In this document: piece after piece, positions 1 through 64,000 of the stretch | Numbering within the stretch: the stretch's first letter is position 1 | How the letters are laid out: every line of letters begins with the position of its first letter | Assembly (NCBI RefSeq): GCF_023148685.1 | Contig: NZ_JAHXNL010000007.1 | Location: 1-64,000 of the forward strand | Length of the DNA stretch: 64,000 nt | Direction of reading: 5' to 3' | Origin: Georgenia sp. EYE_87 | GTDB taxonomy: Bacteria; Actinomycetota; Actinomycetes; Actinomycetales; Actinomycetaceae | Position numbers and translations under genes: made by a program | The notes under the pieces: generated by a model | Seen by the model: only the letters and a program-made list of their open reading frames with translations | What the model was told of the DNA's origin: nothing | Databases searched by the model: none

Positions 1-2
1 TC

Positions 3-188
3 ACCAAGACCGTCGGCGCCTTCGCCGTCACCCAGCCCGAGCCCGGCATCTTCGTCTGGCTCACCCCCTCCGGGCACACCTACCGCCGCGAACGCAACGG
101 CACCGTCACCCTCCTCGCCGTCCGCCCGCCCCACCACGGCCGACCCGAACCCCTCCACGACGAACGCGACGACCCACCACCCTTCTGA
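3..188 (+). CDS. C-terminal end of a DUF222/HNH endonuclease-like protein (5' end outside window)
   Basis: The open frame enters from the left edge and ends at TGA 186-188, giving 61 visible residues. The stretch reading FVWLTPSGHTYRR followed by a His/Pro/Asp-rich tail ending PPPF resembles the extreme C-terminus of DUF222 proteins that carry a C-terminal HNH nuclease domain (the 13E12-like family, often multicopy in actinobacteria). A full-length family member lies at 46860-48779 and also ends in PPF. The HNH motif itself is not in view, so the family call rests on the tail alone. Confidence 0.6.
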   Translation, partial: TKTVGAFAVTQPEPGIFVWLTPSGHTYRRERNGTVTLLAVRPPHHGRPEPLHDERDDPPPF

Positions 189-357
189 TCGCCGACGGCT
201 GTCGGGCACGGTGACACGGCGGCCACGGTGAAACGGGTAGACGGCGCCAGCTGGGCAGGCGCAGACTCTCCCCATGCGACATTGATCTGATCCAGACCCG
301 CGGTCGGCCCGTCGGCTCATCCGAACCGCCACCGCATGGGCGTTCGTCGCCGAGGCG

Positions 358-1533
358 ATGCCGCTCTATCCGCTCTACGCGTTGCTGTTCGCCGACACCG
401 GCCTAAGCGGCGCGGAGATCTCCGCGCTCTTCGCGATCTGGTCCGCCGTCGCAGTCGTCGCCGAGGTGCCGACCGGCATACTCGCCGACCGTTACTCGCG
501 GCGTGGCGCCGTCGTCGCCTCCTCGCTGCTGCAGGCGTCCGCCTTCGCGCTATGGGTGCTCGTGCCCGGCTTCACGACGTTCGCCGCCGGGTTCGCCCTG
601 TGGGCCGTCGGTGGAGCGTTCGCCTCGGGTGCTTTCGAGGCGCTGCTCTTCGACGGACTCGACGCGGCCGGTGCACGCAAGCTCTACCCGAAGGTGCTCG
701 GCCGCGTCGAAGCCGCCGCACTCGTCGCCCAGGTTCCCGCGGCGCTGGCGGCGACCGCTCTGTTCGCCGTCGGCGGGTTCGGTCTCGTCGGAGCGGTGAG
801 TGTGGCGATGTGCCTGCTGGCGGCCGTCCTCGCGGCGCGGCTCCCGGCGACCCGGCGTCGACCGGGAGGCGGCCACGAAGAGCGTACGGCGTTGCCCCAT
901 GTCGTCAGAGAGCTGCGCGCGACGGTCGCCAGACGTGGAGTGCGTGGTGCGGTCGTGCTGGTCGCCCTGCTGCTCGCGGTCGACGGCCTCGAGGAGTACT
1001 TCCCGCTGCTCGCCGCCGAGCGCGGCGTGCCGACAGCCTGGGTGCCGATCGTCTTGCTCGCTGTCCCGCTCGTCGGCGCACTCGGCGCCTGGCTCGGCGG
1101 TCGGGCAGGGCGGGTGTCGGTCACCCGGCTGGCCGTGCTGCTCACGGTCGGTGCCTTGCTCCTCGCCGCCGTCGAACAGATCGCGCACCCGGCGGGCGTG
1201 GCCGTCATCGCCGTCTTCTACGGCATCTACCAGGCGGTCCGGGTGATCTCGGAGGCCCGCCTCCAGGAACTGATCCCGAGCACGCACCGGGCCAGCATCA
1301 CCTCGGTCGCCGGTGTCGGTAGCGAGGTCGCCACCCTGGCCGTCTACGGAGCGTGGGCGCTCGGCGGGACGACGGCGGTCGCGACCGGCGTCATGCTCCT
1401 GGCCGTGGCGCTGCCCCGTCTCCTCGGAGGGAGGCTCCTACGCCGGACCGGCGCTACGGCCAGGGCGCCAGAGGCTGGTCGGGCAGCGGTGTCCCATCCT
1501 GACCAGAGGCCGGCACCCCGCTCGAGGTCGTGA
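358..1533 (+). CDS. MFS transporter, apparently N-terminally truncated
   Basis: A 391-residue very hydrophobic protein with the major facilitator pattern: the start of helix 1 (PLYPLYALLFADTGLS), then a GILADRYSRRG loop matching the conserved helix 2-3 motif, a second six-helix half and a basic tail. Substrate cannot be read. The codons just upstream of this ATG (301-357) still encode credible helix 1 sequence (RLIRTATAWAFVAEA), but the frame is closed by TGA at 283-285 and has no ATG, GTG or TTG between. An upstream ATG at 274 in the same frame reaches that TGA after three codons. The real N-terminus may therefore have been lost, or a non-standard start is used. The 3' end overlaps the convergent RNase Z gene by 80 bp. 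Confidence 0.75.
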   Translation: MPLYPLYALLFADTGLSGAEISALFAIWSAVAVVAEVPTGILADRYSRRGAVVASSLLQASAFALWVLVPGFTTFAAGFALWAVGGAFASGAFEALLFDGLDAAGARKLYPKVLGRVEAAALVAQVPAALAATALFAVGGFGLVGAVSVAMCLLAAVLAARLPATRRRPGGGHEERTALPHVVRELRATVARRGVRGAVVLVALLLAVDGLEEYFPLLAAERGVPTAWVPIVLLAVPLVGALGAWLGGRAGRVSVTRLAVLLTVGALLLAAVEQIAHPAGVAVIAVFYGIYQAVRVISEARLQELIPSTHRASITSVAGVGSEVATLAVYGAWALGGTTAVATGVMLLAVALPRLLGGRLLRRTGATARAPEAGRAAVSHPDQRPAPRSRS

Positions 1534-2416
1534 CGGGACGACGTCGCGGAAACGGGAAGCGATCCAGGTCCGCCGCCGTGACGACCTCCGCGCCACCGGC
1601 GGTCGCCCGTGCCTGTGCGGTCAGGGGAGCGACGCCCGGGTAACGCGACGAGAAGTGCGTCAGCACGAGGCGCCGCGCACCGCCGTCGCCCGCGATCGAG
1701 CCGGCCTGCCCGGCGGTGAGATGCCGGTACTCCCTGGCGAGCGCCGCGTCCTCGTCGGCGAACGTGCACTCGGTGACGAGGAGGTCAGCACCGCTCGCCA
1801 GCTCCTCGGCCCCGGCGCACGGCGCGGTGTCCATGACGAACGCGAAACGCTGGCCGGGTCGAGGGGCGCTCACGTCCTCGAGCCGAACTCGGCCCACCCG
1901 GCCCCGCCGCTGCAGCTCACCCACGGCCGGCCCGGACAGGCCCGCGGCCGCCAGTCGGTCCGGCAGCAACGTCCGGCCCTCCGGCTCGCGCAGCCGGTAG
2001 CCGTACGTCTCGATGCGGTGGTCCAGCGGCACGACGTCGATCCCGTCGGCGATCTCGCCGGCCCCGCCGTGCGGGTGCAGCCGCAGGTCGACGCCGCCAC
2101 CCGCGACGGTGACGAGAGCCCGCACGACCTCCTCGCCGGACGCCGGGTAGTGCAGGTGCACGGGGTGGTCCACGCCGTCCACGGCCATGCGGGACAGCAC
2201 GCCGGGCAGACCGAAGCAGTGGTCACCGTGGACGTGGGTGAGGCAGATGCGGGTCACTCGCGACGACGCCACACCGGCATGGATCATCTGCCGCTGGGTG
2301 CCCTCGCCGGGGTCGAGGAGGAGACCCTCACCGTCCCAGCGCAGGAAGTAGCCGTTGTGGTTCCGGGTCCGGGTCGGCACCTGGGACGCCGTGCCGAGGA
2401 CGACGAGCTCGCGCAT
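1454..2416 (-). CDS. rnz: Ribonuclease Z (tRNA 3' processing endonuclease)
   Basis: A 320-residue metallo-beta-lactamase-fold hydrolase. The N-terminus MRELVVLGTASQVPTRTRN and the zinc-binding HVHGDH motif (residues 61-66), followed by a metal-ligand Asp in FVMDTAPC (about 195) and LTHFSSRY (about 249), are the RNase Z/ElaC signature. The family cuts the 3' trailer of tRNA precursors, which matters for tRNAs lacking encoded CCA. It acts in the cytoplasm, usually as a dimer. Length is close to the usual ~310 residues; the last ~30 residues are a Pro/Ser-rich tail that overlaps the convergent MFS gene. Only the 3' end is shared, so both genes can be real. Confidence 0.9.
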   Translation of the reverse strand: MRELVVLGTASQVPTRTRNHNGYFLRWDGEGLLLDPGEGTQRQMIHAGVASSRVTRICLTHVHGDHCFGLPGVLSRMAVDGVDHPVHLHYPASGEEVVRALVTVAGGGVDLRLHPHGGAGEIADGIDVVPLDHRIETYGYRLREPEGRTLLPDRLAAAGLSGPAVGELQRRGRVGRVRLEDVSAPRPGQRFAFVMDTAPCAGAEELASGADLLVTECTFADEDAALAREYRHLTAGQAGSIAGDGGARRLVLTHFSSRYPGVAPLTAQARATAGGAEVVTAADLDRFPFPRRRPVTTSSGVPASGQDGTPLPDQPLAPWP

Positions 2417-2547
2417 GCCGCGAGTGTGCCTCAGCCAGCCGCGTCAGGGCTGCTGAGCCGCAGGTTCTGGCCGCTCACGGGAACAAATCCGGAGCGTGGC
2501 CCGTTGATCCTTATGTCACCCACCCACACGCAAGCGGAGGTAGCCCT

Positions 2548-2979
2548 TTGCCCACCAGCCAGCTCACACGGCCGATCGACCGTCCCGCAGAGTCCGGGGA
2601 GACGACGCGCGGAGGGTGGCTCGCCCGCCTCCGCCGCCACCGGCGGAACGCGTACCGGAAGGTGCGCCCGCACCAGGCTCGACGGCTGATCGCCGACGGC
2701 GCCACCGTCGTCGACGTCCGTGAGCCGGCTCAGTGGCGGGCGGGGCACATCGAGGGTTCGGTCAACATCCCGTTGACGAGGATCCTCGCCCGCCGGGGCG
2801 AGATCCCGCAGGGCGCCGTCGTGACGGTCTGCCGCTCAGGACCCCGCTCGGCGCGTGCCGCCGAGCTCCTCGCCGCGCACGGCTACGCGGCGCACAACCT
2901 TCGGGGCGGCCTGCGTGAGTGGGACTACGCGGGCTACCCGCTCACCGACGCGTCAGGGGAGCCGGGCTTCGTCGCCTGA
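2548..2979 (+). CDS. Rhodanese-like domain protein
   Basis: A 143-residue cytoplasmic protein. Residues 40-135 form a single rhodanese domain: VVDVREPAQWRAGHIEGSVN, then the active-site loop CRSGPRS with the catalytic Cys at about 95, and the GGLREW ending. Rhodaneses carry sulfur as a cysteine persulfide; the physiological donor and acceptor are not evident. The first ~35 residues are basic and not part of the domain. The start is TTG at 2548, preceded by a strong GGAGG at 2536-2540 with 7-base spacing. It lies between the RNase Z gene (divergent) and the M23 peptidase (convergent). Confidence 0.85.
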   Translation: MPTSQLTRPIDRPAESGETTRGGWLARLRRHRRNAYRKVRPHQARRLIADGATVVDVREPAQWRAGHIEGSVNIPLTRILARRGEIPQGAVVTVCRSGPRSARAAELLAAHGYAAHNLRGGLREWDYAGYPLTDASGEPGFVA

Positions 2980-3004
2980 CCCCGTCCGCGTGCGGTGGAC
3001 CTCG

Positions 3005-3874
3005 TCAGAGCTCGCTGACGTCCACCGCTCCGAGCGACTCCAGCCAGCCCAGCGGCTCGGTGGTGGTGCCGTCATCGTCGGTGTGGATCTCGAAGTGCAC
3101 GTGCGGGCCGGTGGAGCGTCCGTTGTTGCCCACCCCGGCGATGACGTCGCCCGCCTCGACCTTCTGCCCCACGGAGACCTTCAGGTCGTCCGGGTACATG
3201 TGGTTGTACCAGCTCTCGAACACCTTGCCGTCGACCTCGTGCTTGACGGTGATGAGCATGCTGGACCGGCCATCCTTGCCCGTGCCCACGTAGGTGACCT
3301 CACCGTCGGCGACCGCGTGGATCGGGGTGTCGAGCGGCGCGGCGAAGTCGACGCCTGTGTGCATGCCGCCCCAACGCGGGCCGTACTTCGACGTCAGGCG
3401 GTAGTCCCCGGCGGCGACGGGCATGACCACCTCGGGGGCCGGGGGAGGCGGCGGGGTCGCGGCGGCGATCTCGGCGGCCGCCGCCGCAGCGGCCTCGGCC
3501 TTCTCGGCCTCGGTGGGCAGCGGCTCCCGCACCTGCACGCGGGAGGCGCGCTCGGCGCCGGCGCGGCGGTCGGCGGCGGTGTCGTCCACGAGCACGCCCG
3601 ACGACGGAGCCTCCTTCGCGGCGGTCGCGAACCCGGCGTCCAGGGTCTCGAGGGTGCTGGTGGTGGCCTGCGGGGCGGCCTTGGCCGCGACGGCGTTGGC
3701 GTCGTCGGAGCTGGCGGCGAAGACGGGCACGGCGACGGTCAGCGCGCCCAGCACGCCCAGCGCGCACGCCTTGGCGGCGAAGCGGCTGAAGCGCGGCGTC
3801 GGGTCGGCCCGGTGGGCGCCGCGGGTGCGCTCGGTCGCGGTGCCGGCGCTGTCGGGCATGGTGCTTCGTGTCAA
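3005..3874 (-). CDS. Secreted M23 (LytM-type) peptidoglycan peptidase
   Basis: A 289-residue exported protein. A basic N-terminus is followed by a hydrophobic segment (residues ~35-54, ending VFAASS) that is a signal peptide or anchor. Then comes a low-complexity Ala/Glu region and a PPPPP linker, and a C-terminal M23 domain. Zinc ligands are visible: H172 and D176 in HTGVD, and H258/H260 in GPHVHFE. Family members cut peptide crosslinks in peptidoglycan or activate other hydrolases. The start is TTG at 3874 with GGAGGA six bases before it; an ATG five codons in is the alternative. The ~200 bp upstream contain GTCACG-N4-GTAACG-like half sites (near 3975-3990), reminiscent of MtrA-type operators of cell-wall genes, but this is weak. 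Confidence 0.87.
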   Translation of the reverse strand: MTRSTMPDSAGTATERTRGAHRADPTPRFSRFAAKACALGVLGALTVAVPVFAASSDDANAVAAKAAPQATTSTLETLDAGFATAAKEAPSSGVLVDDTAADRRAGAERASRVQVREPLPTEAEKAEAAAAAAAEIAAATPPPPPAPEVVMPVAAGDYRLTSKYGPRWGGMHTGVDFAAPLDTPIHAVADGEVTYVGTGKDGRSSMLITVKHEVDGKVFESWYNHMYPDDLKVSVGQKVEAGDVIAGVGNNGRSTGPHVHFEIHTDDDGTTTEPLGWLESLGAVDVSEL

Positions 3875-4097
3875 GGATCCTCCAGGAACGGGGCCGGCCT
3901 GTGGCCGTGCGGGATGCCCGACGAGGCGCGAGACGCGGAGCGGGCGAGTGCCGGGATGGTGGTCCCGACCGGATTGTCACGGAAGCGTAACGGCCCGCAC
4001 CCTGTCCAACCTATGAACGGGGTCACGATGAGTCGAGGATCACAGCAGCGATGGCGTGGCACGCCCGGCGGGGTGTGGTACCGGACGGCGTGGACGG

Positions 4098-4445
4098 TTA
4101 CGCCGTCAGTGCGCGCCGCACCAGCTCGACCGCCTCGTCGTCGCCGAGGCCCAGGGCCCGCACGGTCGTCGCGTACGTCCGGGCGGCGGCACGTGCCGCA
4201 CGCCCGGAGTCGTCGTCGGCCACGAACGTGCCCGCCCGCCCGCGGCCCTCCAGGAGCCCGTCGGCCTCGAGCACGCGGTACGCCCGCGCCACGGTGTTCG
4301 CCGCGATGCCGAGGTCCTCGGCGAGGCGGCGGACGGTGGGCAGGCGGTCGCCCGCGCGCAGCTCGCCCGTCCCGACCTGGGCGGTGATCTGCTCGCGAAG
4401 CTGCTCGAACGGCGGCACCGACGACGTCGGGTCGACCTGGAGCAT
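4098..4445 (-). CDS. Short GntR-family transcriptional regulator (YtrA-like)
   Basis: A 115-residue protein made of one GntR winged helix-turn-helix domain (about residues 10-80: PPFEQLREQI, then GDRLPTVRRLAEDLGIAANT, VARAYRVLEADGLLEGRGRAGTF) and a short helical tail. It lacks the large ligand-binding domain of FadR/HutC types, which puts it in the YtrA-like subfamily that usually controls neighbouring transporter operons. It is 40 bp downstream of and in the same direction as the adenosyltransferase gene, so the two are probably cotranscribed. Its target is unknown. Confidence 0.85.
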   Translation of the reverse strand: MLQVDPTSSVPPFEQLREQITAQVGTGELRAGDRLPTVRRLAEDLGIAANTVARAYRVLEADGLLEGRGRAGTFVADDDSGRAARAAARTYATTVRALGLGDDEAVELVRRALTA

Positions 4446-4485
4446 CAGCTCTCCTCTTGGGTCCGGGCGCAGGACGGGCGTGCGC

Positions 4486-5037
4486 TCACTCGTGGCTCGC
4501 GGGCTCCTCGGCCTCGCCGGCCGCGTGGCGGGCCAGCACGAACAGCAGGTCGGAGAGCCGGTTGAGGTACGTCAGCGCGGGCTCCGCCACCTCGTGGCCG
4601 CCCTCACGGGCCGCCACCGCGTGACGCTCCGCCCGCCGGACGACGGTCCTGGCGTGGTCGAGCGCGGCGCTGGTCGGCGTCGCCCCCGGCACCACGAACA
4701 CCGGACGCAGGGGCCGCTCGGCGACGAGCTCGTCGATGTGGCGCTCCAGCGCGGCGACCATCGACGGCGTCACCCGTGAGACGCCGTCGACGAGGCGCCG
4801 TCGCCGCTCGGGACGGGTCGCCAGGTCCGCGCCGACCACGAACAGCTCACGCTGCAGCCCGAGCAGCCGGTCCGCGAGCACGGAGTCCGGACAGCCGGCA
4901 CGGGCGACGCCGAGCACGGCGACCACCTCGTCGACGTCCCCGTAGGCGTCCACCAGGACGTCGCCCTTGGAGGTCCGACCACCCAGGAAGAGGCCGGTGG
5001 AACCGTCGTCCCCGGTGCCGGTGTAGATGCGCGCCAC
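4486..5037 (-). CDS. pduO: PduO-type ATP:cob(I)alamin adenosyltransferase
   Basis: A 184-residue cytoplasmic enzyme that adenosylates cob(I)alamin to give coenzyme B12. The N-terminal RIYTGTGDDGSTGLFLGG loop (ATP-binding) and the C-terminal LNRLSDLLFVLAR helix are PduO signatures; the length matches the family. The frame stays open to 5652, but the extra 200 residues are low-complexity and antisense to the riboswitch. I chose GTG 5037 because it begins directly at the conserved VARIYTG. The gene is divergent from the B12 riboswitch and B12 transporter, and nrdJ, which needs adenosylcobalamin, is 7 kb away. I saw no strong ribosome binding site, so translation may be leaderless. Confidence 0.9.
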   Translation of the reverse strand: MARIYTGTGDDGSTGLFLGGRTSKGDVLVDAYGDVDEVVAVLGVARAGCPDSVLADRLLGLQRELFVVGADLATRPERRRRLVDGVSRVTPSMVAALERHIDELVAERPLRPVFVVPGATPTSAALDHARTVVRRAERHAVAAREGGHEVAEPALTYLNRLSDLLFVLARHAAGEAEEPASHE

Positions 5038-5079
5038 CCGGGAAGCATCGCACCACCCCCGGCGTGGTGGACAATGAAC

Positions 5080-5225
5080 CCCGAGAGAACAGCTGAACAC
5101 CGTCCCGAAACCAGGGGAAGCCGGTTGAAATCCGGCGCTGACCCGCAACCGTAGGTCGCCGTGAGGCGGCGAGCCGGAGCACCTGGCCGGGGCGTCAGGC
5201 TCCACCCGTCGTGGTCTGCGGGCGA
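5080..5225 (+). ncRNA. Cobalamin (B12) riboswitch
   Basis: The conserved aptamer core can be read directly: GGGGAAGCCGGTTGAAATCC from 5114, then GCGCTGACCCGCAACCGTAG, and the 3' B12-box strand GAGCCGGAGCACCTGG at 5171-5186. These match the established cobalamin-element order (GGAA-CCGGT, AATCCGG, GC-G-CCCGCAAC, then the box ending ACCTG). Ends are approximate. It lies ~65 bp before the start codon of the DUF4430 gene, so it should repress the B12 uptake operon when adenosylcobalamin is abundant. In high-GC actinobacteria such control is often at translation; the GAGAGG before the start at 5291 would be the sequestered site (inference). Confidence 0.92.
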
Positions 5226-5290
5226 GCCCGGGCCCGGCGTGCGCGCACCCGGGTGCGGGTCCGTGCGCGACCCCAGCCCGAGAGGTTCGC

Positions 5291-5983
5291 ATGCACACCG
5301 CCCCGCCCCGACTCAGCACGTCGGTCACCCCCACGCCGGCCCGCCTCGCGCGGGTCGCCGGCTGCGCCGCGGCTCTCGCCGTCGTCGCGCTCGTTCCCGC
5401 GCTGCCCGCCCAGGCCACCGCCGGCCCGGCCGAGGTGAGCGGCACGGCGTGCGCCGACGACACCGGGGTCACCGTCGTCGTCGATCTGACCGACCTCGGC
5501 GAGGACGTCCGCGTGGGCTGCGCGGAGGGCGACCCGGCCAGCGGCCGCGAGGCGCTCGAGAGCGCCGGCTTCACCACCACCGACTCGGTGCCCGGGATGA
5601 TCTGCGCCGTCGACGGCCTCCCGGACCCGTGCCCCGAGGAGTTCGACGGCAACTACTGGGCCTACTTCTCCGCCGAGGCGGACGGCGGGTGGACCGCCCG
5701 CACCGAGGGCGCCGACACCGCCGACCCCGCGCCGGGCACCTTCGAGGGCTGGCGCTACAACGACGGCTCCGCCGGACCGGGCGTGACGACGGCGGAGCTG
5801 GCGGCAGCAGGCGCGGCCGAGAGCGGCGACGCGTCGGACGCAGCGACCGAGGGCGCCACCACTGCGGACGACGACGCCGCCGCTGCCGGTGGCCCCTCGA
5901 CCGGGCTGGTGGTCGGGCTGGGTGCCGCGGCCGTCGCGCTGGTCCTCGCCGTCGTGCTGCTGCGCCGCCGGGGCAGGGCCTGA
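5291..5983 (+). CDS. Secreted, membrane-anchored DUF4430-like protein, probable cobalamin-capture partner of the ECF transporter
   Basis: A 230-residue surface protein: signal peptide (residues ~20-42, ending PAQATAG), an extracellular domain with the DUF4430 hallmarks (REALESAGFTTT, then NYWAYF and EGWRYNDG, with paired Cys), a Ser/Thr/Ala/Asp-rich stalk and a C-terminal helix (about 200-222) followed by RRRGRA. DUF4430 resembles the C-terminal domain of intrinsic factor/transcobalamin. With the B12 riboswitch directly upstream and an ECF transporter directly downstream, a role in catching cobalamin outside the cell is a reasonable inference; direct B12 binding is not shown by sequence. Confidence 0.82.
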   Translation: MHTAPPRLSTSVTPTPARLARVAGCAAALAVVALVPALPAQATAGPAEVSGTACADDTGVTVVVDLTDLGEDVRVGCAEGDPASGREALESAGFTTTDSVPGMICAVDGLPDPCPEEFDGNYWAYFSAEADGGWTARTEGADTADPAPGTFEGWRYNDGSAGPGVTTAELAAAGAAESGDASDAATEGATTADDDAAAAGGPSTGLVVGLGAAAVALVLAVVLLRRRGRA

Positions 5984-5992
5984 CGGACGCCC

Positions 5993-7114
5993 ATGACCAC
6001 CACCGGGGCTGCCGCCACCGCCACCGCCGCCGCGCGCACGCCGGCGCGGGTGGCGGCCGCCCGTGGCCGCCTGCACCCGCTCGGGTGGTGGGCCTGGGCC
6101 GGCGGCGTCGCGGTCGCCCTGACCCGCACCACCAACCCGGTGGTCGTGGTGCTGCTCGGGGTCGCCGTGGTCCTGGTCGTCGCCGTCCACCGCGACGACT
6201 CGCCCTGGGCCCGCGCGTTCGGCGCCTACCTGGTGCTGGGCGGGGTGGTGACCGCCGTGCGCGTCCTCTTCCACGTCCTTGTCGGCGTCGACGACGCCAG
6301 CCCGGTCGTGGTCGACCTGCCGGGCGTCCCGCTGCCGGACTGGGCGGTCGGGGTGGAGCTCCTCGGCCCGGTGCACCTCTCCGGGCTGCTCGCCGCCCTC
6401 TACGGCGGGCTCCGCCTCGCCGCGCTCATCGTCGCCCTCGGCGCCGCCAACGCCCTGGCCAACCCCAAGCGGGCGCTGCGCTGCCTGCCCGCCTCGCTGC
6501 ACCACCTCGGCACCGCGGTCGTCATCGCGGTCACCGTCGCCCCCCAGCTCGCCGCCGCGGTCGGTCGCGTGCGCCGCGCGCAGCGGCTGCGCGGCCTCGA
6601 CGCCCGCGGGCCACGCGCCGCCGCCGCCCGCCTGGTGCCGGTGCTCCAGGACGCGCTCGACCACGCCCTCGCGCTCGCGGCGTCGATGGACTCGCGCGGT
6701 TACGCCCGCACCACCACCCCGGGCGGTGACCGTTGGGTCGGGGTCGCCCTCGTCGTCGGCCTGCTCGCCGCCGTGCTCGGCACCTACGGCCTGCTCGACG
6801 GCGCCGCCCCCGACTGGACCGGCCCCACCCTCCTCGCCGTGGGAGCCGCCGTCGCCGTCCTGGCCTCCGCCCTCGCCGGGCGCCGCGTGCGCCGCACCCG
6901 GTACCGGCCCGACCCCTGGCGGGCCGAGGAGTGGGCCGTCGCCGGGTGCGGCGTCCTCGCCGCCGCCGGCGTCCTCGCCGGCGCGGCCCTCGGGCCGACG
7001 GCGATGGCGGCGCCCGTCAGCCCGCCCGCCTGGCCCGCGCTGCCCGTCGCCGGGGCCCTGGCCGCCCTGGCGGCCGCGGCGCCCGCCGTCGTGCGACCGA
7101 GGAGCGTGCGGTGA
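5993..7114 (+). CDS. ecfT: ECF transporter transmembrane coupling subunit (EcfT/CbiQ family)
   Basis: A 373-residue membrane protein, the scaffold that couples ATPases to the substrate-binding S subunit. An Ala-rich N-terminus precedes about five to seven hydrophobic segments. Between them is the cytoplasmic coupling helix pair with the family's Arg-Gly motifs (GLDARGPRA near residue 205 and MDSRGYAR near 235). It starts 9 bp after the DUF4430 gene and its TGA overlaps the GTG of the ATPase gene, so it belongs to the riboswitch-controlled operon. Substrate assignment (B12) comes from the riboswitch, not from this subunit. Confidence 0.88.
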   Translation: MTTTGAAATATAAARTPARVAAARGRLHPLGWWAWAGGVAVALTRTTNPVVVVLLGVAVVLVVAVHRDDSPWARAFGAYLVLGGVVTAVRVLFHVLVGVDDASPVVVDLPGVPLPDWAVGVELLGPVHLSGLLAALYGGLRLAALIVALGAANALANPKRALRCLPASLHHLGTAVVIAVTVAPQLAAAVGRVRRAQRLRGLDARGPRAAAARLVPVLQDALDHALALAASMDSRGYARTTTPGGDRWVGVALVVGLLAAVLGTYGLLDGAAPDWTGPTLLAVGAAVAVLASALAGRRVRRTRYRPDPWRAEEWAVAGCGVLAAAGVLAGAALGPTAMAAPVSPPAWPALPVAGALAALAAAAPAVVRPRSVR

Positions 7115-8832
7115 TCCGCTTCGAGGACCTCTCCGTCACCTACCCCGGCGCGGACGCATCAGTGCTCAGCCACGTCGACGCGCGCGTCGAGGAGGGCGAG
7201 CTGTGCCTCGTCGTCGGGGCCACGGGCTCCGGGAAGTCCACCCTCCTCGGGGCGGCCGCGGGCCGCGTCCCGCACTTCACCGGTGGGCTGCTCTCCGGCC
7301 GCGTGCTCGTGGACGGGCGCGACACCCGCGACCACCTGCCGCGGGACCTGGCCGACGTCGTGGGCATCGTCGCGCAGGATCCTCCCGCCGGCTTCGTCAC
7401 CGACACCGTCGAGGAGGAGCTCGCGTTCGGGATGGAGCAGATCGGCGTCGCGCCGGCGCTCATGCGCAAGCGGGTGGAGGAGGTCCTCGACCTCCTCGGC
7501 CTGGCTCGGCTGCGCGACCGTGCGCTCGCCGACCTCTCCGGCGGCGAGCAGCAGCGCGTCGCGATCGGTGCCGTCCTCACCGCCCAGCCGCGCGTGCTCG
7601 TGCTGGACGAACCGACCTCGGCCCTCGACCCCGCCGCCGCGGAGGACGTGCTCGCCGCCCTGGCGCGGCTCGTGCACGACGTCGGCATCACCGTGCTGCT
7701 GGCTGAGCACCGCCTGGAGCGGGTGGTGCAGTTCGCGGACCGGGTGATCTCGCTGGCGCCCGGCGGGGAGGCGGTGTCTGGGCCGCCCGCGCGGGTGCTC
7801 GCCGGCTCCGCCGTCGCCCCGCCGGTGGTCGAGCTCGGCCGCTGGGCGGGCTGGGACCCGCTGCCGTTGTCCGTACGGGACGCCCGTCGGCTCGCCGGCC
7901 CCCTGCTTGACCGGCTCTCGGGGACGGCGTCGCTCTCCGCACGCCGAGAATGCCCTGACGCGCCGTTCGGGGTGGCGGACGGGCGGTCAGGGCATGCTCG
8001 GCGCCGGGGTGAGCTGCCGGGGGCCGCCGGTGCGGGCGCACCCGTGCTCGAGGCCCGGGGGGTCCGGGTGCGGCACGGGGACGTGGACGCGGTCCGCGGC
8101 GTGGACCTGACCCTGCGCGCGGGCGAGATCGTCGCGCTGATGGGGCGCAACGGCTCGGGCAAGTCCTCCCTGCTGTGGGCGCTGCAGGGGCAGGGGCCCC
8201 GCAGCGGGGGCACCGTGCGCCTCGCCGTTCCAGGTGACGGAGAGGGCGCGGCCCTCGGACCGGACCCCGCCACCCTGGCACCGGCCGTCGCGCGGCGGCA
8301 CGTGGCCCTCGTCCCCCAGACCCCCTCCGACCTGCTGTACCTGCCGACGGTCGCCGAGGAGTGCACCGCCGCCGACGAGCAGGCCGGCGCCGCGCCCGGC
8401 GCCGCCCGCGACGTCCTGGACGCCCTCGCCCCCGGCACGCCCGACGCCGCCCACCCCCGGGACCTGTCCGAGGGCCAGCGACTCGCTCTCGCGCTCGCCG
8501 TGCAGCTCACCGGGCGCCCCGGCGTCCTCCTGCTCGACGAGCCCACCCGCGGCCTCGACTACACCGGCAAGACCCGGCTCGCCGGGCTCCTGCGGTCGCT
8601 GCGCCAGCTCGGCCGCGCCGTCCTGCTCGCCACCCACGACGTCGAGTTCGTCGCGGGCTGCGCCGACCGGGTCGTGCTCCTCGCCGGCGGCGAGGTGGTG
8701 GCGGACGCGCCCGCCCGCGCCGTGCTGCACGACTCCGCCACCTTCTCCCCGCAGGTCGCCAAGATCCTCCGCCCGCTCGACGTGCTCACGGTCGACGACG
8801 TCCGTCGCCTGCTGCCCGGCGGTGCGCCGTGA
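7111..8832 (+). CDS. ecfA: Fused double ATP-binding protein of the ECF transporter (EcfA-EcfA')
   Basis: A 573-residue protein with two ABC ATPase domains in tandem. Domain 1 (about 1-235): Walker A GATGSGKST (36-44), signature LSGGEQQRV, Walker B VLVLDEPTSALD. Domain 2 (about 310-555): Walker A GRNGSGKSS (about 345-353), signature LSEGQRLAL, Walker B VLLLDEPTRGLD. The second signature deviates from LSGGQ, as often seen in fused ECF ATPases. An 80-residue Arg/Gly-rich linker joins the halves. GTG 7111 overlaps the ecfT stop (GTGA). The longer open frame reaching back to 6733 lies inside ecfT and is not coding. Confidence 0.9.
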   Translation: MIRFEDLSVTYPGADASVLSHVDARVEEGELCLVVGATGSGKSTLLGAAAGRVPHFTGGLLSGRVLVDGRDTRDHLPRDLADVVGIVAQDPPAGFVTDTVEEELAFGMEQIGVAPALMRKRVEEVLDLLGLARLRDRALADLSGGEQQRVAIGAVLTAQPRVLVLDEPTSALDPAAAEDVLAALARLVHDVGITVLLAEHRLERVVQFADRVISLAPGGEAVSGPPARVLAGSAVAPPVVELGRWAGWDPLPLSVRDARRLAGPLLDRLSGTASLSARRECPDAPFGVADGRSGHARRRGELPGAAGAGAPVLEARGVRVRHGDVDAVRGVDLTLRAGEIVALMGRNGSGKSSLLWALQGQGPRSGGTVRLAVPGDGEGAALGPDPATLAPAVARRHVALVPQTPSDLLYLPTVAEECTAADEQAGAAPGAARDVLDALAPGTPDAAHPRDLSEGQRLALALAVQLTGRPGVLLLDEPTRGLDYTGKTRLAGLLRSLRQLGRAVLLATHDVEFVAGCADRVVLLAGGEVVADAPARAVLHDSATFSPQVAKILRPLDVLTVDDVRRLLPGGAP

Positions 8833-9683
8833 GCCGGGTCGACCCGGCCCGCGCGGTGCCGGTGAGCCGGCGGATGGCCGTCGCGCTCGTGCTCGCCTCG
8901 CTGCTCGGGCTGCTCGCCTTCGGCTGGCCGCTCGTGGTCCAGCCCGGCGCCACGCTGGCCGACGGGACGGACGCCCCGCTGGTCCTCGGCGTCGTCCTGG
9001 CCGCCGCGCTCGGCGTGCTCTTCGTCGGGCTCGGCGACGGCGGCATCGACGTCAAGGCCGTCGCGATGCTGGGGCTCCTCTCCGCCGTCGGCGCGCTGCT
9101 GCGCCCCGTCGCCGGCGGCACCGGCGGCGTGGAGACGGTCTTCCTGGTCATCGTCCTCGGCGCCCGCGTCTTCGGGCCCGGCTTCGGCTTCGTCCTCGGC
9201 TCGACGACGCTGCTCGCCTCCGCCCTCCTGACCGGTGGCGTCGGGCCCTGGCTGCCGTTCCAGATGCTCGCCGCCTCCTGGGTCGGCCTGGGCGCGGGTC
9301 TGCTGCCCGGACGTCTGCGCGGCTGGCGCGAGGTGGCGGCGCTGGCCGGCTACGGCGCCGTCGCCGCCCTCGCGTACGGCTGGGCGATGAACCTCGCGTT
9401 CTGGCCGTTCCAGCTCGGCGCCGGCACGGCCATCTCCTTCGTCCCCGGCGACCCCGTGCCGGAGAACCTGCGCAGGTTCGCCCTTTACTCGCTCGCGACC
9501 TCGCTCGCCTGGGACCTCGGGCGCGCGCTGACCACGGCCGTCGGCGTCGCTGTGCTCGGCCGGCCGGTCCTCGCCACGCTGCGCCGCGCGGCGGTCCGGG
9601 CCGTGTTCGGCGCCGGACCGGGGCGTGCCGACGAGCGCGAGGGCCCGGTCGCCGGGCAGACTCGGGCGACCGGCGCTCCCTGA
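8829..9683 (+). CDS. ECF transporter substrate-binding S component, probably cobalamin-specific
   Basis: A 284-residue integral membrane protein with about six hydrophobic segments (first at residues ~15-35) and the GPGFGFVLGSTTLLASALLT and GPWLPFQMLAASW stretches typical of ECF S components. GTG 8829 overlaps the ATPase stop (GTGA), completing the order riboswitch - DUF4430 - T - AA - S. In this context it is most likely the B12-binding subunit, comparable to the CbrT type; residue-level specificity cannot be judged. The C-terminal ~40 residues are a hydrophilic Gly/Arg tail running to just before corA. Confidence 0.82.
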   Translation: MSRVDPARAVPVSRRMAVALVLASLLGLLAFGWPLVVQPGATLADGTDAPLVLGVVLAAALGVLFVGLGDGGIDVKAVAMLGLLSAVGALLRPVAGGTGGVETVFLVIVLGARVFGPGFGFVLGSTTLLASALLTGGVGPWLPFQMLAASWVGLGAGLLPGRLRGWREVAALAGYGAVAALAYGWAMNLAFWPFQLGAGTAISFVPGDPVPENLRRFALYSLATSLAWDLGRALTTAVGVAVLGRPVLATLRRAAVRAVFGAGPGRADEREGPVAGQTRATGAP

Positions 9684-9729
9684 GGACGACCGGCCCCAGG
9701 AGCCCGCGGCCAGGAGGAGGCGCACGCCC

Positions 9730-10746
9730 ATGCCCGTGGTGGACAACGAGATCTACGTCGACGGCGAACGGGTCGCGACGCCGGGCGACCTCGAGCAGAC
9801 CTTCGCCCTGCTCCACCGTCACGGCGGGATGGCGTGGGTGGGCCTCTACCGGCCGTCGCCGGAGGAGGTGGGCGCCGTCGCCCGTGAGTTCCGCCTGCAC
9901 GAGCTCGCCGAGGAGGACGCCAACAAGGCCCACCAGCGCCCCAAGCTGGAGCGCTACGGCGACACGCTCTTCACGGTGCTCCGCCCGGCCCGCTACGTCG
10001 AGGAGACCGAGAAGGTGGAGTTCGGCGAGCTCCACATCTTCACGGGCCCGGGCTTCGTGGTCACCGTGCGGCACGCCGAGTCACCCGACCTCGGCAAGGT
10101 GCGGCGGCGCCTCGAGCACGACCCGCAGACCCTCCGGCTCGGCCCCGAGGCCGTGCTCTACGCGATCCTCGACCAGGTCGTGGACGAGTACGCGCCGGTG
10201 GTCGCCGGCCTGGAGAACGACATCGACGAGATCGAGGACCAGCTCTTCGAGAGCGACCCGACCGTCTCGCGCCGGATCTACGAGCTCTCCCGCGAGGTGA
10301 TGGCCTTCCAGCGGGCGACCCACCCGCTGCTGGTCATGCTGGACAGCCTGGAGCAGGGGTTCGACCGCTACGGCGTGGACGTCGAGCTGCGGCACCGGCT
10401 GCGCGACGTCCACGACCACGCCATCCGCGTGGTCGAGCGGGTCGACGCCTTCCGGGCGCTGCTGCAGAACGCCCTGACGGTCAACGCCACGCTCGTGGCC
10501 CAGATGCAGAACGAGGAGACGAGGCGCGTCACCGAGGCCAGCTACCTCCAGAGCGAGCAGGTCAAGCGGATCTCCTCCTGGGCGGCGATCCTGTTCGCCC
10601 CGACCCTCATCGGGACGATCTACGGGATGAACTTCCGCCACATGCCGGAGCTCGAGTGGGTCTACGGCTACCCGCTCGCGCTGCTCGCCATGGTCGTCGG
10701 CGGCGTGGTGCTGTACCGGGTCTTCAGACGGCACCACTGGCTGTGA
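9730..10746 (+). CDS. corA: CorA-type magnesium/cobalt transporter
   Basis: A 338-residue protein with a large N-terminal cytoplasmic domain and two C-terminal membrane helices. The first helix ends in the signature YGMNFRHMPE; the second (about 308-328) ends in a short basic tail. The family forms pentameric divalent-cation channels gated by cytosolic Mg2+. I chose ATG 9730 (GGAGGAGG at 9714-9721 upstream) over an open frame from 9625 that overlaps the S-component gene. Cobalt is the metal of B12, so its position after the B12 operon is suggestive, but CorA is usually a Mg2+ transporter. Confidence 0.9.
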   Translation: MPVVDNEIYVDGERVATPGDLEQTFALLHRHGGMAWVGLYRPSPEEVGAVAREFRLHELAEEDANKAHQRPKLERYGDTLFTVLRPARYVEETEKVEFGELHIFTGPGFVVTVRHAESPDLGKVRRRLEHDPQTLRLGPEAVLYAILDQVVDEYAPVVAGLENDIDEIEDQLFESDPTVSRRIYELSREVMAFQRATHPLLVMLDSLEQGFDRYGVDVELRHRLRDVHDHAIRVVERVDAFRALLQNALTVNATLVAQMQNEETRRVTEASYLQSEQVKRISSWAAILFAPTLIGTIYGMNFRHMPELEWVYGYPLALLAMVVGGVVLYRVFRRHHWL

Positions 10747-10755
10747 GCCGCCGCG

Positions 10756-11772
10756 TCAGATCCCGGTCGGCACCAGCACCAGCCGGGCGATGATGCCCGC
10801 CGCCGCGCTCGAGGCGATGGTCAGGACGCGGGCGAGGGTGGACTCGTCGAACGGCCACTCGAGGATGCGCTCGGCGCGCTTCTCCAGGTTCTCGGCCGCG
10901 CCGAGCAGCCCGGACTGCTGCTGCAGCACCTCGAGCGTCGGCTCGGTGCGCACCCGGTCGAGCGCCTGCCGGTAGAGCACCAGCGCCAGCGCGAGCTCCT
11001 GCTGCTTGACGGCCACCATCTGCCGGTGGATGCCGCGCAGCGACAGGAAGAACAGGCAGAGCGCGGCGACGAGCGCGCCGATGCCGACGGCGGCGACCGG
11101 GACGTCGGTGAGCCCGGTCAGCACCAGCGGCCCGATCGCGCCGAAGAGCAGCCAGAAGCCGGTGAAGGCCAGCCTGCCCACCGGCCGCAGCCCGAGCGAG
11201 CGGTCCCCGCGGTAGCCCAGGAGCGTCACGTGGCCGCGTCCGAGCCGCATCAGCCCCCGCTGCAGCACCACGTACACCCAGACGGCGGTGCACAGCGGCA
11301 CGCCGATGACCAGCCAGGTCAGCCCCTGGACCGCGGCGGCGGCCCCGTCCCCGCGCAGCGCCTCGTCGAGGGGCAGGACGACCCCGACCCCCGCCGTCAG
11401 CAGGAGGGGGAGCGCGGCCGAGTCGATCCCACGGAACAGGCGGGCGACGTCCGGCTCGGTCTCGGCGATGACGTGCGTCAGAGCCGGCCGCAGCCGGTAC
11501 AGCTCCTCGTCGATCCGGGAGACGCCCCAGAGCGAGAGGACGACGGCGAAGGAGGCCGCGACCCGGTTGAGCACCTCGCCCCACGGGACACCGCGCCCCC
11601 ACATCGACGGGTCGAGCCCGCTGACGGCCGCCAGGTTCACCCACGGCACCAGCGCCCACGCCGCGACCCCCGCCGTCCGCGGCCCCGGCAGGCGCACGAG
11701 GAGGCGCTCGGTGAGGGGCGCACGGGGCGCCGCAACCACCTCCGTGCCCCGCGGTGCCCGTCGGCTCCGCAT
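10756..11772 (-). CDS. Conserved membrane protein of unknown function
   Basis: A 338-residue protein I do not recognise. It has two pairs of hydrophobic helices (about residues 40-65 and 75-95, then about 130-200 and 225-275), followed by a long soluble helical region rich in Glu/Gln/Leu (LEVLQQQSGLLGAAENLEKRAERI) and a last hydrophobic segment ending in VLVPTGI. I chose ATG 11772 (MRSRRAPRG); the frame continues 16 codons upstream to another ATG at 11820 without a clear ribosome binding site. It converges on corA with a 9-bp gap and diverges from nrdJ. No function should be assigned. Confidence 0.65.
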   Translation of the reverse strand: MRSRRAPRGTEVVAAPRAPLTERLLVRLPGPRTAGVAAWALVPWVNLAAVSGLDPSMWGRGVPWGEVLNRVAASFAVVLSLWGVSRIDEELYRLRPALTHVIAETEPDVARLFRGIDSAALPLLLTAGVGVVLPLDEALRGDGAAAAVQGLTWLVIGVPLCTAVWVYVVLQRGLMRLGRGHVTLLGYRGDRSLGLRPVGRLAFTGFWLLFGAIGPLVLTGLTDVPVAAVGIGALVAALCLFFLSLRGIHRQMVAVKQQELALALVLYRQALDRVRTEPTLEVLQQQSGLLGAAENLEKRAERILEWPFDESTLARVLTIASSAAAGIIARLVLVPTGI

Positions 11773-11896
11773 GGCCGCACCACCACCCTCGGTCGCTACG
11801 GACCATGGTCGCCGTCGCACCCGCCCCGGCGCACTCCCACGGGCCGCACGCGCCGTGCGGCGCGGCGCGGGCCCTAAGTCCCACTACGGACCCCCA

Positions 11897-11912
11897 CCAC
11901 TACATATAGTGG
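11897..11912. promoter_or_regulatory. NrdR box 1 upstream of nrdJ
   Basis: CCACTACATATAGTGG is a perfect 6-4-6 inverted repeat that fits the NrdR-box pattern (acACwATATwGTgt). NrdR represses ribonucleotide reductase genes when dATP is high. It lies 115 bp before the nrdJ start. Confidence 0.85.
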
Positions 11913-11929
11913 CGCTCGGAAATTACAAA

Positions 11930-11946
11930 CACCACATGTTGTGGTG
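11930..11946. promoter_or_regulatory. NrdR box 2 upstream of nrdJ
   Basis: CACCACATGTTGTGGTG is a perfect 7-3-7 inverted repeat. Its centre is about 33 bp from box 1, i.e. about three helical turns, which is the usual spacing of paired NrdR boxes. Confidence 0.8.
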
Positions 11947-12026
11947 ACAAGTCGTCATGACAGGTCCACAATGGGTACTGGCACAGAGCCCCACCCGGAC
12001 CGCAGCAGCGTCCGAAGGAGCAGACC

Positions 12027-14885
12027 ATGAGCGTCACCCCGGCCAGCAGGAAGAGCGGATCCGCACGCGCCAGGCGGCGCGGGCTGACGATCCCGCGCGT
12101 GTTCTCCACGGCCGGGACCCACCCGTACGACGAGGTCGAGTGGGACCGCCGGGACATCGTGCAGACGAACTGGCGCACCGGCGAGACCGTCTTCGAGCAG
12201 CACGGCGTGGAGTTCCCCGCCAGCTGGTCGGTCAACGCCGCCACCATCGTCACCACCAAGTACTTCCGCGGCGCGCTGGGCACCGACGCCCGGGAGCGCA
12301 GCCTGAAGCAGGTCATCGACCGCGTCGTGCGCACCTACACCGCGTCCGGGAGGGAAAACGGCTACTTCGCCACCGAGGCCGACGCCGAGGTCTTCTCCGA
12401 CGAGCTGACCTGGCTCCTCCTGCACCAGGTCTTCGCGTTCAACTCCCCGGTCTGGTTCAACGTCGGCACCGCCTCGCCGCAGCAGGTCTCCGCCTGCTTC
12501 ATCCTCTCCGTCGACGACACGATGGACTCGATCCTCAACTGGTACCGGGAGGAGGGGCTGATCTTCAAGGGCGGCTCCGGCGCCGGCCTGAACCTCTCGC
12601 GGATCCGCTCCTCCAAGGAGCTCCTCTCCTCCGGCGGCAACGCGTCCGGCCCCGTCTCCTTCATGCGCGGCGCGGACGCCTCGGCCGGCACCATCAAGTC
12701 CGGCGGCGCCACCCGCCGCGCCGCCAAGATGGTCGTCCTCGACGTCGACCACCCGGACATCGCGGAGTTCGTCGAGACCAAGGCGCGCGAGGAGGACAAG
12801 ATCCGCGCCCTGCGCGCCGCCGGGTTCGACATGGACCTCGGGGGCAGGGACATCGTCTCCGTGCAGTACCAGAACGCCAACAACTCGGTGCGGGTCACCG
12901 ACGAGTTCATGCGCGCGGTCGAGTCCGGCGGCACGTTCGACCTCAAGGCCCGCCTCGACGGGCACGTCGTCGAGACCGTCGACGCCAAGGGCCTCTTCCG
13001 CGCGATCGCGAAGGCCGCCTGGGAGTGCGCCGACCCCGGCCTGCAGTACGACGACACCATCAACGACTGGCACACCTCCCCGGAGTCCGGCCGCATCACC
13101 GCGTCGAACCCGTGCAGCGAGTACCTGCACCTGGACAACTCCTCCTGCAACCTCGCCTCGGTCAACCTGCTCACCTTCCTGCGCGAGGACGACACCTTCG
13201 ACGTCGAGCGGTTCGTCGCAGCCGTCGAGCTCGTCATCACCGCGATGGACATCTCCATCTGCTTCGCCGACTTCCCGACCGAGGCGATCGGCGAGACCAC
13301 CCGCGCCTACCGCCAGCTCGGCATCGGCTACGCCAACCTCGGCGCGCTGCTCATGGCCACCGGCCACGGTTACGACTCCGACGGCGGACGCTCCCTCGCG
13401 GCGTCGATCACCTCGCTCATGACGGCGACGGCCTACCGCCGCTCCGCCGAGCTCGCCGCGGCCCTCGGCGCCTACGACGGCTACGCCCGCAACGCCGCCG
13501 GCCACCAGCGCGTCATGCGCAAGCACGCCGCCGCCAACGACGAGCTGCGCACCGTCAACGCCATGGACGCCGCGATCCACGAGGCGGCGACCGGCCAGTG
13601 GCAGACCGGCAACGCCCTCGGCGCCGAGCACGGGTGGCGCAACGCCCAGGCGTCCCTGCTCGCCCCCACCGGGACCATCGGCTTCATGATGGACTGCGAC
13701 ACCACGGGAATCGAGCCCGACTTCTCGCTGGTGAAGTTCAAGAAGCTCGTCGGCGGCGGGTCCATGCAGATCGTCAACCAGACGGTGCCGCGCGCGCTGC
13801 GCCGGATGGGCTACGCCGAGGAGACGATCGAGGCGATCGTCGAGCACATCGCCGAGCACGGGCACGTCGTCGACGCCCCGGGCCTGAGGCCCGAGCACTA
13901 CGAGGTCTTCGACACCGCCATGGGCCTGCGCTCCATCGCCCCGATGGGCCACGTGAAGATGATGGCCGCGGTCCAGCCGTTCCTCTCCGGCGCCATCTCG
14001 AAGACCGTCAACCTGCCCGAGACGGCGACCGTGGAGGACATCGAGCAGGTCTACTTCGACGGGTGGAAGCTCGGCCTGAAGGCGCTCGCCGTCTACCGCG
14101 ACAACTGCAAGGTGGGCCAGCCCCTCTCGAGCGGGGCGTCGGCCCCGAGCGCCGCCGACGCCGCCGCCCCGGCGCCGGCCGCCACCCCGGCGGCTGCCAG
14201 CACCGACGGGCCGCCGCGGGCCGCCCGCAAGCGGCTGCCCAAGCAGCGCCCCTCCGTGACGACGTCGTTCACGGTCGGCGGCGCGGAGGGCTACCTCACC
14301 GCCGGGTCCTACCCCGACGACGGCCTCGGCGAGATCTTCCTGCGCCTGGGCAAGCAGGGCTCCACCCTGGCCGGCGTGATGGACGCGTTCTCCATCGCGA
14401 TCTCGATCGGCCTCCAGCACGGGGTGCCGCTGGAGATCTTCGTCCAGAAGTTCACCAACCTCCGCTTCGAGCCGGCCGGCATGACGGACGACCCCGAGGT
14501 GCGGATGGCGCAGTCGATCATGGACTACGTCTTCCGACGCCTGGCGCTGGACCACCTGCCGTTCGAGACGCGGTCGGAGATGGGGATCTTCACCACCACC
14601 GAGCGGGCACGCTACGCCGAGACCGGCTCGTACACGCCGGCCGAGACCGACCTCGCCGACCTCAACGAGCCGGTGGAGGAGGCGGTCGCCGGACCCGCGC
14701 CCGCGGCCGCGAGCGCACCCTCCGCGCCGACCCCGGCCCGTCCGCACTCCTCGGCCGAGCTGCTCGAGCTGCAGCAGGGCCAGCGCGCGGACGCGCCGCT
14801 GTGCATGTCCTGCGGCATCAAGATGCGGCCCTCGGGCTCGTGCTACGTCTGCGAGGGGTGCGGCTCGACCAGCGGCTGCAGCTGA
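12027..14885 (+). CDS. nrdJ: Adenosylcobalamin-dependent ribonucleotide reductase (class II)
   Basis: A 952-residue enzyme reducing ribonucleotides to deoxyribonucleotides with a radical started from coenzyme B12. Visible: the first redox Cys in QQVSACFILS (about 157), the NPCSEYLHLDNSSCNLASVNL active-site block (NxCxE and the second redox Cys, about 365-385), PTGTIGFMMDCDTTG, and the C-terminal domain with a shuttle and zinc-like cluster (LCMSCG...CYVCEGCGSTSGC). Residues ~695-735 are a low-complexity Ala/Pro linker. ATG 12027 follows GAAGGAG. Control by NrdR is indicated by the two boxes upstream; coenzyme supply fits the B12 operon and adenosyltransferase at 4.5-9.7 kb. A 9-bp inverted repeat follows the gene. 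Confidence 0.95.
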   Translation: MSVTPASRKSGSARARRRGLTIPRVFSTAGTHPYDEVEWDRRDIVQTNWRTGETVFEQHGVEFPASWSVNAATIVTTKYFRGALGTDARERSLKQVIDRVVRTYTASGRENGYFATEADAEVFSDELTWLLLHQVFAFNSPVWFNVGTASPQQVSACFILSVDDTMDSILNWYREEGLIFKGGSGAGLNLSRIRSSKELLSSGGNASGPVSFMRGADASAGTIKSGGATRRAAKMVVLDVDHPDIAEFVETKAREEDKIRALRAAGFDMDLGGRDIVSVQYQNANNSVRVTDEFMRAVESGGTFDLKARLDGHVVETVDAKGLFRAIAKAAWECADPGLQYDDTINDWHTSPESGRITASNPCSEYLHLDNSSCNLASVNLLTFLREDDTFDVERFVAAVELVITAMDISICFADFPTEAIGETTRAYRQLGIGYANLGALLMATGHGYDSDGGRSLAASITSLMTATAYRRSAELAAALGAYDGYARNAAGHQRVMRKHAAANDELRTVNAMDAAIHEAATGQWQTGNALGAEHGWRNAQASLLAPTGTIGFMMDCDTTGIEPDFSLVKFKKLVGGGSMQIVNQTVPRALRRMGYAEETIEAIVEHIAEHGHVVDAPGLRPEHYEVFDTAMGLRSIAPMGHVKMMAAVQPFLSGAISKTVNLPETATVEDIEQVYFDGWKLGLKALAVYRDNCKVGQPLSSGASAPSAADAAAPAPAATPAAASTDGPPRAARKRLPKQRPSVTTSFTVGGAEGYLTAGSYPDDGLGEIFLRLGKQGSTLAGVMDAFSIAISIGLQHGVPLEIFVQKFTNLRFEPAGMTDDPEVRMAQSIMDYVFRRLALDHLPFETRSEMGIFTTTERARYAETGSYTPAETDLADLNEPVEEAVAGPAPAAASAPSAPTPARPHSSAELLELQQGQRADAPLCMSCGIKMRPSGSCYVCEGCGSTSGCS

Positions 14886-14910
14886 GTCGCGGGAGGGGGC
14901 GGGTACGCGG

Positions 14911-14945
14911 GCAGGCCGGGGCTGGGAGAGCCTGATCCGGCCTGC
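14911..14945 (+). terminator. Candidate hairpin after nrdJ
   Basis: GCAGGCCGG (14911-14919) is perfectly repeated inverted as CCGGCCTGC (14937-14945) with a 17-base loop. There is no T tract, so it could be a processing or attenuation hairpin. It ends about 50 bp before the next start codon. Confidence 0.4.
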
Positions 14946-14993
14946 GCCGTGGGCGACCGTGCCACACTCGGAACTCGGCGGCAGGAGGCGGAC

Positions 14994-15416
14994 GTGTACC
15001 AGTTCGAGGAGCTCTCCAGGGACGAGTGCCTGCGCCTGCTGGGCGAGGGCGTTGTCGGCTGGGTCGCCTACCCGGACGACGACGGCGCCCGCCTGGTCCC
15101 GGTCAACTACGTCCTCCACCGCGACGAGATGGTGCTCACCACCTCCTACGGCAGCAAGCTCGCGGCGGCCGCCCACAACCGCGCGATGTCCTTCGGGATC
15201 GGCGAGTTCGACGTCTCGAGCCGCACGGGCTGGTCGGTCGTCGTCCGTGGCCGGTCCCACCTCGTGGGCGACGAGCTGGTCAACCCCGACCTGCCGCCGG
15301 GGGAGGCCTGGGCGGTGCGCGGCAAGGGGATCCCGATCGCGATCGAGCTGGCGCACGTCTCCGGCCGGCGGGTCCGCGCCGCCGACCCTGCCGACGACCC
15401 GGCGCCCCGGGGCTGA
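14994..15416 (+). CDS. Pyridoxamine-5'-phosphate-oxidase-like flavin/F420-fold protein
   Basis: A 140-residue split-barrel protein. FEELSRDECLRLLGEGVVGWVAY, then LVPVNYVLHRDEMVLTTSYGSK and FDVSSRTGWSVVVRGRSHLV, are the pattern of small PNPOx-like proteins annotated as flavin-nucleotide-binding or nitroreductase-like. They bind FMN or F420; a substrate cannot be named. I chose GTG 14994, preceded by AGGAGG, instead of an open frame from GTG 14949. It sits between nrdJ and the nitric-oxide reductase operon with 250 bp to the latter, so joint transcription is uncertain. Confidence 0.8.
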   Translation: MYQFEELSRDECLRLLGEGVVGWVAYPDDDGARLVPVNYVLHRDEMVLTTSYGSKLAAAAHNRAMSFGIGEFDVSSRTGWSVVVRGRSHLVGDELVNPDLPPGEAWAVRGKGIPIAIELAHVSGRRVRAADPADDPAPRG

Positions 15417-15670
15417 GCCGCGACGAGGTGGCGCCGCGGAGGAACGCCGTCGAGAAATTTCCGTGAAAATCTTCGCTCTTTCCCTCCCCGTGCTTCTCCG
15501 CTAGGTTCGCGGTGCGCGCGAAACCCATATCTGAAGAGTCGCCCCGACTGCACGGCAACGCCGCCAGCAGGAGCGGGACCCGGATGCGGGCACCAGACCG
15601 ACGATTCCTATGGTGACCGTGGTGGTTTTCTGCGGTTCTCTCGGGGGCATTTCCGGGAGGGGGAACTGCC

Positions 15671-18004
15671 GTGGTCCAGATCGCGCCCGAAGGCCGTACG
15701 CGTACCGAGTTCATGGTCTCGAAGGGGTGGGTGCAGGGCGTCGGGCTCGTGATGCTCTTCGGCTTCTTCGTGATGGGCCTGCTGGCCCTGCGCACCTACA
15801 CCGACTCCATGCCGCAGCCCGACCGGGTGGTCGACGCCCAGGGGGAGGTGGTGTTCACGGGGGAGGACATCACCTCGGGCCAGCAGATCTTCCTGCGCCG
15901 CGGCCTGCAGCAGTACGGCTCCGTCATGGGGCACGGCGGGTACCTCGGCCCCGACTACACCGCCGACTACCTGCGCCGCTCCGCCACCTACGTCCTCGAC
16001 CAGCTCGAGGGTGCCGGCGAGCAGGACCCGCAGGGCGCCCTCGTGGAGATGATGCGGACCAACCGCTACGACGAGGCCACCGGCACCCTCGAGCTCACCG
16101 ACCTGCAGATCCAGGCGTTCGAGGAGGTCCAGCAGCACTACGCCGCCTACTTCGGCTCGTCCACCACCCAGTACGGGCTCATCCCCGACGCCATCACCGA
16201 CCCGGAGGACATCCGCCAGCTGACGTCGTTCTTCGCGTGGACGGCGTGGGCGTCGGCGGCGGAGCGGCCGGGCCACGACTACTCGTACACGAACAACTGG
16301 CCCGCCGAGCCGCTCGTCGACAACGGCCCCACGGCCGACATCCTGGTGTGGAGCGGCCTGTCCCTGGTGGCCCTGCTGGCCGGCACGGGCGCCCTGTTCG
16401 CCATCTACGGCCGCTGGAGCCGCAGCATCGGCTGGCACTCCGCCGAGACCCGGACGCTCGCGTTCAAGCAGCCGGGCGAGGTTGCCGTCACCCCCGCCCA
16501 GCGCGCCACCGCCTGGTTCTTCTTCGTCGTCGCGCTGCTGTTCCTGGCCCAGGCGCTGCTCGGCGGCGCCGTCGAGCACTACCGCGCCGACCTCTCGAGC
16601 TTCTTCGGCATCGACCTCGCGCAGATCCTGCCGTTCAACCTGGCCCGGACGTGGCACGTGCAGCTCGCGCTGCTGTGGACCGCCGCCTCCTTCCTGGGGG
16701 CCGGCATCTTCATCGCCCCGTACATCTCCGGGCGCGAGCCGAAGAACCAGCACTGGCTCGCCTACGGCCTCCTCGGCGCCGTCGCGCTCGTCATCGTCGG
16801 CTCCTTCGCCGGCGAGGCGATGAGCATCTTCGGCGTCGAGCTCGCCAAGGGCTCGCCGCTGTGGGACATGCAGTGGGAGTACCTGGACCTGCCGAAGGTC
16901 TGGCAGGGCCTGCTCACCGTCGGCATGTTCCTGTGGATCGCGATCATCTTCCGCGCCATCCGCACCCGGCTGAAGACCGAGAACCGGGGCAACATGCCGT
17001 GGCTGTTCTTCTACTCCGGCCTCGCGATCCCCGGCTTCTACGCCGTCGGCCTGCTCGCCGGCACCCAGACGCACCTCACCGTCGCCGAGTTCTGGCGCTT
17101 CTGGGTGGTGCACCTGTGGGTGGAGGACTTCCTCGAGCTCTTCACCACCGTGATGGTCGCCTACATCTTCGTGATGCTCGGCGTGGTCCGGCACAAGATC
17201 GCCATGCAGATCATCTTCCTCGACGTCATCCTCTACTCCGCCGGCGGCGTCCTCGGCACCATGCACCACCTGTACTTCTCCGGCACCCCGGTCGAGCACA
17301 TGGCGCTCGGCGCGTTCTTCTCCGCGCTCGAGGTCATCCCGTTGACGTTCCTGACCATCGAGGCCTGGAGCTTCCTCCAGCTCGGCTCGCGGCAGGAGTC
17401 GCGCAGCTCGGCGCCGTTCCCGCACCGCTGGGCGGTGATGTTCCTCGTCGCGGTGGGCTTCTGGAACTTCCTCGGCGCCGGCGTCTTCGGCTTCCTCATC
17501 AACCTGCCGATCATCTCCTACTACCAGATCGGCACCGCGCTCACGGCGAACCATGCGCACGGCGCCATGATGGGCGTCTACGGGATGATGGGCGTCGGCC
17601 TGGCGCTGTTCGCGCTGCGCTACCTCATCCCGCCGGCCCGCTGGCCCGACAGGCTGGCGAAGCTCTCCTTCTGGTCGCTCAACATCGGGCTGGCCTGGAT
17701 GGTCTTCGCGACCCTACTGCCGCTCGGCGTCATCCAGCTCTGGTACTCCGTCAACGACGGCTACTTCGAGGCCCGCGAGCTGAACTTCATCACCCGCCCC
17801 GGCAACGCCGTGCTCGAGTGGCTGCGCATGCCGGGAGACCTGATCTTCATCCTCGGCGGGGTCCTGCCCTTCCTCTGGATCACCTGGCTCGGGGTCCGCC
17901 ACCGCATCCGGTCCACCAGCCTCGAGGTCCCCGTGGAGCAGCTCTTCGTCGAGGAGCAGCCGGTGGGCCCGGGCGGCACCGGCACCGGACGCGGGGGCGC
18001 GTGA
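15671..18004 (+). CDS. norZ: Quinol-type nitric-oxide reductase (single-subunit NorB/NorZ)
   Basis: A 777-residue membrane enzyme that reduces 2 NO to N2O with quinol electrons. The N-terminal helix and long extracytoplasmic segment (about 30-220, with GQQIFLRRGLQQYGSVMGHGGYLGPDYTADYL) are the qNOR extension that replaces NorC. The catalytic core has the heme/FeB ligands: ARTWHVQLALLW, VVHLWVEDFLELF (His plus the FeB Glu), TMHHLYFSG (two His) and NHAHGAMMGVYGMMG. Length matches qNOR (~760). GTG 15671 is preceded by GGGAGGGGG. It likely detoxifies NO rather than completing denitrification, as no other nir/nos genes are in view. Its TGA overlaps the next ATG by one base. Confidence 0.93.
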   Translation: MVQIAPEGRTRTEFMVSKGWVQGVGLVMLFGFFVMGLLALRTYTDSMPQPDRVVDAQGEVVFTGEDITSGQQIFLRRGLQQYGSVMGHGGYLGPDYTADYLRRSATYVLDQLEGAGEQDPQGALVEMMRTNRYDEATGTLELTDLQIQAFEEVQQHYAAYFGSSTTQYGLIPDAITDPEDIRQLTSFFAWTAWASAAERPGHDYSYTNNWPAEPLVDNGPTADILVWSGLSLVALLAGTGALFAIYGRWSRSIGWHSAETRTLAFKQPGEVAVTPAQRATAWFFFVVALLFLAQALLGGAVEHYRADLSSFFGIDLAQILPFNLARTWHVQLALLWTAASFLGAGIFIAPYISGREPKNQHWLAYGLLGAVALVIVGSFAGEAMSIFGVELAKGSPLWDMQWEYLDLPKVWQGLLTVGMFLWIAIIFRAIRTRLKTENRGNMPWLFFYSGLAIPGFYAVGLLAGTQTHLTVAEFWRFWVVHLWVEDFLELFTTVMVAYIFVMLGVVRHKIAMQIIFLDVILYSAGGVLGTMHHLYFSGTPVEHMALGAFFSALEVIPLTFLTIEAWSFLQLGSRQESRSSAPFPHRWAVMFLVAVGFWNFLGAGVFGFLINLPIISYYQIGTALTANHAHGAMMGVYGMMGVGLALFALRYLIPPARWPDRLAKLSFWSLNIGLAWMVFATLLPLGVIQLWYSVNDGYFEARELNFITRPGNAVLEWLRMPGDLIFILGGVLPFLWITWLGVRHRIRSTSLEVPVEQLFVEEQPVGPGGTGTGRGGA

Positions 18005-18801
18005 TGGGCGAGGTCGACATCGCGGTCTGGCTGGCGGCCGGCTACGGGGTGGCGCTGCTCGGTGTCGCCCACGCGCTGGACCTGCTCGCCCGCCGGACCT
18101 CCTCCAACACCGCGCGGTGGCGCTCCGGGGCCTTCACCTACCACGCCGACCATGACGCCTGGCTCTGCCCGGAGGACCAGTGGCTGTGGCCGCACGCCTT
18201 CGACCCGGAGAACCGGGTGATGCGGTACCGGGCCAGCCCGGCGGTGTGCAACTCCTGCCCGGTCAAGGACACCTGCACCAGCTCGTCCCACGGCCGGGAG
18301 GTCACCCGGGGCGTGGATCCCTGGCCCGCCTCGGAGGCGGAGCGGTTCCACCGCGGCATCGCCTGCGCCGTCGCCGTCCTCGGCGCGGTCTGGCCCCTGG
18401 GGATGATGCTCGACGGCGGCAGCGCGGGGGAGCTGGTCGTGCTGGGGGTGGCGCTCGCCGTCGTCGCGGTGGGCAGCTGGCCGCTCTGGTCGCACCTGCG
18501 GCGGACGCCGGCGGCCTTCCCGGAGCACGTCAGGGTCGAGATGCCAGACGACGCGGCCGCCGCCCGGGCCGTGGCGGCAGCCCGCGAGGCGCGCCGCCGG
18601 TCCGGGTACGCCAGCGACCGCCGTCGTCGCGCCCCCGGGACGGGGCCGGTCCCGGTCGAGATCGGGAGCCGGGCACCGGCGCCGGTGCCGACGACGGGCG
18701 CCGGCGAGGGGGACCGGTTCGCCACCCGCTGGGGGGCGTTCGAGAAGGCGGCCGACGGCGGCGAGCTGCCGGGCGGCTGGTCGAGGAGGGGGAAGCGATG
18801 A
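18004..18801 (+). CDS. NOR-operon membrane protein with a transposase-like four-cysteine module
   Basis: A 265-residue protein not assigned to a known functional family. An N-terminal hydrophobic helix (about 5-28) is followed by a soluble segment with C55 (WLCPEDQ) and C82-x2-C85-x5-C91 (AVCNSCPVKDTCTSSSHGRE), two more helices (about 118-137 and 143-163) and a charged Arg/Ala-rich tail. The Cys segment closely resembles the CP...C..CP...CT.S..GR zinc ribbon of IS1182-type transposases, but there is no DDE core here. The four Cys could hold zinc or an Fe-S cluster. It starts on the last base of the norZ stop and its own stop overlaps the slipin start (ATGA), so it is translated with them. A role in NOR assembly or redox sensing is only a guess. 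Confidence 0.8.
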   Translation: MGEVDIAVWLAAGYGVALLGVAHALDLLARRTSSNTARWRSGAFTYHADHDAWLCPEDQWLWPHAFDPENRVMRYRASPAVCNSCPVKDTCTSSSHGREVTRGVDPWPASEAERFHRGIACAVAVLGAVWPLGMMLDGGSAGELVVLGVALAVVAVGSWPLWSHLRRTPAAFPEHVRVEMPDDAAAARAVAAAREARRRSGYASDRRRRAPGTGPVPVEIGSRAPAPVPTTGAGEGDRFATRWGAFEKAADGGELPGGWSRRGKR

Positions 18802-19655
18802 CGTGGCAGATCGTGCTCGGGGTGGTCGCGGCGCTCGTGGTGGTGCTGCTGATCTCCTCGGTGAAGATCCTGCGCGAGTACGAGCGCGGTGTGGCCTTCC
18901 GGCTGGGGCGGCTGCGGCCGGCGCTCGGGCCCGGGGTGCGGCTGCTGGTGCCGGGCCTGGACAAGCTGGTGCGCGTGGACCTGCGGGTGGTGACGCTGAC
19001 CATCCCGCCGCAGGAGGTCATCACCAAGGACAACGTGCCGGCCCGGGTCAACGCCGTCGTGCTCTTCCAGGTGACCGACCCGGTGCAGTCCGTGATGGCG
19101 GTGGAGAACCACGCGGTCGCCACCTCGCAGATCGCGCAGACCACGCTGCGCTCCGTCGTCGGCCGGGCGGACCTGGACACCCTGCTGGCGCACCGGGCCG
19201 ACCTCAACGAGGACCTGGCCCAGAGCATCGCCGCGCAGACGGCGCCGTGGGGCGTGCAGGTCAACGTGGTGGAGATCAAGGACGTCGAGATCCCCGAGGC
19301 GATGCAGCGGGCGATGGCCCGGGAGGCCGAGGCGGAGCGGGAGCGGCGGGCGAAGATCATCAACGCCCACGGCGAGCTGCAGGCCTCGGAGGAGCTGCGC
19401 CAGGCCGCGGACACGCTCAGCCGCAGTCCCGCGTCGCTGCAGCTGCGCTACCTCCAGACCCTGCTGGAGCTGGGGGCCGACCAGAACTCCACCGTGGTCT
19501 TCCCGCTGCCTATCGACATCATCGGGCCCTTCCTGGGGAAGCTGCCGCAGCTGATGGAGACCTTCAACGGGCGGTCCAACGGCACGTCGCCGCCGCGGGA
19601 GCGCCCGAGCGCGGACGAGACGCCGGCGAGCACAGAGAGGGACGGCCATGGCTGA
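18798..19655 (+). CDS. Slipin: SPFH/band-7 (stomatin-like) membrane protein
   Basis: A 285-residue protein with one N-terminal membrane helix (about 5-23), then the SPFH domain: EYERGVAFRLGRL, GPGVRLLVPGLD, TIPPQEVITKDNV, and AMQRAMAREAEAERERRAKII, the last beginning a coiled-coil. A PLPIDIIGPF segment and a Ser/Pro/Glu-rich tail follow. Slipins form membrane scaffolds and influence stability of membrane complexes; here the partner may be the NO reductase. ATG 18798 overlaps the previous stop (ATGA), with GAGGAGGGGGAAG upstream. Its 3' end overlaps the next gene by 8 bp. Confidence 0.9.
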   Translation: MTWQIVLGVVAALVVVLLISSVKILREYERGVAFRLGRLRPALGPGVRLLVPGLDKLVRVDLRVVTLTIPPQEVITKDNVPARVNAVVLFQVTDPVQSVMAVENHAVATSQIAQTTLRSVVGRADLDTLLAHRADLNEDLAQSIAAQTAPWGVQVNVVEIKDVEIPEAMQRAMAREAEAERERRAKIINAHGELQASEELRQAADTLSRSPASLQLRYLQTLLELGADQNSTVVFPLPIDIIGPFLGKLPQLMETFNGRSNGTSPPRERPSADETPASTERDGHG

Positions 19656-19995
19656 CACCGACACCCCGCAGGCGAGGTCCGGCAGCCCGGCGGAGGACCG
19701 GCCCCTCCAGCCGGGCGATCTGCCGGGGATCCACCGCATCCTCATCGGCACGGTCATCGCCGTGCTGGCCCCGCTGTTCGGGTTCCTCGGCGGGTCGATG
19801 GCCGGCGCCGAGGGCGGCGACACCGTCCAGCCGCTCTACTTCTGGCTGATGGGCGGCATCTTCGTCGGCGGCGTGGGCGCGCTCATCGCGGTGCTGGGCG
19901 GCGTGCGGCTGGTGCGAGCCCGGCGGGAGCGGCGCGCCAGGCAGGCCGGGGGAGGGGCGACCACCGCGATGACGGGCGAGGGGGCCGCCGGGTAG
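19648..19995 (+). CDS. Small two-helix membrane protein of the NOR operon
   Basis: A 115-residue protein I do not recognise. An acidic/polar N-terminus (~25 residues) is followed by two hydrophobic helices (about 30-50 and 65-88) separated by a short Gly/Asp loop, and a basic tail RARRERRARQ. It begins inside the slipin 3' end (8-bp overlap, GAGAGGG upstream), making it the last gene of the norZ operon. The gap to the convergent kinase gene is 27 bp with no evident terminator. Confidence 0.7.
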   Translation: MADTDTPQARSGSPAEDRPLQPGDLPGIHRILIGTVIAVLAPLFGFLGGSMAGAEGGDTVQPLYFWLMGGIFVGGVGALIAVLGGVRLVRARRERRARQAGGGATTAMTGEGAAG

Positions 19996-20022
19996 CCGGG
20001 TCCACCGGGTAGCCGTGGCGCG

Positions 20023-21495
20023 TCAGCCGCCGGCGACGACCGCCCGGTACAGGTCCTCGTAGCGGGCCGCCCGGTCGGCGTAGTACGCCGCGCGGGCGGG
20101 GACCGGCTGGTGCGTCGGGCCGACGTCGACGGGCGCGCGCTCGATCCCGGGCGCGAGCGTGTCGAGCGCGAGGAGTGCCGTGCCGTGCAGCGTGGACCGC
20201 TTGATCGTCACGGGGACCACGGGCGCGCCGAGCGCGTCGGCGAGCACCTGCAGCCAGTCGGGGAGGTCCTGCGTCACCCGGCCGCTGGCCACGATCCGCT
20301 GCGTCCGGCCGGCCACCTGCTGCAGCTGTGCCGCGACCCGCGCGTAGGACAGCGCGACGCCCTCCATCGTCCCGCGGAAGAGCATCGGGGCGGTGGTGGC
20401 GGCAGAGACGTCCGCGAGCAGCGCCCGGGCGCCGGCGGCCCAGCCGGTGGAGCGCTCGCCCGAGAAGTACGGCAGGACGGTGGGCGTCCCGGGGACCGGC
20501 TCGGCGGTGAGGACCTGGCCGAGGTCGGTCCCCTCGAGGCGGACGTTCTCCTCCAGCCAGGTGGCGGCGCGCCCGACGTCGTTCAGGGCGCCGCCGAGCA
20601 GGGAGCGCGTCGCGTCCACGCGGTAGCACCACAGCCCCGGCGGCAGCACGTCCGGCACCTCGGAGACGAGGACGCGCATGGCGCCGCTGGTGGCGGCCGC
20701 GACCGCGACGGTCGAGGGGTTGTCCGCCTCGATGCCGAGGTTCGAGGCGAGGCCGTCGGTGATGACCGGGAACCAGCGGGCACCGCGCAGGGCGGGCCAC
20801 CTGGACTCCGCCTCCAGCGGCCGGTCCGGGGTGCGGATCTCGGACAGCTGCTCGAGGTCGACGCCGCCGACCTCGAGCATGCCGGGGTCCCAGGCGCCCG
20901 TCCGCCGGTCGAGCAGCCCGGTCCACGCGGCGGTGGAGGTGCCGACCGCCGTCGTGCCGAGCATCCGCAGGTACAGGTACTCGCCCAGGGACATCCAGCG
21001 CTCGACGGCTGCGAACGCCGACGGCGCCGTCTCGCGCAGCCAGCGGAACCGTGCCGTCAGGTAGCTCGAGTGCAGCCGGGTCCCGGTCCGCTGCTGGACC
21101 TCGCGCTCGTCCAGCTCGGCGCGCAGGGCGGTGACCTGGGCCGCGCAGCGGGAGTCGGCGTAGGTGAAGCACGGCGTCAGCGCGCGCCCGTCCGGCCCCA
21201 CCCCGACGAGGGACGAGGCGAAGGTGTCCAGGGCGACGCCGGCGATCCGGCCGGTGAGCTCGGGGCGGGCCAGGGCGGTGACGATCTCCTCCACCTCGGC
21301 GACGACCTGGTCGGGGTCGATGGTCGAGGTCCCGTCCGTCCCGGTGGTGAACTGGTGCGGGACCTTGTGCCGGTGCTGGAGCACCGGGCGGCCGGCCGCG
21401 TCGTAGAGGCCGCCACGGCTGGCGGTGGAGCCGACGTCGAGGGCGAGGACGAGCGGGTCGAGGGCGTCGGCGAGCGGAACGCGGAAGTCGGACAT
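20023..21495 (-). CDS. FGGY-family carbohydrate kinase
   Basis: A 490-residue cytoplasmic sugar kinase. The N-terminal phosphate-binding loop LALDVGSTASRGGLYD, the Asp in GVALDTFASS, TSGAMRVLVSE and the C-terminal ATP-site segment IVASGRVTQDLPDWLQVLADALG show the FGGY fold. Substrate cannot be fixed from sequence; gluconate or a pentulose are typical. I chose ATG 21495 (AGGAAAG upstream) at MSDFRVPL because the open frame beyond it, back to 21669, is low-complexity and antisense to the cold-shock leader. It is a single transcription unit. Confidence 0.85.
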   Translation of the reverse strand: MSDFRVPLADALDPLVLALDVGSTASRGGLYDAAGRPVLQHRHKVPHQFTTGTDGTSTIDPDQVVAEVEEIVTALARPELTGRIAGVALDTFASSLVGVGPDGRALTPCFTYADSRCAAQVTALRAELDEREVQQRTGTRLHSSYLTARFRWLRETAPSAFAAVERWMSLGEYLYLRMLGTTAVGTSTAAWTGLLDRRTGAWDPGMLEVGGVDLEQLSEIRTPDRPLEAESRWPALRGARWFPVITDGLASNLGIEADNPSTVAVAAATSGAMRVLVSEVPDVLPPGLWCYRVDATRSLLGGALNDVGRAATWLEENVRLEGTDLGQVLTAEPVPGTPTVLPYFSGERSTGWAAGARALLADVSAATTAPMLFRGTMEGVALSYARVAAQLQQVAGRTQRIVASGRVTQDLPDWLQVLADALGAPVVPVTIKRSTLHGTALLALDTLAPGIERAPVDVGPTHQPVPARAAYYADRAARYEDLYRAVVAGG

Positions 21496-21830
21496 CACAC
21501 TCTTTCCTGCGAGGGTGGTCCCGATGCTAGCGGCGGACCGCCACGCGGGCGCCTCGTCGAAAGCACAGGTGGGGGCCGCGCCGGCGGGTGATGATGGTCT
21601 GACAGACGCGCGCGCGGAGACGCCGGCCGGGCCTGCGGGAAAAGTTGTGCCGGGAAACACTTGCGTCAACCGATCGGTTATGCCGTAGGCTCGTGCCCAA
21701 GTTGCAGTGCATCAAGTTTGTTAGGCCCCGGCCGCCTGTCGGGTTGCTTGTCCTTCATGGAGCAGACGACGAACACCGTGACACACAGTTCCCAACCGGG
21801 GAGCTGTCTCACTGCTCGGAAGGAGCAACC
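21496..21830 (+). promoter_or_regulatory. Intergenic leader of the cold-shock gene
   Basis: 335 bp without a gene between the divergent kinase and cspA. A plausible sigma-A promoter is TTGCGT (21661) - 19 bp - TAGGCT (21686-21691), giving a ~130-base 5' untranslated leader. Near the 3' end a hairpin (ACAGTTCCC and GGGGAGCTGT, about 21785-21808) lies just before AAGGAG. Long structured leaders are usual for cold-shock mRNAs and control their translation. Confidence 0.45.
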
Positions 21831-22034
21831 ATGGCTACCGGAACCGTTAAGTGGTTCAACGCTGAGAAGGGCTACGGCTTCATCGCGCCGGACGACGGCT
21901 CGGCCGACGTCTTCGCCCACTACTCCGCGATCCAGTCCTCGGGCTACCGCTCGCTGGAGGAGAACCAGAAGGTCGAGTTCGACGTCACCCAGGGCCCCAA
22001 GGGCCCGCAGGCGGAGAACATCCGCCCGGTCTGA
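21831..22034 (+). CDS. cspA: Cold-shock protein (CspA family)
   Basis: A 67-residue single cold-shock domain. [15 protein letters not shown] carries RNP1 and DVFAHYSAI carries RNP2, with the aromatic residues for single-stranded nucleic acid binding intact. It acts as an RNA chaperone. ATG 21831 follows AAGGAG with typical spacing; the frame upstream to 21645 is leader, not coding. A strong terminator follows at 22086-22116. Confidence 0.96.
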
Positions 22035-22085
22035 CCTCTACGCAGGTAGGGCACCCCACCTCGTAGGTGGGACCCACCTCAGCTG

Positions 22086-22116
22086 AAGGCCCCGGCACCT
22101 CGGTGCTGGGGCCTTT
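22086..22116 (+). terminator. Intrinsic terminator after cspA
   Basis: AAGGCCCCGGCACC pairs with GGTGCTGGGGCCTT (14 bp, one G-T wobble, very short loop), ending in CTTTGTG. It lies between cspA and the convergent acyltransferase gene and may serve both strands. Confidence 0.85.
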
Positions 22117-22139
22117 GTGCACCCTGCGCCGGGCGGGCC

Positions 22140-22718
22140 TCAGCCCGTCGGCGACTCCTCGTGCAGGCGCGGCGTCGTCGTCCGTCCCGTGACGCCGGTC
22201 TTGCCGTCGTAGAACGCGCGCACGCGGTCCATGTCGCCCGCGACGTCGCCCGTGACCCGCAGCGTGGGGCCGAGCCCGGAGGTCATCGTCGTCCGGTCGA
22301 CGTAGCCGAGGACGACCGGAAGCCCGGTGGCCCGCGCGATCCGGTAGAAGCCCGACTTCCAGTACGGCGACGCGCTGCGGGTGCCCTCCGGCGTGATCAC
22401 CAGGTAGAAGCGCTCGCCGGCGTTGACCCGGGCGACCAGCTCGTCGACGAGGCCGGCGGGGTGGGCGCGATCCACCGGGATGCCGCCCAGCGCCCGCATG
22501 AGGGGGCCGAACGGCCGCTTGAACAGCGACTTCTTGCCCAGGAACTTCACCGACACGCCCGCCCGCCAGCTGATCGCGAGCATGAGGGCGAAGTCCCAGT
22601 TCGAGGTGTGCGGTGCTCCGATGAGGATGCCGGCACCGTCCTTGGGCAGGGGCGCGGACCGGTAGTGCCAGCGGCTCACCGCCCAGTAGGCGCGCGCGAG
22701 GGCGCGACGGATGATCAC
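22140..22718 (-). CDS. Lysophospholipid acyltransferase (PlsC-like)
   Basis: A 192-residue membrane-associated acyltransferase. Motif I is HTSNWDF (the catalytic His-x4-Asp, about residues 37-42), motif II lies near KKSLFKRPFG, and motif III is TPEGTRS (about 109-115). The N-terminus IIRRALARAYWAV is an amphipathic membrane-binding helix. PlsC-like enzymes put a fatty acid on lysophosphatidate or similar acceptors; this short version may have a different acceptor. ATG 22718 lies opposite the leader of the aldo/keto reductase gene. Confidence 0.87.
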   Translation of the reverse strand: MIIRRALARAYWAVSRWHYRSAPLPKDGAGILIGAPHTSNWDFALMLAISWRAGVSVKFLGKKSLFKRPFGPLMRALGGIPVDRAHPAGLVDELVARVNAGERFYLVITPEGTRSASPYWKSGFYRIARATGLPVVLGYVDRTTMTSGLGPTLRVTGDVAGDMDRVRAFYDGKTGVTGRTTTPRLHEESPTG

Positions 22719-22887
22719 GGCCGGATATTACGGCAGCCACGCCGTCCGGGGGGTCCCGCCGGGCGGGCTGAGCGCCGAGCACGATTCCGTGCGCGCGCCG
22801 GAGCCCCGGGCCCGGCGGCGGGTTTGGATCTTGCCCCGGCCGTTCGACAGGATGGCTGGGCAGGCCCACGCCCGACGAAGGAGACCG

Positions 22888-23766
22888 ATGAACCAGCCCC
22901 AGGTCACGCTCGACGACGGGACGACGATGCCGCAGCTCGGCCTCGGCGTCTTCCAGGTCCCGCCGGAGGACACCGAGCAGGTGGTCGCGCACGGCCTGGC
23001 CGCCGGGTACCGCAGCATCGACACCGCGGCCCGGTACGGCAACGAGGCGGGCGTCGGGGCCGCCCTCGCCGCGAGCGGCCTCGCACGCGACGAGGTCTTC
23101 GTGACGACGAAGCTCGCCAACCCCGACCAGGGCCACGACTCCACGCTCGCCGCGTTCGACGCCAGCGCGCAGAAGCTCGGGCTCGACGTCGTCGACCTGT
23201 ACCTCATCCACTGGCCGTGCCCCGGCCGCGGCGAGACGCTGAACACCTGGTGGGCGATGGAGGAGCTGCGGGCCGCGGGGCGCGTCCGGGCCATCGGGGT
23301 CTCCAACTTCCTCCCGCACCACCTGACCGAGCTGCTCGACGCCGCCGACGTGCGGCCGGCGGTCAACCAGATCGAGGTGCACCCGTACCACCAGCAGAAG
23401 GAGCTGCGCGCCTTCAACGCCGAGCACGGCATCCTCACGGAGGCGTACAGCCCGCTCGGGCAGGGCGCCGTGCTCGGCGACCCCGTCATCACCGGCATCG
23501 CGGACCGGCTGGGCCGCACGGCCGCCCAGGTGGTCGTGCGCTGGCACCTCCAGCTCGGCAACGTCGTCATCCCCAAGTCGGTCACGCCGTCGCGCATGGC
23601 CGAGAACCTCGACGTGCTCGGGTTCGAGCTGTCGGCGGCCGACATGGCCGCCATCGACGGCCTCGACCGCGGTGCGCGCATCGGGTTCCACCCCGACCAC
23701 TTCAACGGCTACCCGGAGGACTTCGAGGAGGGTTCCCCGGCGCGCACCGGCGTCGCGGCGGGCTGA
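22888..23766 (+). CDS. Aldo/keto reductase
   Basis: A 292-residue NADPH-dependent TIM-barrel reductase. Catalytic residues are visible: Asp and Tyr in IDTAARYGNE (about 46-55), Lys in VTTKLAN, and His in LYLIHWP. The cofactor segment VIPKSVTPSRMAENL is intact, so the enzyme should prefer NADP(H). It belongs to the 2,5-diketo-gluconate reductase-like group; substrate is not determined. ATG 22888 follows GAAGGAGA. The open frame from 22711 is upstream non-coding sequence. Confidence 0.92.
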   Translation: MNQPQVTLDDGTTMPQLGLGVFQVPPEDTEQVVAHGLAAGYRSIDTAARYGNEAGVGAALAASGLARDEVFVTTKLANPDQGHDSTLAAFDASAQKLGLDVVDLYLIHWPCPGRGETLNTWWAMEELRAAGRVRAIGVSNFLPHHLTELLDAADVRPAVNQIEVHPYHQQKELRAFNAEHGILTEAYSPLGQGAVLGDPVITGIADRLGRTAAQVVVRWHLQLGNVVIPKSVTPSRMAENLDVLGFELSAADMAAIDGLDRGARIGFHPDHFNGYPEDFEEGSPARTGVAAG

Positions 23767-23817
23767 GTCCCGGCGGGCGTCCGACGCGCGGCACGGGGAC
23801 GGCGGTACGTTCGGGGT

Positions 23818-24456
23818 ATGAGCGACACCGGCTACGGCGACTTCGAGTTCGAGCGCAAGTTCCTCGTCCGCGCGCTGCCCGACGCCGTGCTCAGCGAGCC
23901 CGACCCCGTCCTCATCGTGCAGAGCTACTTCCTCGCCGCCGAGGGGTACGCCCTGCGGATCCGGCTGCAGGCGCCGGCGCCGCGGGTGCCGGTGCCCGCC
24001 GCGGTCGACGAGTCCGCGCTGCTCGACGAGCTGGCCGACGCGTTCACGTTCTGCGCGCTCACCGCCAAGGGCCCGTACGTGGGCGGCACCCGCTACGAGG
24101 CGGAGCGCGAGCTCGACGTGTCCGTCGGCCTGGCCATGGTGCGACTCGGCGGCGCCAAGGTGGTCAAGTACCGCCACTCCGTGTGGCTCGGCACGGACGG
24201 CTGGGTGCTGGACGCGTTCCTCGGGCACAACGCGCCGCTCATCGTCGCCGAGTGCGAGCGCGGCGGCCCGGTCACCGACCTGGCGATCCCGGAGTTCTGC
24301 GTCACCGAGCTGACCGGCGACCCCCGCTTCACCAACGACGCCCTCGCCTCCGCCCCCTTCGAGGCCTGGGCCGGCGAGTTCGAGCGGGAGCTGGCGCGGA
24401 CCGGGCCCCGCTTCCTCGAGGAGTTCGGGCGCAACGAGCTCGGCACGTCGTTCTGA
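23818..24456 (+). CDS. CYTH-domain protein (triphosphate tunnel enzyme family)
   Basis: A 212-residue protein with the N-terminal ExExK motif (FEFERKF, residues 9-15) that begins CYTH/triphosphate tunnel metalloenzymes. Further charged strands follow: YALRIRLQ, GPYVGGTRYEAERELD, VKYRHSVWL, VLDAFLGHNAPLIVAECE. Relatives hydrolyse inorganic triphosphate or thiamine triphosphate, or make cAMP; the actual reaction here is open. The gene is 51 bp after the aldo/keto reductase and is followed by a hairpin terminator. Confidence 0.85.
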   Translation: MSDTGYGDFEFERKFLVRALPDAVLSEPDPVLIVQSYFLAAEGYALRIRLQAPAPRVPVPAAVDESALLDELADAFTFCALTAKGPYVGGTRYEAERELDVSVGLAMVRLGGAKVVKYRHSVWLGTDGWVLDAFLGHNAPLIVAECERGGPVTDLAIPEFCVTELTGDPRFTNDALASAPFEAWAGEFERELARTGPRFLEEFGRNELGTSF

Positions 24457-24461
24457 GCCGC

Positions 24462-24486
24462 CGCACGCCGGCGATGGCGGCGTGCG
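24462..24486. terminator. Bidirectional hairpin between convergent genes
   Basis: CGCACGCCG (24462-24470) and CGGCGTGCG (24478-24486) form a perfect 9-bp stem with a 7-base loop, between the stop codons of the CYTH gene (+) and the monooxygenase gene (-). No T tract is present. Confidence 0.5.
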
Positions 24487-24493
24487 CCGCGGG

Positions 24494-24832
24494 TCAGTCG
24501 ACCCCGCTGCCGCCGGCGATCTCGAAGCTCCACAGCTCGGCCGACGTCCCGACCGGGCGGCGGCCCCCGTGACCCTGCCCCTCGCTGTGCTCCCCGCCGC
24601 GGCCGTGCCCCACGGAGAACGCCTCCGACCCGCGCCACGCCTCGTAGGAGTAGTCGTCGCGCCACCGGGTCACCACCAGCCAGGTGGTGCGCTCGTCGGT
24701 GGGCCGCAGCAGCTCGAAGCCGAGGAACCCGTCGACACCCTCCATCGCGCTGGCGCGGGCGGCGAAGCGGTGGGCGAGCTCGTCGCCGCTGTCCGCCGGG
24801 ACCGTGATGGCGTTGATCTTCACGATGCTCAT
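24494..24832 (-). CDS. Antibiotic-biosynthesis-monooxygenase-fold (ABM) protein
   Basis: A 112-residue protein with one ABM/heme-degrading-type ferredoxin-like domain. VKINAITVPADSGDELAHRF, FLGFELLRPTDERTTWLVVTRW and EAWRGSEAF are the classic strand-helix-strand order. The domain ends near residue 75; the last ~35 residues are Gly/His-rich (VGHGRGGEHSEGQGHGG), possibly metal-binding. Members include heme-degrading enzymes (IsdG/MhuD) and small monooxygenases; no heme-ligand case can be made here. I chose ATG 24832 because the longer frame to 25234 is antisense to the next gene. Confidence 0.8.
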   Translation of the reverse strand: MSIVKINAITVPADSGDELAHRFAARASAMEGVDGFLGFELLRPTDERTTWLVVTRWRDDYSYEAWRGSEAFSVGHGRGGEHSEGQGHGGRRPVGTSAELWSFEIAGGSGVD

Positions 24833-24913
24833 GCCTCCATCCTGCCCTCGCCCGGGGCCGGGCACACAGCACCTGCGGCGGCGAGGGCCGGCGGGCGCCG
24901 CTAGCGTCGGACC

Positions 24914-25261
24914 ATGCTGACCCTCGCCACCCTGCTCGCCACCGAACGCGAGCTCGCCACCGGAGACGGCGACACCTACCGGCGCGTCATGCGGCCGGAC
25001 GCCCTCTTCGTCCTGCCCGGCATGGTCCTGGACGCCGAGGGGTGTGCCCGGGCCATGGACGTCAGCCCCGGCTGGGACGGGGTGTCCCTGACCGAGGCCC
25101 AGCTGCTGCCGGTGGGTGCGGACGCCGCCGCGCTCGTCTACACGTTCGAGGGCCGGCGTGGTCAGGAGGTCTACCGGGCCACCATGGCGAGCACCTACGT
25201 CGAGGCGGACGGCGAGGCCCGGCTCGTCCTGCACCAGCAGACCCCGTTGGGAGCCGGGTGA
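24914..25261 (+). CDS. NTF2-like (DUF4440-type) small protein
   Basis: A 115-residue protein with the cystatin-like NTF2/SnoaL pattern: an N-terminal helix (TLLATERELATGDGDTYRRVM), then strands DALFVLPG, AEGCARAMDVSPGWDGVSLTEAQL, AALVYTFEGRRG and YRATMASTYVE. The fold appears in enzymes and binding proteins, so no function follows. It is divergent from the ABM gene with an ~80-bp shared upstream region and has no obvious operon partner. Confidence 0.72.
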   Translation: MLTLATLLATERELATGDGDTYRRVMRPDALFVLPGMVLDAEGCARAMDVSPGWDGVSLTEAQLLPVGADAAALVYTFEGRRGQEVYRATMASTYVEADGEARLVLHQQTPLGAG

Positions 25262-25328
25262 CGAGGCAGACCGGTTCGGCCGGCCTCACGGTCGTGCGGG
25301 TGACGGCGCTACGTCGAGGAGGGCCGGC

Positions 25329-26171
25329 TCAGGCGGTGCGCTGGACGGTGATGTCGCCGCTGACGGTGCGCGCCCGCAGGAGGAGGGCGGGCTCGTCCGG
25401 CCCCGGCTCGGCGGCCGGCTCGAGGCTGGAGCGCAGGCCGCCAAAGACGGTCGAGCAGTCGAGCAGCACCGCGGTCCCCTCGGCCACCCGGACCGAGACG
25501 TCGCCCGAGGCGGTCTTCGCGTCGAGCTGCCCGTGCAGGGCCCGGCGCACGGTGAGGTCGCCCGACGCGGTGCGCACGACGGCCCGGCCGGACAGCTCCT
25601 TGACCAGCAGGTCCCCCGAGCCGGTGACGCCCTCGACGTCCGCGACCGCCCCGACGACCACGTCCCCGGAGCCCGACCTGGACCGGAGGAAGCGGCGCAC
25701 CGTACCGACGGTGGCGTCGCCGGAGCCGGTGAGCACCTGACCGGTGTCGAGCGACGCCACGGTGATGTCACCCGACCCGGTGGCCACCTCGACCTCCGCC
25801 GCCTCGTCGAGGTCGACGTCGCCCGAGCCGGTGCGCACCAGTGCGACGGCGAGCGGGCCGTTGCTCGTCACGTCGCCGGAGCCCGAGCTCGCGTCGAGCG
25901 AGGAGCCCGCCGGGACGGTCACGGTGATCCGCAGGCGGGCGCTGGGCCCGAAGAGCCGGGCGCGCGACGGCGGGACCTCGATCCGCAGCGTGTCCCCGGT
26001 GAGGTCGACCCGGGTGGCCCCGGCGAGCGACTCACCTTCGTCATCGGCCCGGACGGGGTCCAGGCGCACGGTGACGTGGTCGACGTCGTGCGCGACGACG
26101 GCCAGGTCGCTGGCACGCGTGGCGGCCTGGACGCGGACCGGGCCCGGGACGGGGAAGTCGTGCTGGGTCAT
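25329..26171 (-). CDS. DUF4097-family beta-repeat protein
   Basis: A 280-residue protein dominated by a short beta repeat. GSGDV or SGDI/L-type turns recur about every 17-20 residues from residue ~95 to the C-terminus, as expected for a right-handed beta-helix of DUF4097 (putative adhesin) proteins. There is no signal peptide or membrane helix in this version. It is the last gene of a minus-strand cluster whose other members are a ribbon-helix-helix protein and three microproteins; DUF4097 proteins commonly neighbour HicB-like RHH genes in actinobacteria. Function is unknown. Confidence 0.85.
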   Translation of the reverse strand: MTQHDFPVPGPVRVQAATRASDLAVVAHDVDHVTVRLDPVRADDEGESLAGATRVDLTGDTLRIEVPPSRARLFGPSARLRITVTVPAGSSLDASSGSGDVTSNGPLAVALVRTGSGDVDLDEAAEVEVATGSGDITVASLDTGQVLTGSGDATVGTVRRFLRSRSGSGDVVVGAVADVEGVTGSGDLLVKELSGRAVVRTASGDLTVRRALHGQLDAKTASGDVSVRVAEGTAVLLDCSTVFGGLRSSLEPAAEPGPDEPALLLRARTVSGDITVQRTA

Positions 26172-26226
26172 CGGATCTCCTCGGCGGGCGGCCCGCCCGC
26201 CGGGCGGCGGGCGGGCGCGGGCGGAC

Positions 26227-26373
26227 CTAGAGCGAGTCGGCGGCGGAACGACGCCGGCTCAGGGTGAAGACGGTGCTCCGTCGCGGCGCCGTCGCGCGGC
26301 GGCGGTGCACGGCCTCGGCCTCACGGACGAGGTCACGCGCGCGTGCCTCGTGCAGCTCGAGCCACTGGTCCAT
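26227..26373 (-). CDS. Microprotein (48 aa), basic, unknown function
   Basis: ATG 26373 to TAG 26227 encodes MDQWLELHEARARDLVREAE followed by an Arg-rich tail ending SAADSL. The first 20 residues would form an amphipathic helix. A strong ribosome site (GGAGAGGAGG) precedes it, inside the upstream microprotein gene, and its ATG overlaps that gene's TGA by one base, which indicates translational coupling. It lies 55 bp before the DUF4097 start. Confidence 0.65.
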   Translation of the reverse strand: MDQWLELHEARARDLVREAEAVHRRRATAPRRSTVFTLSRRRSAADSL

Positions 26374-26504
26374 CAGTCGGTCCTCCTCTCCTGGTTGCGG
26401 TGGGTGGTGCGGTGCGCGCGTGACGCACGCCGCTCGGTCAGCAGGTTCTCCATCGGCACACGCAGGGAGCGTGCGGCGAACGCGTCGAGGACGCTGGGAT
26501 CCAT
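26373..26504 (-). CDS. Microprotein (43 aa) with MDPxxLDAFxAR motif
   Basis: ATG 26504 to TGA 26373 encodes MDPSVLDAFAARSLRVPMEN, then an Arg/Thr/His-rich tail. The N-terminal 17 residues are clearly related to the microprotein at 27070-27219 (MDP-x-LDAF-x-AR-x-L-x-VP), so two copies of the same motif flank the ribbon-helix-helix gene. It starts 15 bp after the RHH stop codon and is coupled to the next microprotein through a TGATG overlap. I know no function for this motif. Confidence 0.65.
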   Translation of the reverse strand: MDPSVLDAFAARSLRVPMENLLTERRASRAHRTTHRNQERRTD

Positions 26505-26519
26505 GGCGGAAGGCCTTTC

Positions 26520-27011
26520 TCAGCGGACCCAGCCGCTCATCCGGCGGCCGGTCCTGATGTTGTCGGTGGGTTGCGCACCCGGTCCGGCCAGCGACTGCTG
26601 GGCGGCCCGGACGAGCCAGGTGTTGACGGAGACGCCCTCGCGGGCGGCCGCCTGGTCGACCTGCCCCTTGAGGTTCTCCGGGAGGCGGAGCGAGATGCGT
26701 GCCGTACCGCCGTCGTCCTCCGGCACGGGCGGTGCCGGAGGCGCCGGCGGCGGGGCCTCCGCCGTGCGCGGGCGTTGCTGGACGACCACCTCGGGGTTGC
26801 CGCCACGGAGCCGCAGCTCGACGACGTCGCCGTCCAGCTGGACGGTGACCTCGGCCGCGACGTCCGAGGCGAGCTCCATGAGCGTCAGCCGCAGGGCCGG
26901 CTCGAGGCTCTGCGCGAGCAGCTCGGCCGCCTCCTGCACCTGGCTGCCGGAGCCGCGTGCGGTCGACGCGAGCGCCTGCCGCAACGATGCGAGGTACGGG
27001 CTGAGATCCAT
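26520..27011 (-). CDS. HicB-like ribbon-helix-helix regulator
   Basis: A 163-residue protein. Residues ~1-75 form a HicB-like N-terminal region (ELLAQSLEPALRLTLMELAS, AAEVTVQLDGDVVELRLRGG). A Pro/Ala linker (about 85-100) follows, then an Arc/MetJ-type ribbon-helix-helix at about 106-143: TARISLRLPENLKGQVDQAA, then SVNTWLVRAAQQSL. The strand plus two helices bind DNA as a dimer. No HicA toxin (a ~60-residue dsRBD-like protein) is adjacent, so this is more likely a regulator of the DUF4097 cluster than a toxin-antitoxin pair. Four TGACRTCA-like sites lie directly at its start, consistent with autoregulation. Confidence 0.8.
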   Translation of the reverse strand: MDLSPYLASLRQALASTARGSGSQVQEAAELLAQSLEPALRLTLMELASDVAAEVTVQLDGDVVELRLRGGNPEVVVQQRPRTAEAPPPAPPAPPVPEDDGGTARISLRLPENLKGQVDQAAAREGVSVNTWLVRAAQQSLAGPGAQPTDNIRTGRRMSGWVR

Positions 27012-27061
27012 GACGTCAGCCTGACATCACTATGGTGTCACGTCAAGAGATTGTGACGTCA
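27011..27061. promoter_or_regulatory. Array of TGACRTCA-like sites at the RHH gene start
   Basis: Within 51 bp there are TGACGTCA (27011-27018), TGACATCA (27022-27029), the inverse of TGACACCA (27033-27040) and TGACGTCA (27054-27061). The middle two form an inverted repeat around CTATG. The first abuts the RHH start codon, so occupancy would block expression. Multiple short palindromes are typical of ribbon-helix-helix operators. Confidence 0.6.
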
Positions 27062-27069
27062 GGCAGCGG

Positions 27070-27219
27070 TCATCCCAGCACCGGTCGGTGGCCCGGGGCG
27101 ATCCGGCGGCGGGCCGGCACGGACCCGCGGCGGCCGGGGCGGCCGCGGGTCACGTGCAGGTACTCGTCGACGGGCACGCCCAGGTACCGGGCGGTGAAGG
27201 CGTCGAGGATCGGGTCCAT
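27070..27219 (-). CDS. Microprotein (49 aa) with MDPxLDAFxAR motif
   Basis: ATG 27219 to stop 27070 encodes MDPILDAFTARYLGVPVDEY followed by a Gly/Arg/Pro-rich tail ending GHRPVLG. AAAGGAGG precedes the start with good spacing. Its first 17 residues match the microprotein at 26373-26504. It is upstream of the RHH gene with the operator array between, so it may be under the same or a separate promoter. Function is unknown. Confidence 0.65.
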   Translation of the reverse strand: MDPILDAFTARYLGVPVDEYLHVTRGRPGRRGSVPARRRIAPGHRPVLG

Positions 27220-27629
27220 GGCTGGGCCTCCTTTCCCTGGGGCGCTCCGGCACGCGTGCGCGGCCGGAACCGGGTGGTGACGTTCGTGCGGCACGGCCGC
27301 GAAGAGGCGGCCCGTGAGGGGCGAGCTGTCGGGGCCGTGGCGCCGTCGTCGGTGGCGGCCCTGCCCCGTCGCGTCAGCTCGGCCGGTCGCCGAGCGGGGC
27401 GGCCGTGGCGGGCACGTACGGGAGGGAGACCCCACCGACCACGCACGTCCGGCCGCCGGCGATCGCGGGCCGGGCCAGGTTCGTCGTCGTGGTCATGGCG
27501 ACATCACATCAGCGTCGGTGCGGGCCGCGCAACGGATTATTCGCCGGAACGCTGTCGGACCTCCGCCGGGTCGTCGAGCTGGCGGTGCGTCCGGGCGCGG
27601 CGGCGCCGGAGCGGTGGTAGGCAGGAACC
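27220..27629. other. Gap of ~410 bp without a secure gene
   Basis: I see no supported gene here. A 40-codon minus-strand frame (27374-27496, beginning MTTTTNLARPAIAGG) is possible, but it has no ribosome site and no recognisable motif, so I leave it uncalled. The right part is the upstream region of the plus-strand small gene at 27630. Confidence 0.4.
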
Positions 27630-27827
27630 ATGTCGATGTCAGAACCATTGGAACCGAACCTCCGGCCGGCCTCCGCGGACGGCATCCCGGCGGCCGACCC
27701 CGGGCCCGGCGCCCCGCCGACCGCACCCGGCTTCGGCGTCGAGGGCGAGGAGCCGGACGCGGTCGAGCCGGGCGCGGTCGAGCCGGGGGACGGTGAGTCC
27801 TCCCTGGAGCGAGAGCCCGACGCGTGA
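27630..27827 (+). CDS. Small acidic, probably disordered protein (65 aa)
   Basis: ATG 27630 follows AGGAA. The product is rich in Glu, Asp, Pro, Gly and Ala, has no hydrophobic core, and carries a repeated VEPG motif (DAVEPGAVEPGDGE). Its TGA overlaps the GTG of the next gene (GTGA), which supports it being translated. Similar acidic Pro-rich microproteins occur at 37176 and 40353 in this window. No function can be assigned. Confidence 0.5.
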   Translation: MSMSEPLEPNLRPASADGIPAADPGPGAPPTAPGFGVEGEEPDAVEPGAVEPGDGESSLEREPDA

Positions 27828-28667
27828 GCGCGCCGGCCGTCGCGGTCACCGGGGCGACGGGTCGGCTCGGCGGGCGCGTGGCGCGCCGCCTGTCCGCGGC
27901 GGGGGTGGCCCAGCGTCTCGTCGTGCGCGACGCGGCCCGCGCGCCCGACCTGCCCGGCGCGTCGGTCGCCGTCGCGGAGTACGGGGACGCTCAGGCCGGC
28001 CGCGCGGCCCTGGCGGGGGTGGAGACGCTATTCATGGTCTCGGCCTCGGAGTCGCCCGACCGGGCCGCCGAGCACCGCACGTTCGTCGACGCCGCGGTCG
28101 CCGTCGGCGTGGAACGCATCGTCTACATCTCCTTCTACGGCGCGGCGCCGGACGCGACGTTCGCTCACGCCCGCCTGCACTGGGAGACGGAGGAGTACCT
28201 GCGCTCCGCCGGCCTGGCGACGGTGATGCTCCGCGACAACCTCTACCTCGACTTCCTCCCCGCCCTGATGGGGGAGGACGACGTGATCCGCGGGGCCGGC
28301 CGGCGACGGCCGCGTCTCCGCCGTCGCGCAGGACGACATCGCCGACGCCGCCGCCGCGGTGCTGCGCGACCCGGCGGACCACGACGGCAAGGTCTACGAC
28401 CTCACCGGCCCGGAGGAGCTCACGATGACCGAGATCGCGGCGATCCTGTCCGCGCACCTCGGCCGCCAGGTCCGCTACGTCGACGAGACCCTCGAGGAGG
28501 CGTACGCCTCCCGCGCCCGTTACGGCGCGCCGGACTGGGAGGTGGACGCGTGGGTGAGCACCTACACCGCCGTCGCGGCGGGGGAGATGGCCGGCGTCAG
28601 CCCCGACGTGGCGGAGCTGAGCGGCCACCCGGCCACCACGCTCGCGGAGCTCCTGGCGCGCGGCTGA
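27824..28667 (+). pseudogene. NAD(P)-binding SDR (NmrA/QOR-like) gene with a +1 frameshift
   Basis: The first part (27824 to ~28295) encodes an atypical SDR N-terminus: VTGATGRLGGRVARRL (NAD(P)-binding GxxGxxG), VETLFMVSASESPDRAAEH, VYISFYGAAPDATF. After the G run at 28292-28295 the frame turns into Arg-rich nonsense, while the neighbouring frame continues the expected protein: GDGRVSAVAQDDIADAAAAV, then KVYDLTGPEELTMTEIAAIL, ending at TGA 28667. Removing one G from the four-G run restores one continuous protein of ~280 residues. It is either a real disrupted gene or a sequencing error; family homologs would be ~280 residues. The GTG start overlaps the upstream gene. Confidence 0.85.
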
Positions 28668-28677
28668 GGCGGGACGG

Positions 28678-30291
28678 CTACGACCAGTCCGGCTCGGCCT
28701 CGACGTCGAAGGGGTGCGCCTCGAAGGTGCGCCACCAGCCGCGGGCTCCCGGTGGCAGGCGGGTCAGGTGCGCCTGGTCGACGAGCGCGCGCAGCTCGCT
28801 CTTGAGCGCGGCGAGCTCGCTGAGGTCGGGCCGCAGGACCTCCCGCGCGGCGGGGCCGAGCAGGTCGTTCTCGACCCGCCAGATCTCCTTGCGCAGCGAG
28901 ATGATCTCGCGCGTGAGCTCGGCCTCCCGGGCACTCGCGCCCAGCACCGCCTCGGCGGCGCGCATGTACCCGTAGTCCATGGAGATGGCGGTCAGACCCG
29001 GGTCGATGGTGAGGACATCGTGGATGTCCAGCTCCGGGTGGATGATCACCGCGCCCGCCCGGCGGGCCCAGGCGACCTCGTCGTGCAGCCCCTCGTCCGA
29101 CATGATCCCCGCCGTCGCGCGCAGCACGATCGAGAGCATGTCCTTGTCCGCGTAGCTCTCCTCGCGCGGCACCCCGGGCGGCGAGGCGACGACGGCGTAG
29201 CAGCGGGTCACCCCCAGCTGCTCGATCGCCACCTCGGCCGGCAGGGTCTCTCGCACGCCGCCGTCGACGTAGTGCTCGTCGCCGAGCCGGACCGGCGGCA
29301 GGACCGCCGGGATGGCGCACGACGCTCGGACGGCGTCGACCAGGTCCACGGGCTCGCCGCCGAGCGGGTCGCCGTGCCGGTCCAGGAGCGCGCCGGTCTC
29401 CGTCACGTAGCGCAGCTCGCCGGACTCTAGGCTGACCACCGCGACGCGCAGCACCATCCCGGACCCGGCGACCCGTGCGGGACGGAAGACCTCCGGGTCG
29501 AGGAGCTGCTCGACGATCGGGCCGAGCCGGTACATCGACCGCTCACGCTCCGCGCCGCGCAGGATCACCTCGAGGTCCGGGCGGGCACGGCCGACCTCGC
29601 GCAGGGCGCTGAGGAACTCGACGACGCCGAGCGAGCCCCACGCGCCCTCGTCCTCGGGTCGGTCCTCGACGGGTCGGTCCTCGACGGGCCGGTCCTCGAC
29701 GGGCCGCGTGCGCACACCGATCGTGCGCAGCCGGGACCGCACGCCCGAGGTCCGGCCGTCCGGACCGTCCTCGGCCGTCGCGGCGTCGGCAGCTGCCGCG
29801 TCGGCGGGGGAGGTCGCGGTGCTCGGGGAGACGGATCCGGCGGGGGCGGCGAACGGGGCACCGGCCGGCCGCGGGTCGGTCCGGCTGGCGACCCGGGAGA
29901 ACGTCCGGCCCAGCGGTCCCTGGCGCTGCTGGCGCCGCGAGAACGCCGCCATCCACTCCGGGCCGCGCTCGCGGAGCGTGGCGTACCAGTCGAGGGGGAC
30001 GAACATGTCCGAGCTCTGCCGCATCCCGCGCCAGATGCGTGCGAGCTCGCCCACGAGCCGGCGTTGCTCCGCCGGCTCGTCCGACTGGGCGAGCACCGCG
30101 GCGAGCACGGACCCGGCGGAGGTGCCGGTGATGACCTCGGGACGGATCCCCACCTCGTCGTAGAGGTAGCGCAGCGCCCCGATCTGGAAGCTCGCGCGGG
30201 CACCGCCGCCGCTGAGGACCAGCCCGGTCCGTTCCACCCTCCGGCGCCACGGCAGCCTGGGGAGCACCTCGTTCGCCCGCATGGTCACCAC
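28678..30291 (-). CDS. Patatin-like phospholipase
   Basis: A 537-residue protein with a split patatin domain. The oxyanion loop LSGGGARASFQIGALRYL (about 25-42), the nucleophile elbow GTSAGS (Ser about 59) and the catalytic Asp in YVDGGVRETLP (about 365) form a complete Ser-Asp dyad. Between elbow and Asp lies a ~100-residue low-complexity insertion (about 135-230) with a threefold 15-bp tandem repeat encoding PVEDR. A helical C-terminal region (ELTREIISLRKEIWRVENDLLG, about 460-525) may oligomerise. Likely a lipid acyl hydrolase at the membrane; no signal peptide seen. It converges on the frameshifted SDR gene with a 10-bp gap. Confidence 0.85.
   Translation of the reverse strand: MVTMRANEVLPRLPWRRRVERTGLVLSGGGARASFQIGALRYLYDEVGIRPEVITGTSAGSVLAAVLAQSDEPAEQRRLVGELARIWRGMRQSSDMFVPLDWYATLRERGPEWMAAFSRRQQRQGPLGRTFSRVASRTDPRPAGAPFAAPAGSVSPSTATSPADAAAADAATAEDGPDGRTSGVRSRLRTIGVRTRPVEDRPVEDRPVEDRPEDEGAWGSLGVVEFLSALREVGRARPDLEVILRGAERERSMYRLGPIVEQLLDPEVFRPARVAGSGMVLRVAVVSLESGELRYVTETGALLDRHGDPLGGEPVDLVDAVRASCAIPAVLPPVRLGDEHYVDGGVRETLPAEVAIEQLGVTRCYAVVASPPGVPREESYADKDMLSIVLRATAGIMSDEGLHDEVAWARRAGAVIIHPELDIHDVLTIDPGLTAISMDYGYMRAAEAVLGASAREAELTREIISLRKEIWRVENDLLGPAAREVLRPDLSELAALKSELRALVDQAHLTRLPPGARGWWRTFEAHPFDVEAEPDWS
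29661..29705. repeat. Three 15-bp tandem repeats inside the patatin gene
   Basis: GGTCCTCGACGGGYC occurs at 29661-29675, 29676-29690 and 29691-29705. It encodes P-V-E-D-R units in the low-complexity insertion and keeps the reading frame, so copy number may vary between strains. Confidence 0.85.
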
Positions 30292-30361
30292 ACTAGGGCG
30301 GCGCGCCGACGGGCGGCCCGGCCCGCCCCCGTGGCCGGGGACGGGCTGCTGGACGGGGCGG

Positions 30362-31807
30362 TCACGGCGTCAGGTCGAGGGCCTCCTCGGCGACGGCGAC
30401 GACGGACCACGTCCGTCCGTCGTCGGCGGAGAGCTCGTACGCCGGCACGAGCAGCGCGGTGCCCGAGGGTGCGGTCCAGAGCGCCGGGCGGAGGTCGGCG
30501 CCGGTGATCGCGACGACCTCCACCGGCCACGGGACCGGGCTGCCCGGCGTCGCCGCGGGCGGCGGGCCGTCGGTGCCGTCGGGCCCGGACGTCACGGGAG
30601 CGTCGCCCGCAGCCGACTCCGCGGAGTCCGCGGCTCCGGCTCCGGCCTGTCCGGCGGCGTCCAGCGGACGCCCCTCCGCGGGGGAAAGGATGTGCACGTC
30701 GCCGAAGGTGCCGAACCGCGGGTCCTCGAGCCGGTCCACCGCCGCGGCGGGGCTGATCACCGGGTAGTCACCGAGGCCGGTGAGGGGTGCGAGCGAGCCG
30801 TTGAAGCTCTGCACGCCGGCGGCGGTGACGGCCACGTACCAGGCGACCCCGCTGCGCCGGCCGTCGACCAGCTGGTGCGCGACGACCTCGGTGACGCTGG
30901 GGTCGCCGTAGTCGCTGTCCACCAGCTCGAACCCGGCCGGGTCCAGCCCGGCGGCCGTGAGCAGCTCGCGAACCTGGGCGAAGGCGTCCTCGCCGCGCGG
31001 CGCGGGCGGTGCGTCGGTGGGCTCGCACCACTCGTAGGTGGGCGCACCGCCGTCGGACCCGCCCTCCGGCGCGTCGGGTGCCGGGGGCTGTCCGGTCCCC
31101 GATCCTGGCTCGGTGCGCAGGCACTGGTGCGGGTCCTTGGCCGGGTCGTAGTAGCTGGTCGTGGTCGTGCCGTCCGGGGAGACGGTGAGGTACGCGCCGC
31201 TGCCGTCCGTCACGCCCATCTGCCAGGCCCCGCCCGCGAGGACGGGCTCCCCCGGAATGCCCAGATGACCCCCCAGGGCGGCGGTGCGCTCGGCGCTGAA
31301 GCTCACGGCCGGGTCGTAGGTCCAGGCCGGTGCGGTGCCTGCCTCCTCCGAGAGGCCGACGGCCTGGAAGTCCATGCGCGAGACCGTCGGCGCCGGGTAG
31401 ATCGCCGCGTCGGCCCCGGCCCGTGCAAGGGACTCGGGTCCGCCGGACTCGGGTCCGCCGGAGTCGGTGGCCGCGCCGCGGTCGGCGGCGGACTCGAGCC
31501 CGCTGCCGGGCGCTGCCGTGATGGCCGGCTCGGCGGTGCCGCGCCCGGCGGCGAAGCCGCCCGCCGCCACCACCGCGGCGCCCGCCGCGGCGGCGGCCAC
31601 GGCCAGCCACCGGCTCCGCCGGGACCGCGCGGGCGCGAGGGGCACGACGGGGGCTCGGTCGTCGTCCGCGGTCGCGGCCCCGCTCTCGGCGATGCGCCTG
31701 TCGACGGCGCCACGGAGCCGGGCGAGGTCGGTGCTCGCCCCGGCGGCGGGGTCGGCCGCGCGCAGACGCTCGAGGATCTCCTCCTCGGGGAAGTCGTGGT
31801 CGCTCAT
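30362..31807 (-). CDS. Single-pass membrane protein, probable partner of the adjacent ECF sigma factor
   Basis: A 481-residue protein. An acidic cytoplasmic N-terminus (MSDHDFPEEEILERLRAADP) is followed by one membrane helix at ~65-87 (WLAVAAAAAGAAVVAAGGFA), then a long extracytoplasmic region rich in Ser/Gly/Pro/Asp with a mixed central domain (TYEWCEPTDAPP, DPAGFELVDSDYGDPSVTEV, SVVAVAEEALDL). The topology and position 104 bp downstream of a sigma factor gene fit an anti-sigma or sensor role, as in many actinobacterial sigma-membrane-protein pairs, but there is no zinc-finger (HxxxCxxC) motif. I chose ATG 31807; the far longer open frame to 33310 covers other genes. Confidence 0.75.
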   Translation of the reverse strand: MSDHDFPEEEILERLRAADPAAGASTDLARLRGAVDRRIAESGAATADDDRAPVVPLAPARSRRSRWLAVAAAAAGAAVVAAGGFAAGRGTAEPAITAAPGSGLESAADRGAATDSGGPESGGPESLARAGADAAIYPAPTVSRMDFQAVGLSEEAGTAPAWTYDPAVSFSAERTAALGGHLGIPGEPVLAGGAWQMGVTDGSGAYLTVSPDGTTTTSYYDPAKDPHQCLRTEPGSGTGQPPAPDAPEGGSDGGAPTYEWCEPTDAPPAPRGEDAFAQVRELLTAAGLDPAGFELVDSDYGDPSVTEVVAHQLVDGRRSGVAWYVAVTAAGVQSFNGSLAPLTGLGDYPVISPAAAVDRLEDPRFGTFGDVHILSPAEGRPLDAAGQAGAGAADSAESAAGDAPVTSGPDGTDGPPPAATPGSPVPWPVEVVAITGADLRPALWTAPSGTALLVPAYELSADDGRTWSVVAVAEEALDLTP

Positions 31808-31911
31808 CGCACTCCTCCAGCGCTCGGCGGCCGCGGCGTGGCGGCCTGCTGCCCGGTATGTGTGCCGGCAGGAGCCGATCTTGCGGGGGTGGGCCGCGTG
31901 CCTCGATGGGT

Positions 31912-32403
31912 TTACGAGCGGGCCCAGGCCGCCGCGAGCCGGGAACGTGCACGGGACAGCGCGGCGTCCGCACCGCCCCGTGAGATGCCAAGCACCACGG
32001 CGAGCTCCTCCCCGCCCAGCCCCTCCCACGCGTGCAGCAGGAGGATGCGCCGGTCGCGGGGACTGAGGTGCGCGAGGGCCTCCCGCACGAGCTCGTCCGT
32101 GACGACGGCGTCGGCCGGGTCGTCGTCGACGTCCTGCTCGGGGACCGACTCGAGAGTCAGAGGCTGCTTCTTGCGGCGGTGGTTCGCCAGGACGAAGCCT
32201 GCGGTGCGGTACAGCCACGGGAGCTCGGCGCCCTCGGGCACGTCGGCGCGGCGCCGCCACGCGATGGTGAGCACCTCGGCGGCGAGATCCTCGGCGTCCT
32301 GCGGCGCCCGTCGCAGCAGGTAGCGGTGGACGGCGGCCGCGTGGTCGCGGAAGAGCGCGTCGAACCACGCCGCGTCCCGACCGTCCACGTCCGTCCCTTT
32401 CAC
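31912..32403 (-). CDS. ECF-type RNA polymerase sigma factor
   Basis: A 163-residue two-domain sigma factor. Region 2 (about 12-75): DHAAAVHRYLLRRAPQDAEDLAAEVLTIAWRR then LPWLYRTAGFVLANHRR, the typical region 2.2-2.4 pattern. Region 4 (about 108-160): LAHLSPRDRRILLLHAWEGLGGEELAVVLGIS then ALSRARSRL, the helix-turn-helix that reads the -35 element. A DDDPADAV linker joins them. It heads a minus-strand pair with the membrane protein downstream. Its regulon is unknown. Confidence 0.92.
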   Translation of the reverse strand: MKGTDVDGRDAAWFDALFRDHAAAVHRYLLRRAPQDAEDLAAEVLTIAWRRRADVPEGAELPWLYRTAGFVLANHRRKKQPLTLESVPEQDVDDDPADAVVTDELVREALAHLSPRDRRILLLHAWEGLGGEELAVVLGISRGGADAALSRARSRLAAAWARS

Positions 32404-32481
32404 CCCGGCGCCGATGCCCCTCGCCCGTCTGTGTCACCGGCGGCCCGTATCTTGCAGGCGCGCCGCCGTCCCGGTCCCCGC

Positions 32482-33654
32482 TCAGTCCTCCATGCCGGCC
32501 GTGGCCCGCGCGATGAACGCCACCACGTCGACCAGGCGGCCGGTGCGGCCCATGACGGCGCGCTGGCGGTCGGCGCCGGTGCCGTGGGCGAGCACGCGGT
32601 CGAACCCGGCCTCCACGCGTTCGACGTCGCCGTTGGCTCTCAGCGCCGGGCGGACGTGCTCGAGCAGGCCCCCGAGCACGTCCCAGGCGGGCGCGGGATC
32701 CAGGGTCACCGGGTCGAGAAGGGCGCCACCGACCCCCTCGCGGCCGGCCTGCCACCCGGCCAGCCGGAGCAGCATCCCGGGCACCGCCGGCGGCGGCCGG
32801 CCCTCGGCCCACTCGACCGCCGCGGTGTCCACGAGCGCGCGGCAGAGCGCGGCGATCATGACCGTGTCGGCGGGGTCGAGGCACACGTCCGCCACCCGGA
32901 TCTCGACCGTGGGGTAGCGGGCAGACGCGCGGGCGTCGAAGTAGACCATCCCGGTGTCGAGGATCGCGCCGGTGCGCACCATCTTCTCGACGAGCTCGTC
33001 GTAGGCGCGGACCGACCCGAAGATCTCGGAGGGACCGGCAGAGGGCCACCGGTTCTGCATCAGGTACCGGTAGCTCGCGTACGCGGTGTCCCTGCCCTGC
33101 CAGTACGGCGAGTTCGAGCTCAGCGCCAGCAGCGGCGGCAGCCAGACCCGGATGCGGTCGAGGACGCCCACCGCCTCCTCGCGCGAGTCGACGGAGACGT
33201 GCACGTGGCAGCCGCAGGTCAGGTGCTCGGTGGTGAGGATGCCGAACCGGTCGACCATCGTGCGGTAGCGCGCGCTGTCCACGGTGCGCGGGACCACCGG
33301 GGTCGGGCACAGGCCGACGGCCGCCACCCGGGCGCCGACCTGCCGCGCTGCGTCGCTCGCCGTGGCACGCCAGCCCCGCAGCTCCCCCTCGAGCGCGTCC
33401 AGGTCGGTGTGCGGGCGCGTGTCGGCCTCGATCTGCTGCTGCTGAAGCTCGCGCTCGAGCAGCCCGCCGGGGCCGGTCGCCGGGGCGGTGCCTGCCGGGG
33501 CTGCGCCCGCCGGCCCTGCGCCTGCCGGGCCTGCGCCCACCGCTCGGGCGGCGCGCTCGGTGGCCCGTGCGAGAACCTGACCGGCGACGGACAGCGCCCG
33601 CCCGGTCGCGCTCTCGACCAGCAGCAGCTCTTCCTCGACGCCGACGGTGCGCAC
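32482..33654 (-). CDS. YbdK-type carboxylate-amine ligase (glutamate-cysteine ligase-like)
   Basis: A 390-residue ATP-dependent ligase of the GCS2 family. The N-terminal VGVEEELLLVE, then QQQQIEADTRPHTDLDALEGEL, the metal/ATP motif CGCHVHVSVDSREEAV and SSNSPYWQGRDTAYASYRYLMQNRWP are its signatures. The family joins glutamate to an amine such as cysteine; the actual product in actinobacteria, which mainly use mycothiol, is often unclear. Residues ~45-65 hold an Ala/Gly/Pro repeat (GPAGAGPAGAAPAG) unusual for the family. It stands alone, divergent from GAF-ANTAR. Confidence 0.87.
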   Translation of the reverse strand: MRTVGVEEELLLVESATGRALSVAGQVLARATERAARAVGAGPAGAGPAGAAPAGTAPATGPGGLLERELQQQQIEADTRPHTDLDALEGELRGWRATASDAARQVGARVAAVGLCPTPVVPRTVDSARYRTMVDRFGILTTEHLTCGCHVHVSVDSREEAVGVLDRIRVWLPPLLALSSNSPYWQGRDTAYASYRYLMQNRWPSAGPSEIFGSVRAYDELVEKMVRTGAILDTGMVYFDARASARYPTVEIRVADVCLDPADTVMIAALCRALVDTAAVEWAEGRPPPAVPGMLLRLAGWQAGREGVGGALLDPVTLDPAPAWDVLGGLLEHVRPALRANGDVERVEAGFDRVLAHGTGADRQRAVMGRTGRLVDVVAFIARATAGMED

Positions 33655-33876
33655 GTGGCCAGTGTGGCAGGCCGGGTGGTCCTGACGGGTGAACTGTGCG
33701 GTCGCGGACCCGGTTTCGCCAGGGCAGTGACCCGCGTTAGCGGGCGCAGGGCGACCGAAATTACCCGCGATGCCGGGCCGAACAAGCGTACGCTGGACCT
33801 AGCCCTGGCGCCCTTCCTTCGGGCCGTTCGCTTCGGTTAGCCACCAGTGGGTGGCGTCCACCGGAGGGAACCGGAG

Positions 33877-34575
33877 ATGTACGACCACGATCTGTTCGTC
33901 GAGACGACGGCCGGCTTCAGCGAGAAGCTCCTGAGTCACTACGAGATCGACGAGGTGCTGCTGGACCTCGGCGACCGGCTCCGGCGGCTGTTCTCCCTCG
34001 CCGGCAGCGGGGTGACCCTGGGATCGAACGGGCAGCTCCACGCGGTGGCCACCGTCCCCGCCGACATCCACCGGCTGGAGCTGTTCCAGGAGGAGCACCA
34101 GGAGGGCCCGTGCGTCGAGGCGTACCGGGGCGGGGAGGTCGTCGCCGTCCCGAACCTGGCGCTCGAGCACCGCTGGCCCGGCTACCGACGGGTGGCCGAC
34201 GAGTTCGGGATGCGCGCCGTCGCCGGGGTACCCATGCGGCTCGGCGAGCAGACGGTCGGCGCGCTCAACATGTACAGCACGGACGTCCGCAAGTGGTCGG
34301 ACGAGGTCCTCGACGCGGCGCGGGTGCTGGCGAACATGGCGACCGCGTACCTGATCAACGCCTCGTCGCTGGCCAAGCAGACCCTGCTGTCCCAGCAGCT
34401 CCAGCACGCCCTCGACAGCCGGGTGGTGATCGAGCAGGCCAAGGGCATCCTCGCGGAGGCGGACGGCATCACGGTCGACGCCGCGTTCGAGCGCCTGCGG
34501 CACTACGCCAGGAGCCGCGGCGTGAAGGTGCGCGCGGTCGCCTCCGCCGTCGTCAGCCTCGACCTCCGGCTGTAG
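33877..34575 (+). CDS. GAF-ANTAR RNA-binding antiterminator
   Basis: A 232-residue two-domain regulator. The GAF domain (about 15-155: DRLRRLFSLAGSGVTLGSNG, GPCVEAYRGGEVVAVPNLA, MRAVAGVPMRLGEQTVGALNMYS) senses a small ligand or redox state. The C-terminal ANTAR domain (about 170-225: LDSRVVIEQAKGILAEADGI, then AFERLRHYARSRGVKVR) binds paired RNA hairpins to prevent transcription termination. ATG 33877 follows GGAGGGAACCGGAG. The long leader (33655-33876) is GC-rich with several possible hairpins. The target RNA is not evident. Confidence 0.9.
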   Translation: MYDHDLFVETTAGFSEKLLSHYEIDEVLLDLGDRLRRLFSLAGSGVTLGSNGQLHAVATVPADIHRLELFQEEHQEGPCVEAYRGGEVVAVPNLALEHRWPGYRRVADEFGMRAVAGVPMRLGEQTVGALNMYSTDVRKWSDEVLDAARVLANMATAYLINASSLAKQTLLSQQLQHALDSRVVIEQAKGILAEADGITVDAAFERLRHYARSRGVKVRAVASAVVSLDLRL

Positions 34576-34617
34576 GACCGTCGGTCCGGGCCCGCCTCCG
34601 CCCGGCCGGGGGACCCG

Positions 34618-35517
34618 CTAGCGGTACCGGCGCGCGGTCGACCGGCGCTGGTGGGACTCCAGCGCCCGGAAGCGGGCCTCGGCGTGCGCGGGCAGCGGCC
34701 GGCGTTCGCGGAGCACCCACGGCAGCCCACGCGCGGCCGCGAGGACGCCGGCGGCCGTCGCGGCGCCGGGTCTGAGCTGGGACAGCACGACCACGGTGCG
34801 GCGAAGCGCGGCCGGGAGCGGGCGACGCAACCAGGTGAACCACAGCGTGTTGCGCACGCCGTCGCGCAGCCGGCGCCGCGTGTCGCGCGCCGTGGAGGCG
34901 TGGTGGTGGACGGTCAGGTCCTCCAGGAAGCACAGCTCCCACCGAGCGGCCGCGAGGTCGGCCGCCAGCAGCTCCTCCTCGCCGCCGAGCCACAGGCGCG
35001 GGTGGAAGCCCCCGGCCTGCTGGAAGGCGTCACGACGGACGACCGAGGCGCCGGCGAGGAAGCTGCCGAGCGCCGGTCCGGGCAGCCCGGGCGGGCCCTG
35101 CACGGGCGAGCCCCGCAGCTCGGCGACGATGGGGTCCTCACGCCCGCCGGGCTCGACCACGATCCGGGCCGTGAGGACCGCGACGCCGGGGTGGGCGTCC
35201 AGCACGTCGGCGGCCCGGCTGATGCTGCCCGGCTCCCACCAGGTGTCGTCGTCGCAGAAGGCGACGTAGGGGGTCTCCAGCCTGGCCACGCCCAAATTGC
35301 GGCCCACGGCGCCGAGGTTGGTCGGGCTCGCGACCAGGTCGGCCCAGGGGTGGTCGCGGCGGACGGCGTCGGCGGTGCCGTCGGTCGAGCCGTTGTCGAC
35401 CACGACCACGCGGGGCGCCTCGGGCAGGGCGCGCAGTCGGCGCAGCGTGCGGTCGAGCTCGTCGCGACGGTCGTGCGTGATGACGACGACGCCCACGCGC
35501 GCATCCGGGGACACCAT
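34618..35517 (-). CDS. Family 2 glycosyltransferase
   Basis: A 299-residue GT-A fold enzyme. VVVITHDRRDELDRTLRRL begins the nucleotide-sugar fold, followed by VVVDNGSTDGT, the metal-binding CDDDTWW (about 88-94), and the acceptor-side GGFHPRLWLGGEEELLAADL. VHHHAS follows and a basic C-terminal tail. It is the paralog of the enzyme at 44775-45695 (shared xFVAFxDDDxWWxPG and GGEEE/PGEEER blocks). It stands alone, not next to other sugar genes. Donor and acceptor are unknown. Confidence 0.88.
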   Translation of the reverse strand: MVSPDARVGVVVITHDRRDELDRTLRRLRALPEAPRVVVVDNGSTDGTADAVRRDHPWADLVASPTNLGAVGRNLGVARLETPYVAFCDDDTWWEPGSISRAADVLDAHPGVAVLTARIVVEPGGREDPIVAELRGSPVQGPPGLPGPALGSFLAGASVVRRDAFQQAGGFHPRLWLGGEEELLAADLAAARWELCFLEDLTVHHHASTARDTRRRLRDGVRNTLWFTWLRRPLPAALRRTVVVLSQLRPGAATAAGVLAAARGLPWVLRERRPLPAHAEARFRALESHQRRSTARRYR

Positions 35518-35568
35518 GCCCCCATTGCACCGCGGGCCGCCCGGCCCTGCATTCCGGTGGCTCAGGCC

Positions 35569-35976
35569 TCAGCCGGCCGCGGCATAGGCCTCCGCGAGCC
35601 AGCGGCTCACCTCGGCGTCGACCTGGGCCACGTCGTCGAGCTCCAGGTGGTGCATCCACACCCGCGGCGTCGGGTGGGCGACCTCCTTGAACCGCTCCGA
35701 GGCCAGCTCGCGCGGGAGCGCGACGGACAGCACCGCGGGCACGTCGCTGCGTACGTACCGTCCCGGCCGCCAGACGTAGGCGAAGCCGCGACGACGGCGG
35801 AAGGAGACCTGGCTCCGGCTCACCCTGACCTCGTGCGCGCCCAGCTCCGCGACAGCGGCGGCGACGGCCTCGTAGAGGCGCAGCCCGTCCGGGGAACCGG
35901 CGAAGAGCTCGGCGGGCGTGCGGGGCGCGGCGTCGCCGCCCGCAGGCACCGGGGCCGCAGCAGTCTCCTCGGTCAC
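35569..35976 (-). CDS. DUF5655 domain protein
   Basis: A 135-residue protein. After an Ala/Pro-rich start comes the conserved core: SPDGLRLYEAVAAAVAELGA, RSQVSFRRRRGFAYVWRP and the closing MHHLELDDVAQVDAEVSRWLAEAY. This order matches DUF5655, a small domain found alone or after DUF4287 in actinobacteria; its function is unknown. The start is GTG 35976. It is 30 bp downstream of the alcohol dehydrogenase gene's stop in the same direction, so the two may share a transcript. Confidence 0.75.
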   Translation of the reverse strand: MTEETAAAPVPAGGDAAPRTPAELFAGSPDGLRLYEAVAAAVAELGAHEVRVSRSQVSFRRRRGFAYVWRPGRYVRSDVPAVLSVALPRELASERFKEVAHPTPRVWMHHLELDDVAQVDAEVSRWLAEAYAAAG

Positions 35977-36006
35977 CGCTGCTCCCCTGTCACCTCGGGC
36001 GCCCGG

Positions 36007-37056
36007 TCACGGGCGGAGCATGACCTTGACCGCCTCGCGCCGGTCCATCGCCGCGTAGGCCTCGGCGACCTCGGCGAGCGGGACGGCGCGGTCGAAGACG
36101 GCGGCGGGGGCGAGGCGGCCGTCGAGCACCTCCGGCAGCAGCTCCTCGAGGTAGGCGCGCACCGGCGCGACCCCGCCCGCGAGGCCGACGTTGCGGTTGA
36201 ACAACGCCCGCATCGGCAGCTCGGTGACGCCGTTGGGCACGCCGACGTACCCGACGGTGCCGCCGGGGCGCGCCGCGGCCACAGCCTGCTCCAGGGAGTC
36301 CTGGTTGCCCACCGCCTCGAGCACGACGTCGGCGCCCGGGGCGTCCAGCAGGTCCCGGAGCTCCTCGACGCCCTCGTCGCCGCGGGTGGCGATGACGTCG
36401 TCGACCCCGAAGCCCCGCGCGATGCCCTGCCGGTCGGGGTGCCGGGAGAAGATGACGACGCGCTCCGCGCCGAGCCGGCGAGCGGCGAGGACCGCGCACA
36501 GCCCGACGGCGCCGTCGCCCACGACCGCGACGACGCTCCCGGGGCGGACCCCGCCGCGCACGGCCGCGTGGTGGCCGGTGCCCATGACGTCGGTCAGCGT
36601 CAGGAGGGCGGGCAGGAGCGAGTCGTCGGGGGTCTCGGGCGTGCGCACCAGCGTGCCGTCCGCCCAGGGCACCCGGACCAGCTCGCCCTGGCCGCCGTCG
36701 ACGGGGAGGTCCTCGCGGTCCCGGCCGGCCCAGAAACCGCCGTGGACGCACGAGGTCTGGACGCCGTTGCGGCAGTTCGCGCACGTGCCGCAGCTGTAGG
36801 CGAAGGGGGCGACGACGAAGTCGCCGGGGCTGACGGTGCCGACCTCGTCACCGATCTCGGTGACCACGCCGACGAACTCGTGGCCGATCCGGCCGGGCCG
36901 CGACACGGGCACGACACCGCGGTAGCGCCACAGGTCCGAGCCGCACACGCAGGCCGCGGTCACGCGCACCACTGCGTCGGTGGGGCGCAGCACGTGCGGG
37001 TCGGGCACCTCCTCGAGGCGGACGTCTCCGGGCGCATAGATGGTCGTCGCTAGCAC
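36007..37056 (-). CDS. Zinc-dependent alcohol dehydrogenase (MDR family)
   Basis: A 349-residue oxidoreductase. Catalytic-zinc site: CGSDLWRYRG (about 36-45) and GHEFVGVV; structural-zinc Cys cluster: CGTCANCRNGVQTSC (about 87-101). The Rossmann loop VVGDGAVGLCAVLAARRLGA (GxGxxG, about 175-185) binds NAD(P). The protein resembles glutathione-independent formaldehyde or threonine-type dehydrogenases, but substrate is unknown. I chose GTG 37056 at VLATTIYAPGDVRLEEVP; the open frame to 37185 adds 43 unrelated residues and overlaps the next plus-strand gene's upstream region. Confidence 0.88.
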   Translation of the reverse strand: MLATTIYAPGDVRLEEVPDPHVLRPTDAVVRVTAACVCGSDLWRYRGVVPVSRPGRIGHEFVGVVTEIGDEVGTVSPGDFVVAPFAYSCGTCANCRNGVQTSCVHGGFWAGRDREDLPVDGGQGELVRVPWADGTLVRTPETPDDSLLPALLTLTDVMGTGHHAAVRGGVRPGSVVAVVGDGAVGLCAVLAARRLGAERVVIFSRHPDRQGIARGFGVDDVIATRGDEGVEELRDLLDAPGADVVLEAVGNQDSLEQAVAAARPGGTVGYVGVPNGVTELPMRALFNRNVGLAGGVAPVRAYLEELLPEVLDGRLAPAAVFDRAVPLAEVAEAYAAMDRREAVKVMLRP

Positions 37057-37175
37057 GAACGTGATGCTACGGGTGACCGGACGTGTCCGCCCCGGGAGGC
37101 GGGCGAGTGCCGCGCTCGCCGTCTGTCGCGTCCGGGCGGGTCGTGCCACGCTGGGACCCGACGAGGGGAGCTTCG

Positions 37176-37379
37176 ATGTCGACACCGAGCCAGCCGCACG
37201 ACCCGCACTACGAGGACCCGGTCCTGCTCGAGGAGGACGAGACGGTCCCGCCCCGTCCCGAGGAGGAGGCGGCTGACCTGCTGCGCGCCGAGCCCGACCC
37301 GCAGGGCCACGGCACGCCCGCCGGGGCGGAGGCCCCCGACGCGACCGAGCTGCCCGAGGTGGTCGAGCCGCCGGACTGA
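37176..37379 (+). CDS. Small acidic Pro/Glu-rich protein (67 aa)
   Basis: ATG 37176 (GAGGGGAG upstream) encodes a protein that is about one third Glu/Asp and rich in Pro, without hydrophobic segments: HYEDPVLLEEDETVPP, EEEAADLLRAEPD, VVEPPD at the end. It is probably disordered. It ends 5 bp before the stop of the convergent epimerase gene. Small proteins of this type are frequent in actinobacteria, but no function is known to me. Confidence 0.55.
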   Translation: MSTPSQPHDPHYEDPVLLEEDETVPPRPEEEAADLLRAEPDPQGHGTPAGAEAPDATELPEVVEPPD

Positions 37380-37384
37380 CGCCG

Positions 37385-39046
37385 TCAGGCGATCTTCTCG
37401 CCCGCGCGGAAGGCGGGCTCGCGGGCCTGCTCGTGCAGCCGCTCCAGCCGCGTCTGGAAGCCGCGGCTGCTCTCGGCGAGCTCCTCGAACGGCTCGGTGG
37501 GCAGCCCGAGCTCGGGAGCCAGGTCGACCAGCGTCTGCCACAGGCCGAGCTGCCCGGCGACCGCGGCGCGCATGATCTCCAGCTCGAGGACCACGCTGAG
37601 GGGGGAGCGGCTCATCAGCCGGCCGTTGAGCTTGAGCCGCCCGACGTGCTCCGCCACCCACGCGACCGCCTGCCGGTGCGGCTTGCTGGGCAGGTCCAGC
37701 CGGTCGATGAGCGCGGCCAGCTCGTGCCGTGCCGCGCCGATCTCGGTCGCGAGGCGCCCCAGCTCCGGGCCCAGGTCGGTGTCGGCGTACACCTCGGCCA
37801 TCCGCTCGATCCGGCTCACCCCGCCCGAGGCGCCCATCAGGTGGTCCGAGAGGTAGATGCCGAGCAGGTTCCGGTCGAGGTGGGGCGGGACGTCGGCGCT
37901 CATGGTCTCTCCTGTGCCAGTGACGGTGACGGTGGGGTCGGCGTGCCGGCCGCCCCGGGCGCGACCTGACGCGCCCTCGGAGGGGGCGCCCTCGAACTGG
38001 GTGTCCTGCGGCCGCATGGGCACGCTCGCGCGGCCCCCGCCCGCCACCAGGCCCTCGAGCAGCTCGCGGAGGGCGGACTCGGCGTCGTGCCGGGGCTGCC
38101 AGCCGGTCACCCGCTTGATGCGGCCGCCGTCCATGACGGGCACGCCCATCGCCATGTCCAGCCAGCCGGCGTCAGAGGCGAAGACGCGGGCGTTCCACGC
38201 GAGGTCCAGGAACGGCCTGATGAGCCGCGGCGAGATCTCCACGTACCGGCCGTGGTCGAGGATCCGGGCGAGGTCGGCGGGCCAGAGCACCTCGTCGGCC
38301 GTGACGTTGAACGCCCCGCCCGCCCGCTGGAGGATCACCTGGAGGTACGCCTGCGCCGCGTCCTCCGCGTGGACCACGTGCACGCGCAGGCCGGCGGGCA
38401 GCGGCAGCACCGGCAGAGCGCCGGGGCGCAGCAGCCCCCGCGGCACCCACGGCCCCAGGAAGTACCGGCCGATCTCCGCGCCGGCGTCGGCCGCGAAGAT
38501 CAGCGCGGTGCGCATGCGCGTGACGACGACCTCCGGGTGGGCCGCCTCGAACTCGTCCAGCACCCGTTCCTGGGCGGCCTTGTCGACGCTGTAGTGCGAG
38601 GACCGGATGCCGCCGGTGCGCCACGACTCGTCTCGGGGCACGTCGTCGTCGACGGGCGAGTAGGCCGCCCACGAGCTGGCGCACACCAGCTGCTTGACCC
38701 CGGCGACGGCGCACGCCCTCGCCACCCGGCGGGTGCCCTCGACGTTGGTGCGGCGCATCAGGTCGCGGTCGTGGTTGGGCTGGATGAGCCAGGCGAGGTG
38801 CACGACGGCGTCCGCGCCGGCGAACGCCTGCACCAGGCGGGAGACGACGGCCTCCTCGGCGGCGTCGTCGGCCGCCTCCGCCCCGACGTCGATCGTCACC
38901 CAGTCGGCCGACCGGTAGGGCTCGGCGGACCGGTCGGGCAGGCGGCGGGAGATCCCGACGACGGAGCTGACCTCGGGCGCGGCGGTCAGCGCGTCGAGCA
39001 CGTGGGTGCCGACGTTGCCGGACCCGCCGACCACGGCGACCCTCAT
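37385..39046 (-). CDS. NAD-dependent epimerase/dehydratase fused in frame to a four-helix C-terminal domain
   Basis: A 553-residue open frame. Residues 1-340 are an extended SDR: RVAVVGGSGNVGTHVLDALT (NAD loop), HLAWLIQPNHD, CASSWAAYSP and the catalytic Tyr-Lys in HYSVDKAAQERVL. After a ~45-residue low-complexity linker, residues 382-553 (MSADVPPHLDRNLLGIYLSD and onwards, ending GEKIA) match an all-helical domain family usually found as a separate ~170-residue protein. No stop separates the parts, yet an ATG at 37903 with AGGAGAG upstream could start the second part alone. The ATG at 39046 overlaps the upstream dehydrogenase stop (ATGA). Substrate is unknown. Confidence 0.72.
   Translation of the reverse strand: MRVAVVGGSGNVGTHVLDALTAAPEVSSVVGISRRLPDRSAEPYRSADWVTIDVGAEAADDAAEEAVVSRLVQAFAGADAVVHLAWLIQPNHDRDLMRRTNVEGTRRVARACAVAGVKQLVCASSWAAYSPVDDDVPRDESWRTGGIRSSHYSVDKAAQERVLDEFEAAHPEVVVTRMRTALIFAADAGAEIGRYFLGPWVPRGLLRPGALPVLPLPAGLRVHVVHAEDAAQAYLQVILQRAGGAFNVTADEVLWPADLARILDHGRYVEISPRLIRPFLDLAWNARVFASDAGWLDMAMGVPVMDGGRIKRVTGWQPRHDAESALRELLEGLVAGGGRASVPMRPQDTQFEGAPSEGASGRARGGRHADPTVTVTGTGETMSADVPPHLDRNLLGIYLSDHLMGASGGVSRIERMAEVYADTDLGPELGRLATEIGAARHELAALIDRLDLPSKPHRQAVAWVAEHVGRLKLNGRLMSRSPLSVVLELEIMRAAVAGQLGLWQTLVDLAPELGLPTEPFEELAESSRGFQTRLERLHEQAREPAFRAGEKIA
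37901..37917 (-). promoter_or_regulatory. Possible internal translation start (RBS plus ATG) inside the epimerase fusion
   Basis: On the minus strand CACAGGAGAGACCATG places AGGAGA about six bases before an in-frame ATG (37901-37903) at MSADVPPHLDR. It would give the 172-residue helical protein (37385-37903) alone, in addition to the fusion. Confidence 0.55.
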
Positions 39047-40263
39047 GACTGCGTCCCTCCGGCGGACCCCTTGGGCAGCGTGGGGTCGAGGACCACCTTG
39101 ATGGCGCCGTCGTCCTTCTTCTGGAAGATCTCGTACCCGTGCGGGGCGTCTTCGAGGGACAGGCGGTGGGTACGCAGGTCGAGGACGCCGAGCGGGTCGT
39201 CGGGGTCGGAGGCCAGCGGCAGCACGTCGTCGATCCACCGGCGCACGTTGGCCTGGCCCATGCGCAGGGTGAGCTGCTTGTCGAAGAGGTCCATCATCGG
39301 CATCGGGTCGACCATGCCGCCGTAGACGCCGGAGATGGAGACGGTGCCGCCGCGGCGCACCACGGAGAACGCGGCGTTCAGGGCCGCGAGCCGGTCGATC
39401 CCTGCCTTGGTGAACAGCGGCTTGGCCAGGGCGTCGGGCAGCAGGGCGGCGCCGGCGTGCACGCCCTTGGCGACCGGGGACCCGTGCGCCTCCATGCCGA
39501 CGGCCTCGATCACGGCGTCGGTGCCGCGGCCGCCGGTGAGGGAGCGGACGGACTCGGTCAGCGCGTCGCCGTGCAGGTCGATGGTGTCGACGCCGTGGCG
39601 GCGGGCCATGGCGAGGCGCTCGGGGACGCGGTCGACGCCGATCACCTGGGAGGCGCCGCGGTGACGGGCGATACGGGCGGCCATCTGGCCGATCGGCCCG
39701 AGGCCGAGCACGGTCACCGTGCCGCCGGGCGGGATGTCCGCGTACTCGACGGCCTGCCACGCGGTGGGAAGGACGTCCGAGAGATAGAGGTAACGCTCGT
39801 CGGGCTCGCCGTCGTCCGGGACAGGGATCGGTCCGTAGTGCGCCATCGGCACGCGCAGGTACTCGGCCTGCCCGCCCGGCACCTGGCCGTACAGCTTGGT
39901 GTAGCCGAACAGCGCGGCGCCCTTGTCGTGCTCGTGCACCTGGGTCGTCTCGCACTGGCTCTGCAGGCCTCGGGTGCACATCCAGCAGGAACCGCACGAG
40001 ATGTTGAAGGGGATGACCACGCGGTCTCCGGGGCGGATGTGGGAGACGTCCGCGCCGACCTCCTCCACGATCCCCATCGGCTCGTGCCCGAGCACGTCGC
40101 CGGCGTCGATGAACGGCCCGAGCACGCCGTACAGGTGCAGGTCCGAGCCGCAGATCGCCGTGGACGTGATCCGCACGATCGCGTCGGTCGGTTCCTTCAG
40201 GACGGGGTCGGGGACCGTCTCGACGCGGACGTCCTCCTTGCCCTGCCAGGTCAGTGCGCGCAC
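39043..40263 (-). CDS. Zinc-dependent alcohol dehydrogenase (glutathione-independent formaldehyde-dehydrogenase-like)
   Basis: A 406-residue MDR enzyme. It has CGSDLHLYG and GHEPMGIVEEVG for the catalytic zinc, CGSCWMCTRGLQSQC for the structural zinc, and the NAD loop VLGLGPIGQMAARIARHRGA. The insertions (HEHDKGAALFGYTKLYGQVPGG, and a ~100-residue segment between the cofactor domain and the C-terminus with VVRRGGTVSISGVYGG) match the longer formaldehyde-dismutase-like subgroup. I chose GTG 40263 at VRALTWQGKEDVRVE, since the frame beyond is low-complexity. It is followed by the epimerase with a 4-base overlap, so the two are one operon. Confidence 0.88.
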   Translation of the reverse strand: MRALTWQGKEDVRVETVPDPVLKEPTDAIVRITSTAICGSDLHLYGVLGPFIDAGDVLGHEPMGIVEEVGADVSHIRPGDRVVIPFNISCGSCWMCTRGLQSQCETTQVHEHDKGAALFGYTKLYGQVPGGQAEYLRVPMAHYGPIPVPDDGEPDERYLYLSDVLPTAWQAVEYADIPPGGTVTVLGLGPIGQMAARIARHRGASQVIGVDRVPERLAMARRHGVDTIDLHGDALTESVRSLTGGRGTDAVIEAVGMEAHGSPVAKGVHAGAALLPDALAKPLFTKAGIDRLAALNAAFSVVRRGGTVSISGVYGGMVDPMPMMDLFDKQLTLRMGQANVRRWIDDVLPLASDPDDPLGVLDLRTHRLSLEDAPHGYEIFQKKDDGAIKVVLDPTLPKGSAGGTQS

Positions 40264-40352
40264 AGGCGTCTCCTCGTCGTCGTCGGCGCCAGGGCGCGGC
40301 CTGGCCGGCGGCTCTGCGCCGGCCCGCTCGCCCCGGGCGGGAACTGCCTCCG

Positions 40353-40511
40353 TCAGGCGCTGCCGAGCTCCACGTCGTCCTCGCCCTCTGCCTGGTCGGG
40401 CTGGTCGGCCGGGTCGCGCGACGTCAGCTCCTCGGGGTCGGCGTCGGGGTCCTTCGCCGGGTCGTACGGCTGCTCGGACGGGTTGCTGGGGGTTCCGGTG
40501 CTCTCGCTCAT
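40353..40511 (-). CDS. Small acidic protein (52 aa)
   Basis: ATG 40511 to stop 40353 encodes a hydrophilic, acidic, probably disordered protein (QPYDPAKDPDADPEELTS, ending DDVELGSA). It lies 90 bp upstream of the dehydrogenase gene on the same strand. Its composition resembles the small proteins at 27630 and 37176. Nothing indicates a function. Confidence 0.5.
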   Translation of the reverse strand: MSESTGTPSNPSEQPYDPAKDPDADPEELTSRDPADQPDQAEGEDDVELGSA

Positions 40512-40604
40512 AGGCCCACGGTGGCACCGCCGGTCCCGGTGCGCATCCGGTGCGGAGGCGGTTCGGACACCCGGCGCCTCCGCGTGCCCAGGGAGGATGG
40601 TGCG

Positions 40605-41141
40605 ATGAGGATCTGGTCGCTCCACCCCCGCTACCTGGACCGGCAGGGGCTGACGGCCTGCTGGCGCGAGGCGCTGCTCGCGCAGGCGGTGCTGGCCGGG
40701 CGCACCCGCGGGTACCGGCAGCACAGCCAGCTCACGCGCTTCCGCGCCCAGCCCGACGCCGTGGCCGCGGTGGGCGTCTACCTCGGGGGCGTCGCGAGCG
40801 AGGCCGCCCGGCGGGGGTACCGCTTCGACGTCGGCCGGATCGACCGCCCGGAGCCTCGGGACGGCACGTCGACGGTCGCCGCGACGTCATCGGAGGGCGC
40901 GTCGTCGGTGGGCGTGTCGTCGGTGGGCGTGTCGTCGGTGGGCGAGGCGTCGTCGGGCGCGCTCGTCCCGCGCATCCCCGTCACCGCCGGCCAGGTCGCC
41001 CACGAGTGGGCGCACCTCTCCGCCAAGCTCACGGTGCGCAGCCCCGAGCGGGCTGCGGCGCAGGTGGCCGTGACCGCACCGGAGGTCCACCCGCTGTTCG
41101 TCGTCGTGCCCGGACCCGTGGAGGACTGGGAGCGGCCCTGA
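40605..41141 (+). CDS. Pyrimidine-dimer DNA glycosylase/endonuclease V-like protein
   Basis: A 178-residue protein. Its first ~90 residues (MRIWSLHPRYLDRQGLTACW, REALLAQAVLAGRTRGYRQH, FRAQPDAVAAVGVYL) match the bacterial group placed with T4 endonuclease V, which removes UV pyrimidine dimers. The Arg-Glu pair of the catalytic helix (T4 Glu23) is kept as WRE, but the N-terminal Thr used by T4 as nucleophile is Arg here. After a low-complexity insert with a SSVGV repeat, a second conserved piece follows (TAGQVAHEWAHLSAKLTVRSPE). ATG 40605 follows GGGAGGA. A DNA-repair role is plausible, not certain. Confidence 0.65.
   Translation: MRIWSLHPRYLDRQGLTACWREALLAQAVLAGRTRGYRQHSQLTRFRAQPDAVAAVGVYLGGVASEAARRGYRFDVGRIDRPEPRDGTSTVAATSSEGASSVGVSSVGVSSVGEASSGALVPRIPVTAGQVAHEWAHLSAKLTVRSPERAAAQVAVTAPEVHPLFVVVPGPVEDWERP
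40901..40945. repeat. Three 15-bp tandem repeats in the endonuclease V-like gene
   Basis: GTCGTCGGTGGGCGT is repeated at 40901-40915 and 40916-40930 and, with one change, at 40931-40945. It encodes S-S-V-G-V units in the linker between two conserved parts and keeps the frame. Confidence 0.85.
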
Positions 41142-41171
41142 CCAGCCCGGCCCCGCCGTCGGACGCGCTGG

Positions 41172-43550
41172 TCAGCCCGCGTGCGCGGGGGCCGGGACGC
41201 CGTCCGGCTCGGCAGGCAGGTCCTCGTCGCGTGGGACCCGTCGGGCCCACGGCCACCACGTGGAGCGCCCGATGTCGTGGATGACGCCCGGGACCAGCAG
41301 GCTCCGGACGACGAAGGTGTCGATGAGGACACCGACCGCGACGATGAACGCCAGCTGGAGCAGGAACAGCAGCGGGATCACCGCCAGCGCGCTGAACGTG
41401 GCCGCCAGCACCAGGCCGGCGGAGGTGATGACGCCACCGGTGACCGCCAGGCCCCGGCGCACGCCCTCCCGGGTCCCGTGCTGGAGAGACTCCTCCCGCA
41501 CCCGCGTCATGAGGAAGATCGAGTAGTCGATGCCCAGCGCCACGAGGAACACGAACCCGTAGAGCGGCACCGTGGCGTCGGCCCCCGGGAGGTCGAGCAC
41601 GTGGTTGAACACCACGGCGGCGAGCCCCATGGTGGCGCCGAACGAGAGCAGGTTCGCGGCGAGCAGCACGAGCGGTGCGACCACGGCGCGCAGCAGCAGC
41701 GCGAGCATGACGAAGATGGCGATCAGGACCACCGGGATGATCGTGCGCAGGTCACGGGCCGAGGTCTGCTGGGTGTCCAGGCGCTCCGCCGCCGCACCGC
41801 CGACCAGCGCGTCCGGCTCGACCTCGTGGACCGCCTCGCGCACGTCGGCCACGGTGCCCAGGGCAGCCTGCGACTCCGCGGAGTCCTCGAGCACCACCTC
41901 GACCCGCACGCGGCCGTCGACGACGATCGGCGCCGCGTCCGCGGCCCCGGCAGCCGGACCGCCCTGTGCGCCGTCCGGTCCGCCGGGTCCGCCGTCCGGT
42001 CCGCCGGGTCCGCCGTCCGCTCCACCGGGTCCGCTGTCCGCTCCACCGGCCGGGGCGCCGCCGCCCTGGGCGGCGGCCTCCGTGAGCACCGTGGCGCCCA
42101 GCACGCCGTCGACCCCCTGCGCCGCCGCGACCACCGCCTCGGCGGAGCCCTCGGGGGCGATGACGACGGTCGGCTCCACCTGGCCGACCTCGAAGTGGCG
42201 GGCCAGCACCTCCCCGCCCGTCACGGCCTCGACGTCGCTGAGGAAGATGTCCGAGTCGCTGGTGCCCTCGGCCCGGAGGGTGGTGACGAAGGCGGCGGCG
42301 CCGGCCAGCACGACGGCGGTGAGCACCCAGACCGGACGGTCGTGGCGGGCGACGAACCCGGCCAGGCGCGCCCACAGGCCGGCCCGCTCGGCACGGGGCT
42401 CCGCGGGGCGGCCGATCTCGTGCCTGCCCGCGGGGCGGACGTAGTGCGGTGTGCGCGGCCAGAACACGTAGCGCGAGCGGCGCCCGCCCACCAGCAGCAT
42501 CGCCGGCAGGAGCGTCAGCGCGGCCAGGACCGAGGCGGCGATGCCGACGGCACCGACCGGGCCGAGGCTCGAGTTGGAGCCGAGGTCGGACAGGAGGAGG
42601 CAGAGCAGCCCGACGATCACCGTGCCCGCGCTGGCCAGGATCGGTTCGAGGGAGGCGCGCCAGGCGGCCCGCATGGCGTCCACCGGGTGCGCGTGCCGGG
42701 TCAGCTCCTCGCGGTAGCGCGCGACGAGCAGCAGGGAGTAGTCGGTGGCGGCGCCGATGACCAGGATCGAGAGGATCCCCTGCCCCTGGCCGTTGAGCTG
42801 GATGATGTCCGCGGCCGCGAGCGGCTTGACCACGAGGGCCGCCAGGCACAGCCCGAACACCGCGGTGAGCAGCACCGCGAACGGCAGCGACGGGGACCGG
42901 TAGACGATCACCAGGATCACCAGGACCACCACGAGCGCGACGCCGAGCAGGATGCCGTCGATGCCGCCGAAAGCGGAGACGAGGTCCGCGACGTAGCCCG
43001 CCGGGCCCGTCACGTACACGCTCAGGTCCGCAGCGGCGAGCGTCTCGGCGCCGGCGTCCCGCAGCGTGTCGACGGCGACGTTGACGAGGCGCTCCTCGTC
43101 CGCCCCCACGAGCTCGTTCGCCCGGTCCGCGTCGATCGCGACCGGGACCAGCACCGCCTCGCCATCCTCGGACGGCACCGCCGCCACGGGGCCCGTCAGG
43201 GCATCGCCGAGCGCTCCGCCGCCCGGCAGCTGGAGCTCGGGCACCGCGGCGGCGAACTCCTGCGCGGCGGCGACCTGCTCCGGCGCCAGCGTTCCGCCGT
43301 CGGCCGCGGTGGCGACGACGAGAGCCGGCAGGCTCGTGGTGTCGACGAACTCCCGCCCGGCCTCACCGGCCAGGGTCGACTCGGCGCTCGCCGGCAGGAA
43401 GGCGGCGGCGTCGTTCTCCTGCACCTGGGACAGGGTGCCCTGGGCCATGCCGCCGGCGGCACCGATGCCGAGCCACGCGAGCAGGACCGCGACCACCACG
43501 AGGGCGCGGAGGACGGCGCCGCGGCGAGAACGGCGGGCGGTGTGGTTCAT
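41172..43550 (-). CDS. MMPL-family (RND-type) membrane transporter
   Basis: A 792-residue exporter with twelve predicted helices in two halves. Each half has an extracytoplasmic loop after helix 1 and a five-helix bundle with the family's Asp/Tyr motif (GAATDYSLLLVARYREEL in the first, ALGIDYSIFLMTRVREES in the second). The second loop contains a Gly/Pro/Asp repeat (GGPDGGPGGPDG, about 500-530). MMPL proteins export lipids or drugs using the proton gradient. It diverges from a MarR regulator with 100 bp between, so it is probably the regulator's target. Confidence 0.92.
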   Translation of the reverse strand: MNHTARRSRRGAVLRALVVVAVLLAWLGIGAAGGMAQGTLSQVQENDAAAFLPASAESTLAGEAGREFVDTTSLPALVVATAADGGTLAPEQVAAAQEFAAAVPELQLPGGGALGDALTGPVAAVPSEDGEAVLVPVAIDADRANELVGADEERLVNVAVDTLRDAGAETLAAADLSVYVTGPAGYVADLVSAFGGIDGILLGVALVVVLVILVIVYRSPSLPFAVLLTAVFGLCLAALVVKPLAAADIIQLNGQGQGILSILVIGAATDYSLLLVARYREELTRHAHPVDAMRAAWRASLEPILASAGTVIVGLLCLLLSDLGSNSSLGPVGAVGIAASVLAALTLLPAMLLVGGRRSRYVFWPRTPHYVRPAGRHEIGRPAEPRAERAGLWARLAGFVARHDRPVWVLTAVVLAGAAAFVTTLRAEGTSDSDIFLSDVEAVTGGEVLARHFEVGQVEPTVVIAPEGSAEAVVAAAQGVDGVLGATVLTEAAAQGGGAPAGGADSGPGGADGGPGGPDGGPGGPDGAQGGPAAGAADAAPIVVDGRVRVEVVLEDSAESQAALGTVADVREAVHEVEPDALVGGAAAERLDTQQTSARDLRTIIPVVLIAIFVMLALLLRAVVAPLVLLAANLLSFGATMGLAAVVFNHVLDLPGADATVPLYGFVFLVALGIDYSIFLMTRVREESLQHGTREGVRRGLAVTGGVITSAGLVLAATFSALAVIPLLFLLQLAFIVAVGVLIDTFVVRSLLVPGVIHDIGRSTWWPWARRVPRDEDLPAEPDGVPAPAHAG

Positions 43551-43569
43551 CGGAGTCTCCAGTGGAATG

Positions 43570-43583
43570 CTCAGGGTGCTGAG
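43570..43583. promoter_or_regulatory. Inverted repeat, candidate MarR operator
   Basis: CTCAG-GGTG-CTGAG, 5-bp arms extending imperfectly on both sides (ATGCTCAG...CTGAGTAAT), lies in the 100-bp divergent region between the MMPL and MarR genes. Position and symmetry fit binding by the MarR protein. Confidence 0.5.
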
Positions 43584-43650
43584 TAATCATGAGGTCATGA
43601 CGTCTCCTGGTGCAACCGCGGACGATCGGCGGTGGGGGAGGATGGGCGGC

Positions 43651-44190
43651 GTGAGTCGACGACCCGTGGCCGAGGACCAGGCACGACCCGCCGAGCGCGG
43701 AACCGCCGGTCCGGAGTCCTGGCCCACCGGCCGGCTGCTCTCGATGGCCGCCCGCCGGGTCGAGCGTTCGTGGGACGCCTACCTGGAGCAGTGGTCGCTC
43801 ACGCACGCCACGCTGCCGGTGCTGGCCGTGCTCTCCGCGGGGCCGCACTCGCAGCGGGAGGTCGCGCGTGCCCTGAAGGTCACCGAGCAGACGATGAGCC
43901 GGATGCTGGTCGGGCTCGAGCAGGTCGGGTACGTGCGCCGGGAGCCCCACGCCACGGACCGCCGTCGCCACGTCGTGGCCGTCACCGATGCCGGGCTCGC
44001 CGCACTCCGGGCGATCGACGACCCGGCGCTGCTCGAGAGGATGGTGTCGGCCTCGCTGACCGCCGACCAGATGGGCGAGCTGCGGACGATGCTGCTGCGC
44101 ATCATCGAGGCGGACCCGTCCGGAGATCAGCCGGGGAACTCTCCCTCGCTCCCGCGGGAGGAGAGCCGATCACCAGCAGGTCGGGAGTGA
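43651..44190 (+). CDS. MarR-family transcriptional regulator
   Basis: A 179-residue winged-helix repressor. SMAARRVERSWDAYLEQWSL starts the dimerisation helices, HSQREVARALKVTEQTMSRM is the helix-turn-helix recognition part (about 75-95), and REPHATDRRRHVVAVTDAGL is the wing. MarR proteins commonly repress an adjacent divergent exporter until a ligand binds; here that is the MMPL gene. I chose GTG 43651, since GGGGGAGGA is 8 bases upstream; the ATG 9 bases earlier would sit directly on that site. Confidence 0.9.
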   Translation: MSRRPVAEDQARPAERGTAGPESWPTGRLLSMAARRVERSWDAYLEQWSLTHATLPVLAVLSAGPHSQREVARALKVTEQTMSRMLVGLEQVGYVRREPHATDRRRHVVAVTDAGLAALRAIDDPALLERMVSASLTADQMGELRTMLLRIIEADPSGDQPGNSPSLPREESRSPAGRE

Positions 44191-44310
44191 GGGGTCGCAG
44201 CGCTGCCGAGGGTCATCTGGCTGGCACGGGCGAGCGCGGCCGTAGCCAGCCGTCCGGAGTGAAGCGCACCGCGTCGCCCCGCAGAAGATCACCGCGTCGA
44301 CCCAGGCATG

Positions 44311-44344
44311 GGTCAGGGGCGGCGTTCGCACGCCGCCCCTGACC
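44311..44344. terminator. Bidirectional terminator hairpin
   Basis: GGTCAGGGGCGGCGT (44311-44325) and its exact complement (44330-44344) form a 15-bp perfect stem with a TCGC tetraloop, between the convergent marR and csbD-like genes. No T tract follows, but the stem is exceptionally stable. Confidence 0.75.
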
Positions 44345-44385
44345 CGACGAGTTCCGACCCTGTGGGTCGGGCATGCGGTCACGGC

Positions 44386-44556
44386 CTACCTGAACGTGTC
44401 CTTCACGTTCTCGCCGGCCTGCTTGAGGTTCCCGCTGGCCTGGTCCTTGTGGCCCTCGGCCTGCAGGCTCCGGTCGTCGGTGGCCTCGCCGGTGGACTGC
44501 TTGGCCTTGCCCTTGGCCTGCTCGGCCGCGTTGCTGACCTTGTCTCCCAGACCCAT
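44386..44556 (-). CDS. CsbD-family stress protein
   Basis: A 56-residue hydrophilic protein. LGDKVSNAAEQAKGKAKQST, then ATDDRSLQAEGHKDQASGNLKQAGENVKD is the CsbD pattern of two Lys/Gln/Ala-rich repeats. CsbD-like proteins are abundant under general stress; their molecular role is unknown. I chose ATG 44556 (AAGGAGA upstream); the longer frame to 44658 is not supported. It sits between a terminator and the divergent glycosyltransferase. Confidence 0.88.
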   Translation of the reverse strand: MGLGDKVSNAAEQAKGKAKQSTGEATDDRSLQAEGHKDQASGNLKQAGENVKDTFR

Positions 44557-44774
44557 GAGGTCTCCTTCCGTCGACAGGCTGCCCCAGCCGGGGCCGCCAC
44601 GTACGACGCTACGACCGGATGAGGGAGCCCGCACCCTGGCCGGTGCGTCGCGGGTCACCGCCCGGCGAGCGAGTTAGCAGCCCTTCCGGATGCGAGCACC
44701 GCCACCCCGTGTCACCGTGACGGCGACCGACCACGCCGGAGAGCGGGAGGAACTGTCATGGCGGGACGCCAGGC

Positions 44775-45695
44775 ATGAGCCCGGAGGATCCGGGAGTCAC
44801 GGTGGTCGTCGTCAGCCAGAACCGCCGCGACGAGCTGCTCGCGTCCCTCGCCCGCCACCGCGCGCCAGTCGTCTACGTCGACAACGCCTCCACCGACGGC
44901 AGTGCCGACGCGGTGAAGGAGCGGTTCCCGCACGTCGAGGCGGTCAGGCTGCGCCGCAACGCCGGCGCCTACGCTCGGACCATCGGCGCCCGGCGCGCGC
45001 GCACCCCCTTCGTCGCCTTCGCCGACGACGACTCCTGGTGGGCGCCCGGGGCGCTGGCGGCAGGGGCCGCGACCCTGGCCGACCACTCGCGCCTGGGTCT
45101 GCTGAACGCGCGGATCCTGGTCGGTCCCGAGGCCCGGGCCGACTCTGTCTGCGAGGTGATGGCGCGCTCGCCGCTGCCGCGTGAGCCTGGCGTCCCTGGC
45201 GTGCCGATCCTCGGCTTCGTTGCCTGCGCAGCCATGGTGCGCCGGGAGGCCTTCCTCGCCGTCGGCGGCTTCGACCCCGTGGTGCGCTTCCCCGGCGAGG
45301 AGGAGCGTCTGGCGATCGACCTCGCCGCCGGTGGGTGGGCGATGAGCTATGTCGACGACGTCGTCGTGCACCACCACCCCTCACCAGTGCGCGACTCCCC
45401 GGAGCGGCGCGTCCGCGCCATGACCCGGGCCGGCGTGCTCACGGGCGTCATGCGCCTGCCGTGGCCCGACGCCGTCGACCGGTTCCGGCGCGCCCTGCGC
45501 GCGGGTCCGGCGGAACGATCCGGTGCCCTGGACGCGCTGCGCGATGTCCCCGCCGCGCTGCGGACGAGGCGGCCGGCTCCGGCGGAGGTGCTGCGCCAGC
45601 TCGACCTGCTGTCCGCGACCACGGATCTGCCGGATCGCCGGCCGGCCGACGAGCGCGTCCCGGCGGGCGCGTCGAGCTACGGAGGTGATGCATGA
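44775..45695 (+). CDS. Family 2 glycosyltransferase
   Basis: A 306-residue GT-A enzyme: [34 protein letters not shown], the metal-binding [10 protein letters not shown] (about 85-94) and [33 protein letters not shown] follows, then a helical tail. It is paralogous to 34618-35517. Its last codons overlap the start of the NAD-dependent decarboxylase gene (ATGA), so the two are cotranslated and the sugar made next door may be its donor (inference). Confidence 0.88.
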
Positions 45696-46678
45696 GGACG
45701 GTGCGGAGCGCGTCCGGGCGCGACGGTGCGCCGGACCGGAGGGCCGTGGTCACGGGCGGCGCCGGGTTCCTCGGCAGCCACCTGTGCGAGACGCTGCTCG
45801 CCGACGGGTGGGCGGTGGTCTGCCTCGACAACTTCCTCACCGGCACGCCCGGCAACGTCGCACACCTCGTGGGCCGGCCGGGGTTCGAGCTGGTGCACTG
45901 CGACGTCACCGAGAACGCCCACGTCCGCGGCGACGTCGACCTGGTGCTGCACTTCGCCTCCCCGGCCTCTCCCGTGGACTACCTCGAGATGCCCATCGAG
46001 ACCCTCCGCGTGGGGTCCGTCGGCACCGAGCGCGCCCTGGGAGTCGCCCGCGACAAGGGCGCCCGGTTCGTGCTCGCCTCGACGTCGGAGGTCTATGGCG
46101 ACCCGCAGGTGCACCCCCAGCCTGAGGACTACTGGGGCCACGTCAACCCGATAGGCCCGCGCGGGGTCTACGACGAGGCCAAGCGGTACGCCGAGGCGCT
46201 GGTGACCGCCTACCGTTCGACGCACGGCGTGGACACCGGCATCGTGCGGATCTTCAACACGTACGGCCCGCGCATGCGGCCCGACGACGGACGGGCGATC
46301 CCGACGTTCATCCGCCAGGCGCTCGCGGACGAGCCGATCACCGTGGCAGGTGACGGCACCCAGACGCGGTCCGTGTGCTACGTCGACGACCTCGTCGCCG
46401 GCGTGCTCGCCATGACCGCCAGCGCGCACGCGGGGCCGGTGAACATCGGCAACCCGCACGAGCGGTCGGTGCTCCAGATCGCGGAGGACGTGCGCGCGGC
46501 CACCGGCTCCCGCTCGGAGATCATGTTCGTCGGCCGCCCGACCGACGACCCGGAGGTCCGCCGTCCGGACACCACGCTCGCCGCCGAGGTGCTCGGCTGG
46601 CACCCCACCGTGACGTGGGAGGAGGGGCTGGGCCGCACCGTGGCCTGGTTCCGGGAGGCGCTGAGCGAGAGCGCCTGA
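45692..46678 (+). CDS. NAD-dependent sugar-nucleotide SDR, UDP-glucuronate decarboxylase-like
   Basis: A 328-residue extended SDR. The NAD loop is [12 protein letters not shown] (19-30); LDNFLTG follows; the catalytic residues are in [10 protein letters not shown] (Ser/Thr) and YDEAKR (Tyr about 160, Lys about 164). The segment [18 protein letters not shown] is characteristic of UDP-xylose synthases (UXS), which convert UDP-glucuronate to UDP-xylose. A dTDP-glucose dehydratase-like role is less likely. It overlaps the upstream GT2 gene by 4 bp and is followed by 180 bp before the DUF222 gene. Confidence 0.87.
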
Positions 46679-46801
46679 CCGGGGTGATCGCGACGTCGAC
46701 GCAGACGTCGTGCGCGTGGGACCGAACCCCCGGCAAGGCGTCGGACGAGTTGTCCACAGCCTTGACCTGGGATGACGGCGGTCCATGGCCGAATGTCAGA
46801 C

Positions 46802-46842
46802 CCACCACGTAGTGTTTCGAACATCAGTTCACGACGTGGTGG
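46802..46842. repeat. 9-bp inverted repeat enclosing the SOS-like box
   Basis: CCACCACGT (46802-46810) and its exact complement ACGTGGTGG (46834-46842) flank the LexA-like site before the DUF222/HNH gene. The arms could form a cruciform or bind a second factor. Confidence 0.6.
46817..46832. promoter_or_regulatory. LexA (SOS) box-like site
   Basis: TCGAAC-ATCA-GTTCAC matches the actinobacterial SOS box TCGAAC-N4-GTTCGA at 10 of 12 defined positions. It is 28 bp before the start codon of the DUF222/HNH gene, a position where LexA would block transcription. Related 13E12-family genes in mycobacteria have been reported in the LexA regulon. Confidence 0.6.
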
Positions 46843-46859
46843 TCAGGGGGTGAGCACGG

Positions 46860-48779
46860 ATGGTCGCCATCGAGGCCGAGCGGCTGACGCGTGACGTCGC
46901 GCAGCCGACGACGGCGGCCCCGGCGCCCCTGCTCACCGGACTGCGGACGGCGGTCGAGGGGCTGCGAGCCGGCGCCCCGGCGACCGGCGCGCAGGGTTGG
47001 GGTCATGCCGAGCGGGAGGCTGCGATCACCGCCCTGGACGCCGTGATCCAGGACCTCACGCTCTACCGGGGCAAGGTGCTGCTCGCCCATCGCGAGGACG
47101 GCCGGTGGGGGACCGCCAGGGACCGCGACTACGCCGACTGGCGCGCCCGGACCACCGGGGCCGGGCGCGGGGCCGCGCTCGGTGAGCTTCAGGTCGCCGA
47201 GGGCCTGCAGGCGATGCCCGAGGTCGAGGCTGGCGTCGCCGCCGGAGAGCTGACTCTGGAGCACGCCAAGGCGCTCTCGCGGTTGCGGGCGGGCGCCTCC
47301 GAGGAGGTCCGGGCCGCCCTGGACTCAGGGATGGCCGCCGACCTGGCCGCGAAGGGCAAGGAACTGTCCGCCCCGGAGCTGGCGAAGGCAGCGCAGAAGG
47401 CGGCCGCCACGGTCGACTCCCGCGCCGCGCAAGAGTCCTTCGAGGCCTCCTGGCGCCGCCGAGCGGTCACCACCACCCGCAGCGCGGGCGGTCGCTCCGG
47501 CACGTGGGTGCTCGACGACGTCTCCGGAACCATTGTCGAGACCGCCCTGGACACGGTCGCCGGTGCTCCGGCCGCCGACGACCCACGCACCCGCGCCCAG
47601 CGTCTCGCAGACGCCCTCGTCACGATGGCCTCGCGCACCCTGCAGACCGGGTCCGACCTCAACGGCGCCCAGATCCGCCCCCACATCGCGCTGATCACCG
47701 ACGAGGAGACCTGGGCCGCCGCCCGTCGCCACCGTCAGGCGATCGAGGACGCCACCGGCGCCGCGGTCCAGGCAGCCCATGGCAGCGGCGCCGCGTTCGG
47801 CCTCGACGCCGACGGACGCCCCCGCACCACCACCGACGTCGAGGCCACCGACGGCGCCGGTCCCCGGGCGGGAGGCTGTGCGAGATCCGGGCGCGTCAGC
47901 CGCCCCACGTCCGGGTCGCCCGCCCTGCCGGCCGTCGCGCCGGCCGAGCTCGAGGACGGCACGCTTGTGCCGCTGGGTGAGCTGCTCCGGCTGATGTGCG
48001 ACTGCGAGATGACTCGGGTCGTCATGGACGCGGACTCCCAGGTCCTGGACGTCGGGCTCACCCAGCGCACCTACGCGAAGGAGATCCGCCGGGCGGTCAC
48101 CACCCGGGACCGGCACTGCCAGTGGCCCGGCTGCCAGATCCGTGCCTCCTGGTCCGAGGTCCACCACATCATCTGGTACTCCCGCGGCGGGCCGACATCG
48201 GTCGAGAACGGAATCACCGCCTGCAGCTACCACCACCACGTCATCCACCGCGACCACGTCCGCATCGTCCCCCTGGCCGACGGGTTCGCCTTCTACCGGG
48301 CCGAGGGAACTCTCATCGGCACCACCAGACGTGACGCCCGCCGTAGACGCCCGAACGTTCCGCCGGCCCCCGGCTCCACCGGAATCGCCGGAGGTGCAGC
48401 AGCGCGGTCAGGGCAGATCGATGACCGCACGCCGGCTCCCGACCCCGCCCACGCCCAGCTGCTCGCCGTCCACGAACAGATCACGTCCAGCAACGGCCGC
48501 CTATCGGCCGGCCTGCTTGACGCGCTCACCGGATCCACGGCACCGCCGTACGACCGTGTCACGCCCGACGGATCGACGGCGTCGCCGGGCGACCGTGGCA
48601 CGCCGCCGCCACAAGTCGGGCATCGGGGCACAGCCTTGCCGTCGAACGGACCGCCGGACCTGCACGCTCCGAGCGCCGACGGCCACGCCGCCGTCCGGAG
48701 CACAGCCGCACCGCCGGGTACTCGACCTACTCCGTGGGACGCGTCACTCCTCGACCAACCCGCCGAACCGCCGTTCTGA
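46860..48779 (+). CDS. DUF222 protein with C-terminal HNH endonuclease domain (13E12-like)
   Basis: A 639-residue protein. Residues ~40-380 are DUF222 (QDLTLYRGKVLLAHREDGRW, EVEAGVAAGELTLEHAKALSR, DARVSG-like DDPRTRAQRLADALVTMAS). The HNH domain is at about 415-470: CQWPGCQIRASWSEVHHIIWYSRGG, NGITACSYHHHVIH, with the His-His, Asn and distal His in place and paired Cys for zinc. A ~130-residue disordered Pro/Thr tail follows. Such genes occur in many copies in actinobacteria; the left edge of the window holds the tail of another. Cellular role is not established. An SOS-like box suggests DNA-damage control. It converges on the GT9 gene with a 14-bp gap. Confidence 0.88.
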   Translation: MVAIEAERLTRDVAQPTTAAPAPLLTGLRTAVEGLRAGAPATGAQGWGHAEREAAITALDAVIQDLTLYRGKVLLAHREDGRWGTARDRDYADWRARTTGAGRGAALGELQVAEGLQAMPEVEAGVAAGELTLEHAKALSRLRAGASEEVRAALDSGMAADLAAKGKELSAPELAKAAQKAAATVDSRAAQESFEASWRRRAVTTTRSAGGRSGTWVLDDVSGTIVETALDTVAGAPAADDPRTRAQRLADALVTMASRTLQTGSDLNGAQIRPHIALITDEETWAAARRHRQAIEDATGAAVQAAHGSGAAFGLDADGRPRTTTDVEATDGAGPRAGGCARSGRVSRPTSGSPALPAVAPAELEDGTLVPLGELLRLMCDCEMTRVVMDADSQVLDVGLTQRTYAKEIRRAVTTRDRHCQWPGCQIRASWSEVHHIIWYSRGGPTSVENGITACSYHHHVIHRDHVRIVPLADGFAFYRAEGTLIGTTRRDARRRRPNVPPAPGSTGIAGGAAARSGQIDDRTPAPDPAHAQLLAVHEQITSSNGRLSAGLLDALTGSTAPPYDRVTPDGSTASPGDRGTPPPQVGHRGTALPSNGPPDLHAPSADGHAAVRSTAAPPGTRPTPWDASLLDQPAEPPF

Positions 48780-48793
48780 TGTGGAACGGCTGC

Positions 48794-49804
48794 TCAGCTG
48801 GGCGCGGTGGTGCGGGCTGTCGTCGTCTCGAGCAGGTCACGCGCGGCCTCGACGACCTCATCGACCCCGATCTCGGCGAGCGCAGGATCGACCGTGACGG
48901 CGTGCGGATCGCAGGGGCCCGTCCCGTGCCACACGACGGTGTGCAGGTGATGATCGATCGCCGGCCCCCACCACGTCGGCGGGGTCGGGCCGAACAGCAC
49001 CACGGACGGCGTGCCGAGGGCTGTCGCGAGGTGGGCCACCCCGGTGTCCCCGCACACGAGCAGGCCGGCCGTGCCCACCCTCTCGGCGAGGGCGGGAAGG
49101 TCGAGACTGCCGGCCACGGAGTGCACTCCTGCGCCGGCGGCCCGGGCGATGCGCCGGCACACGTCGACCTCGTCACCGGATCCCGTGAGCACCACCGGGT
49201 GGCCCGTCGTGGCCAGCGCACGGGCGACGGCGGTCCAGCGCTCGGCCGGCCAGCGGCGAGCCAGCGATGCGGCCCCTGGGTGCACCACCACCGGCTCTGT
49301 CTCGACCACCCGGCCATCTCCGGCGGGCCCCCTTCCTCGCTCCGCGCCTGCCTGTGCCGGCAGGCGCAGATCCTCGGCCGAGCAGTCCCCGCCCGCAGAC
49401 CGCACGAGCCGGCACCAGCGGTCGACCTCGTGCTCGTCGCGTACCCAGGGCGGCCCCGGATGCCCCACCTCCGGGCACCCGAACGCGACGAGCCGCGACG
49501 GTCCCGTCGCGGAGAGCAGCTGATGGCTCTGCGGGCCGCGGCCGTGGAGGTTCACGGCCACGTGGCCGCCCGGGCGTTCCCAACGCAGCGGTGCGTCCAG
49601 ACCGGAGGTGGGCAGCACCTCGTCGACGACACCGAGCTCGCGCAGCCACCCGCCGGGCGCGGCAGGTCCCGCGAGCACCAGGCGTCGTCCGGGGAACGCC
49701 CGGCGGAGCCCGCGCAACGCCGGTACTGCGGTGAGGGTGTCGCCAAGCCCCAGCGCACGCAGCACGAGGACGTCACCGGCCGGGCCGTCGTCCCGCGGTG
49801 TCAT
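48794..49804 (-). CDS. Family 9 glycosyltransferase (heptosyltransferase-like), operon gene 9
   Basis: A 336-residue GT-B enzyme. VLVLRALGLGDTLTAVPALRG starts the acceptor domain, and the donor domain has VVVHPGAASLARRWPAERW and CGDTGVAHLATALGTPSVVLFGPTPP. These are signatures of GT9, whose known members move ADP-heptose onto LPS cores. Actinobacteria lack that acceptor, so the target is likely a cell-wall glycan, glycolipid or protein. ATG 49804 overlaps the upstream SDR stop (ATGA). It is the promoter-distal gene of the heptose operon. Confidence 0.88.
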   Translation of the reverse strand: MTPRDDGPAGDVLVLRALGLGDTLTAVPALRGLRRAFPGRRLVLAGPAAPGGWLRELGVVDEVLPTSGLDAPLRWERPGGHVAVNLHGRGPQSHQLLSATGPSRLVAFGCPEVGHPGPPWVRDEHEVDRWCRLVRSAGGDCSAEDLRLPAQAGAERGRGPAGDGRVVETEPVVVHPGAASLARRWPAERWTAVARALATTGHPVVLTGSGDEVDVCRRIARAAGAGVHSVAGSLDLPALAERVGTAGLLVCGDTGVAHLATALGTPSVVLFGPTPPTWWGPAIDHHLHTVVWHGTGPCDPHAVTVDPALAEIGVDEVVEAARDLLETTTARTTAPS

Positions 49805-50517
49805 GGCCAGGAGGTCTCCCCGGACGCCATGACGAGCATCTCGCGGATCTCGCTGCCCACCGGCTGCCGCAGCGCCGTCAGCACGGCCGAGGCGGTGTTG
49901 GCGGGGTCGTTGAGATCCTGGTCCGGCGCGGGGCGGAACCGCTCGTCGCGCCCGTCGAAGAAGGCGGTGCGCATCCCGCCGGGCACCAGGCACGTCACCC
50001 CGACCCGGCCGGCGTACTCCGCCGCGAGTGCCTGGGAGAACCCGCGGATCGCGAACTTCGAGGCCGAGTACGCCGTGGCGGCGTCCGCGCCACGAAGCCC
50101 GAGCGTGGAGGAGACCGTCACGACGGTGCCCCGCACCTTCTCCAGGTGGGGCAGGCAGGCGCGAATCACCGCGACCGTGCCGAAGAGGTTGACGCGGACC
50201 ACCTTCTCCCACGCCGCGGGCTCGATCTCCAGGATCGGGCCGCACGCGTCCGTCCCGGCCGCGGTGACCACCGCCGACGGCGGTCCCACCTCCTTCACGA
50301 GCCGGTCGACCGCCTCGGCGGCCGCGCCGGAGTCGGCGAGGTCGACCGTGACGTGCGGGACTTCGCCCGGAGGGGCGACCCGGTCGAGGACGGCCGCGGC
50401 GCCGCCCGCCTCCCGGACGGCGTCGACGACGGCGGCCCCGAGCCCGCCGGCGCCGCCGGTGACGAAGACGGTGCCCACCTCGCGGGGGGCGCGGGACTGC
50501 TGCGGGGCAGTGCTCAT
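49801..50517 (-). CDS. Short-chain dehydrogenase/reductase in the heptose operon, gene 8
   Basis: A 238-residue classical SDR: VFVTGGAGGLGAAVVDAVRE (cofactor loop), TAAGTDACGP, a catalytic Ser in VVTVSSTLGLRG, and YSASKFAIRGF (Tyr-x3-Lys). The cofactor-binding Asp after strand 2 (AVLDRVAPPG) suggests NAD(H). It is not HldD, which is an extended SDR that epimerises ADP-heptose; it may oxidise or reduce a heptose position instead (inference). Both ends overlap neighbouring operon genes by 4 bases. Confidence 0.88.
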   Translation of the reverse strand: MSTAPQQSRAPREVGTVFVTGGAGGLGAAVVDAVREAGGAAAVLDRVAPPGEVPHVTVDLADSGAAAEAVDRLVKEVGPPSAVVTAAGTDACGPILEIEPAAWEKVVRVNLFGTVAVIRACLPHLEKVRGTVVTVSSTLGLRGADAATAYSASKFAIRGFSQALAAEYAGRVGVTCLVPGGMRTAFFDGRDERFRPAPDQDLNDPANTASAVLTALRQPVGSEIREMLVMASGETSWP

Positions 50518-52214
50518 GCAGGACTCCTTAAGGGTGCGGACGCCCGGGCCAGGCCCGAGCGTTGGATGATCGAGGTGGTGGAGCGCCCGCCGAGGTACGG
50601 CAGCAGGACCACCCGCCCGCCGTGGAGTCGGACGACCTCCGACTCCGGCAGCGGCGCGCCGCCGTAGTCGCCGCCCTTGGCCCAGACGTCCGGGCGCAGC
50701 CGGTCGAGGACCGCACGGGGGTCGTCCTCGTCGAAGACGACGACGGCGTCCACACAGTCGAGCGCGGCCAGGACCCGGGCACGGTCGGGCGCGGGCACGA
50801 CCGGCCGGCCGGGGCCCTTGAGCCGGGTGACGGACGCGTCGGAGTTCATGACGACGACGAGGTGGTCACCGAGCCGGCGAGCCGCCTGCAGGGTGGCGAC
50901 GTGGCCGGCGTGGACGATGTCGAAGCAGCCGCCGGTGGCCACGAGCGTTCCGCCGTCGGCGCGGAGCCGGGCGGTGAGCCGGTCGAGCGCGCTGGGGTCC
51001 TCGCTCCACGGGCGGCCGGGCCGGGCCTGGCCGGCGCCGACCGCGCGGGCCGGGTCCGGGGCACGGTCGGCGTCCTGAGCACGATCGACCTCCTTGGCAC
51101 GGCGGGCGTCCGGGACACCGCCGGCCTCGTCGCGCCCGGCGTCGCCGCTACCCGTGCCCGCGGCAGTACGGGCGGTGCGGTGGCGGAACCCCTCGGCCCC
51201 GCCGGCCGCCACCCAGGCGGATGCGTCGGCGACGGCGAGCTCCACCGCCTCCGGCACCAACGCCCCGCCGGCCAGGGCGACGGTGCAGCTCGCGGCAAAC
51301 TGGTCGCCCGCGCCGCAGGGGTCACCGTCGGCCGCGACGGCGGGGAAGAACGCTGCCTCCGCGCCGGATCGCGCCAGGTAGGCACCTGCAGCGCCGGCGG
51401 TCACGCACACGGCGGCGGCCTGCCAGCGGCGGACCAGGTCGGCGGCGACCACGTCCGGCGGCGCGTCGGCCGCGACCGCGGACGCCGCCTCGAACCCACT
51501 CGCCCCTGCTGCCTCCGCGCCGGCCGCATCTGTCAGGGCTGCGGCTGTCGGGGCTGCCCCCGCCCCTGCTGCCCCCGCCCCTGTCGCACCCGCTCCGGCC
51601 GTACCGACCCCGGACGCAGCGGCCCGGGCCATGGCTGCGTGGGCCTCGGCAGCGTTCGGCGTCACGAGCGCCGCGCCGGGCACGGGCGGCCCGCCGCGCG
51701 GGTGCGGGTCCCAGACCAGCCGAGTGGACCGGGCGGCGTCCGCGAGCAGGGCGCGCAGCGCGGGGTCGCGGGTGACGCCCGCGCCGTAGTCGGAGACGAG
51801 CACGGCATCGGCGCCGGCGAGAACCGCCGAGACCTCCGCCGTCGCGACCGGGCCCGGGGTTCCCGGTCCGCCGTCGTCCACGCGCACCAGAGACTGGCCG
51901 CTGCTGCGCACGCGCGTCTTGGTGCGCGTCCCGCCCTCGTGCGGCAGCGCCACCAGGGTGAGTGCGCGGCGGAGCTGGGCGGCCAGGCGCTGGCCCGGTC
52001 CGTCGTCGGCCACGGGCGCGACCAGGGTCACCCGGGCGCCGCCCGCCGCGCACAGCAGCGCGGCCAGGCCCGCCCCGCCGGGGCTCTCCCGGGTACCGGT
52101 GACGTCCACGACCGGCACCGGGGCGTCCGGACTGAGCCGCTCGACGCGGCCGTCGACGTCGCGGTCCAGGACGACGTCGCCGACCACCACGACGTGCGGC
52201 ACCTGGCGGCTCAT
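50514..52214 (-). CDS. hldE: Bifunctional heptose-7-phosphate kinase / heptose-1-phosphate nucleotidyltransferase (HldE-like), operon gene 7
   Basis: A 566-residue fusion. The N-terminal PfkB-type kinase (about 1-345) has VVVGDVVLDRDVDGRVERLSP, SPGGAGLAALLCAAGG and the catalytic DPCGAGDQFAAS. The C-terminal cytidylyltransferase-fold domain (about 425-560) has GGCFDIVHAGHVATL (HxGH) and GGRSTTSIIQ. HldE makes D-glycero-beta-D-manno-heptose 1,7-bisphosphate and, after GmhB, ADP-heptose. Odd features: a ~60-residue Ala/Gly/Thr-rich insert in the kinase (near 205-255) and an Asp/Arg-rich linker (near 360-420). 4-base overlaps on both sides. Confidence 0.9.
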   Translation of the reverse strand: MSRQVPHVVVVGDVVLDRDVDGRVERLSPDAPVPVVDVTGTRESPGGAGLAALLCAAGGARVTLVAPVADDGPGQRLAAQLRRALTLVALPHEGGTRTKTRVRSSGQSLVRVDDGGPGTPGPVATAEVSAVLAGADAVLVSDYGAGVTRDPALRALLADAARSTRLVWDPHPRGGPPVPGAALVTPNAAEAHAAMARAAASGVGTAGAGATGAGAAGAGAAPTAAALTDAAGAEAAGASGFEAASAVAADAPPDVVAADLVRRWQAAAVCVTAGAAGAYLARSGAEAAFFPAVAADGDPCGAGDQFAASCTVALAGGALVPEAVELAVADASAWVAAGGAEGFRHRTARTAAGTGSGDAGRDEAGGVPDARRAKEVDRAQDADRAPDPARAVGAGQARPGRPWSEDPSALDRLTARLRADGGTLVATGGCFDIVHAGHVATLQAARRLGDHLVVVMNSDASVTRLKGPGRPVVPAPDRARVLAALDCVDAVVVFDEDDPRAVLDRLRPDVWAKGGDYGGAPLPESEVVRLHGGRVVLLPYLGGRSTTSIIQRSGLARASAPLRSPA

Positions 52215-52918
52215 GCGGTCCGCCGCAGGGGATCGGGCGCGGCGCGGACCGGCGAGGCGTGCGGCGAGGCGTGCCCCGCAGGGCCCAGGGCGAGCGGTCC
52301 GGGGCCCGGGTCGTTGGCGAGAGCTGCACCTGCGGAGAGGTTCGCGAGCTCGGCGTCCAGGACGGCGCACAGGGCATGGATCGCGACCAGGTGGACGGCC
52401 TGGACGGCGGCGGTGGAGGGCGCGTCGACGCACAGGGCGTCGTCGCTGCGTTCCTGGAGCGGGTTGGGTCCGCGCCCGGTCAACGCCCACACGTGCATGC
52501 CGATCTCGCGGCCGCGCTCCGCGGCGCGCACCACGTTCGGGCTCTTCCCCGAGGTCGAGAGGAGGACGAGCACGTCACCGGGCCGCCCGTGCCCCTCGAC
52601 CTGCCGGGCGAACATCTCGTCGATGCCGTAGTCGTTGACGATGGCCGTGACCGACGAGCTCTCCGCGCACAGCGAGATGGCGGAGAAGGGTCGGCGCTCC
52701 GCCAGGAAGCGGCCGACCAGCTCCGAGGTCAGGTGCTGGGCCTCCGCGGCGCTCCCGCCGTTCCCGGCGGCGAGGAGCCGGCCGCCGTCGAGCAGGCGCT
52801 CCGCCAGGGTGCGGCCCCACCGCGCGACGGTGCCGGACTCGCACCGCAGCGCGGCCAACGCGGCATGGAGCTCGCGCTCGTGGTCCTCGATCCAGTCGAG
52901 AGCGTTCAGGGCGTTCAT
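52211..52918 (-). CDS. gmhA: SIS-domain phosphoheptose isomerase (GmhA-like), operon gene 6
   Basis: A 235-residue isomerase. The SIS domain shows GGRLLAAGNGGSAAEAQHLTSELVGRF, SSSVTAIVNDYGIDEMFARQV and LVLLSTSGKSPNVVRA, which are GmhA signatures (sedoheptulose 7-phosphate to D-glycero-D-manno-heptose 7-phosphate). VHLVAIHALCAVLD near the end is also conserved. The last ~38 residues (GAALANDPGPG and onwards) are a Pro/Ala tail not seen in E. coli GmhA. ATG 52918 overlaps the GT4 stop; its own stop overlaps hldE. Confidence 0.9.
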   Translation of the reverse strand: MNALNALDWIEDHERELHAALAALRCESGTVARWGRTLAERLLDGGRLLAAGNGGSAAEAQHLTSELVGRFLAERRPFSAISLCAESSSVTAIVNDYGIDEMFARQVEGHGRPGDVLVLLSTSGKSPNVVRAAERGREIGMHVWALTGRGPNPLQERSDDALCVDAPSTAAVQAVHLVAIHALCAVLDAELANLSAGAALANDPGPGPLALGPAGHASPHASPVRAAPDPLRRTA

Positions 52919-54156
52919 GCCGTCGCCTCCTTCAGCGCGGGGTCGGTGGCGGTCTCGTAGGCGGCGAGGGTCCCGGCCGCCACCGTGGCCCAGGAGAACC
53001 GGTCCAGGGCGCGGCGCCGGGCGGCGACGCCGAAGCGGCGGCGCAGGTCCGGGTCGCCGAGCAGGGTCGTGAGCGCGCCGGCGAGGGCGGCGGCGTCGCG
53101 GGGCGGGACGAGGAGCCCGGTCTCGCCGTCGGACACGCTGTCGAGCAGCCCGCCGACGGCGGAGCCGACGAGCGGTCGCCCGCACGCGGCGGCCTCCAGC
53201 GGGACGATCCCGAACGGCTCGTACCAGGGCGTGGCGACGACGACGTCGGCGTCCCGGATCAGCGCCGGCATGTTGCCGCGGGCCACCGACCCGAGGAACC
53301 GCACCTGGTCAGTCACGCCCAGCCTCGCGGCCAGGGCGCGCAGGCGCCGGACCTCTGGGTCGCCGTCGACCTCGGCCGCCGAGGGGCCGCCCGCGACCAC
53401 CAGCTCCGCGTCGGGCAGCGCGGGGAGCGCCTCGACGACGGTCGCGATGCCCTTGCGGGGGACGAGCCGGCCCACCGACAGCAGCCGGTACGGCCGACGC
53501 CGGGGCCCCGCCGGGCCGGGGCGGTCACCCGCCCCGGCGGGGTCGCCGTCGCCGGGGGTGAAGTGCTCGACGTCCACCCCGCAGGGCACCACCCGCACGC
53601 TGCTCTCCGGGACGCCGAGGCGCCGCAGCTCGGTCACCTCGTCGCTGCAGGTGGCGACGACAAGGTCGACGGCCCGGCCGATGCGGCGCTCGTCGCGGAT
53701 CCGGCCGGGCGGGGAGGTGTCCGCGGCGCCCTGGTGACGCCGCTTGACCGTGCCCAGCGCGTGGTAGGTGTGCACCGTCGGCACCGGGACGGTGCGGGCG
53801 GCCTCGAGGACCGCCAGGCCGGACATCCAGAAGTGGGAGTGGACCACGTCGGGCCGGCCGCGGAGCGTCCAGGTGCGCGCGAGCCACCGGCCGAAGGCGG
53901 GCATGAACGGGGCGAGCTCGTCCTTCGGCAGGGGGACGGGTGGCCCGGCGGGGACGTGCACGACGGTGACCCGCTCGTGCATCGGCACCCGCTCCGGCAG
54001 GTCGGCGCGGTCGCGGCGGGTGTAAACCTCGACCTCGTGCCCGTCCTCGGCGAGGGCGGTGGCGAGCGCGGCGACGTGCACGTTCTGCCCGCCGGCGTCC
54101 ACCCCGCCGAGCACGGCGAGCGGGCTCGCGTGCTCGGAGACCATGGCGATCCTCAT
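52915..54156 (-). CDS. Family 4 glycosyltransferase, operon gene 5
   Basis: A 413-residue GT-B retaining enzyme. RIAMVSEHASPLAVLGGVDAGGQNVHVAALA is the typical N-terminus of actinobacterial GT4 proteins; HSHFWMSGLAVLEAA, LLSVGRLVPRKGIATVVEAL and the E-x7-E motif in WYEPFGIVPLEAAACGRP are present. The donor is unknown; the operon suggests it adds a sugar in the same glycan as the heptosyltransferases. ATGA overlaps on both sides. Confidence 0.9.
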   Translation of the reverse strand: MRIAMVSEHASPLAVLGGVDAGGQNVHVAALATALAEDGHEVEVYTRRDRADLPERVPMHERVTVVHVPAGPPVPLPKDELAPFMPAFGRWLARTWTLRGRPDVVHSHFWMSGLAVLEAARTVPVPTVHTYHALGTVKRRHQGAADTSPPGRIRDERRIGRAVDLVVATCSDEVTELRRLGVPESSVRVVPCGVDVEHFTPGDGDPAGAGDRPGPAGPRRRPYRLLSVGRLVPRKGIATVVEALPALPDAELVVAGGPSAAEVDGDPEVRRLRALAARLGVTDQVRFLGSVARGNMPALIRDADVVVATPWYEPFGIVPLEAAACGRPLVGSAVGGLLDSVSDGETGLLVPPRDAAALAGALTTLLGDPDLRRRFGVAARRRALDRFSWATVAAGTLAAYETATDPALKEATA

Positions 54157-55112
54157 CGATCTACCTCCTTCAGCAGCTGCTGCCAGTCGGCGAGGAACCG
54201 GTCCAGGCCGAAGCGGTCCAGTGCGTGCGCGCGTGCGGCCTGCCCCCGCGCACGGGCCTCGTCGGGGTCCTGGAGCCACCGCCTGGCGGTGGCGACCAGG
54301 ACGTCGGGGTCGGAGCTGACCACCCCGGCGTCGTCGGGGACCGCCTCGGGGGCGGCGGTGGTGGCGAGCGCGAGCACCGGCATCCCGAGGGTCATGGCCT
54401 CGAGCAGGGACAGCCCGAGCGACGTCCACCGGTAGGGGTGGAGGTATGCGCGGTGCCGCGCGAGCAGGTCGTGCATCCGGTCCTGCGGGACGTCCTCGTG
54501 CAGGTGCCCGGCCAGGTGCGGGGCGCGCTCCTGAAGCGCCGCCATGCCCATGCCGTGCACGGCGACCGGCAGCTCGTCCGCGATCCGCAGCAGCACGTCC
54601 GTGCCGGCCACCCGCCAGCGGCGCACCGGCTCGTTGACCACCACCCCGAGCCGCTCCTCGGTGCCGGTGTACCGGTAGCCCGGGTCGACCAGGCCGTGGT
54701 CGATCACGGTGGTGGGCGCTGCGCCGCAGTCCCACATGAGGGCGTTGAAGGCGGTGACGTGCACGACCGGGATGTCGGAGCGGTCCGCCAGCGGGTGCCG
54801 GGTGGCCGGTGCCGGCCCGGCGGGGGTGTTGTGCTCGACGTAGACCGCCGGGACGTCGGCGCCGGCCCGCAGCCCGGTCCACTCGCGGAGCAGGTCGATC
54901 TCGTGGGGGCGCTGGAGGACGACGACGTCGCAGCCCTCCTCCCGCAGCTGGGCCGGGGTGAGCTCGCGCGCGGCGGCGGGCCAGGTCCAGGTGCGCGCCC
55001 GGCCGAGCCCGTCCGGCCCGCGGTCGGGCAGGACCGGGATCAGGTACTCGTCCGGGCCGTGCACGAACGGGGTGAGCCAGGAGCCGTGGACGTGCCAGAT
55101 GAGGATCCTCAT
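54153..55112 (-). CDS. Glycosyltransferase (GT-B fold), operon gene 4
   Basis: A 319-residue GT-B-like protein. RILIWHVHGSWLTPFVHGPD starts it, then DVVVLQRPHEIDLLREWTGL, VYVEHNTPAGPAPAT, and the donor-site block HRAYLHPYRWTSLGLSLLEAMTLGMPVLA with the conserved Glu. It belongs near GT4/GT1-type families; a precise family is not certain. Cotranslated with its neighbours through 4-base overlaps. Confidence 0.84.
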   Translation of the reverse strand: MRILIWHVHGSWLTPFVHGPDEYLIPVLPDRGPDGLGRARTWTWPAAARELTPAQLREEGCDVVVLQRPHEIDLLREWTGLRAGADVPAVYVEHNTPAGPAPATRHPLADRSDIPVVHVTAFNALMWDCGAAPTTVIDHGLVDPGYRYTGTEERLGVVVNEPVRRWRVAGTDVLLRIADELPVAVHGMGMAALQERAPHLAGHLHEDVPQDRMHDLLARHRAYLHPYRWTSLGLSLLEAMTLGMPVLALATTAAPEAVPDDAGVVSSDPDVLVATARRWLQDPDEARARGQAARAHALDRFGLDRFLADWQQLLKEVDR

Positions 55113-56209
55113 GCGTGCACCTCCGCCGGGGCGAGCGTGCGCACGGCGCGGACGACGTCGGCCGGCGGCACCCCCGTCAGGCACGGGTGGCCCGGGACGG
55201 GGCACTCGCGGGCGCGGGTGTCGCGGCACGGCGCGTGCTGGTCGCCGAGCACCACGGCCGGGACGCCGTACGGCGCCCACCGTTCGGCCGGGACCACGGG
55301 GGAGAACAGGGAGACCACCGAGGTGCCGACCGCCGCGGCGAGGTGGGCGGGACCGGTGTTGCCGACTACGACGCACGCGGCGCCGTCGAGCACCGCGGCG
55401 AGCTCGGCGAGGTCGGTGCGTCCGGCCAGGTCGACGACGCGGCCCGGCCCGTCGTCGGCCGGGCCCACCGATTCGTGGGCCGGGCTGGGCATGATGCCGG
55501 CGGGGCCGGCCACGTCGTCGGTCGGGCCCGAGACGACGGACGCGAGCTCGCGCTCGCCCGGCCCGCCGGTGACCACGACCGGCCACCCGTCCTCCCGCAG
55601 TGCCGCGACGACGGCGCGCGCGTGCCCGGCGGTCATGGCGCGGGCGGGCACCGACGCGCCGGGGTGGACGACGACGTAGGGCCGGTCCGGCACGAGCGCG
55701 GGGGCCGGCGGGAGGGGCCGGCGCAGGGCGAGTCGTCCGTCGTCGCCGGCCGGCAGGTCCGCGCCGGTGGCGCGGACGAGGTCCAGGGCCGCCTCCACCT
55801 CGTGCAGCCCGTCGGGCCGCCGGTGGCGTACGTCGAGCAACGAGCCGGGGTAGTCGACGCTGGTCGCGGCGACGTAGGGAATGCCGGCCATCCGGGCCAG
55901 CAGCGCCATCGGCAGCGGGCTCTGGTGGAAGGAGGTGAAAATGACGCACCGGTCGTAGCAGCGCTGCGCGAGCAGGGCGACCAACCTCTGGAGCTGGGCA
56001 GGGTCGGCCGGCGGTGGGACGTAGCCGGACCACGGGACCTCGGCCACGAGCACGCCGTCGACACCAGGGAGCAGGCGCGCCGCGCCCTGACCCGACGGGC
56101 TGACCAGCAGGTCGAGGTGGTCGGCGGAGGTGGCCAGCGCGCGCAGCGCCGGTCCGGCCAGCAGGACGTCGCCGTCGTTGTCGAGCCGGACGCCCAGCAC
56201 GCGGCTCAT
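55109..56209 (-). CDS. Family 9 glycosyltransferase (heptosyltransferase-like), operon gene 3
   Basis: A 366-residue GT9 enzyme: VLGVRLDNDGDVLLAGPALRAL (with DNDGD in place of the usual GD), FTSFHQSPLPMALLARMAGIP, YVVVHPGASVPARAM and VVGNTGPAHLAAAVGTSVVSLFSPVVP. Cys-rich C-terminal loop (APCRDTRARECPVPGHPCL) is common in GT9 of actinobacteria. It is the second heptosyltransferase-type enzyme of the operon, so two heptoses or two linkages may be made. 4-base overlaps on both sides. Confidence 0.88.
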   Translation of the reverse strand: MSRVLGVRLDNDGDVLLAGPALRALATSADHLDLLVSPSGQGAARLLPGVDGVLVAEVPWSGYVPPPADPAQLQRLVALLAQRCYDRCVIFTSFHQSPLPMALLARMAGIPYVAATSVDYPGSLLDVRHRRPDGLHEVEAALDLVRATGADLPAGDDGRLALRRPLPPAPALVPDRPYVVVHPGASVPARAMTAGHARAVVAALREDGWPVVVTGGPGERELASVVSGPTDDVAGPAGIMPSPAHESVGPADDGPGRVVDLAGRTDLAELAAVLDGAACVVVGNTGPAHLAAAVGTSVVSLFSPVVPAERWAPYGVPAVVLGDQHAPCRDTRARECPVPGHPCLTGVPPADVVRAVRTLAPAEVHA

Positions 56210-57990
56210 CCCACGACCGCCAGGGGCCGGACCGGCCGGGCACCGTCGTCCGCGCGGGGTACGCCGTCGTCGGGCGCCCCGGGCGCTGCAGCGAGCAGCA
56301 GCTCCACCGCGGCGGCGAGGTCCGGAGCCACCACGTCGGCGGCGGCGATCTCCTCGGGCCGGGTGCGCGACGTCGGGACCAGTACCGCGCGGGCGCCGGC
56401 CACGCGGGCGGCGTCGACGTCGGCGCCGATGTCGCCCACCACGGCGCACTCGTACGGCGCCACGCCCAGCGCGGCGGCCGCACGCAGCACCATGAGCGGT
56501 CCGGGCTTGCGGCAGGCGCAGCCGTCCTCGGGACCGTGGGGGCAGTGCTGCACGGTGTCCAGCCCGCCGACCTCGGCACGCACCCGCTCGTTGACCGCGG
56601 CGACGTCGTCCTCGGTGAGCAGCCCGCGCGCGACCCCGGACTGGTTGGTCACCAGCCCGGTGCGCAGACCCGCGGCGCGGACGCGGCGCAGCGCCTCGAG
56701 GGCGCCGTCGACGAGCCGCACGCGGTCGGGGTCGCCGTTGTAGGGGACGTCGTGGACGAGGGTGTCGTCGCGGTCGAGAAGGACGGCGCGCAGCGGCGGC
56801 GGCCAGGCGGCGACGCCGGCCCGGTAGTCCAGCGCGCCGCGACCCCGGTGCCACACCGCCAGCCAGGGGATCACCACGCTGGTGGCCGCCATGCGGCCCC
56901 ACTCGGACAGCCACCCGTCCTGGCCAGGGTGCGGCCCCGGCGCGATGCGCCGTCGGGCGAAGTCGGCGGTCAGGGCCGCCCAGGCGGCGGCCGCGATGAC
57001 AGCGGATGCTGTCGAGCGCAGCGCCGGCGGGTGCGGTCGCGCAGGCGGGTGGTGCGGCGCGGGCGGGCGGTGCAGGGCAGATAAGTGGTGCTGGGCAGAT
57101 GAAGTCGTCCCGAGCGCACTTGTCGGGCCCAGGATCACTTTCTCGCCCTTGGTGTCCAGGTAGGCCCCTGCAGCGAGCGCAGCGACACCGGCCGCGACCG
57201 TGGCGACGTGCCAGCGGAAGCGCCCGCGTCCCGTCTCGGCCTCCCGCCGCCAGCCTGGCCCGTGGAGGGCGTGCATGAGCGCGTCGGAGCGTGCGCCCGC
57301 CTGCATGCGCAGGCTCACCGACCAGTCGGCCGGGCGGGCGGGGTGCACGATCGAGCGGGCGCCGCGCTCGAGGCGCCAGCCGGCCCGCCGCACCCGCAGG
57401 GCGAGATCGGCGTCCTCCCGGTAGGCGCGCGGGAACCGCTCGTCGAAGCCGGCCACGGCGGCCAGGGCGGCGCGCCGGTAGGCCATGTCCGCCGTCGCCC
57501 ACCGGGCGGTCTCGAGGCCGGCGGTGTTGCGCTCCCAGTCGGTGGGCCGCCGGTGCGCCGGCAGCGGCACGTGGATGCGGCCCTGGTTCCCGCCGACGTC
57601 GTCGCCGGCGGCGGCCAGGTCGGCGCCGAGGCGGCGGGACCAGTCGCGGGGGAGGAGGACATCGTCGTCGAGGAAGGCCACCCAATCGGCGGACACCGAG
57701 CGCCAGCCGGCGTTGCGGGCCGCGGCGGGGCCCCGGCCGCCGGAGCGGACGACCCGCACCGGCCACGGCAGCTGAGGCACGTCGAGCGCCGGCGGGACGC
57801 CGGTGGCGGCCGCCGGGCCGCCCGGGGGCACCGGGGCGGCGTCGAGGGGCCGGTCGTCGACGAGCACCACCTCGGCGGGCGCCACGTGCCCCGGGTCGCG
57901 GGCCTGGGCGGCGAGGGAGTCCAGCAGCACCCGCAGCGACGGCCGCCCGATCGTGGGGACCACGACGGCGTAGCCCGGCGCGGCGGTCAC
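56206..57990 (-). CDS. Fusion of a GT2 glycosyltransferase and a GmhB-like heptose-bisphosphate phosphatase, operon gene 2
   Basis: A 594-residue fusion. The N-terminal GT2 domain (about 1-270): YAVVVPTIGRPSLRVLLDSL, VSADWVAFLDDDVLLP (metal site), GFDERFPRAYREDADLALRV. A middle part holds two or three hydrophobic helices (about 275-295, 335-350, 375-390). The C-terminal HAD-IIIA domain (about 405-575): LLDRDDTLV (catalytic Asp pair), LVTNQSG, the GmhB zinc loop CPHGPEDGCACRKP, and VGDIGADVDAARVAG. The HAD part should remove the 7-phosphate between HldE's two reactions. GTG 57990 overlaps the carbamoyltransferase stop (GTGA). Confidence 0.88.
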   Translation of the reverse strand: MTAAPGYAVVVPTIGRPSLRVLLDSLAAQARDPGHVAPAEVVLVDDRPLDAAPVPPGGPAAATGVPPALDVPQLPWPVRVVRSGGRGPAAARNAGWRSVSADWVAFLDDDVLLPRDWSRRLGADLAAAGDDVGGNQGRIHVPLPAHRRPTDWERNTAGLETARWATADMAYRRAALAAVAGFDERFPRAYREDADLALRVRRAGWRLERGARSIVHPARPADWSVSLRMQAGARSDALMHALHGPGWRREAETGRGRFRWHVATVAAGVAALAAGAYLDTKGEKVILGPTSALGTTSSAQHHLSALHRPPAPHHPPARPHPPALRSTASAVIAAAAWAALTADFARRRIAPGPHPGQDGWLSEWGRMAATSVVIPWLAVWHRGRGALDYRAGVAAWPPPLRAVLLDRDDTLVHDVPYNGDPDRVRLVDGALEALRRVRAAGLRTGLVTNQSGVARGLLTEDDVAAVNERVRAEVGGLDTVQHCPHGPEDGCACRKPGPLMVLRAAAALGVAPYECAVVGDIGADVDAARVAGARAVLVPTSRTRPEEIAAADVVAPDLAAAVELLLAAAPGAPDDGVPRADDGARPVRPLAVVG

Positions 57991-59681
57991 AGCGCGACCC
58001 CGGCCGCCTCGTGGACGCGCTCCGCACCGGCGAACATCATCGACCGGCGCACCAGGTGCGGTCCCACGACCAGGACGTCCACGGGGGCGGAGCCGAAGAG
58101 CTCGAGGGCGTCGCGCGGGTCGTCGACCATGGGCCGCCCGGCCGTGTTGAGCGAGGTGTTGACCACCACGGGCAGGCCGGTGCGGCGGTGGAAGGCCTGG
58201 ATCATCGCCCCCAGCCGCGGCTGGGTGGCCGGGTCGACGGTCTGGATGCGGGCGGTGCCGTCCACGTGCACGACGGCGGGGATCCGGTCCCGCCAGACCG
58301 GGGCGACGTCGTGGACGAAGAGCATGTACGGGCTCGGCACCGGCCCGCCCGAGAAGATCTCCGCGGCGTGGTCGGCGAGCACCATGGGTGCGACCGGCCG
58401 GAACTGCTCGCGTCCCTTGACGTCGTTGAGCCGCTCCAGGTTCGCCGCCACGCCGGGGTTGGCGAGGAGCGAGCGCTGACCGAGCGCCCGGGGCCCGAAC
58501 TCGCTGCGGCCGTCGAACCAGGCGACGACGCCGTTGTGGGCCAGCACCTCGGCGACCTGCTCGTCGAGGTCGTCCGGGGTCGTGAACGGCACGGCCGCAC
58601 CGCGCAGCCAGGAGGCGAGCTCGTCGTCGGACCACTGGCGGCCCAGCGCTGCCGACGGCATCGGTGCGGTGGTCTCACCCCGGTCCGCGGCCGCCTGGAG
58701 CGCCGCGCCGAGGGCGGTTCCGGCGTCGCCCGCCGCGGGCTGGACCCAGACCTCCTCGAACGGGGTCTCGCGCCAGATGCGGGAGTTCGCCACGCAGTTC
58801 AGGGCGGTGCCGCCGGCCATGGTGAGGACGCGGTCGCCGGTGCGCTCGTGCAGCCACCGGGCGAGATCGACGAGGACCTCCTCGAGCCGGGCCTGGACCG
58901 AGCAGGCGAGGTCGGCGTGGGCGCCCCGCCAGGCCTCCTCGTCGAGACGGGCGTCGCGGTCGCGTGCGGGCGACCACCGCGACCAGTCCGGGACGGGCGC
59001 CTCGAAGCCGCCGTCGTCCGTGGCCCGGATCGTCTCGCGCAGCTCCTCCAGGTGGCGCGGCTCGCCGTAGGACGCCAGGGCCATGACCTTGTACTCGTCG
59101 GAGGAGCGCAGGAAGCCGAGGTGCTCGGTGAGGGACTCGTAGAGCAGGCCGAGCGAGTGCGGGAGGTCCTGGGTTGCGAGGACCTCGAGGGAGCCGCCGG
59201 TGTAGCGGCCCGAGAGGTGGGAGGCGTGCTCGCCACGCCCGTCGAGGACCAGGACGCTGCTGCGCTCGTGGGGTGAGGCCAGCGCGCCCGACGCCGCGTG
59301 CGCGACGTGGTGAGGGACGAAGCGGACCTTCTCCGGGTCGAGGCCGGGCAGCGCCGCGGCGAGGAACTGCGGGGCCCGCCGCGCGTAGGTCTGGCGCAGG
59401 TCGTCCCACGGGTCGACCAGGCCCAGCTGGTCGACGGGCCGGGCGAGCGCCGGGTCGTAGGAGTAGGCGACGACGTCGAGGTCCGCCGGGGTCAGCCCCG
59501 CCTCCTTGAGGCACCACCGCATCGACAGCTCCGGCAGCTCCCACGCCGCGAAGGGCACCGGGCGCTTGCCGTGCTTGCGCCGGGAGAACCGCTCCTCCTC
59601 GGCGGCGGCGACGACCCGACCGTCGATCACCAGCGCGGCGGAGGGATCGTGGAACAGGGCGTTGACACCGAGGATGCGCAT
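57987..59681 (-). CDS. Carbamoyltransferase (NodU/CmcH family), operon gene 1
   Basis: A 564-residue O-carbamoyltransferase. The Kae1-like N-terminal domain has RILGVNALFHDPSAALVIDG, VPHHVAHAASGALASP (metal-binding His) and DEYKVMALASYGEP; LTMAGGTALNCVANSRI follows; the C-terminal domain has DGRSEFGPRALGQRSLLANP. The family transfers a carbamoyl group from carbamoyl phosphate to a sugar or antibiotic hydroxyl. As first gene of the heptose operon it may carbamoylate the heptose-containing product. I chose ATG 59681; the open frame to 59855 runs into the divergent regulatory region. Confidence 0.92.
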   Translation of the reverse strand: MRILGVNALFHDPSAALVIDGRVVAAAEEERFSRRKHGKRPVPFAAWELPELSMRWCLKEAGLTPADLDVVAYSYDPALARPVDQLGLVDPWDDLRQTYARRAPQFLAAALPGLDPEKVRFVPHHVAHAASGALASPHERSSVLVLDGRGEHASHLSGRYTGGSLEVLATQDLPHSLGLLYESLTEHLGFLRSSDEYKVMALASYGEPRHLEELRETIRATDDGGFEAPVPDWSRWSPARDRDARLDEEAWRGAHADLACSVQARLEEVLVDLARWLHERTGDRVLTMAGGTALNCVANSRIWRETPFEEVWVQPAAGDAGTALGAALQAAADRGETTAPMPSAALGRQWSDDELASWLRGAAVPFTTPDDLDEQVAEVLAHNGVVAWFDGRSEFGPRALGQRSLLANPGVAANLERLNDVKGREQFRPVAPMVLADHAAEIFSGGPVPSPYMLFVHDVAPVWRDRIPAVVHVDGTARIQTVDPATQPRLGAMIQAFHRRTGLPVVVNTSLNTAGRPMVDDPRDALELFGSAPVDVLVVGPHLVRRSMMFAGAERVHEAAGVAL

Positions 59682-59764
59682 GAGTGGCGGCCTTTCCCGT
59701 CGTCGTGCACAGTCAGGGCGGCGTCCTCCGGCGGCTGCCGGCCGACGTGTGGACCACTGTGGAG

Positions 59765-59782
59765 GCGAGAAGCGCTTCTCGC
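59765..59782. promoter_or_regulatory. Perfect 18-bp palindrome, candidate operator
   Basis: GCGAGAAGCGCTTCTCGC lies in the 125-bp divergent region between the carbamoyltransferase and aldehyde dehydrogenase genes, 24 bp before the latter's start. The central AAGCGCTT with a CG step at the dyad resembles LacI/CcpA-type operators. It could control either or both directions. Confidence 0.6.
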
Positions 59783-59806
59783 ACCTCGAAGTGCTCGGGA
59801 GGACTT

Positions 59807-61279
59807 GTGAGCAGCTCGCAGACCGTTCAGACACCCGCTCTCTTCGCCGCCGCACGGCGCCTGGGCGCCCATCTCGTCGGCGGCGACGAGGTCGCGGCCG
59901 CGGGGGAGCGCGAGCTCGACCGTGCCGACCCGGTCACCGGCGAGCCGGCCTGGGTGGTGGTGCCCGCCACCGACGCGGAGGTGGCCTCCGCCGTCGACGC
60001 CGCGGCCGCTGCCGCCAGGGCGTGGCGGCGAACCCCACCGGCCGAGCGGGCGGCCGCCCTGCGCGAGGCGGCGGGCGCCGTGCGGGCCGCCGCGGACGAC
60101 CTCGGCGCGCTGCTCACCGCGACCACGGGCCGGCTGATCGGGCAGGCGCGCGAGTCCGCCGTCGTCGCCGCCGACCTCCTCGAGGAGGCTGCCACCACCG
60201 GGCTGGGCGCCACCGGGCGCACGCTGGCGGGCGCGCCCGCCGCCCTGGACGTGGTGCGTCGGGAGCCGCACGGCGTGGTCGCCGTCATCACGCCGTGGAA
60301 CGACCCGTTCCCGACGGCGGCGGGCCTGCTGGCCGCCGCGCTGGTCACCGGCAACACCGTGGTGCACAAGCCGTCCGAGCGCAGCGCCGCCCCCGGGTGG
60401 GAGCTGGCGCGGCTGATCGCCGGGGCGCTCCCGGCGGGGGTGCTCAACGTCGTCAACGGCGACGCCGCCACGGGCACCGCGCTGGTCGCGGACCCGCGGG
60501 TCGCCCTGGTCGCCCAGGTCGGCTCGACGGCGGCGGGCCGGGAGATCGCGGCGCGGGTCGGCGCCCGCGGTGGGCAGGTGCTGCTCGAGAACGGCGGCAA
60601 GGACCCGATCGTCGTCGATGCCGGCGTCGACCCGGCGTGGGCGGCCGGCCAGATCGCGCTCGGCGCGTTCACCAACACCGGGCAGATCTGCACCTCGGTC
60701 GAGCGGGTGTACCTGCACGAGGGCGTGGCCGACGACGTGCTCGGCGAGCTGGTGCGGATCGCGGAGGACATGCGGGTGGGCGACCCCGCCGACCGGGCCA
60801 CGGAGCTGGGCCCGCTCGTCGACGAGGCGCAGCTGGCGGTCGTGGAGGAGCACGTCTCGGCGGCGGTGAACGCGGGCGCGCGGGTCCTGGCCGGCGGTTC
60901 CCGGCCCGACGGCGCGGGCTGCTTCTACCCCGCCACGGTGCTGGACGGGTGCACCGCCGACTTGGCCGTCATGACCGAGGAGACCTTCGGGCCGGTCGCC
61001 GCGGTGACGCGTGTGGCCGACTTCGACGAGGCGCTGCGGCTCGCGAACGCCGGCCGGTACGGCCTGGCCGCCACCGTGCTCACCGCCCACCTCGCGCACG
61101 CGCTGCGCGCGGCGGAGGAGCTGGAGGTCGGCACCGTGAAGGTCAACGCCGTGTTCGGCGGGGCGCCCGGCGGCTCGGCGGACCCGCGACGGGACAGCGG
61201 CGCCGGCGCGGGCTACGGGCCCGACCTGCTCGCGGCGATGACCGTGCTCAAGACCGTCCACCTGGAGGCGACGCCCTGA
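59807..61279 (+). CDS. Aldehyde dehydrogenase
   Basis: A 490-residue NAD(P)-dependent enzyme. VVAVITPWNDPFPTAAGLLAAAL binds the oxyanion/cofactor area, VGSTAAGREIA is the nucleotide loop, the general base Glu261 is in LLENGGKDP, and the catalytic Cys295 is in NTGQICTSVERVYL. EETFGPVAAV follows. Substrate is unknown; it is related to benzaldehyde/succinate-semialdehyde-type dehydrogenases. I chose GTG 59807 (GGGAGGA upstream), just after the 18-bp palindrome; the frame to 59684 continues over that palindrome and is unlikely coding. Confidence 0.9.
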   Translation: MSSSQTVQTPALFAAARRLGAHLVGGDEVAAAGERELDRADPVTGEPAWVVVPATDAEVASAVDAAAAAARAWRRTPPAERAAALREAAGAVRAAADDLGALLTATTGRLIGQARESAVVAADLLEEAATTGLGATGRTLAGAPAALDVVRREPHGVVAVITPWNDPFPTAAGLLAAALVTGNTVVHKPSERSAAPGWELARLIAGALPAGVLNVVNGDAATGTALVADPRVALVAQVGSTAAGREIAARVGARGGQVLLENGGKDPIVVDAGVDPAWAAGQIALGAFTNTGQICTSVERVYLHEGVADDVLGELVRIAEDMRVGDPADRATELGPLVDEAQLAVVEEHVSAAVNAGARVLAGGSRPDGAGCFYPATVLDGCTADLAVMTEETFGPVAAVTRVADFDEALRLANAGRYGLAATVLTAHLAHALRAAEELEVGTVKVNAVFGGAPGGSADPRRDSGAGAGYGPDLLAAMTVLKTVHLEATP

Positions 61280-61458
61280 GGATGAGGCGACGCCCTGAGG
61301 ATTGCGTCCTCGGCGGTGTCTGACATCGGCCCGCGGCTCCCGGCCCTGTGCGCGGGCACCTGTGTCCGGACGGCGGTGCGCCGACGGTGGCGCCCCGACG
61401 GTCCAGGCCCGTCGTCGCTGCGTGCTGCGCCATCATGGGAGCGAGGGTGGTGAGGCCC

Positions 61459-62661
61459 ATGAGGTCGCGTCGTGCGGGCAGTGCGGTCCCTGCGGTGAGT
61501 GCGGTCGTGCTGGCGGTGGCCGTCGGCGCGTGCGCGGGCATCGGAGGACCCGACACCGTCGCGCCGGGCGCGACGAGCACCGCGGCGGGACCCTCGACCC
61601 GAGCACCGACGGGCGCCCCGACGTCGCCGAACGCCGGCACGGACGGCACCTCACCGAGCGCCCCCGCGACCGGCGGCGCACCGGCCGCCGCGGCGGAGCC
61701 GGGCGTCCTCGTCACGAACCTCCTCTCGCCGTGGGGGCTGGACTTCCTCCCCGACGGCGACGCCCTCGTCACCGAGCGGGACACCGCTCGCGTCCTGCGC
61801 GTGGCGCCGGACGGCTCGGTGACGGAGCTGGGCACGGTGCCCGGCGTCCGGCACGGCGGCGAGGGCGGGCTGCTGGGGATCGTCGTCGCCCCGGACGTCG
61901 AGCGCACCGGGCACGTCTTCGTCTACGCCACCACCGACGCGGACAACCGGGTGCTGCGCATGCGTCTGTCGGGCGACACCCTCGAGCCCGACGCCGTGGT
62001 CGTGGAGGGCATCCCCCGGGCCGGTAACCACAACGGCGGGCGCCTGGCGTTCGGGCCCGACGGGTTCCTCTACGTCACCACCGGGGACGCCGGTGAGCCG
62101 TCGAGCGCGCAGGACGTCGCCTCCCTCGGCGGGAAGATCCTCCGCGTCGACGCCGACGGCCGGCCGGCGCCCGGCAACCCGTTCGACGGCTCCCCGGTCT
62201 GGTCCTACGGCCACCGCAACGTCCAGGGCCTCGGGTGGGACGCGGACGGGAGGATGTACGCCAGCGAGTTCGGGCAGAACACCTACGACGAGCTCAACCT
62301 CGTGAAGCCGGGCGGCAACTACGGCTGGCCCGAGGTAGAGGGCGTGGGCGCTGTGGAAGGGTTCGTCGACCCGCTGCGCCAGTGGTCCACGGCCGAGGCC
62401 TCGCCCAGCGGGATCGCCGTCACGGGCGGGCAGGTCTACCTGGCCGCGCTGCGCGGGGAGTCGCTGTGGCGGGTGCCGCTGACCGGGAACGGCGGCACGG
62501 GCGAGCCGGCCCGGCTCCTGCAGGCGGAGTACGGGCGGCTGCGGGCGGTCGAGCCGGACGCGGCGGGCAACCTCTGGCTGCTCACGTCGAACCGGTCCCG
62601 CGGCGAGCCGACGCCCGAGGACGACCGGATCGTGGTGGTGGATCCGGCCGACCTCGGCTGA
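61459..62661 (+). CDS. Lipoprotein, glucose/sorbosone-dehydrogenase-type beta-propeller (GSDH)
   Basis: A 400-residue exported protein. A basic start and hydrophobic stretch end in a lipobox-like VAVGAC (Cys about 26), followed by a Ser/Thr/Pro/Gly-rich linker to ~80. The six-bladed propeller then shows LLSPWGLDFLPDGDALVTER, HGGEGGLLGIVVAPD, NHNGGRLAFGPDGFLYVTTGD, VWSYGHRNVQGLGWD and EFGQNTYDELNLVKPGGNYGWP. These are the soluble PQQ-glucose dehydrogenase-like family; the catalytic His in NHNGG is present. It may oxidise sugars outside the cell with PQQ, but many relatives have unknown activity. Earlier starts (ATG 61435, GTG 61447/61450) are possible. Confidence 0.87.
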   Translation: MRSRRAGSAVPAVSAVVLAVAVGACAGIGGPDTVAPGATSTAAGPSTRAPTGAPTSPNAGTDGTSPSAPATGGAPAAAAEPGVLVTNLLSPWGLDFLPDGDALVTERDTARVLRVAPDGSVTELGTVPGVRHGGEGGLLGIVVAPDVERTGHVFVYATTDADNRVLRMRLSGDTLEPDAVVVEGIPRAGNHNGGRLAFGPDGFLYVTTGDAGEPSSAQDVASLGGKILRVDADGRPAPGNPFDGSPVWSYGHRNVQGLGWDADGRMYASEFGQNTYDELNLVKPGGNYGWPEVEGVGAVEGFVDPLRQWSTAEASPSGIAVTGGQVYLAALRGESLWRVPLTGNGGTGEPARLLQAEYGRLRAVEPDAAGNLWLLTSNRSRGEPTPEDDRIVVVDPADLG

Positions 62662-62711
62662 GCAGAGGAGCAGCCGATTTCTGCTGACGCGTCAGGGGCT
62701 CGGCGGGCTGC

Positions 62712-63830
62712 TTACTCGTCGTCGTGCCGGCGTCGGGCGGCGCGGTCACGCTTCGCCGGGACGTCCTCGGGCTTGGCGGAGGTCTCGTCGAGGTCCTGCG
62801 TGCGTCCGCGGGATATGCGCAGGGCCCGGCCCTTCTCGATGTCCTCCTCGGCCTTCTCGGCCTTCTTGTCGCTGGCCCTGGTGTCCCGCGGCGGCAGCTG
62901 GACGGACTCCTCGGCGGGGATGCCGGCCTGAAGCTGACGGCCGCGCTCGAGCTCGGCGTCGAACTCGGCGCCGAAGAGCAGCGCGAGGTTCAGAATCCAG
63001 AGCAGCAGCAGGAAGATGATGACGCCGGCCAGCGCGCCGTACGTCTCGCCGTAGCTCTCGCCGCCGATGGCACTGACGTACAGGCCCAGGGCGAGGGCGG
63101 CCAGGGCCGCCACGACGATCGCGATGAGGGCGCCGGGGCTGACCCACCGGAACTTCGGCATCTGCACGTTCGGGGTGACGTAGTACAGCAGGGCGATCGT
63201 GACCACCACGATGAGCAGCAGGACCGGCCACTTCGCGATGCCCCACACCAGGAGGGCCTGGTCGCCGAGCCCCATGAGCCCGCCGATCGCCTCGGCGACC
63301 GGTCCGGAGACCACGAGGATCACCGCGGCCATGGCGACGAGGATCAGCATCGCGAGGGTGAGCAGGTACATCACCGGGCGGAGCTTCCAGATCGGCCTGC
63401 CCTCGGGAACCTCGTACATGCGGTTCATCGCCCGGGAAAACGCGTTGACGTAGTTCGAGGCCGTCCACAGGGCCACCAGCAGACCGAGGAAGAGGCCCCA
63501 TCCTGCTCCCTCCACGGAGGTGATGCTCTCAAGGATCGGCTGGAGGCGCTCCATAGACTCCTGAGGGATGAACTCCGAGGCCATGTCGATGATCGTCTGC
63601 GTGCTCTGGCCCTGGCCCACGAGGCTCAGGATCGAGGCGAGCGCGATCAGCGCGGGGAAGAGCGACAGGATCGCGTAGTAGGTGAGGGCGGCCGCCAGGT
63701 CGGTGCACTGGTCGTCCAGGAACTCCCGGACGGTCTTGCGCAGGACATAGCCCCAGGAAGGTTTGCGGATGTCGCCGAGGGAGCCCGGCTTGGCCGGGTG
63801 GTCGGCATCCACTGTGCTCTTGCTGCTCAT
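62712..63830 (-). CDS. YihY/BrkB family membrane protein
   Basis: A 372-residue integral membrane protein with six hydrophobic segments. The family start is DLAAALTYYAILSLFPALIAL; WTASNYVNAFSRAMNRMYEV, LLYYVTPNVQMPKFRWVSPGAL and YGALAGVIIFLLLLWILNLALLFGAEFDAELER are hallmarks. The C-terminal ~75 residues are a charged tail (ASDKKAEKAEEDIEKGRALR, ending RRRHDDE). Despite old names (RNase BN), the family is not an RNase; transport or envelope roles are suspected. ATG 63830 follows GGAGGAGAA. Confidence 0.92.
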   Translation of the reverse strand: MSSKSTVDADHPAKPGSLGDIRKPSWGYVLRKTVREFLDDQCTDLAAALTYYAILSLFPALIALASILSLVGQGQSTQTIIDMASEFIPQESMERLQPILESITSVEGAGWGLFLGLLVALWTASNYVNAFSRAMNRMYEVPEGRPIWKLRPVMYLLTLAMLILVAMAAVILVVSGPVAEAIGGLMGLGDQALLVWGIAKWPVLLLIVVVTIALLYYVTPNVQMPKFRWVSPGALIAIVVAALAALALGLYVSAIGGESYGETYGALAGVIIFLLLLWILNLALLFGAEFDAELERGRQLQAGIPAEESVQLPPRDTRASDKKAEKAEEDIEKGRALRISRGRTQDLDETSAKPEDVPAKRDRAARRRHDDE

Positions 63831-63964
63831 CGACGTTCTCCTCCGGTGGGCGGTCGCACCCCGCGTGGGCGCCCTGCTTGCTGAAAGCGTGCGGGGCGCC
63901 GCCAGGCGCGGCAACCGGAGCGGTCCCGCTTGCGGCGGTCCGCAGGCGGCCTCAACCTGTGCCG

Positions 63965-64000
63965 ATGACGACCAGCGCGCCCGCGGCCGGGCAGACCTCC
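63965..64000 (+). CDS. Possible start of a plus-strand gene running off the window
   Basis: ATG 63965 begins MTTSAPAAGQTS with no stop before the edge. There is no clear ribosome binding site; a leaderless start is possible. Only twelve codons are visible, so this is a weak call. Confidence 0.3.
   Translation, partial: MTTSAPAAGQTS

Follow-up and report, generated by a model that had tools for sequence, protein, structure and literature searches.

The window (the whole stretch of DNA analysed, 64,000 nucleotides from Georgenia sp. EYE_87) carries nine genes, all on the minus strand, that run from 59681 to 48794 at the positions first claimed for them. All eight junctions are 4-base overlaps (GTGA at 57987–57990, ATGA at the remaining seven), and the domain calls of the initial annotation were upheld: carbamoyltransferase, GT2-HAD, GT9, two GT4, GmhA, HldE, SDR and GT9. 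The extent of the cluster, by contrast, held only in part. The nine genes stand, but the interval omitted two more on the plus strand (44775–46678), a UDP-glucuronate decarboxylase (UDP-xylose synthase, UXS) and a GT2, which on sequence grounds belong to the cluster. A DUF222-HNH gene separates the two halves and is not thought to be part of the pathway; in the Georgenia loci L083 and L086, 276 and 108 bp separate the matched end of GT9 from that of UXS.

Table 1. Genes of the cluster and its neighbours in the window.
Feature	Position	Strand	Basis
GT2, homolog of the last two cwg genes	44775..45695	+	Pfam
UXS, cwgA homolog; convergent with the nine-gene block	45692..46678	+	PDB
DUF222-HNH gene, between the two cluster halves	46860..48779	+	domain annotation
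Second GT9, cwgJ by position	48794..49804	-	PF01075
Classical SDR oxidoreductase, YxxxK present; optional member	49801..50517	-	Pfam
HldE, heptose 7-phosphate kinase and heptose 1-phosphate nucleotidyltransferase, cwgI	50514..52214	-	NCBIfam, PDB, catalytic residues
GmhA, sedoheptulose 7-phosphate isomerase, cwgH	52211..52918	-	NCBIfam, PDB matches, conserved residues
GT4, MshA-like, cwgG by position	52915..54156	-	Pfam, NCBIfam, PDB
GT4-like, operon marker in this analysis, cwgF by position	54153..55112	-	Pfam, relatives search
GT9 (heptosyltransferase family), cwgE by position	55109..56209	-	PF01075
GT2 fused to GmhB-type HAD phosphatase	56206..57990	-	Pfam, NCBIfam, PDB matches
O-carbamoyltransferase, NodU/TobZ family, cwgB by position; ATG start, first gene	57987..59681	-	Pfam PF02543/PF16861
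Aldehyde dehydrogenase, divergent neighbour, start inferred	59807..61279	+	PF00171

We compared the arrangement in two sets of loci: 40 sampled loci around HldE matches, taken from a draw of 296 genomes in which 36 others are HldE-positive and 35 of these, all but G173, contributed loci, and 80 named loci, fetched from among 574 confirmed relatives of the marker GT4. Relatives of this marker are widespread. Counting loci cut by contig ends as misses, all nine genes follow one another without a break in 8 of the 40 sampled and 22 of the 80 named loci, and the eight genes without the SDR keep their order in 12 and 37, respectively. The initial annotation had proposed conserved synteny across actinobacteria as a check, and the order is indeed kept in both sets and in many genera; because it recurs in this way, the arrangement is not due to chance. 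Among the 296 genomes, 28 have both HldE and the marker GT4, two the GT4 only, nine HldE only and 257 neither (Fisher p 4e-29, uncorrected for the relatedness of genomes). Relatives of the neighbouring aldehyde dehydrogenase were seen in 7 of the 40 sampled and 18 of the 80 named loci, one of the latter sharing just 35% identity. PADLOC returned no match for the nine block proteins or the DUF222 protein, and a reading as a defence system was dropped for this reason. One scan of viral_contigs gave no viral relatives of GT2-HAD.

The four-step route to an NDP-heptose proposed from the letters alone found support at the level of sequence, as every activity is present with its catalytic residues, even though all scores stay below the curated cut-offs. 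The gene set for NDP-D-glycero-D-manno-heptose is there: GmhA, the HldE kinase, a GmhB-type phosphatase (the HAD domain, approximately residues 400–570 of GT2-HAD, 56281–56793) and the HldE nucleotidyltransferase. None of the four activities reaches its NCBIfam cut-off (GmhA 157 against 209 bits, HldE kinase domain 136.5 against 345, GmhB-type HAD 117.5 against 178, HldE nucleotidyltransferase domain 175 against 181.5; whole HldE 263 against 521), and solved heptose enzymes are among the best PDB sequence matches for each. No protein of this genome other than HldE matches the nucleotidyltransferase family TIGR02199. Across the aligned operon-like loci, GmhA residues H62, E66 and Q173 are conserved in 99 of 99 and H181 in 98 of 98, and the HAD aspartates and zinc ligands are retained in 86–88 of the 88 aligning there. 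The scores below cut-off and the wide range of functions in the SIS and PfkB families favour a reading in which the GmhA and HldE homologs act on another sugar phosphate and no heptose is made. We regard this as very unlikely: nearly every aligned locus keeps the catalytic residues, and isomerase, kinase, zinc-loop HAD and nucleotidyltransferase come as a specific set alongside two GT9 genes.

The claimed absence of HldD and of LPS is supported by the sequence searches. The best HldD candidate in the genome scores 102 bits against a cut-off of 274.6, and none of the 296 genomes of the phylum has HldD at E 1e-50, with at most seven candidates scored per genome listed; LpxC has no match in this genome. 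As controls, HldD was above its cut-off in 2 and LpxC positive in 4 of 14 known genomes. Together these results support use of a D-glycero-heptose outside LPS and make lipid A-Kdo an unlikely acceptor. The SDR was considered as a general replacement for HldD and rejected: it is a classical SDR, the three loci carrying the cwg promoter (L169–L171, with 447–753 bp lacking a gene assignment between HldE and GT9) gave no credible match to it, and it occurs at 45% identity or more in only 59 of 102 operon-like loci (any SDR relative in 66). It is an optional member of the cluster.

Three further gene types bear on what may be made from the heptose. The carbamoyltransferase matches known carbamoyltransferase structures (7xb6, TobZ, GdmN). 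It was not found in 24 of the 102 operon-like loci, some of these cut by contig ends, and the first histidine of its HHxxH motif is replaced in 5 of 78 aligned loci, so carbamoylation may not be universal. UXS scores 352–356 bits to UXS1 structures in the PDB against 139 for the next class, as expected for a UXS-type SDR. Relatives of UDP-glucose dehydrogenase lie in 7 of the 80 named and 4 of the 40 sampled loci, and the UDP-glucose/GDP-mannose dehydrogenase family has three matches elsewhere in the genome. Among the glycosyltransferases, the second GT9 weakly matches WaaC and WaaF structures; the structures matched by the MshA-like GT4 include MshA and PimA, and this GT4 scores 267 against the MshA cut-off of 462.5 bits.

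Hong 2002 is said to be a source on the cwg operon of S. coelicolor. By its sequence, the window locus is orthologous to this operon (SCO6179–6190), which is sigma-E-dependent, vancomycin-induced (Tran 2019, PMC6767563) and among the first two sigma-E targets known in Streptomyces (PMC6767563). SCO6186 (cwgH, gene 8) has been labelled phosphoheptose isomerase and cwgD dehydratase (PMC5839063); by our gene count the HAD sits at the latter position. The cwg promoter, whose printed distance from the start codon is 147 bp (PMC6767563), was found exactly in one and with 1–2 mismatches in five of 392 genomes of one genus, presumed to be Streptomyces. In the exact case, L169 (likewise presumed Streptomyces), its end lies 147 bp upstream of the GTG start of a UXS gene that opens a 12-gene operon: UXS, carbamoyltransferase, GT2, HAD, GT9, GT4, GT4, GmhA, HldE, GT9, GT2, GT2. 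GmhA and HldE are genes 8 and 9, and GT2 and HAD are separate ORFs, fused in the window. The window UXS and carbamoyltransferase are 65% and 71% identical to L169 genes 1 and 2, and the linked GT2 shares 45% and 42% identity with the final two L169 genes. All cwg gene types are thus linked within 44775–59681, with one terminal GT2 rather than two.

A sigma-E matrix built from 46 printed promoters, with that of cwg left out of the training set, gave nothing convincing upstream of the carbamoyltransferase, UXS or GT2 in the window, where the best site scores 2.3 bits against 18.6 for cwg (mononucleotide-shuffle p 0.73). In relatives, 10 regions upstream of the carbamoyltransferase or UXS exceed 9 bits (shuffle p 0.00–0.10). 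In 13 named loci of Streptomyces type, a search ahead of UXS did not find the cwg promoter string, the best match agreeing at 18 of 29 bases. Conserved sigma-E control of the window operon is not claimed on these searches, and the stress response of cwg may not extend to it.

We build on five observations: the gene content, its synteny, the catalytic residues, the orthology to cwg and the lack of a detectable HldD. Very probably, the cluster activates heptose and incorporates it into a sugar chain at the surface of a bacterium that has no LPS. For cwg-type loci in general, we think it likely that an NDP-heptose is made and used with UDP-xylose and carbamoyl in a cell-envelope oligosaccharide; the product would most likely contain heptose, probably contain xylose and probably be carbamoylated. 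We infer the enzymatic steps, the sugar order and the envelope location as follows. The HldE kinase would form the 1,7-bisphosphate, the HAD domain would strip the 7-phosphate, and the HldE nucleotidyltransferase would yield the NDP-heptose, ADP-heptose or, given an arginine at the STTR5 position, possibly CDP- or UDP-heptose. Both GT9 enzymes would transfer heptose, the linked decarboxylase would provide UDP-xylose to one GT2 or GT4 enzyme, and the carbamoyltransferase would cap a hydroxyl. A cell-envelope oligosaccharide would be the product, the Streptomyces genes responding to envelope stress.

Neither the domain search of the block nor the few annotated recurrent neighbours in relatives gave a transporter, polymerase or ligase. 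The missing exporter domain would fit a soluble or secreted heptose small molecule such as septacidin or hygromycin B, as would the origin of antibiotic heptoses from sedoheptulose 7-phosphate (Tang 2018, as cited in PMC10948575) and the several O-carbamoyltransferases of known structure that are antibiotic enzymes (TobZ, novobiocin, GdmN). We consider such a product improbable, however: the gene order is conserved across many genera, the block has five glycosyltransferase domains besides the linked GT2, cwg of S. coelicolor is under sigma-E envelope-stress control, and the block holds no PKS, NRPS, nucleoside or other antibiotic scaffold gene (neighbours in relatives being partly annotated). 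A less remote alternative, though still the less likely one, is that the NDP-heptose serves glycolipid, lipoglycan or protein heptosylation and not a wall-linked glycan. A block without polymerase, flippase or ligase, the MshA and PimA matches of one GT4, and the protein heptosylation with NDP-heptose already known agree with it, whereas the number of glycosyltransferases suggests an oligosaccharide and neither a dedicated protein heptosyltransferase nor a lipid-anchor synthase could be recognised at the locus. This alternative overlaps the envelope oligosaccharide that we prefer, differing in the acceptor, and the odds of the several readings do not sum to one.

The operon type is already known; heptose chemistry was not found stated in the cwg literature, where earlier mention in Hong 2002, Tang 2018 or Tang 2022 is possible. 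The word heptose occurs zero times in the main text of PMC6767563 and is absent from the whole-cell-sugar literature among the matches listed, 25 of 98. The literature found goes no further than to call the cwg product a predicted or putative cell wall glycan. With D,D-heptose, xylose and carbamoyl named as its likely components, the question of this product becomes testable, and such a composition, if true, would give LPS-type heptose enzymes a use in Gram-positive bacteria. The mammalian receptor ALPK1 has NDP-heptoses in general as agonists (PMC11461863). Elsewhere, passages in the sources mention a salt-induced "ADP-heptose:LPS heptosyltransferase" in Frankia (PMC5563000), to which no tie from the window operon is drawn, and name GmhA only as a comparison (PMC12680351).

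With the Gram-negative LPS inner core the window shares GmhA, HldE, GmhB and GT9 homologs, but neither an HldD above its cut-off nor LpxC was found in this genome. The LPS core of Pseudomonas aeruginosa contains a carbamoylated heptose (WapO), which would be a precedent for a carbamoyl group on heptose, likened here by function and not by sequence. Actinobacterial heptose activation is already in print, according to citations in the sources, for the heptoses of septacidin and hygromycin B (Tang 2018) and for tridomain NDP-heptose synthetases (Tang 2022); unlike the latter, the window has its isomerase and its kinase/nucleotidyltransferase as separate genes within a glycosyltransferase operon. 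The closest likeness is to cwg, with which the window has UXS, carbamoyltransferase, GT2, HAD, GT9, GT4, GT4, GmhA, HldE, GT9 and GT2 in common. Relative to cwg, the window has GT2 and HAD fused, an SDR added and one linked GT2 where cwg has two. Whereas cwg is a single 12-gene unit starting from UXS and has a sigma-E promoter, the window UXS and GT2 are convergent with the block and set apart from it by 46860–48779, and no such promoter was found. Given this split and the promoter result, we file the locus not as the cwg operon proper but as an orthologous variant of it, with the core from carbamoyltransferase to GT9 in identical order.

The nine genes that the initial annotation had placed on one strand as an operon for heptose activation and glycosylation are really there, with a 4-base overlap at every junction (8/8), and its heptose reading is, as far as sequence can tell, well founded. 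Pfam and NCBIfam bore out the domain identities: carbamoyltransferase (carb), GT2 plus GmhB-type HAD, GT9, two successive GT4, GmhA, HldE (kinase plus nucleotidyltransferase), SDR of the classical type and a second GT9, the heptose enzymes scoring below the curated NCBIfam cut-offs. Sequence searches of the PDB returned 1tk9 and other solved heptose enzymes for GmhA; for HldE, the heptose 7-phosphate kinase 4e84 was among the matches. The top HldE match, 5x9q, aligns with the other domain and bears just the name putative cytidylyltransferase. PDB matches of the HAD domain began with the generically named 3l8h, followed by 4pnh and 2gmw (D,D-heptose 1,7-bisphosphate phosphatase). An Ala/Gly-rich stretch (about residues 195–255, by eye) interrupts the alignment of the window HldE kinase to 4e84.

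Coordinates of the operon and associated features (window positions unless a locus is named)
Feature	Position	Strand	Remark
Nine-gene block	59681 to 48794	-	carb to second GT9
First (marker) GT4	54153–55112	-	
HldE	50514–52214	-	
UDP-glucuronate decarboxylase (UXS) and linked GT2	44775–46678	+	UXS at 45692–46678
DUF222-HNH gene	46860–48779		fills GT9–UXS interval between convergent cluster halves
Aldehyde dehydrogenase	59807–61279		divergent from carb
Pyruvyl transferase-like relative	L169:1882–2676		near operon
Pyruvyl transferase-like relative	L170:2766–3494		near operon
Pyruvyl transferase-like relative	L171:15978–16853		near operon

Residues of GmhA, HldE, HAD and GT9 that we take to have catalytic or ligand roles were scored in operon-like loci, i.e. 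those with at least 5/9 genes at ≥42% identity (102 of 123 loci, the other 21 being excluded from these counts), of which 3 to 24 were unalignable at the scored sites. GmhA H62, E66 and Q173 were retained in 99/99 aligned loci and H181 in 98/98, the nucleotidyltransferase histidines and lysine in 94/94, the kinase GAGD aspartate in 78/78, the HAD aspartates in 87/88 (one gap) and 88/88, the HAD zinc ligands in 86–88/88 and the N-terminal GT9 aspartates in 99/99 and 86/86. Two histidines of the carb HHxxH motif were kept in 73/78 and 77/78. The STT motif of the window starts with Y, not F/L, and has R at position 5, as do 67/94 loci (H 13, Y 10, Q 2, W 1 and L 1 in the rest). According to the accessible text of PMC11461863, Tang et al. 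2024 linked this arginine to the use of CTP and UTP, so that the heptose donor may be CDP- or UDP-heptose as well as ADP-heptose. HldD, already reported as missing, was detected at E 1e-50 in 0/296 Actinomycetota genomes (control set over the cut-off in 2/14), and since no genome gave a match the D-glycero form is to be expected, barring the existence of an unrelated epimerase. LpxC was not found in the genome itself, in line with the claimed absence of LPS.

HldE matches (E 1e-30) were present in 37/296 genomes of this phylum sample, own genome counted, the marker GT4 in 30/296 (20 belonging to classes other than the window's) and the first GT9 in 30/296 (E 1e-20); genome handles suggest that these surveys and that of HldD used the same 296 genomes. 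HldE and the marker GT4 occurred together in 28 genomes (28/30 of those with GT4), HldE only in 9 and neither in 257 (Fisher p 4e-29, relatedness uncorrected). The operon is patchy: only G246 of 8 listed genomes in its group had an HldE match at E 1e-30. We compared 40 sampled loci around HldE matches, from 35 of the 36 other positive genomes (G173 was left out), and 80 named loci, the best of at least 574 confirmed relatives retrieved with an alignment of 14 first-GT4 orthologs. Among these best 80, Georgenia was closest (78–80%); the set further comprises Cellulomonas, Kineococcus, Kocuria, Dietzia, Nakamurella, Micromonospora, Geodermatophilaceae, Streptosporangiaceae, Saccharopolyspora, Streptomyces, Kribbella and one Acidimicrobiales MAG. 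The block order, proposed earlier for a synteny search, recurs: all nine genes were consecutive in 8/40 sampled and 22/80 named loci (best 80 of at least 574), and eight, with the SDR omitted, were in order in 12/40, 37/80 and 3/3 loci with the promoter of cwg, the sigma-E-dependent cell wall glycan operon of Streptomyces coelicolor. At ≥45% identity (best piece), the 102 operon-like loci carried carb in 78 (the 24 where it was not found include some truncated by contig ends), GT2-HAD in 95, GT9 in 99, each GT4 in 101, GmhA in 98, HldE in 73, SDR in 59 (absent from 43), second GT9 in 85, UXS in 63 and linked GT2 in 23.

Around the block, relatives of the aldehyde dehydrogenase were found in 7/40 sampled and 18/80 named loci (best 80 of at least 574), the latter from Georgenia, Cellulomonas, Actinotalea, Pedococcus, Knoellia, Micromonospora and Blastococcus (35%). 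The DUF222-HNH gene belongs to a dispersed family, given 20 DUF222 matches in this genome (some are pieces of one gene), and may have been inserted between the cluster halves, because in the Georgenia loci L083 and L086 just 276 and 108 bp separate the ends of the GT9 and UXS matches; other relatives range from overlap up to several kilobases.

PDB sequence comparison clearly identifies the UXS product as a UDP-glucuronate decarboxylase, well ahead of the next class. With UDP-glucose dehydrogenase near the operon in 7/80 named (best 80 of at least 574) and 4/40 sampled loci, and three matches to that family elsewhere in the own genome, this points to a cluster that would supply UDP-xylose. A polysaccharide pyruvyl transferase family match was weak (31 bits against a cut-off of 25.3, confined to the last 38 positions), and its relatives lie near the operon in 9/80 named (best 80 of at least 574), 2/40 sampled and 3/3 cwg-promoter loci; a pyruvylated variant of the glycan is suggested for some loci. 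A crude hydropathy scan of 11 proteins gave 19-residue stretches with a mean above 1.6 in 6/11 and above 1.9 in none (highest 1.86, GmhA), which we read as a probable lack of membrane helices since they resemble parts of soluble domains. The implied product would be a glycan with heptose, probably xylose and probably carbamoyl groups.

A promoter-matrix scan upstream of the window operon did not find a sigma-E-like stress promoter. A search ahead of UXS in 13 Streptomyces-type named loci did not recover the cwg promoter string. There is a hint that stress control of the operon might extend beyond Streptomyces. Sigma-E-like sites (10–13 bits, shuffle p 0.00–0.10) were seen 255–300 bp upstream of carb in five Microbispora and Planobispora loci (L128, L138, L147, L154, L106).

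The 12-gene cwg operon is described in the accessible parts of PMC5839063 and PMC6767563; the chemical identity of its type of glycan appears unstated in the accessible cwg literature. Across 392 genomes belonging to the same genus as G246 (taken to be Streptomyces), its printed promoter matched exactly once, three times with one mismatch and twice with two. In the exact match (G533, on a contig of 8.63 Mb), 147 bp separate the promoter end from a GTG start, the spacing printed in the paper, and the genes that follow resemble those of the window: UXS 65%, carb 71%, GT2 55%, HAD 59%, GT9 55%, both GT4 58%, GmhA 62%, HldE 53–64% in three pieces, GT9 49% and two GT2 (45% and 42%). In the three cwg-promoter loci (L169–L171), 447–753 bp of unassigned sequence lie between HldE and GT9, where a weak SDR search gave nothing credible. 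In G533, GmhA and HldE occupy gene positions 8 and 9, those of cwgH and cwgI in the accessible published table. The labels differ for cwgD, a dehydratase in the paper but the HAD in the G533 gene order. Because the promoter-linked operon carries UXS and terminal GT2 genes, the plus-strand pair of the window is recognised as homologs of cwgA and the terminal cwg GT2 genes. Overall, the locus represents an orthologous variant of an operon type that was already known.
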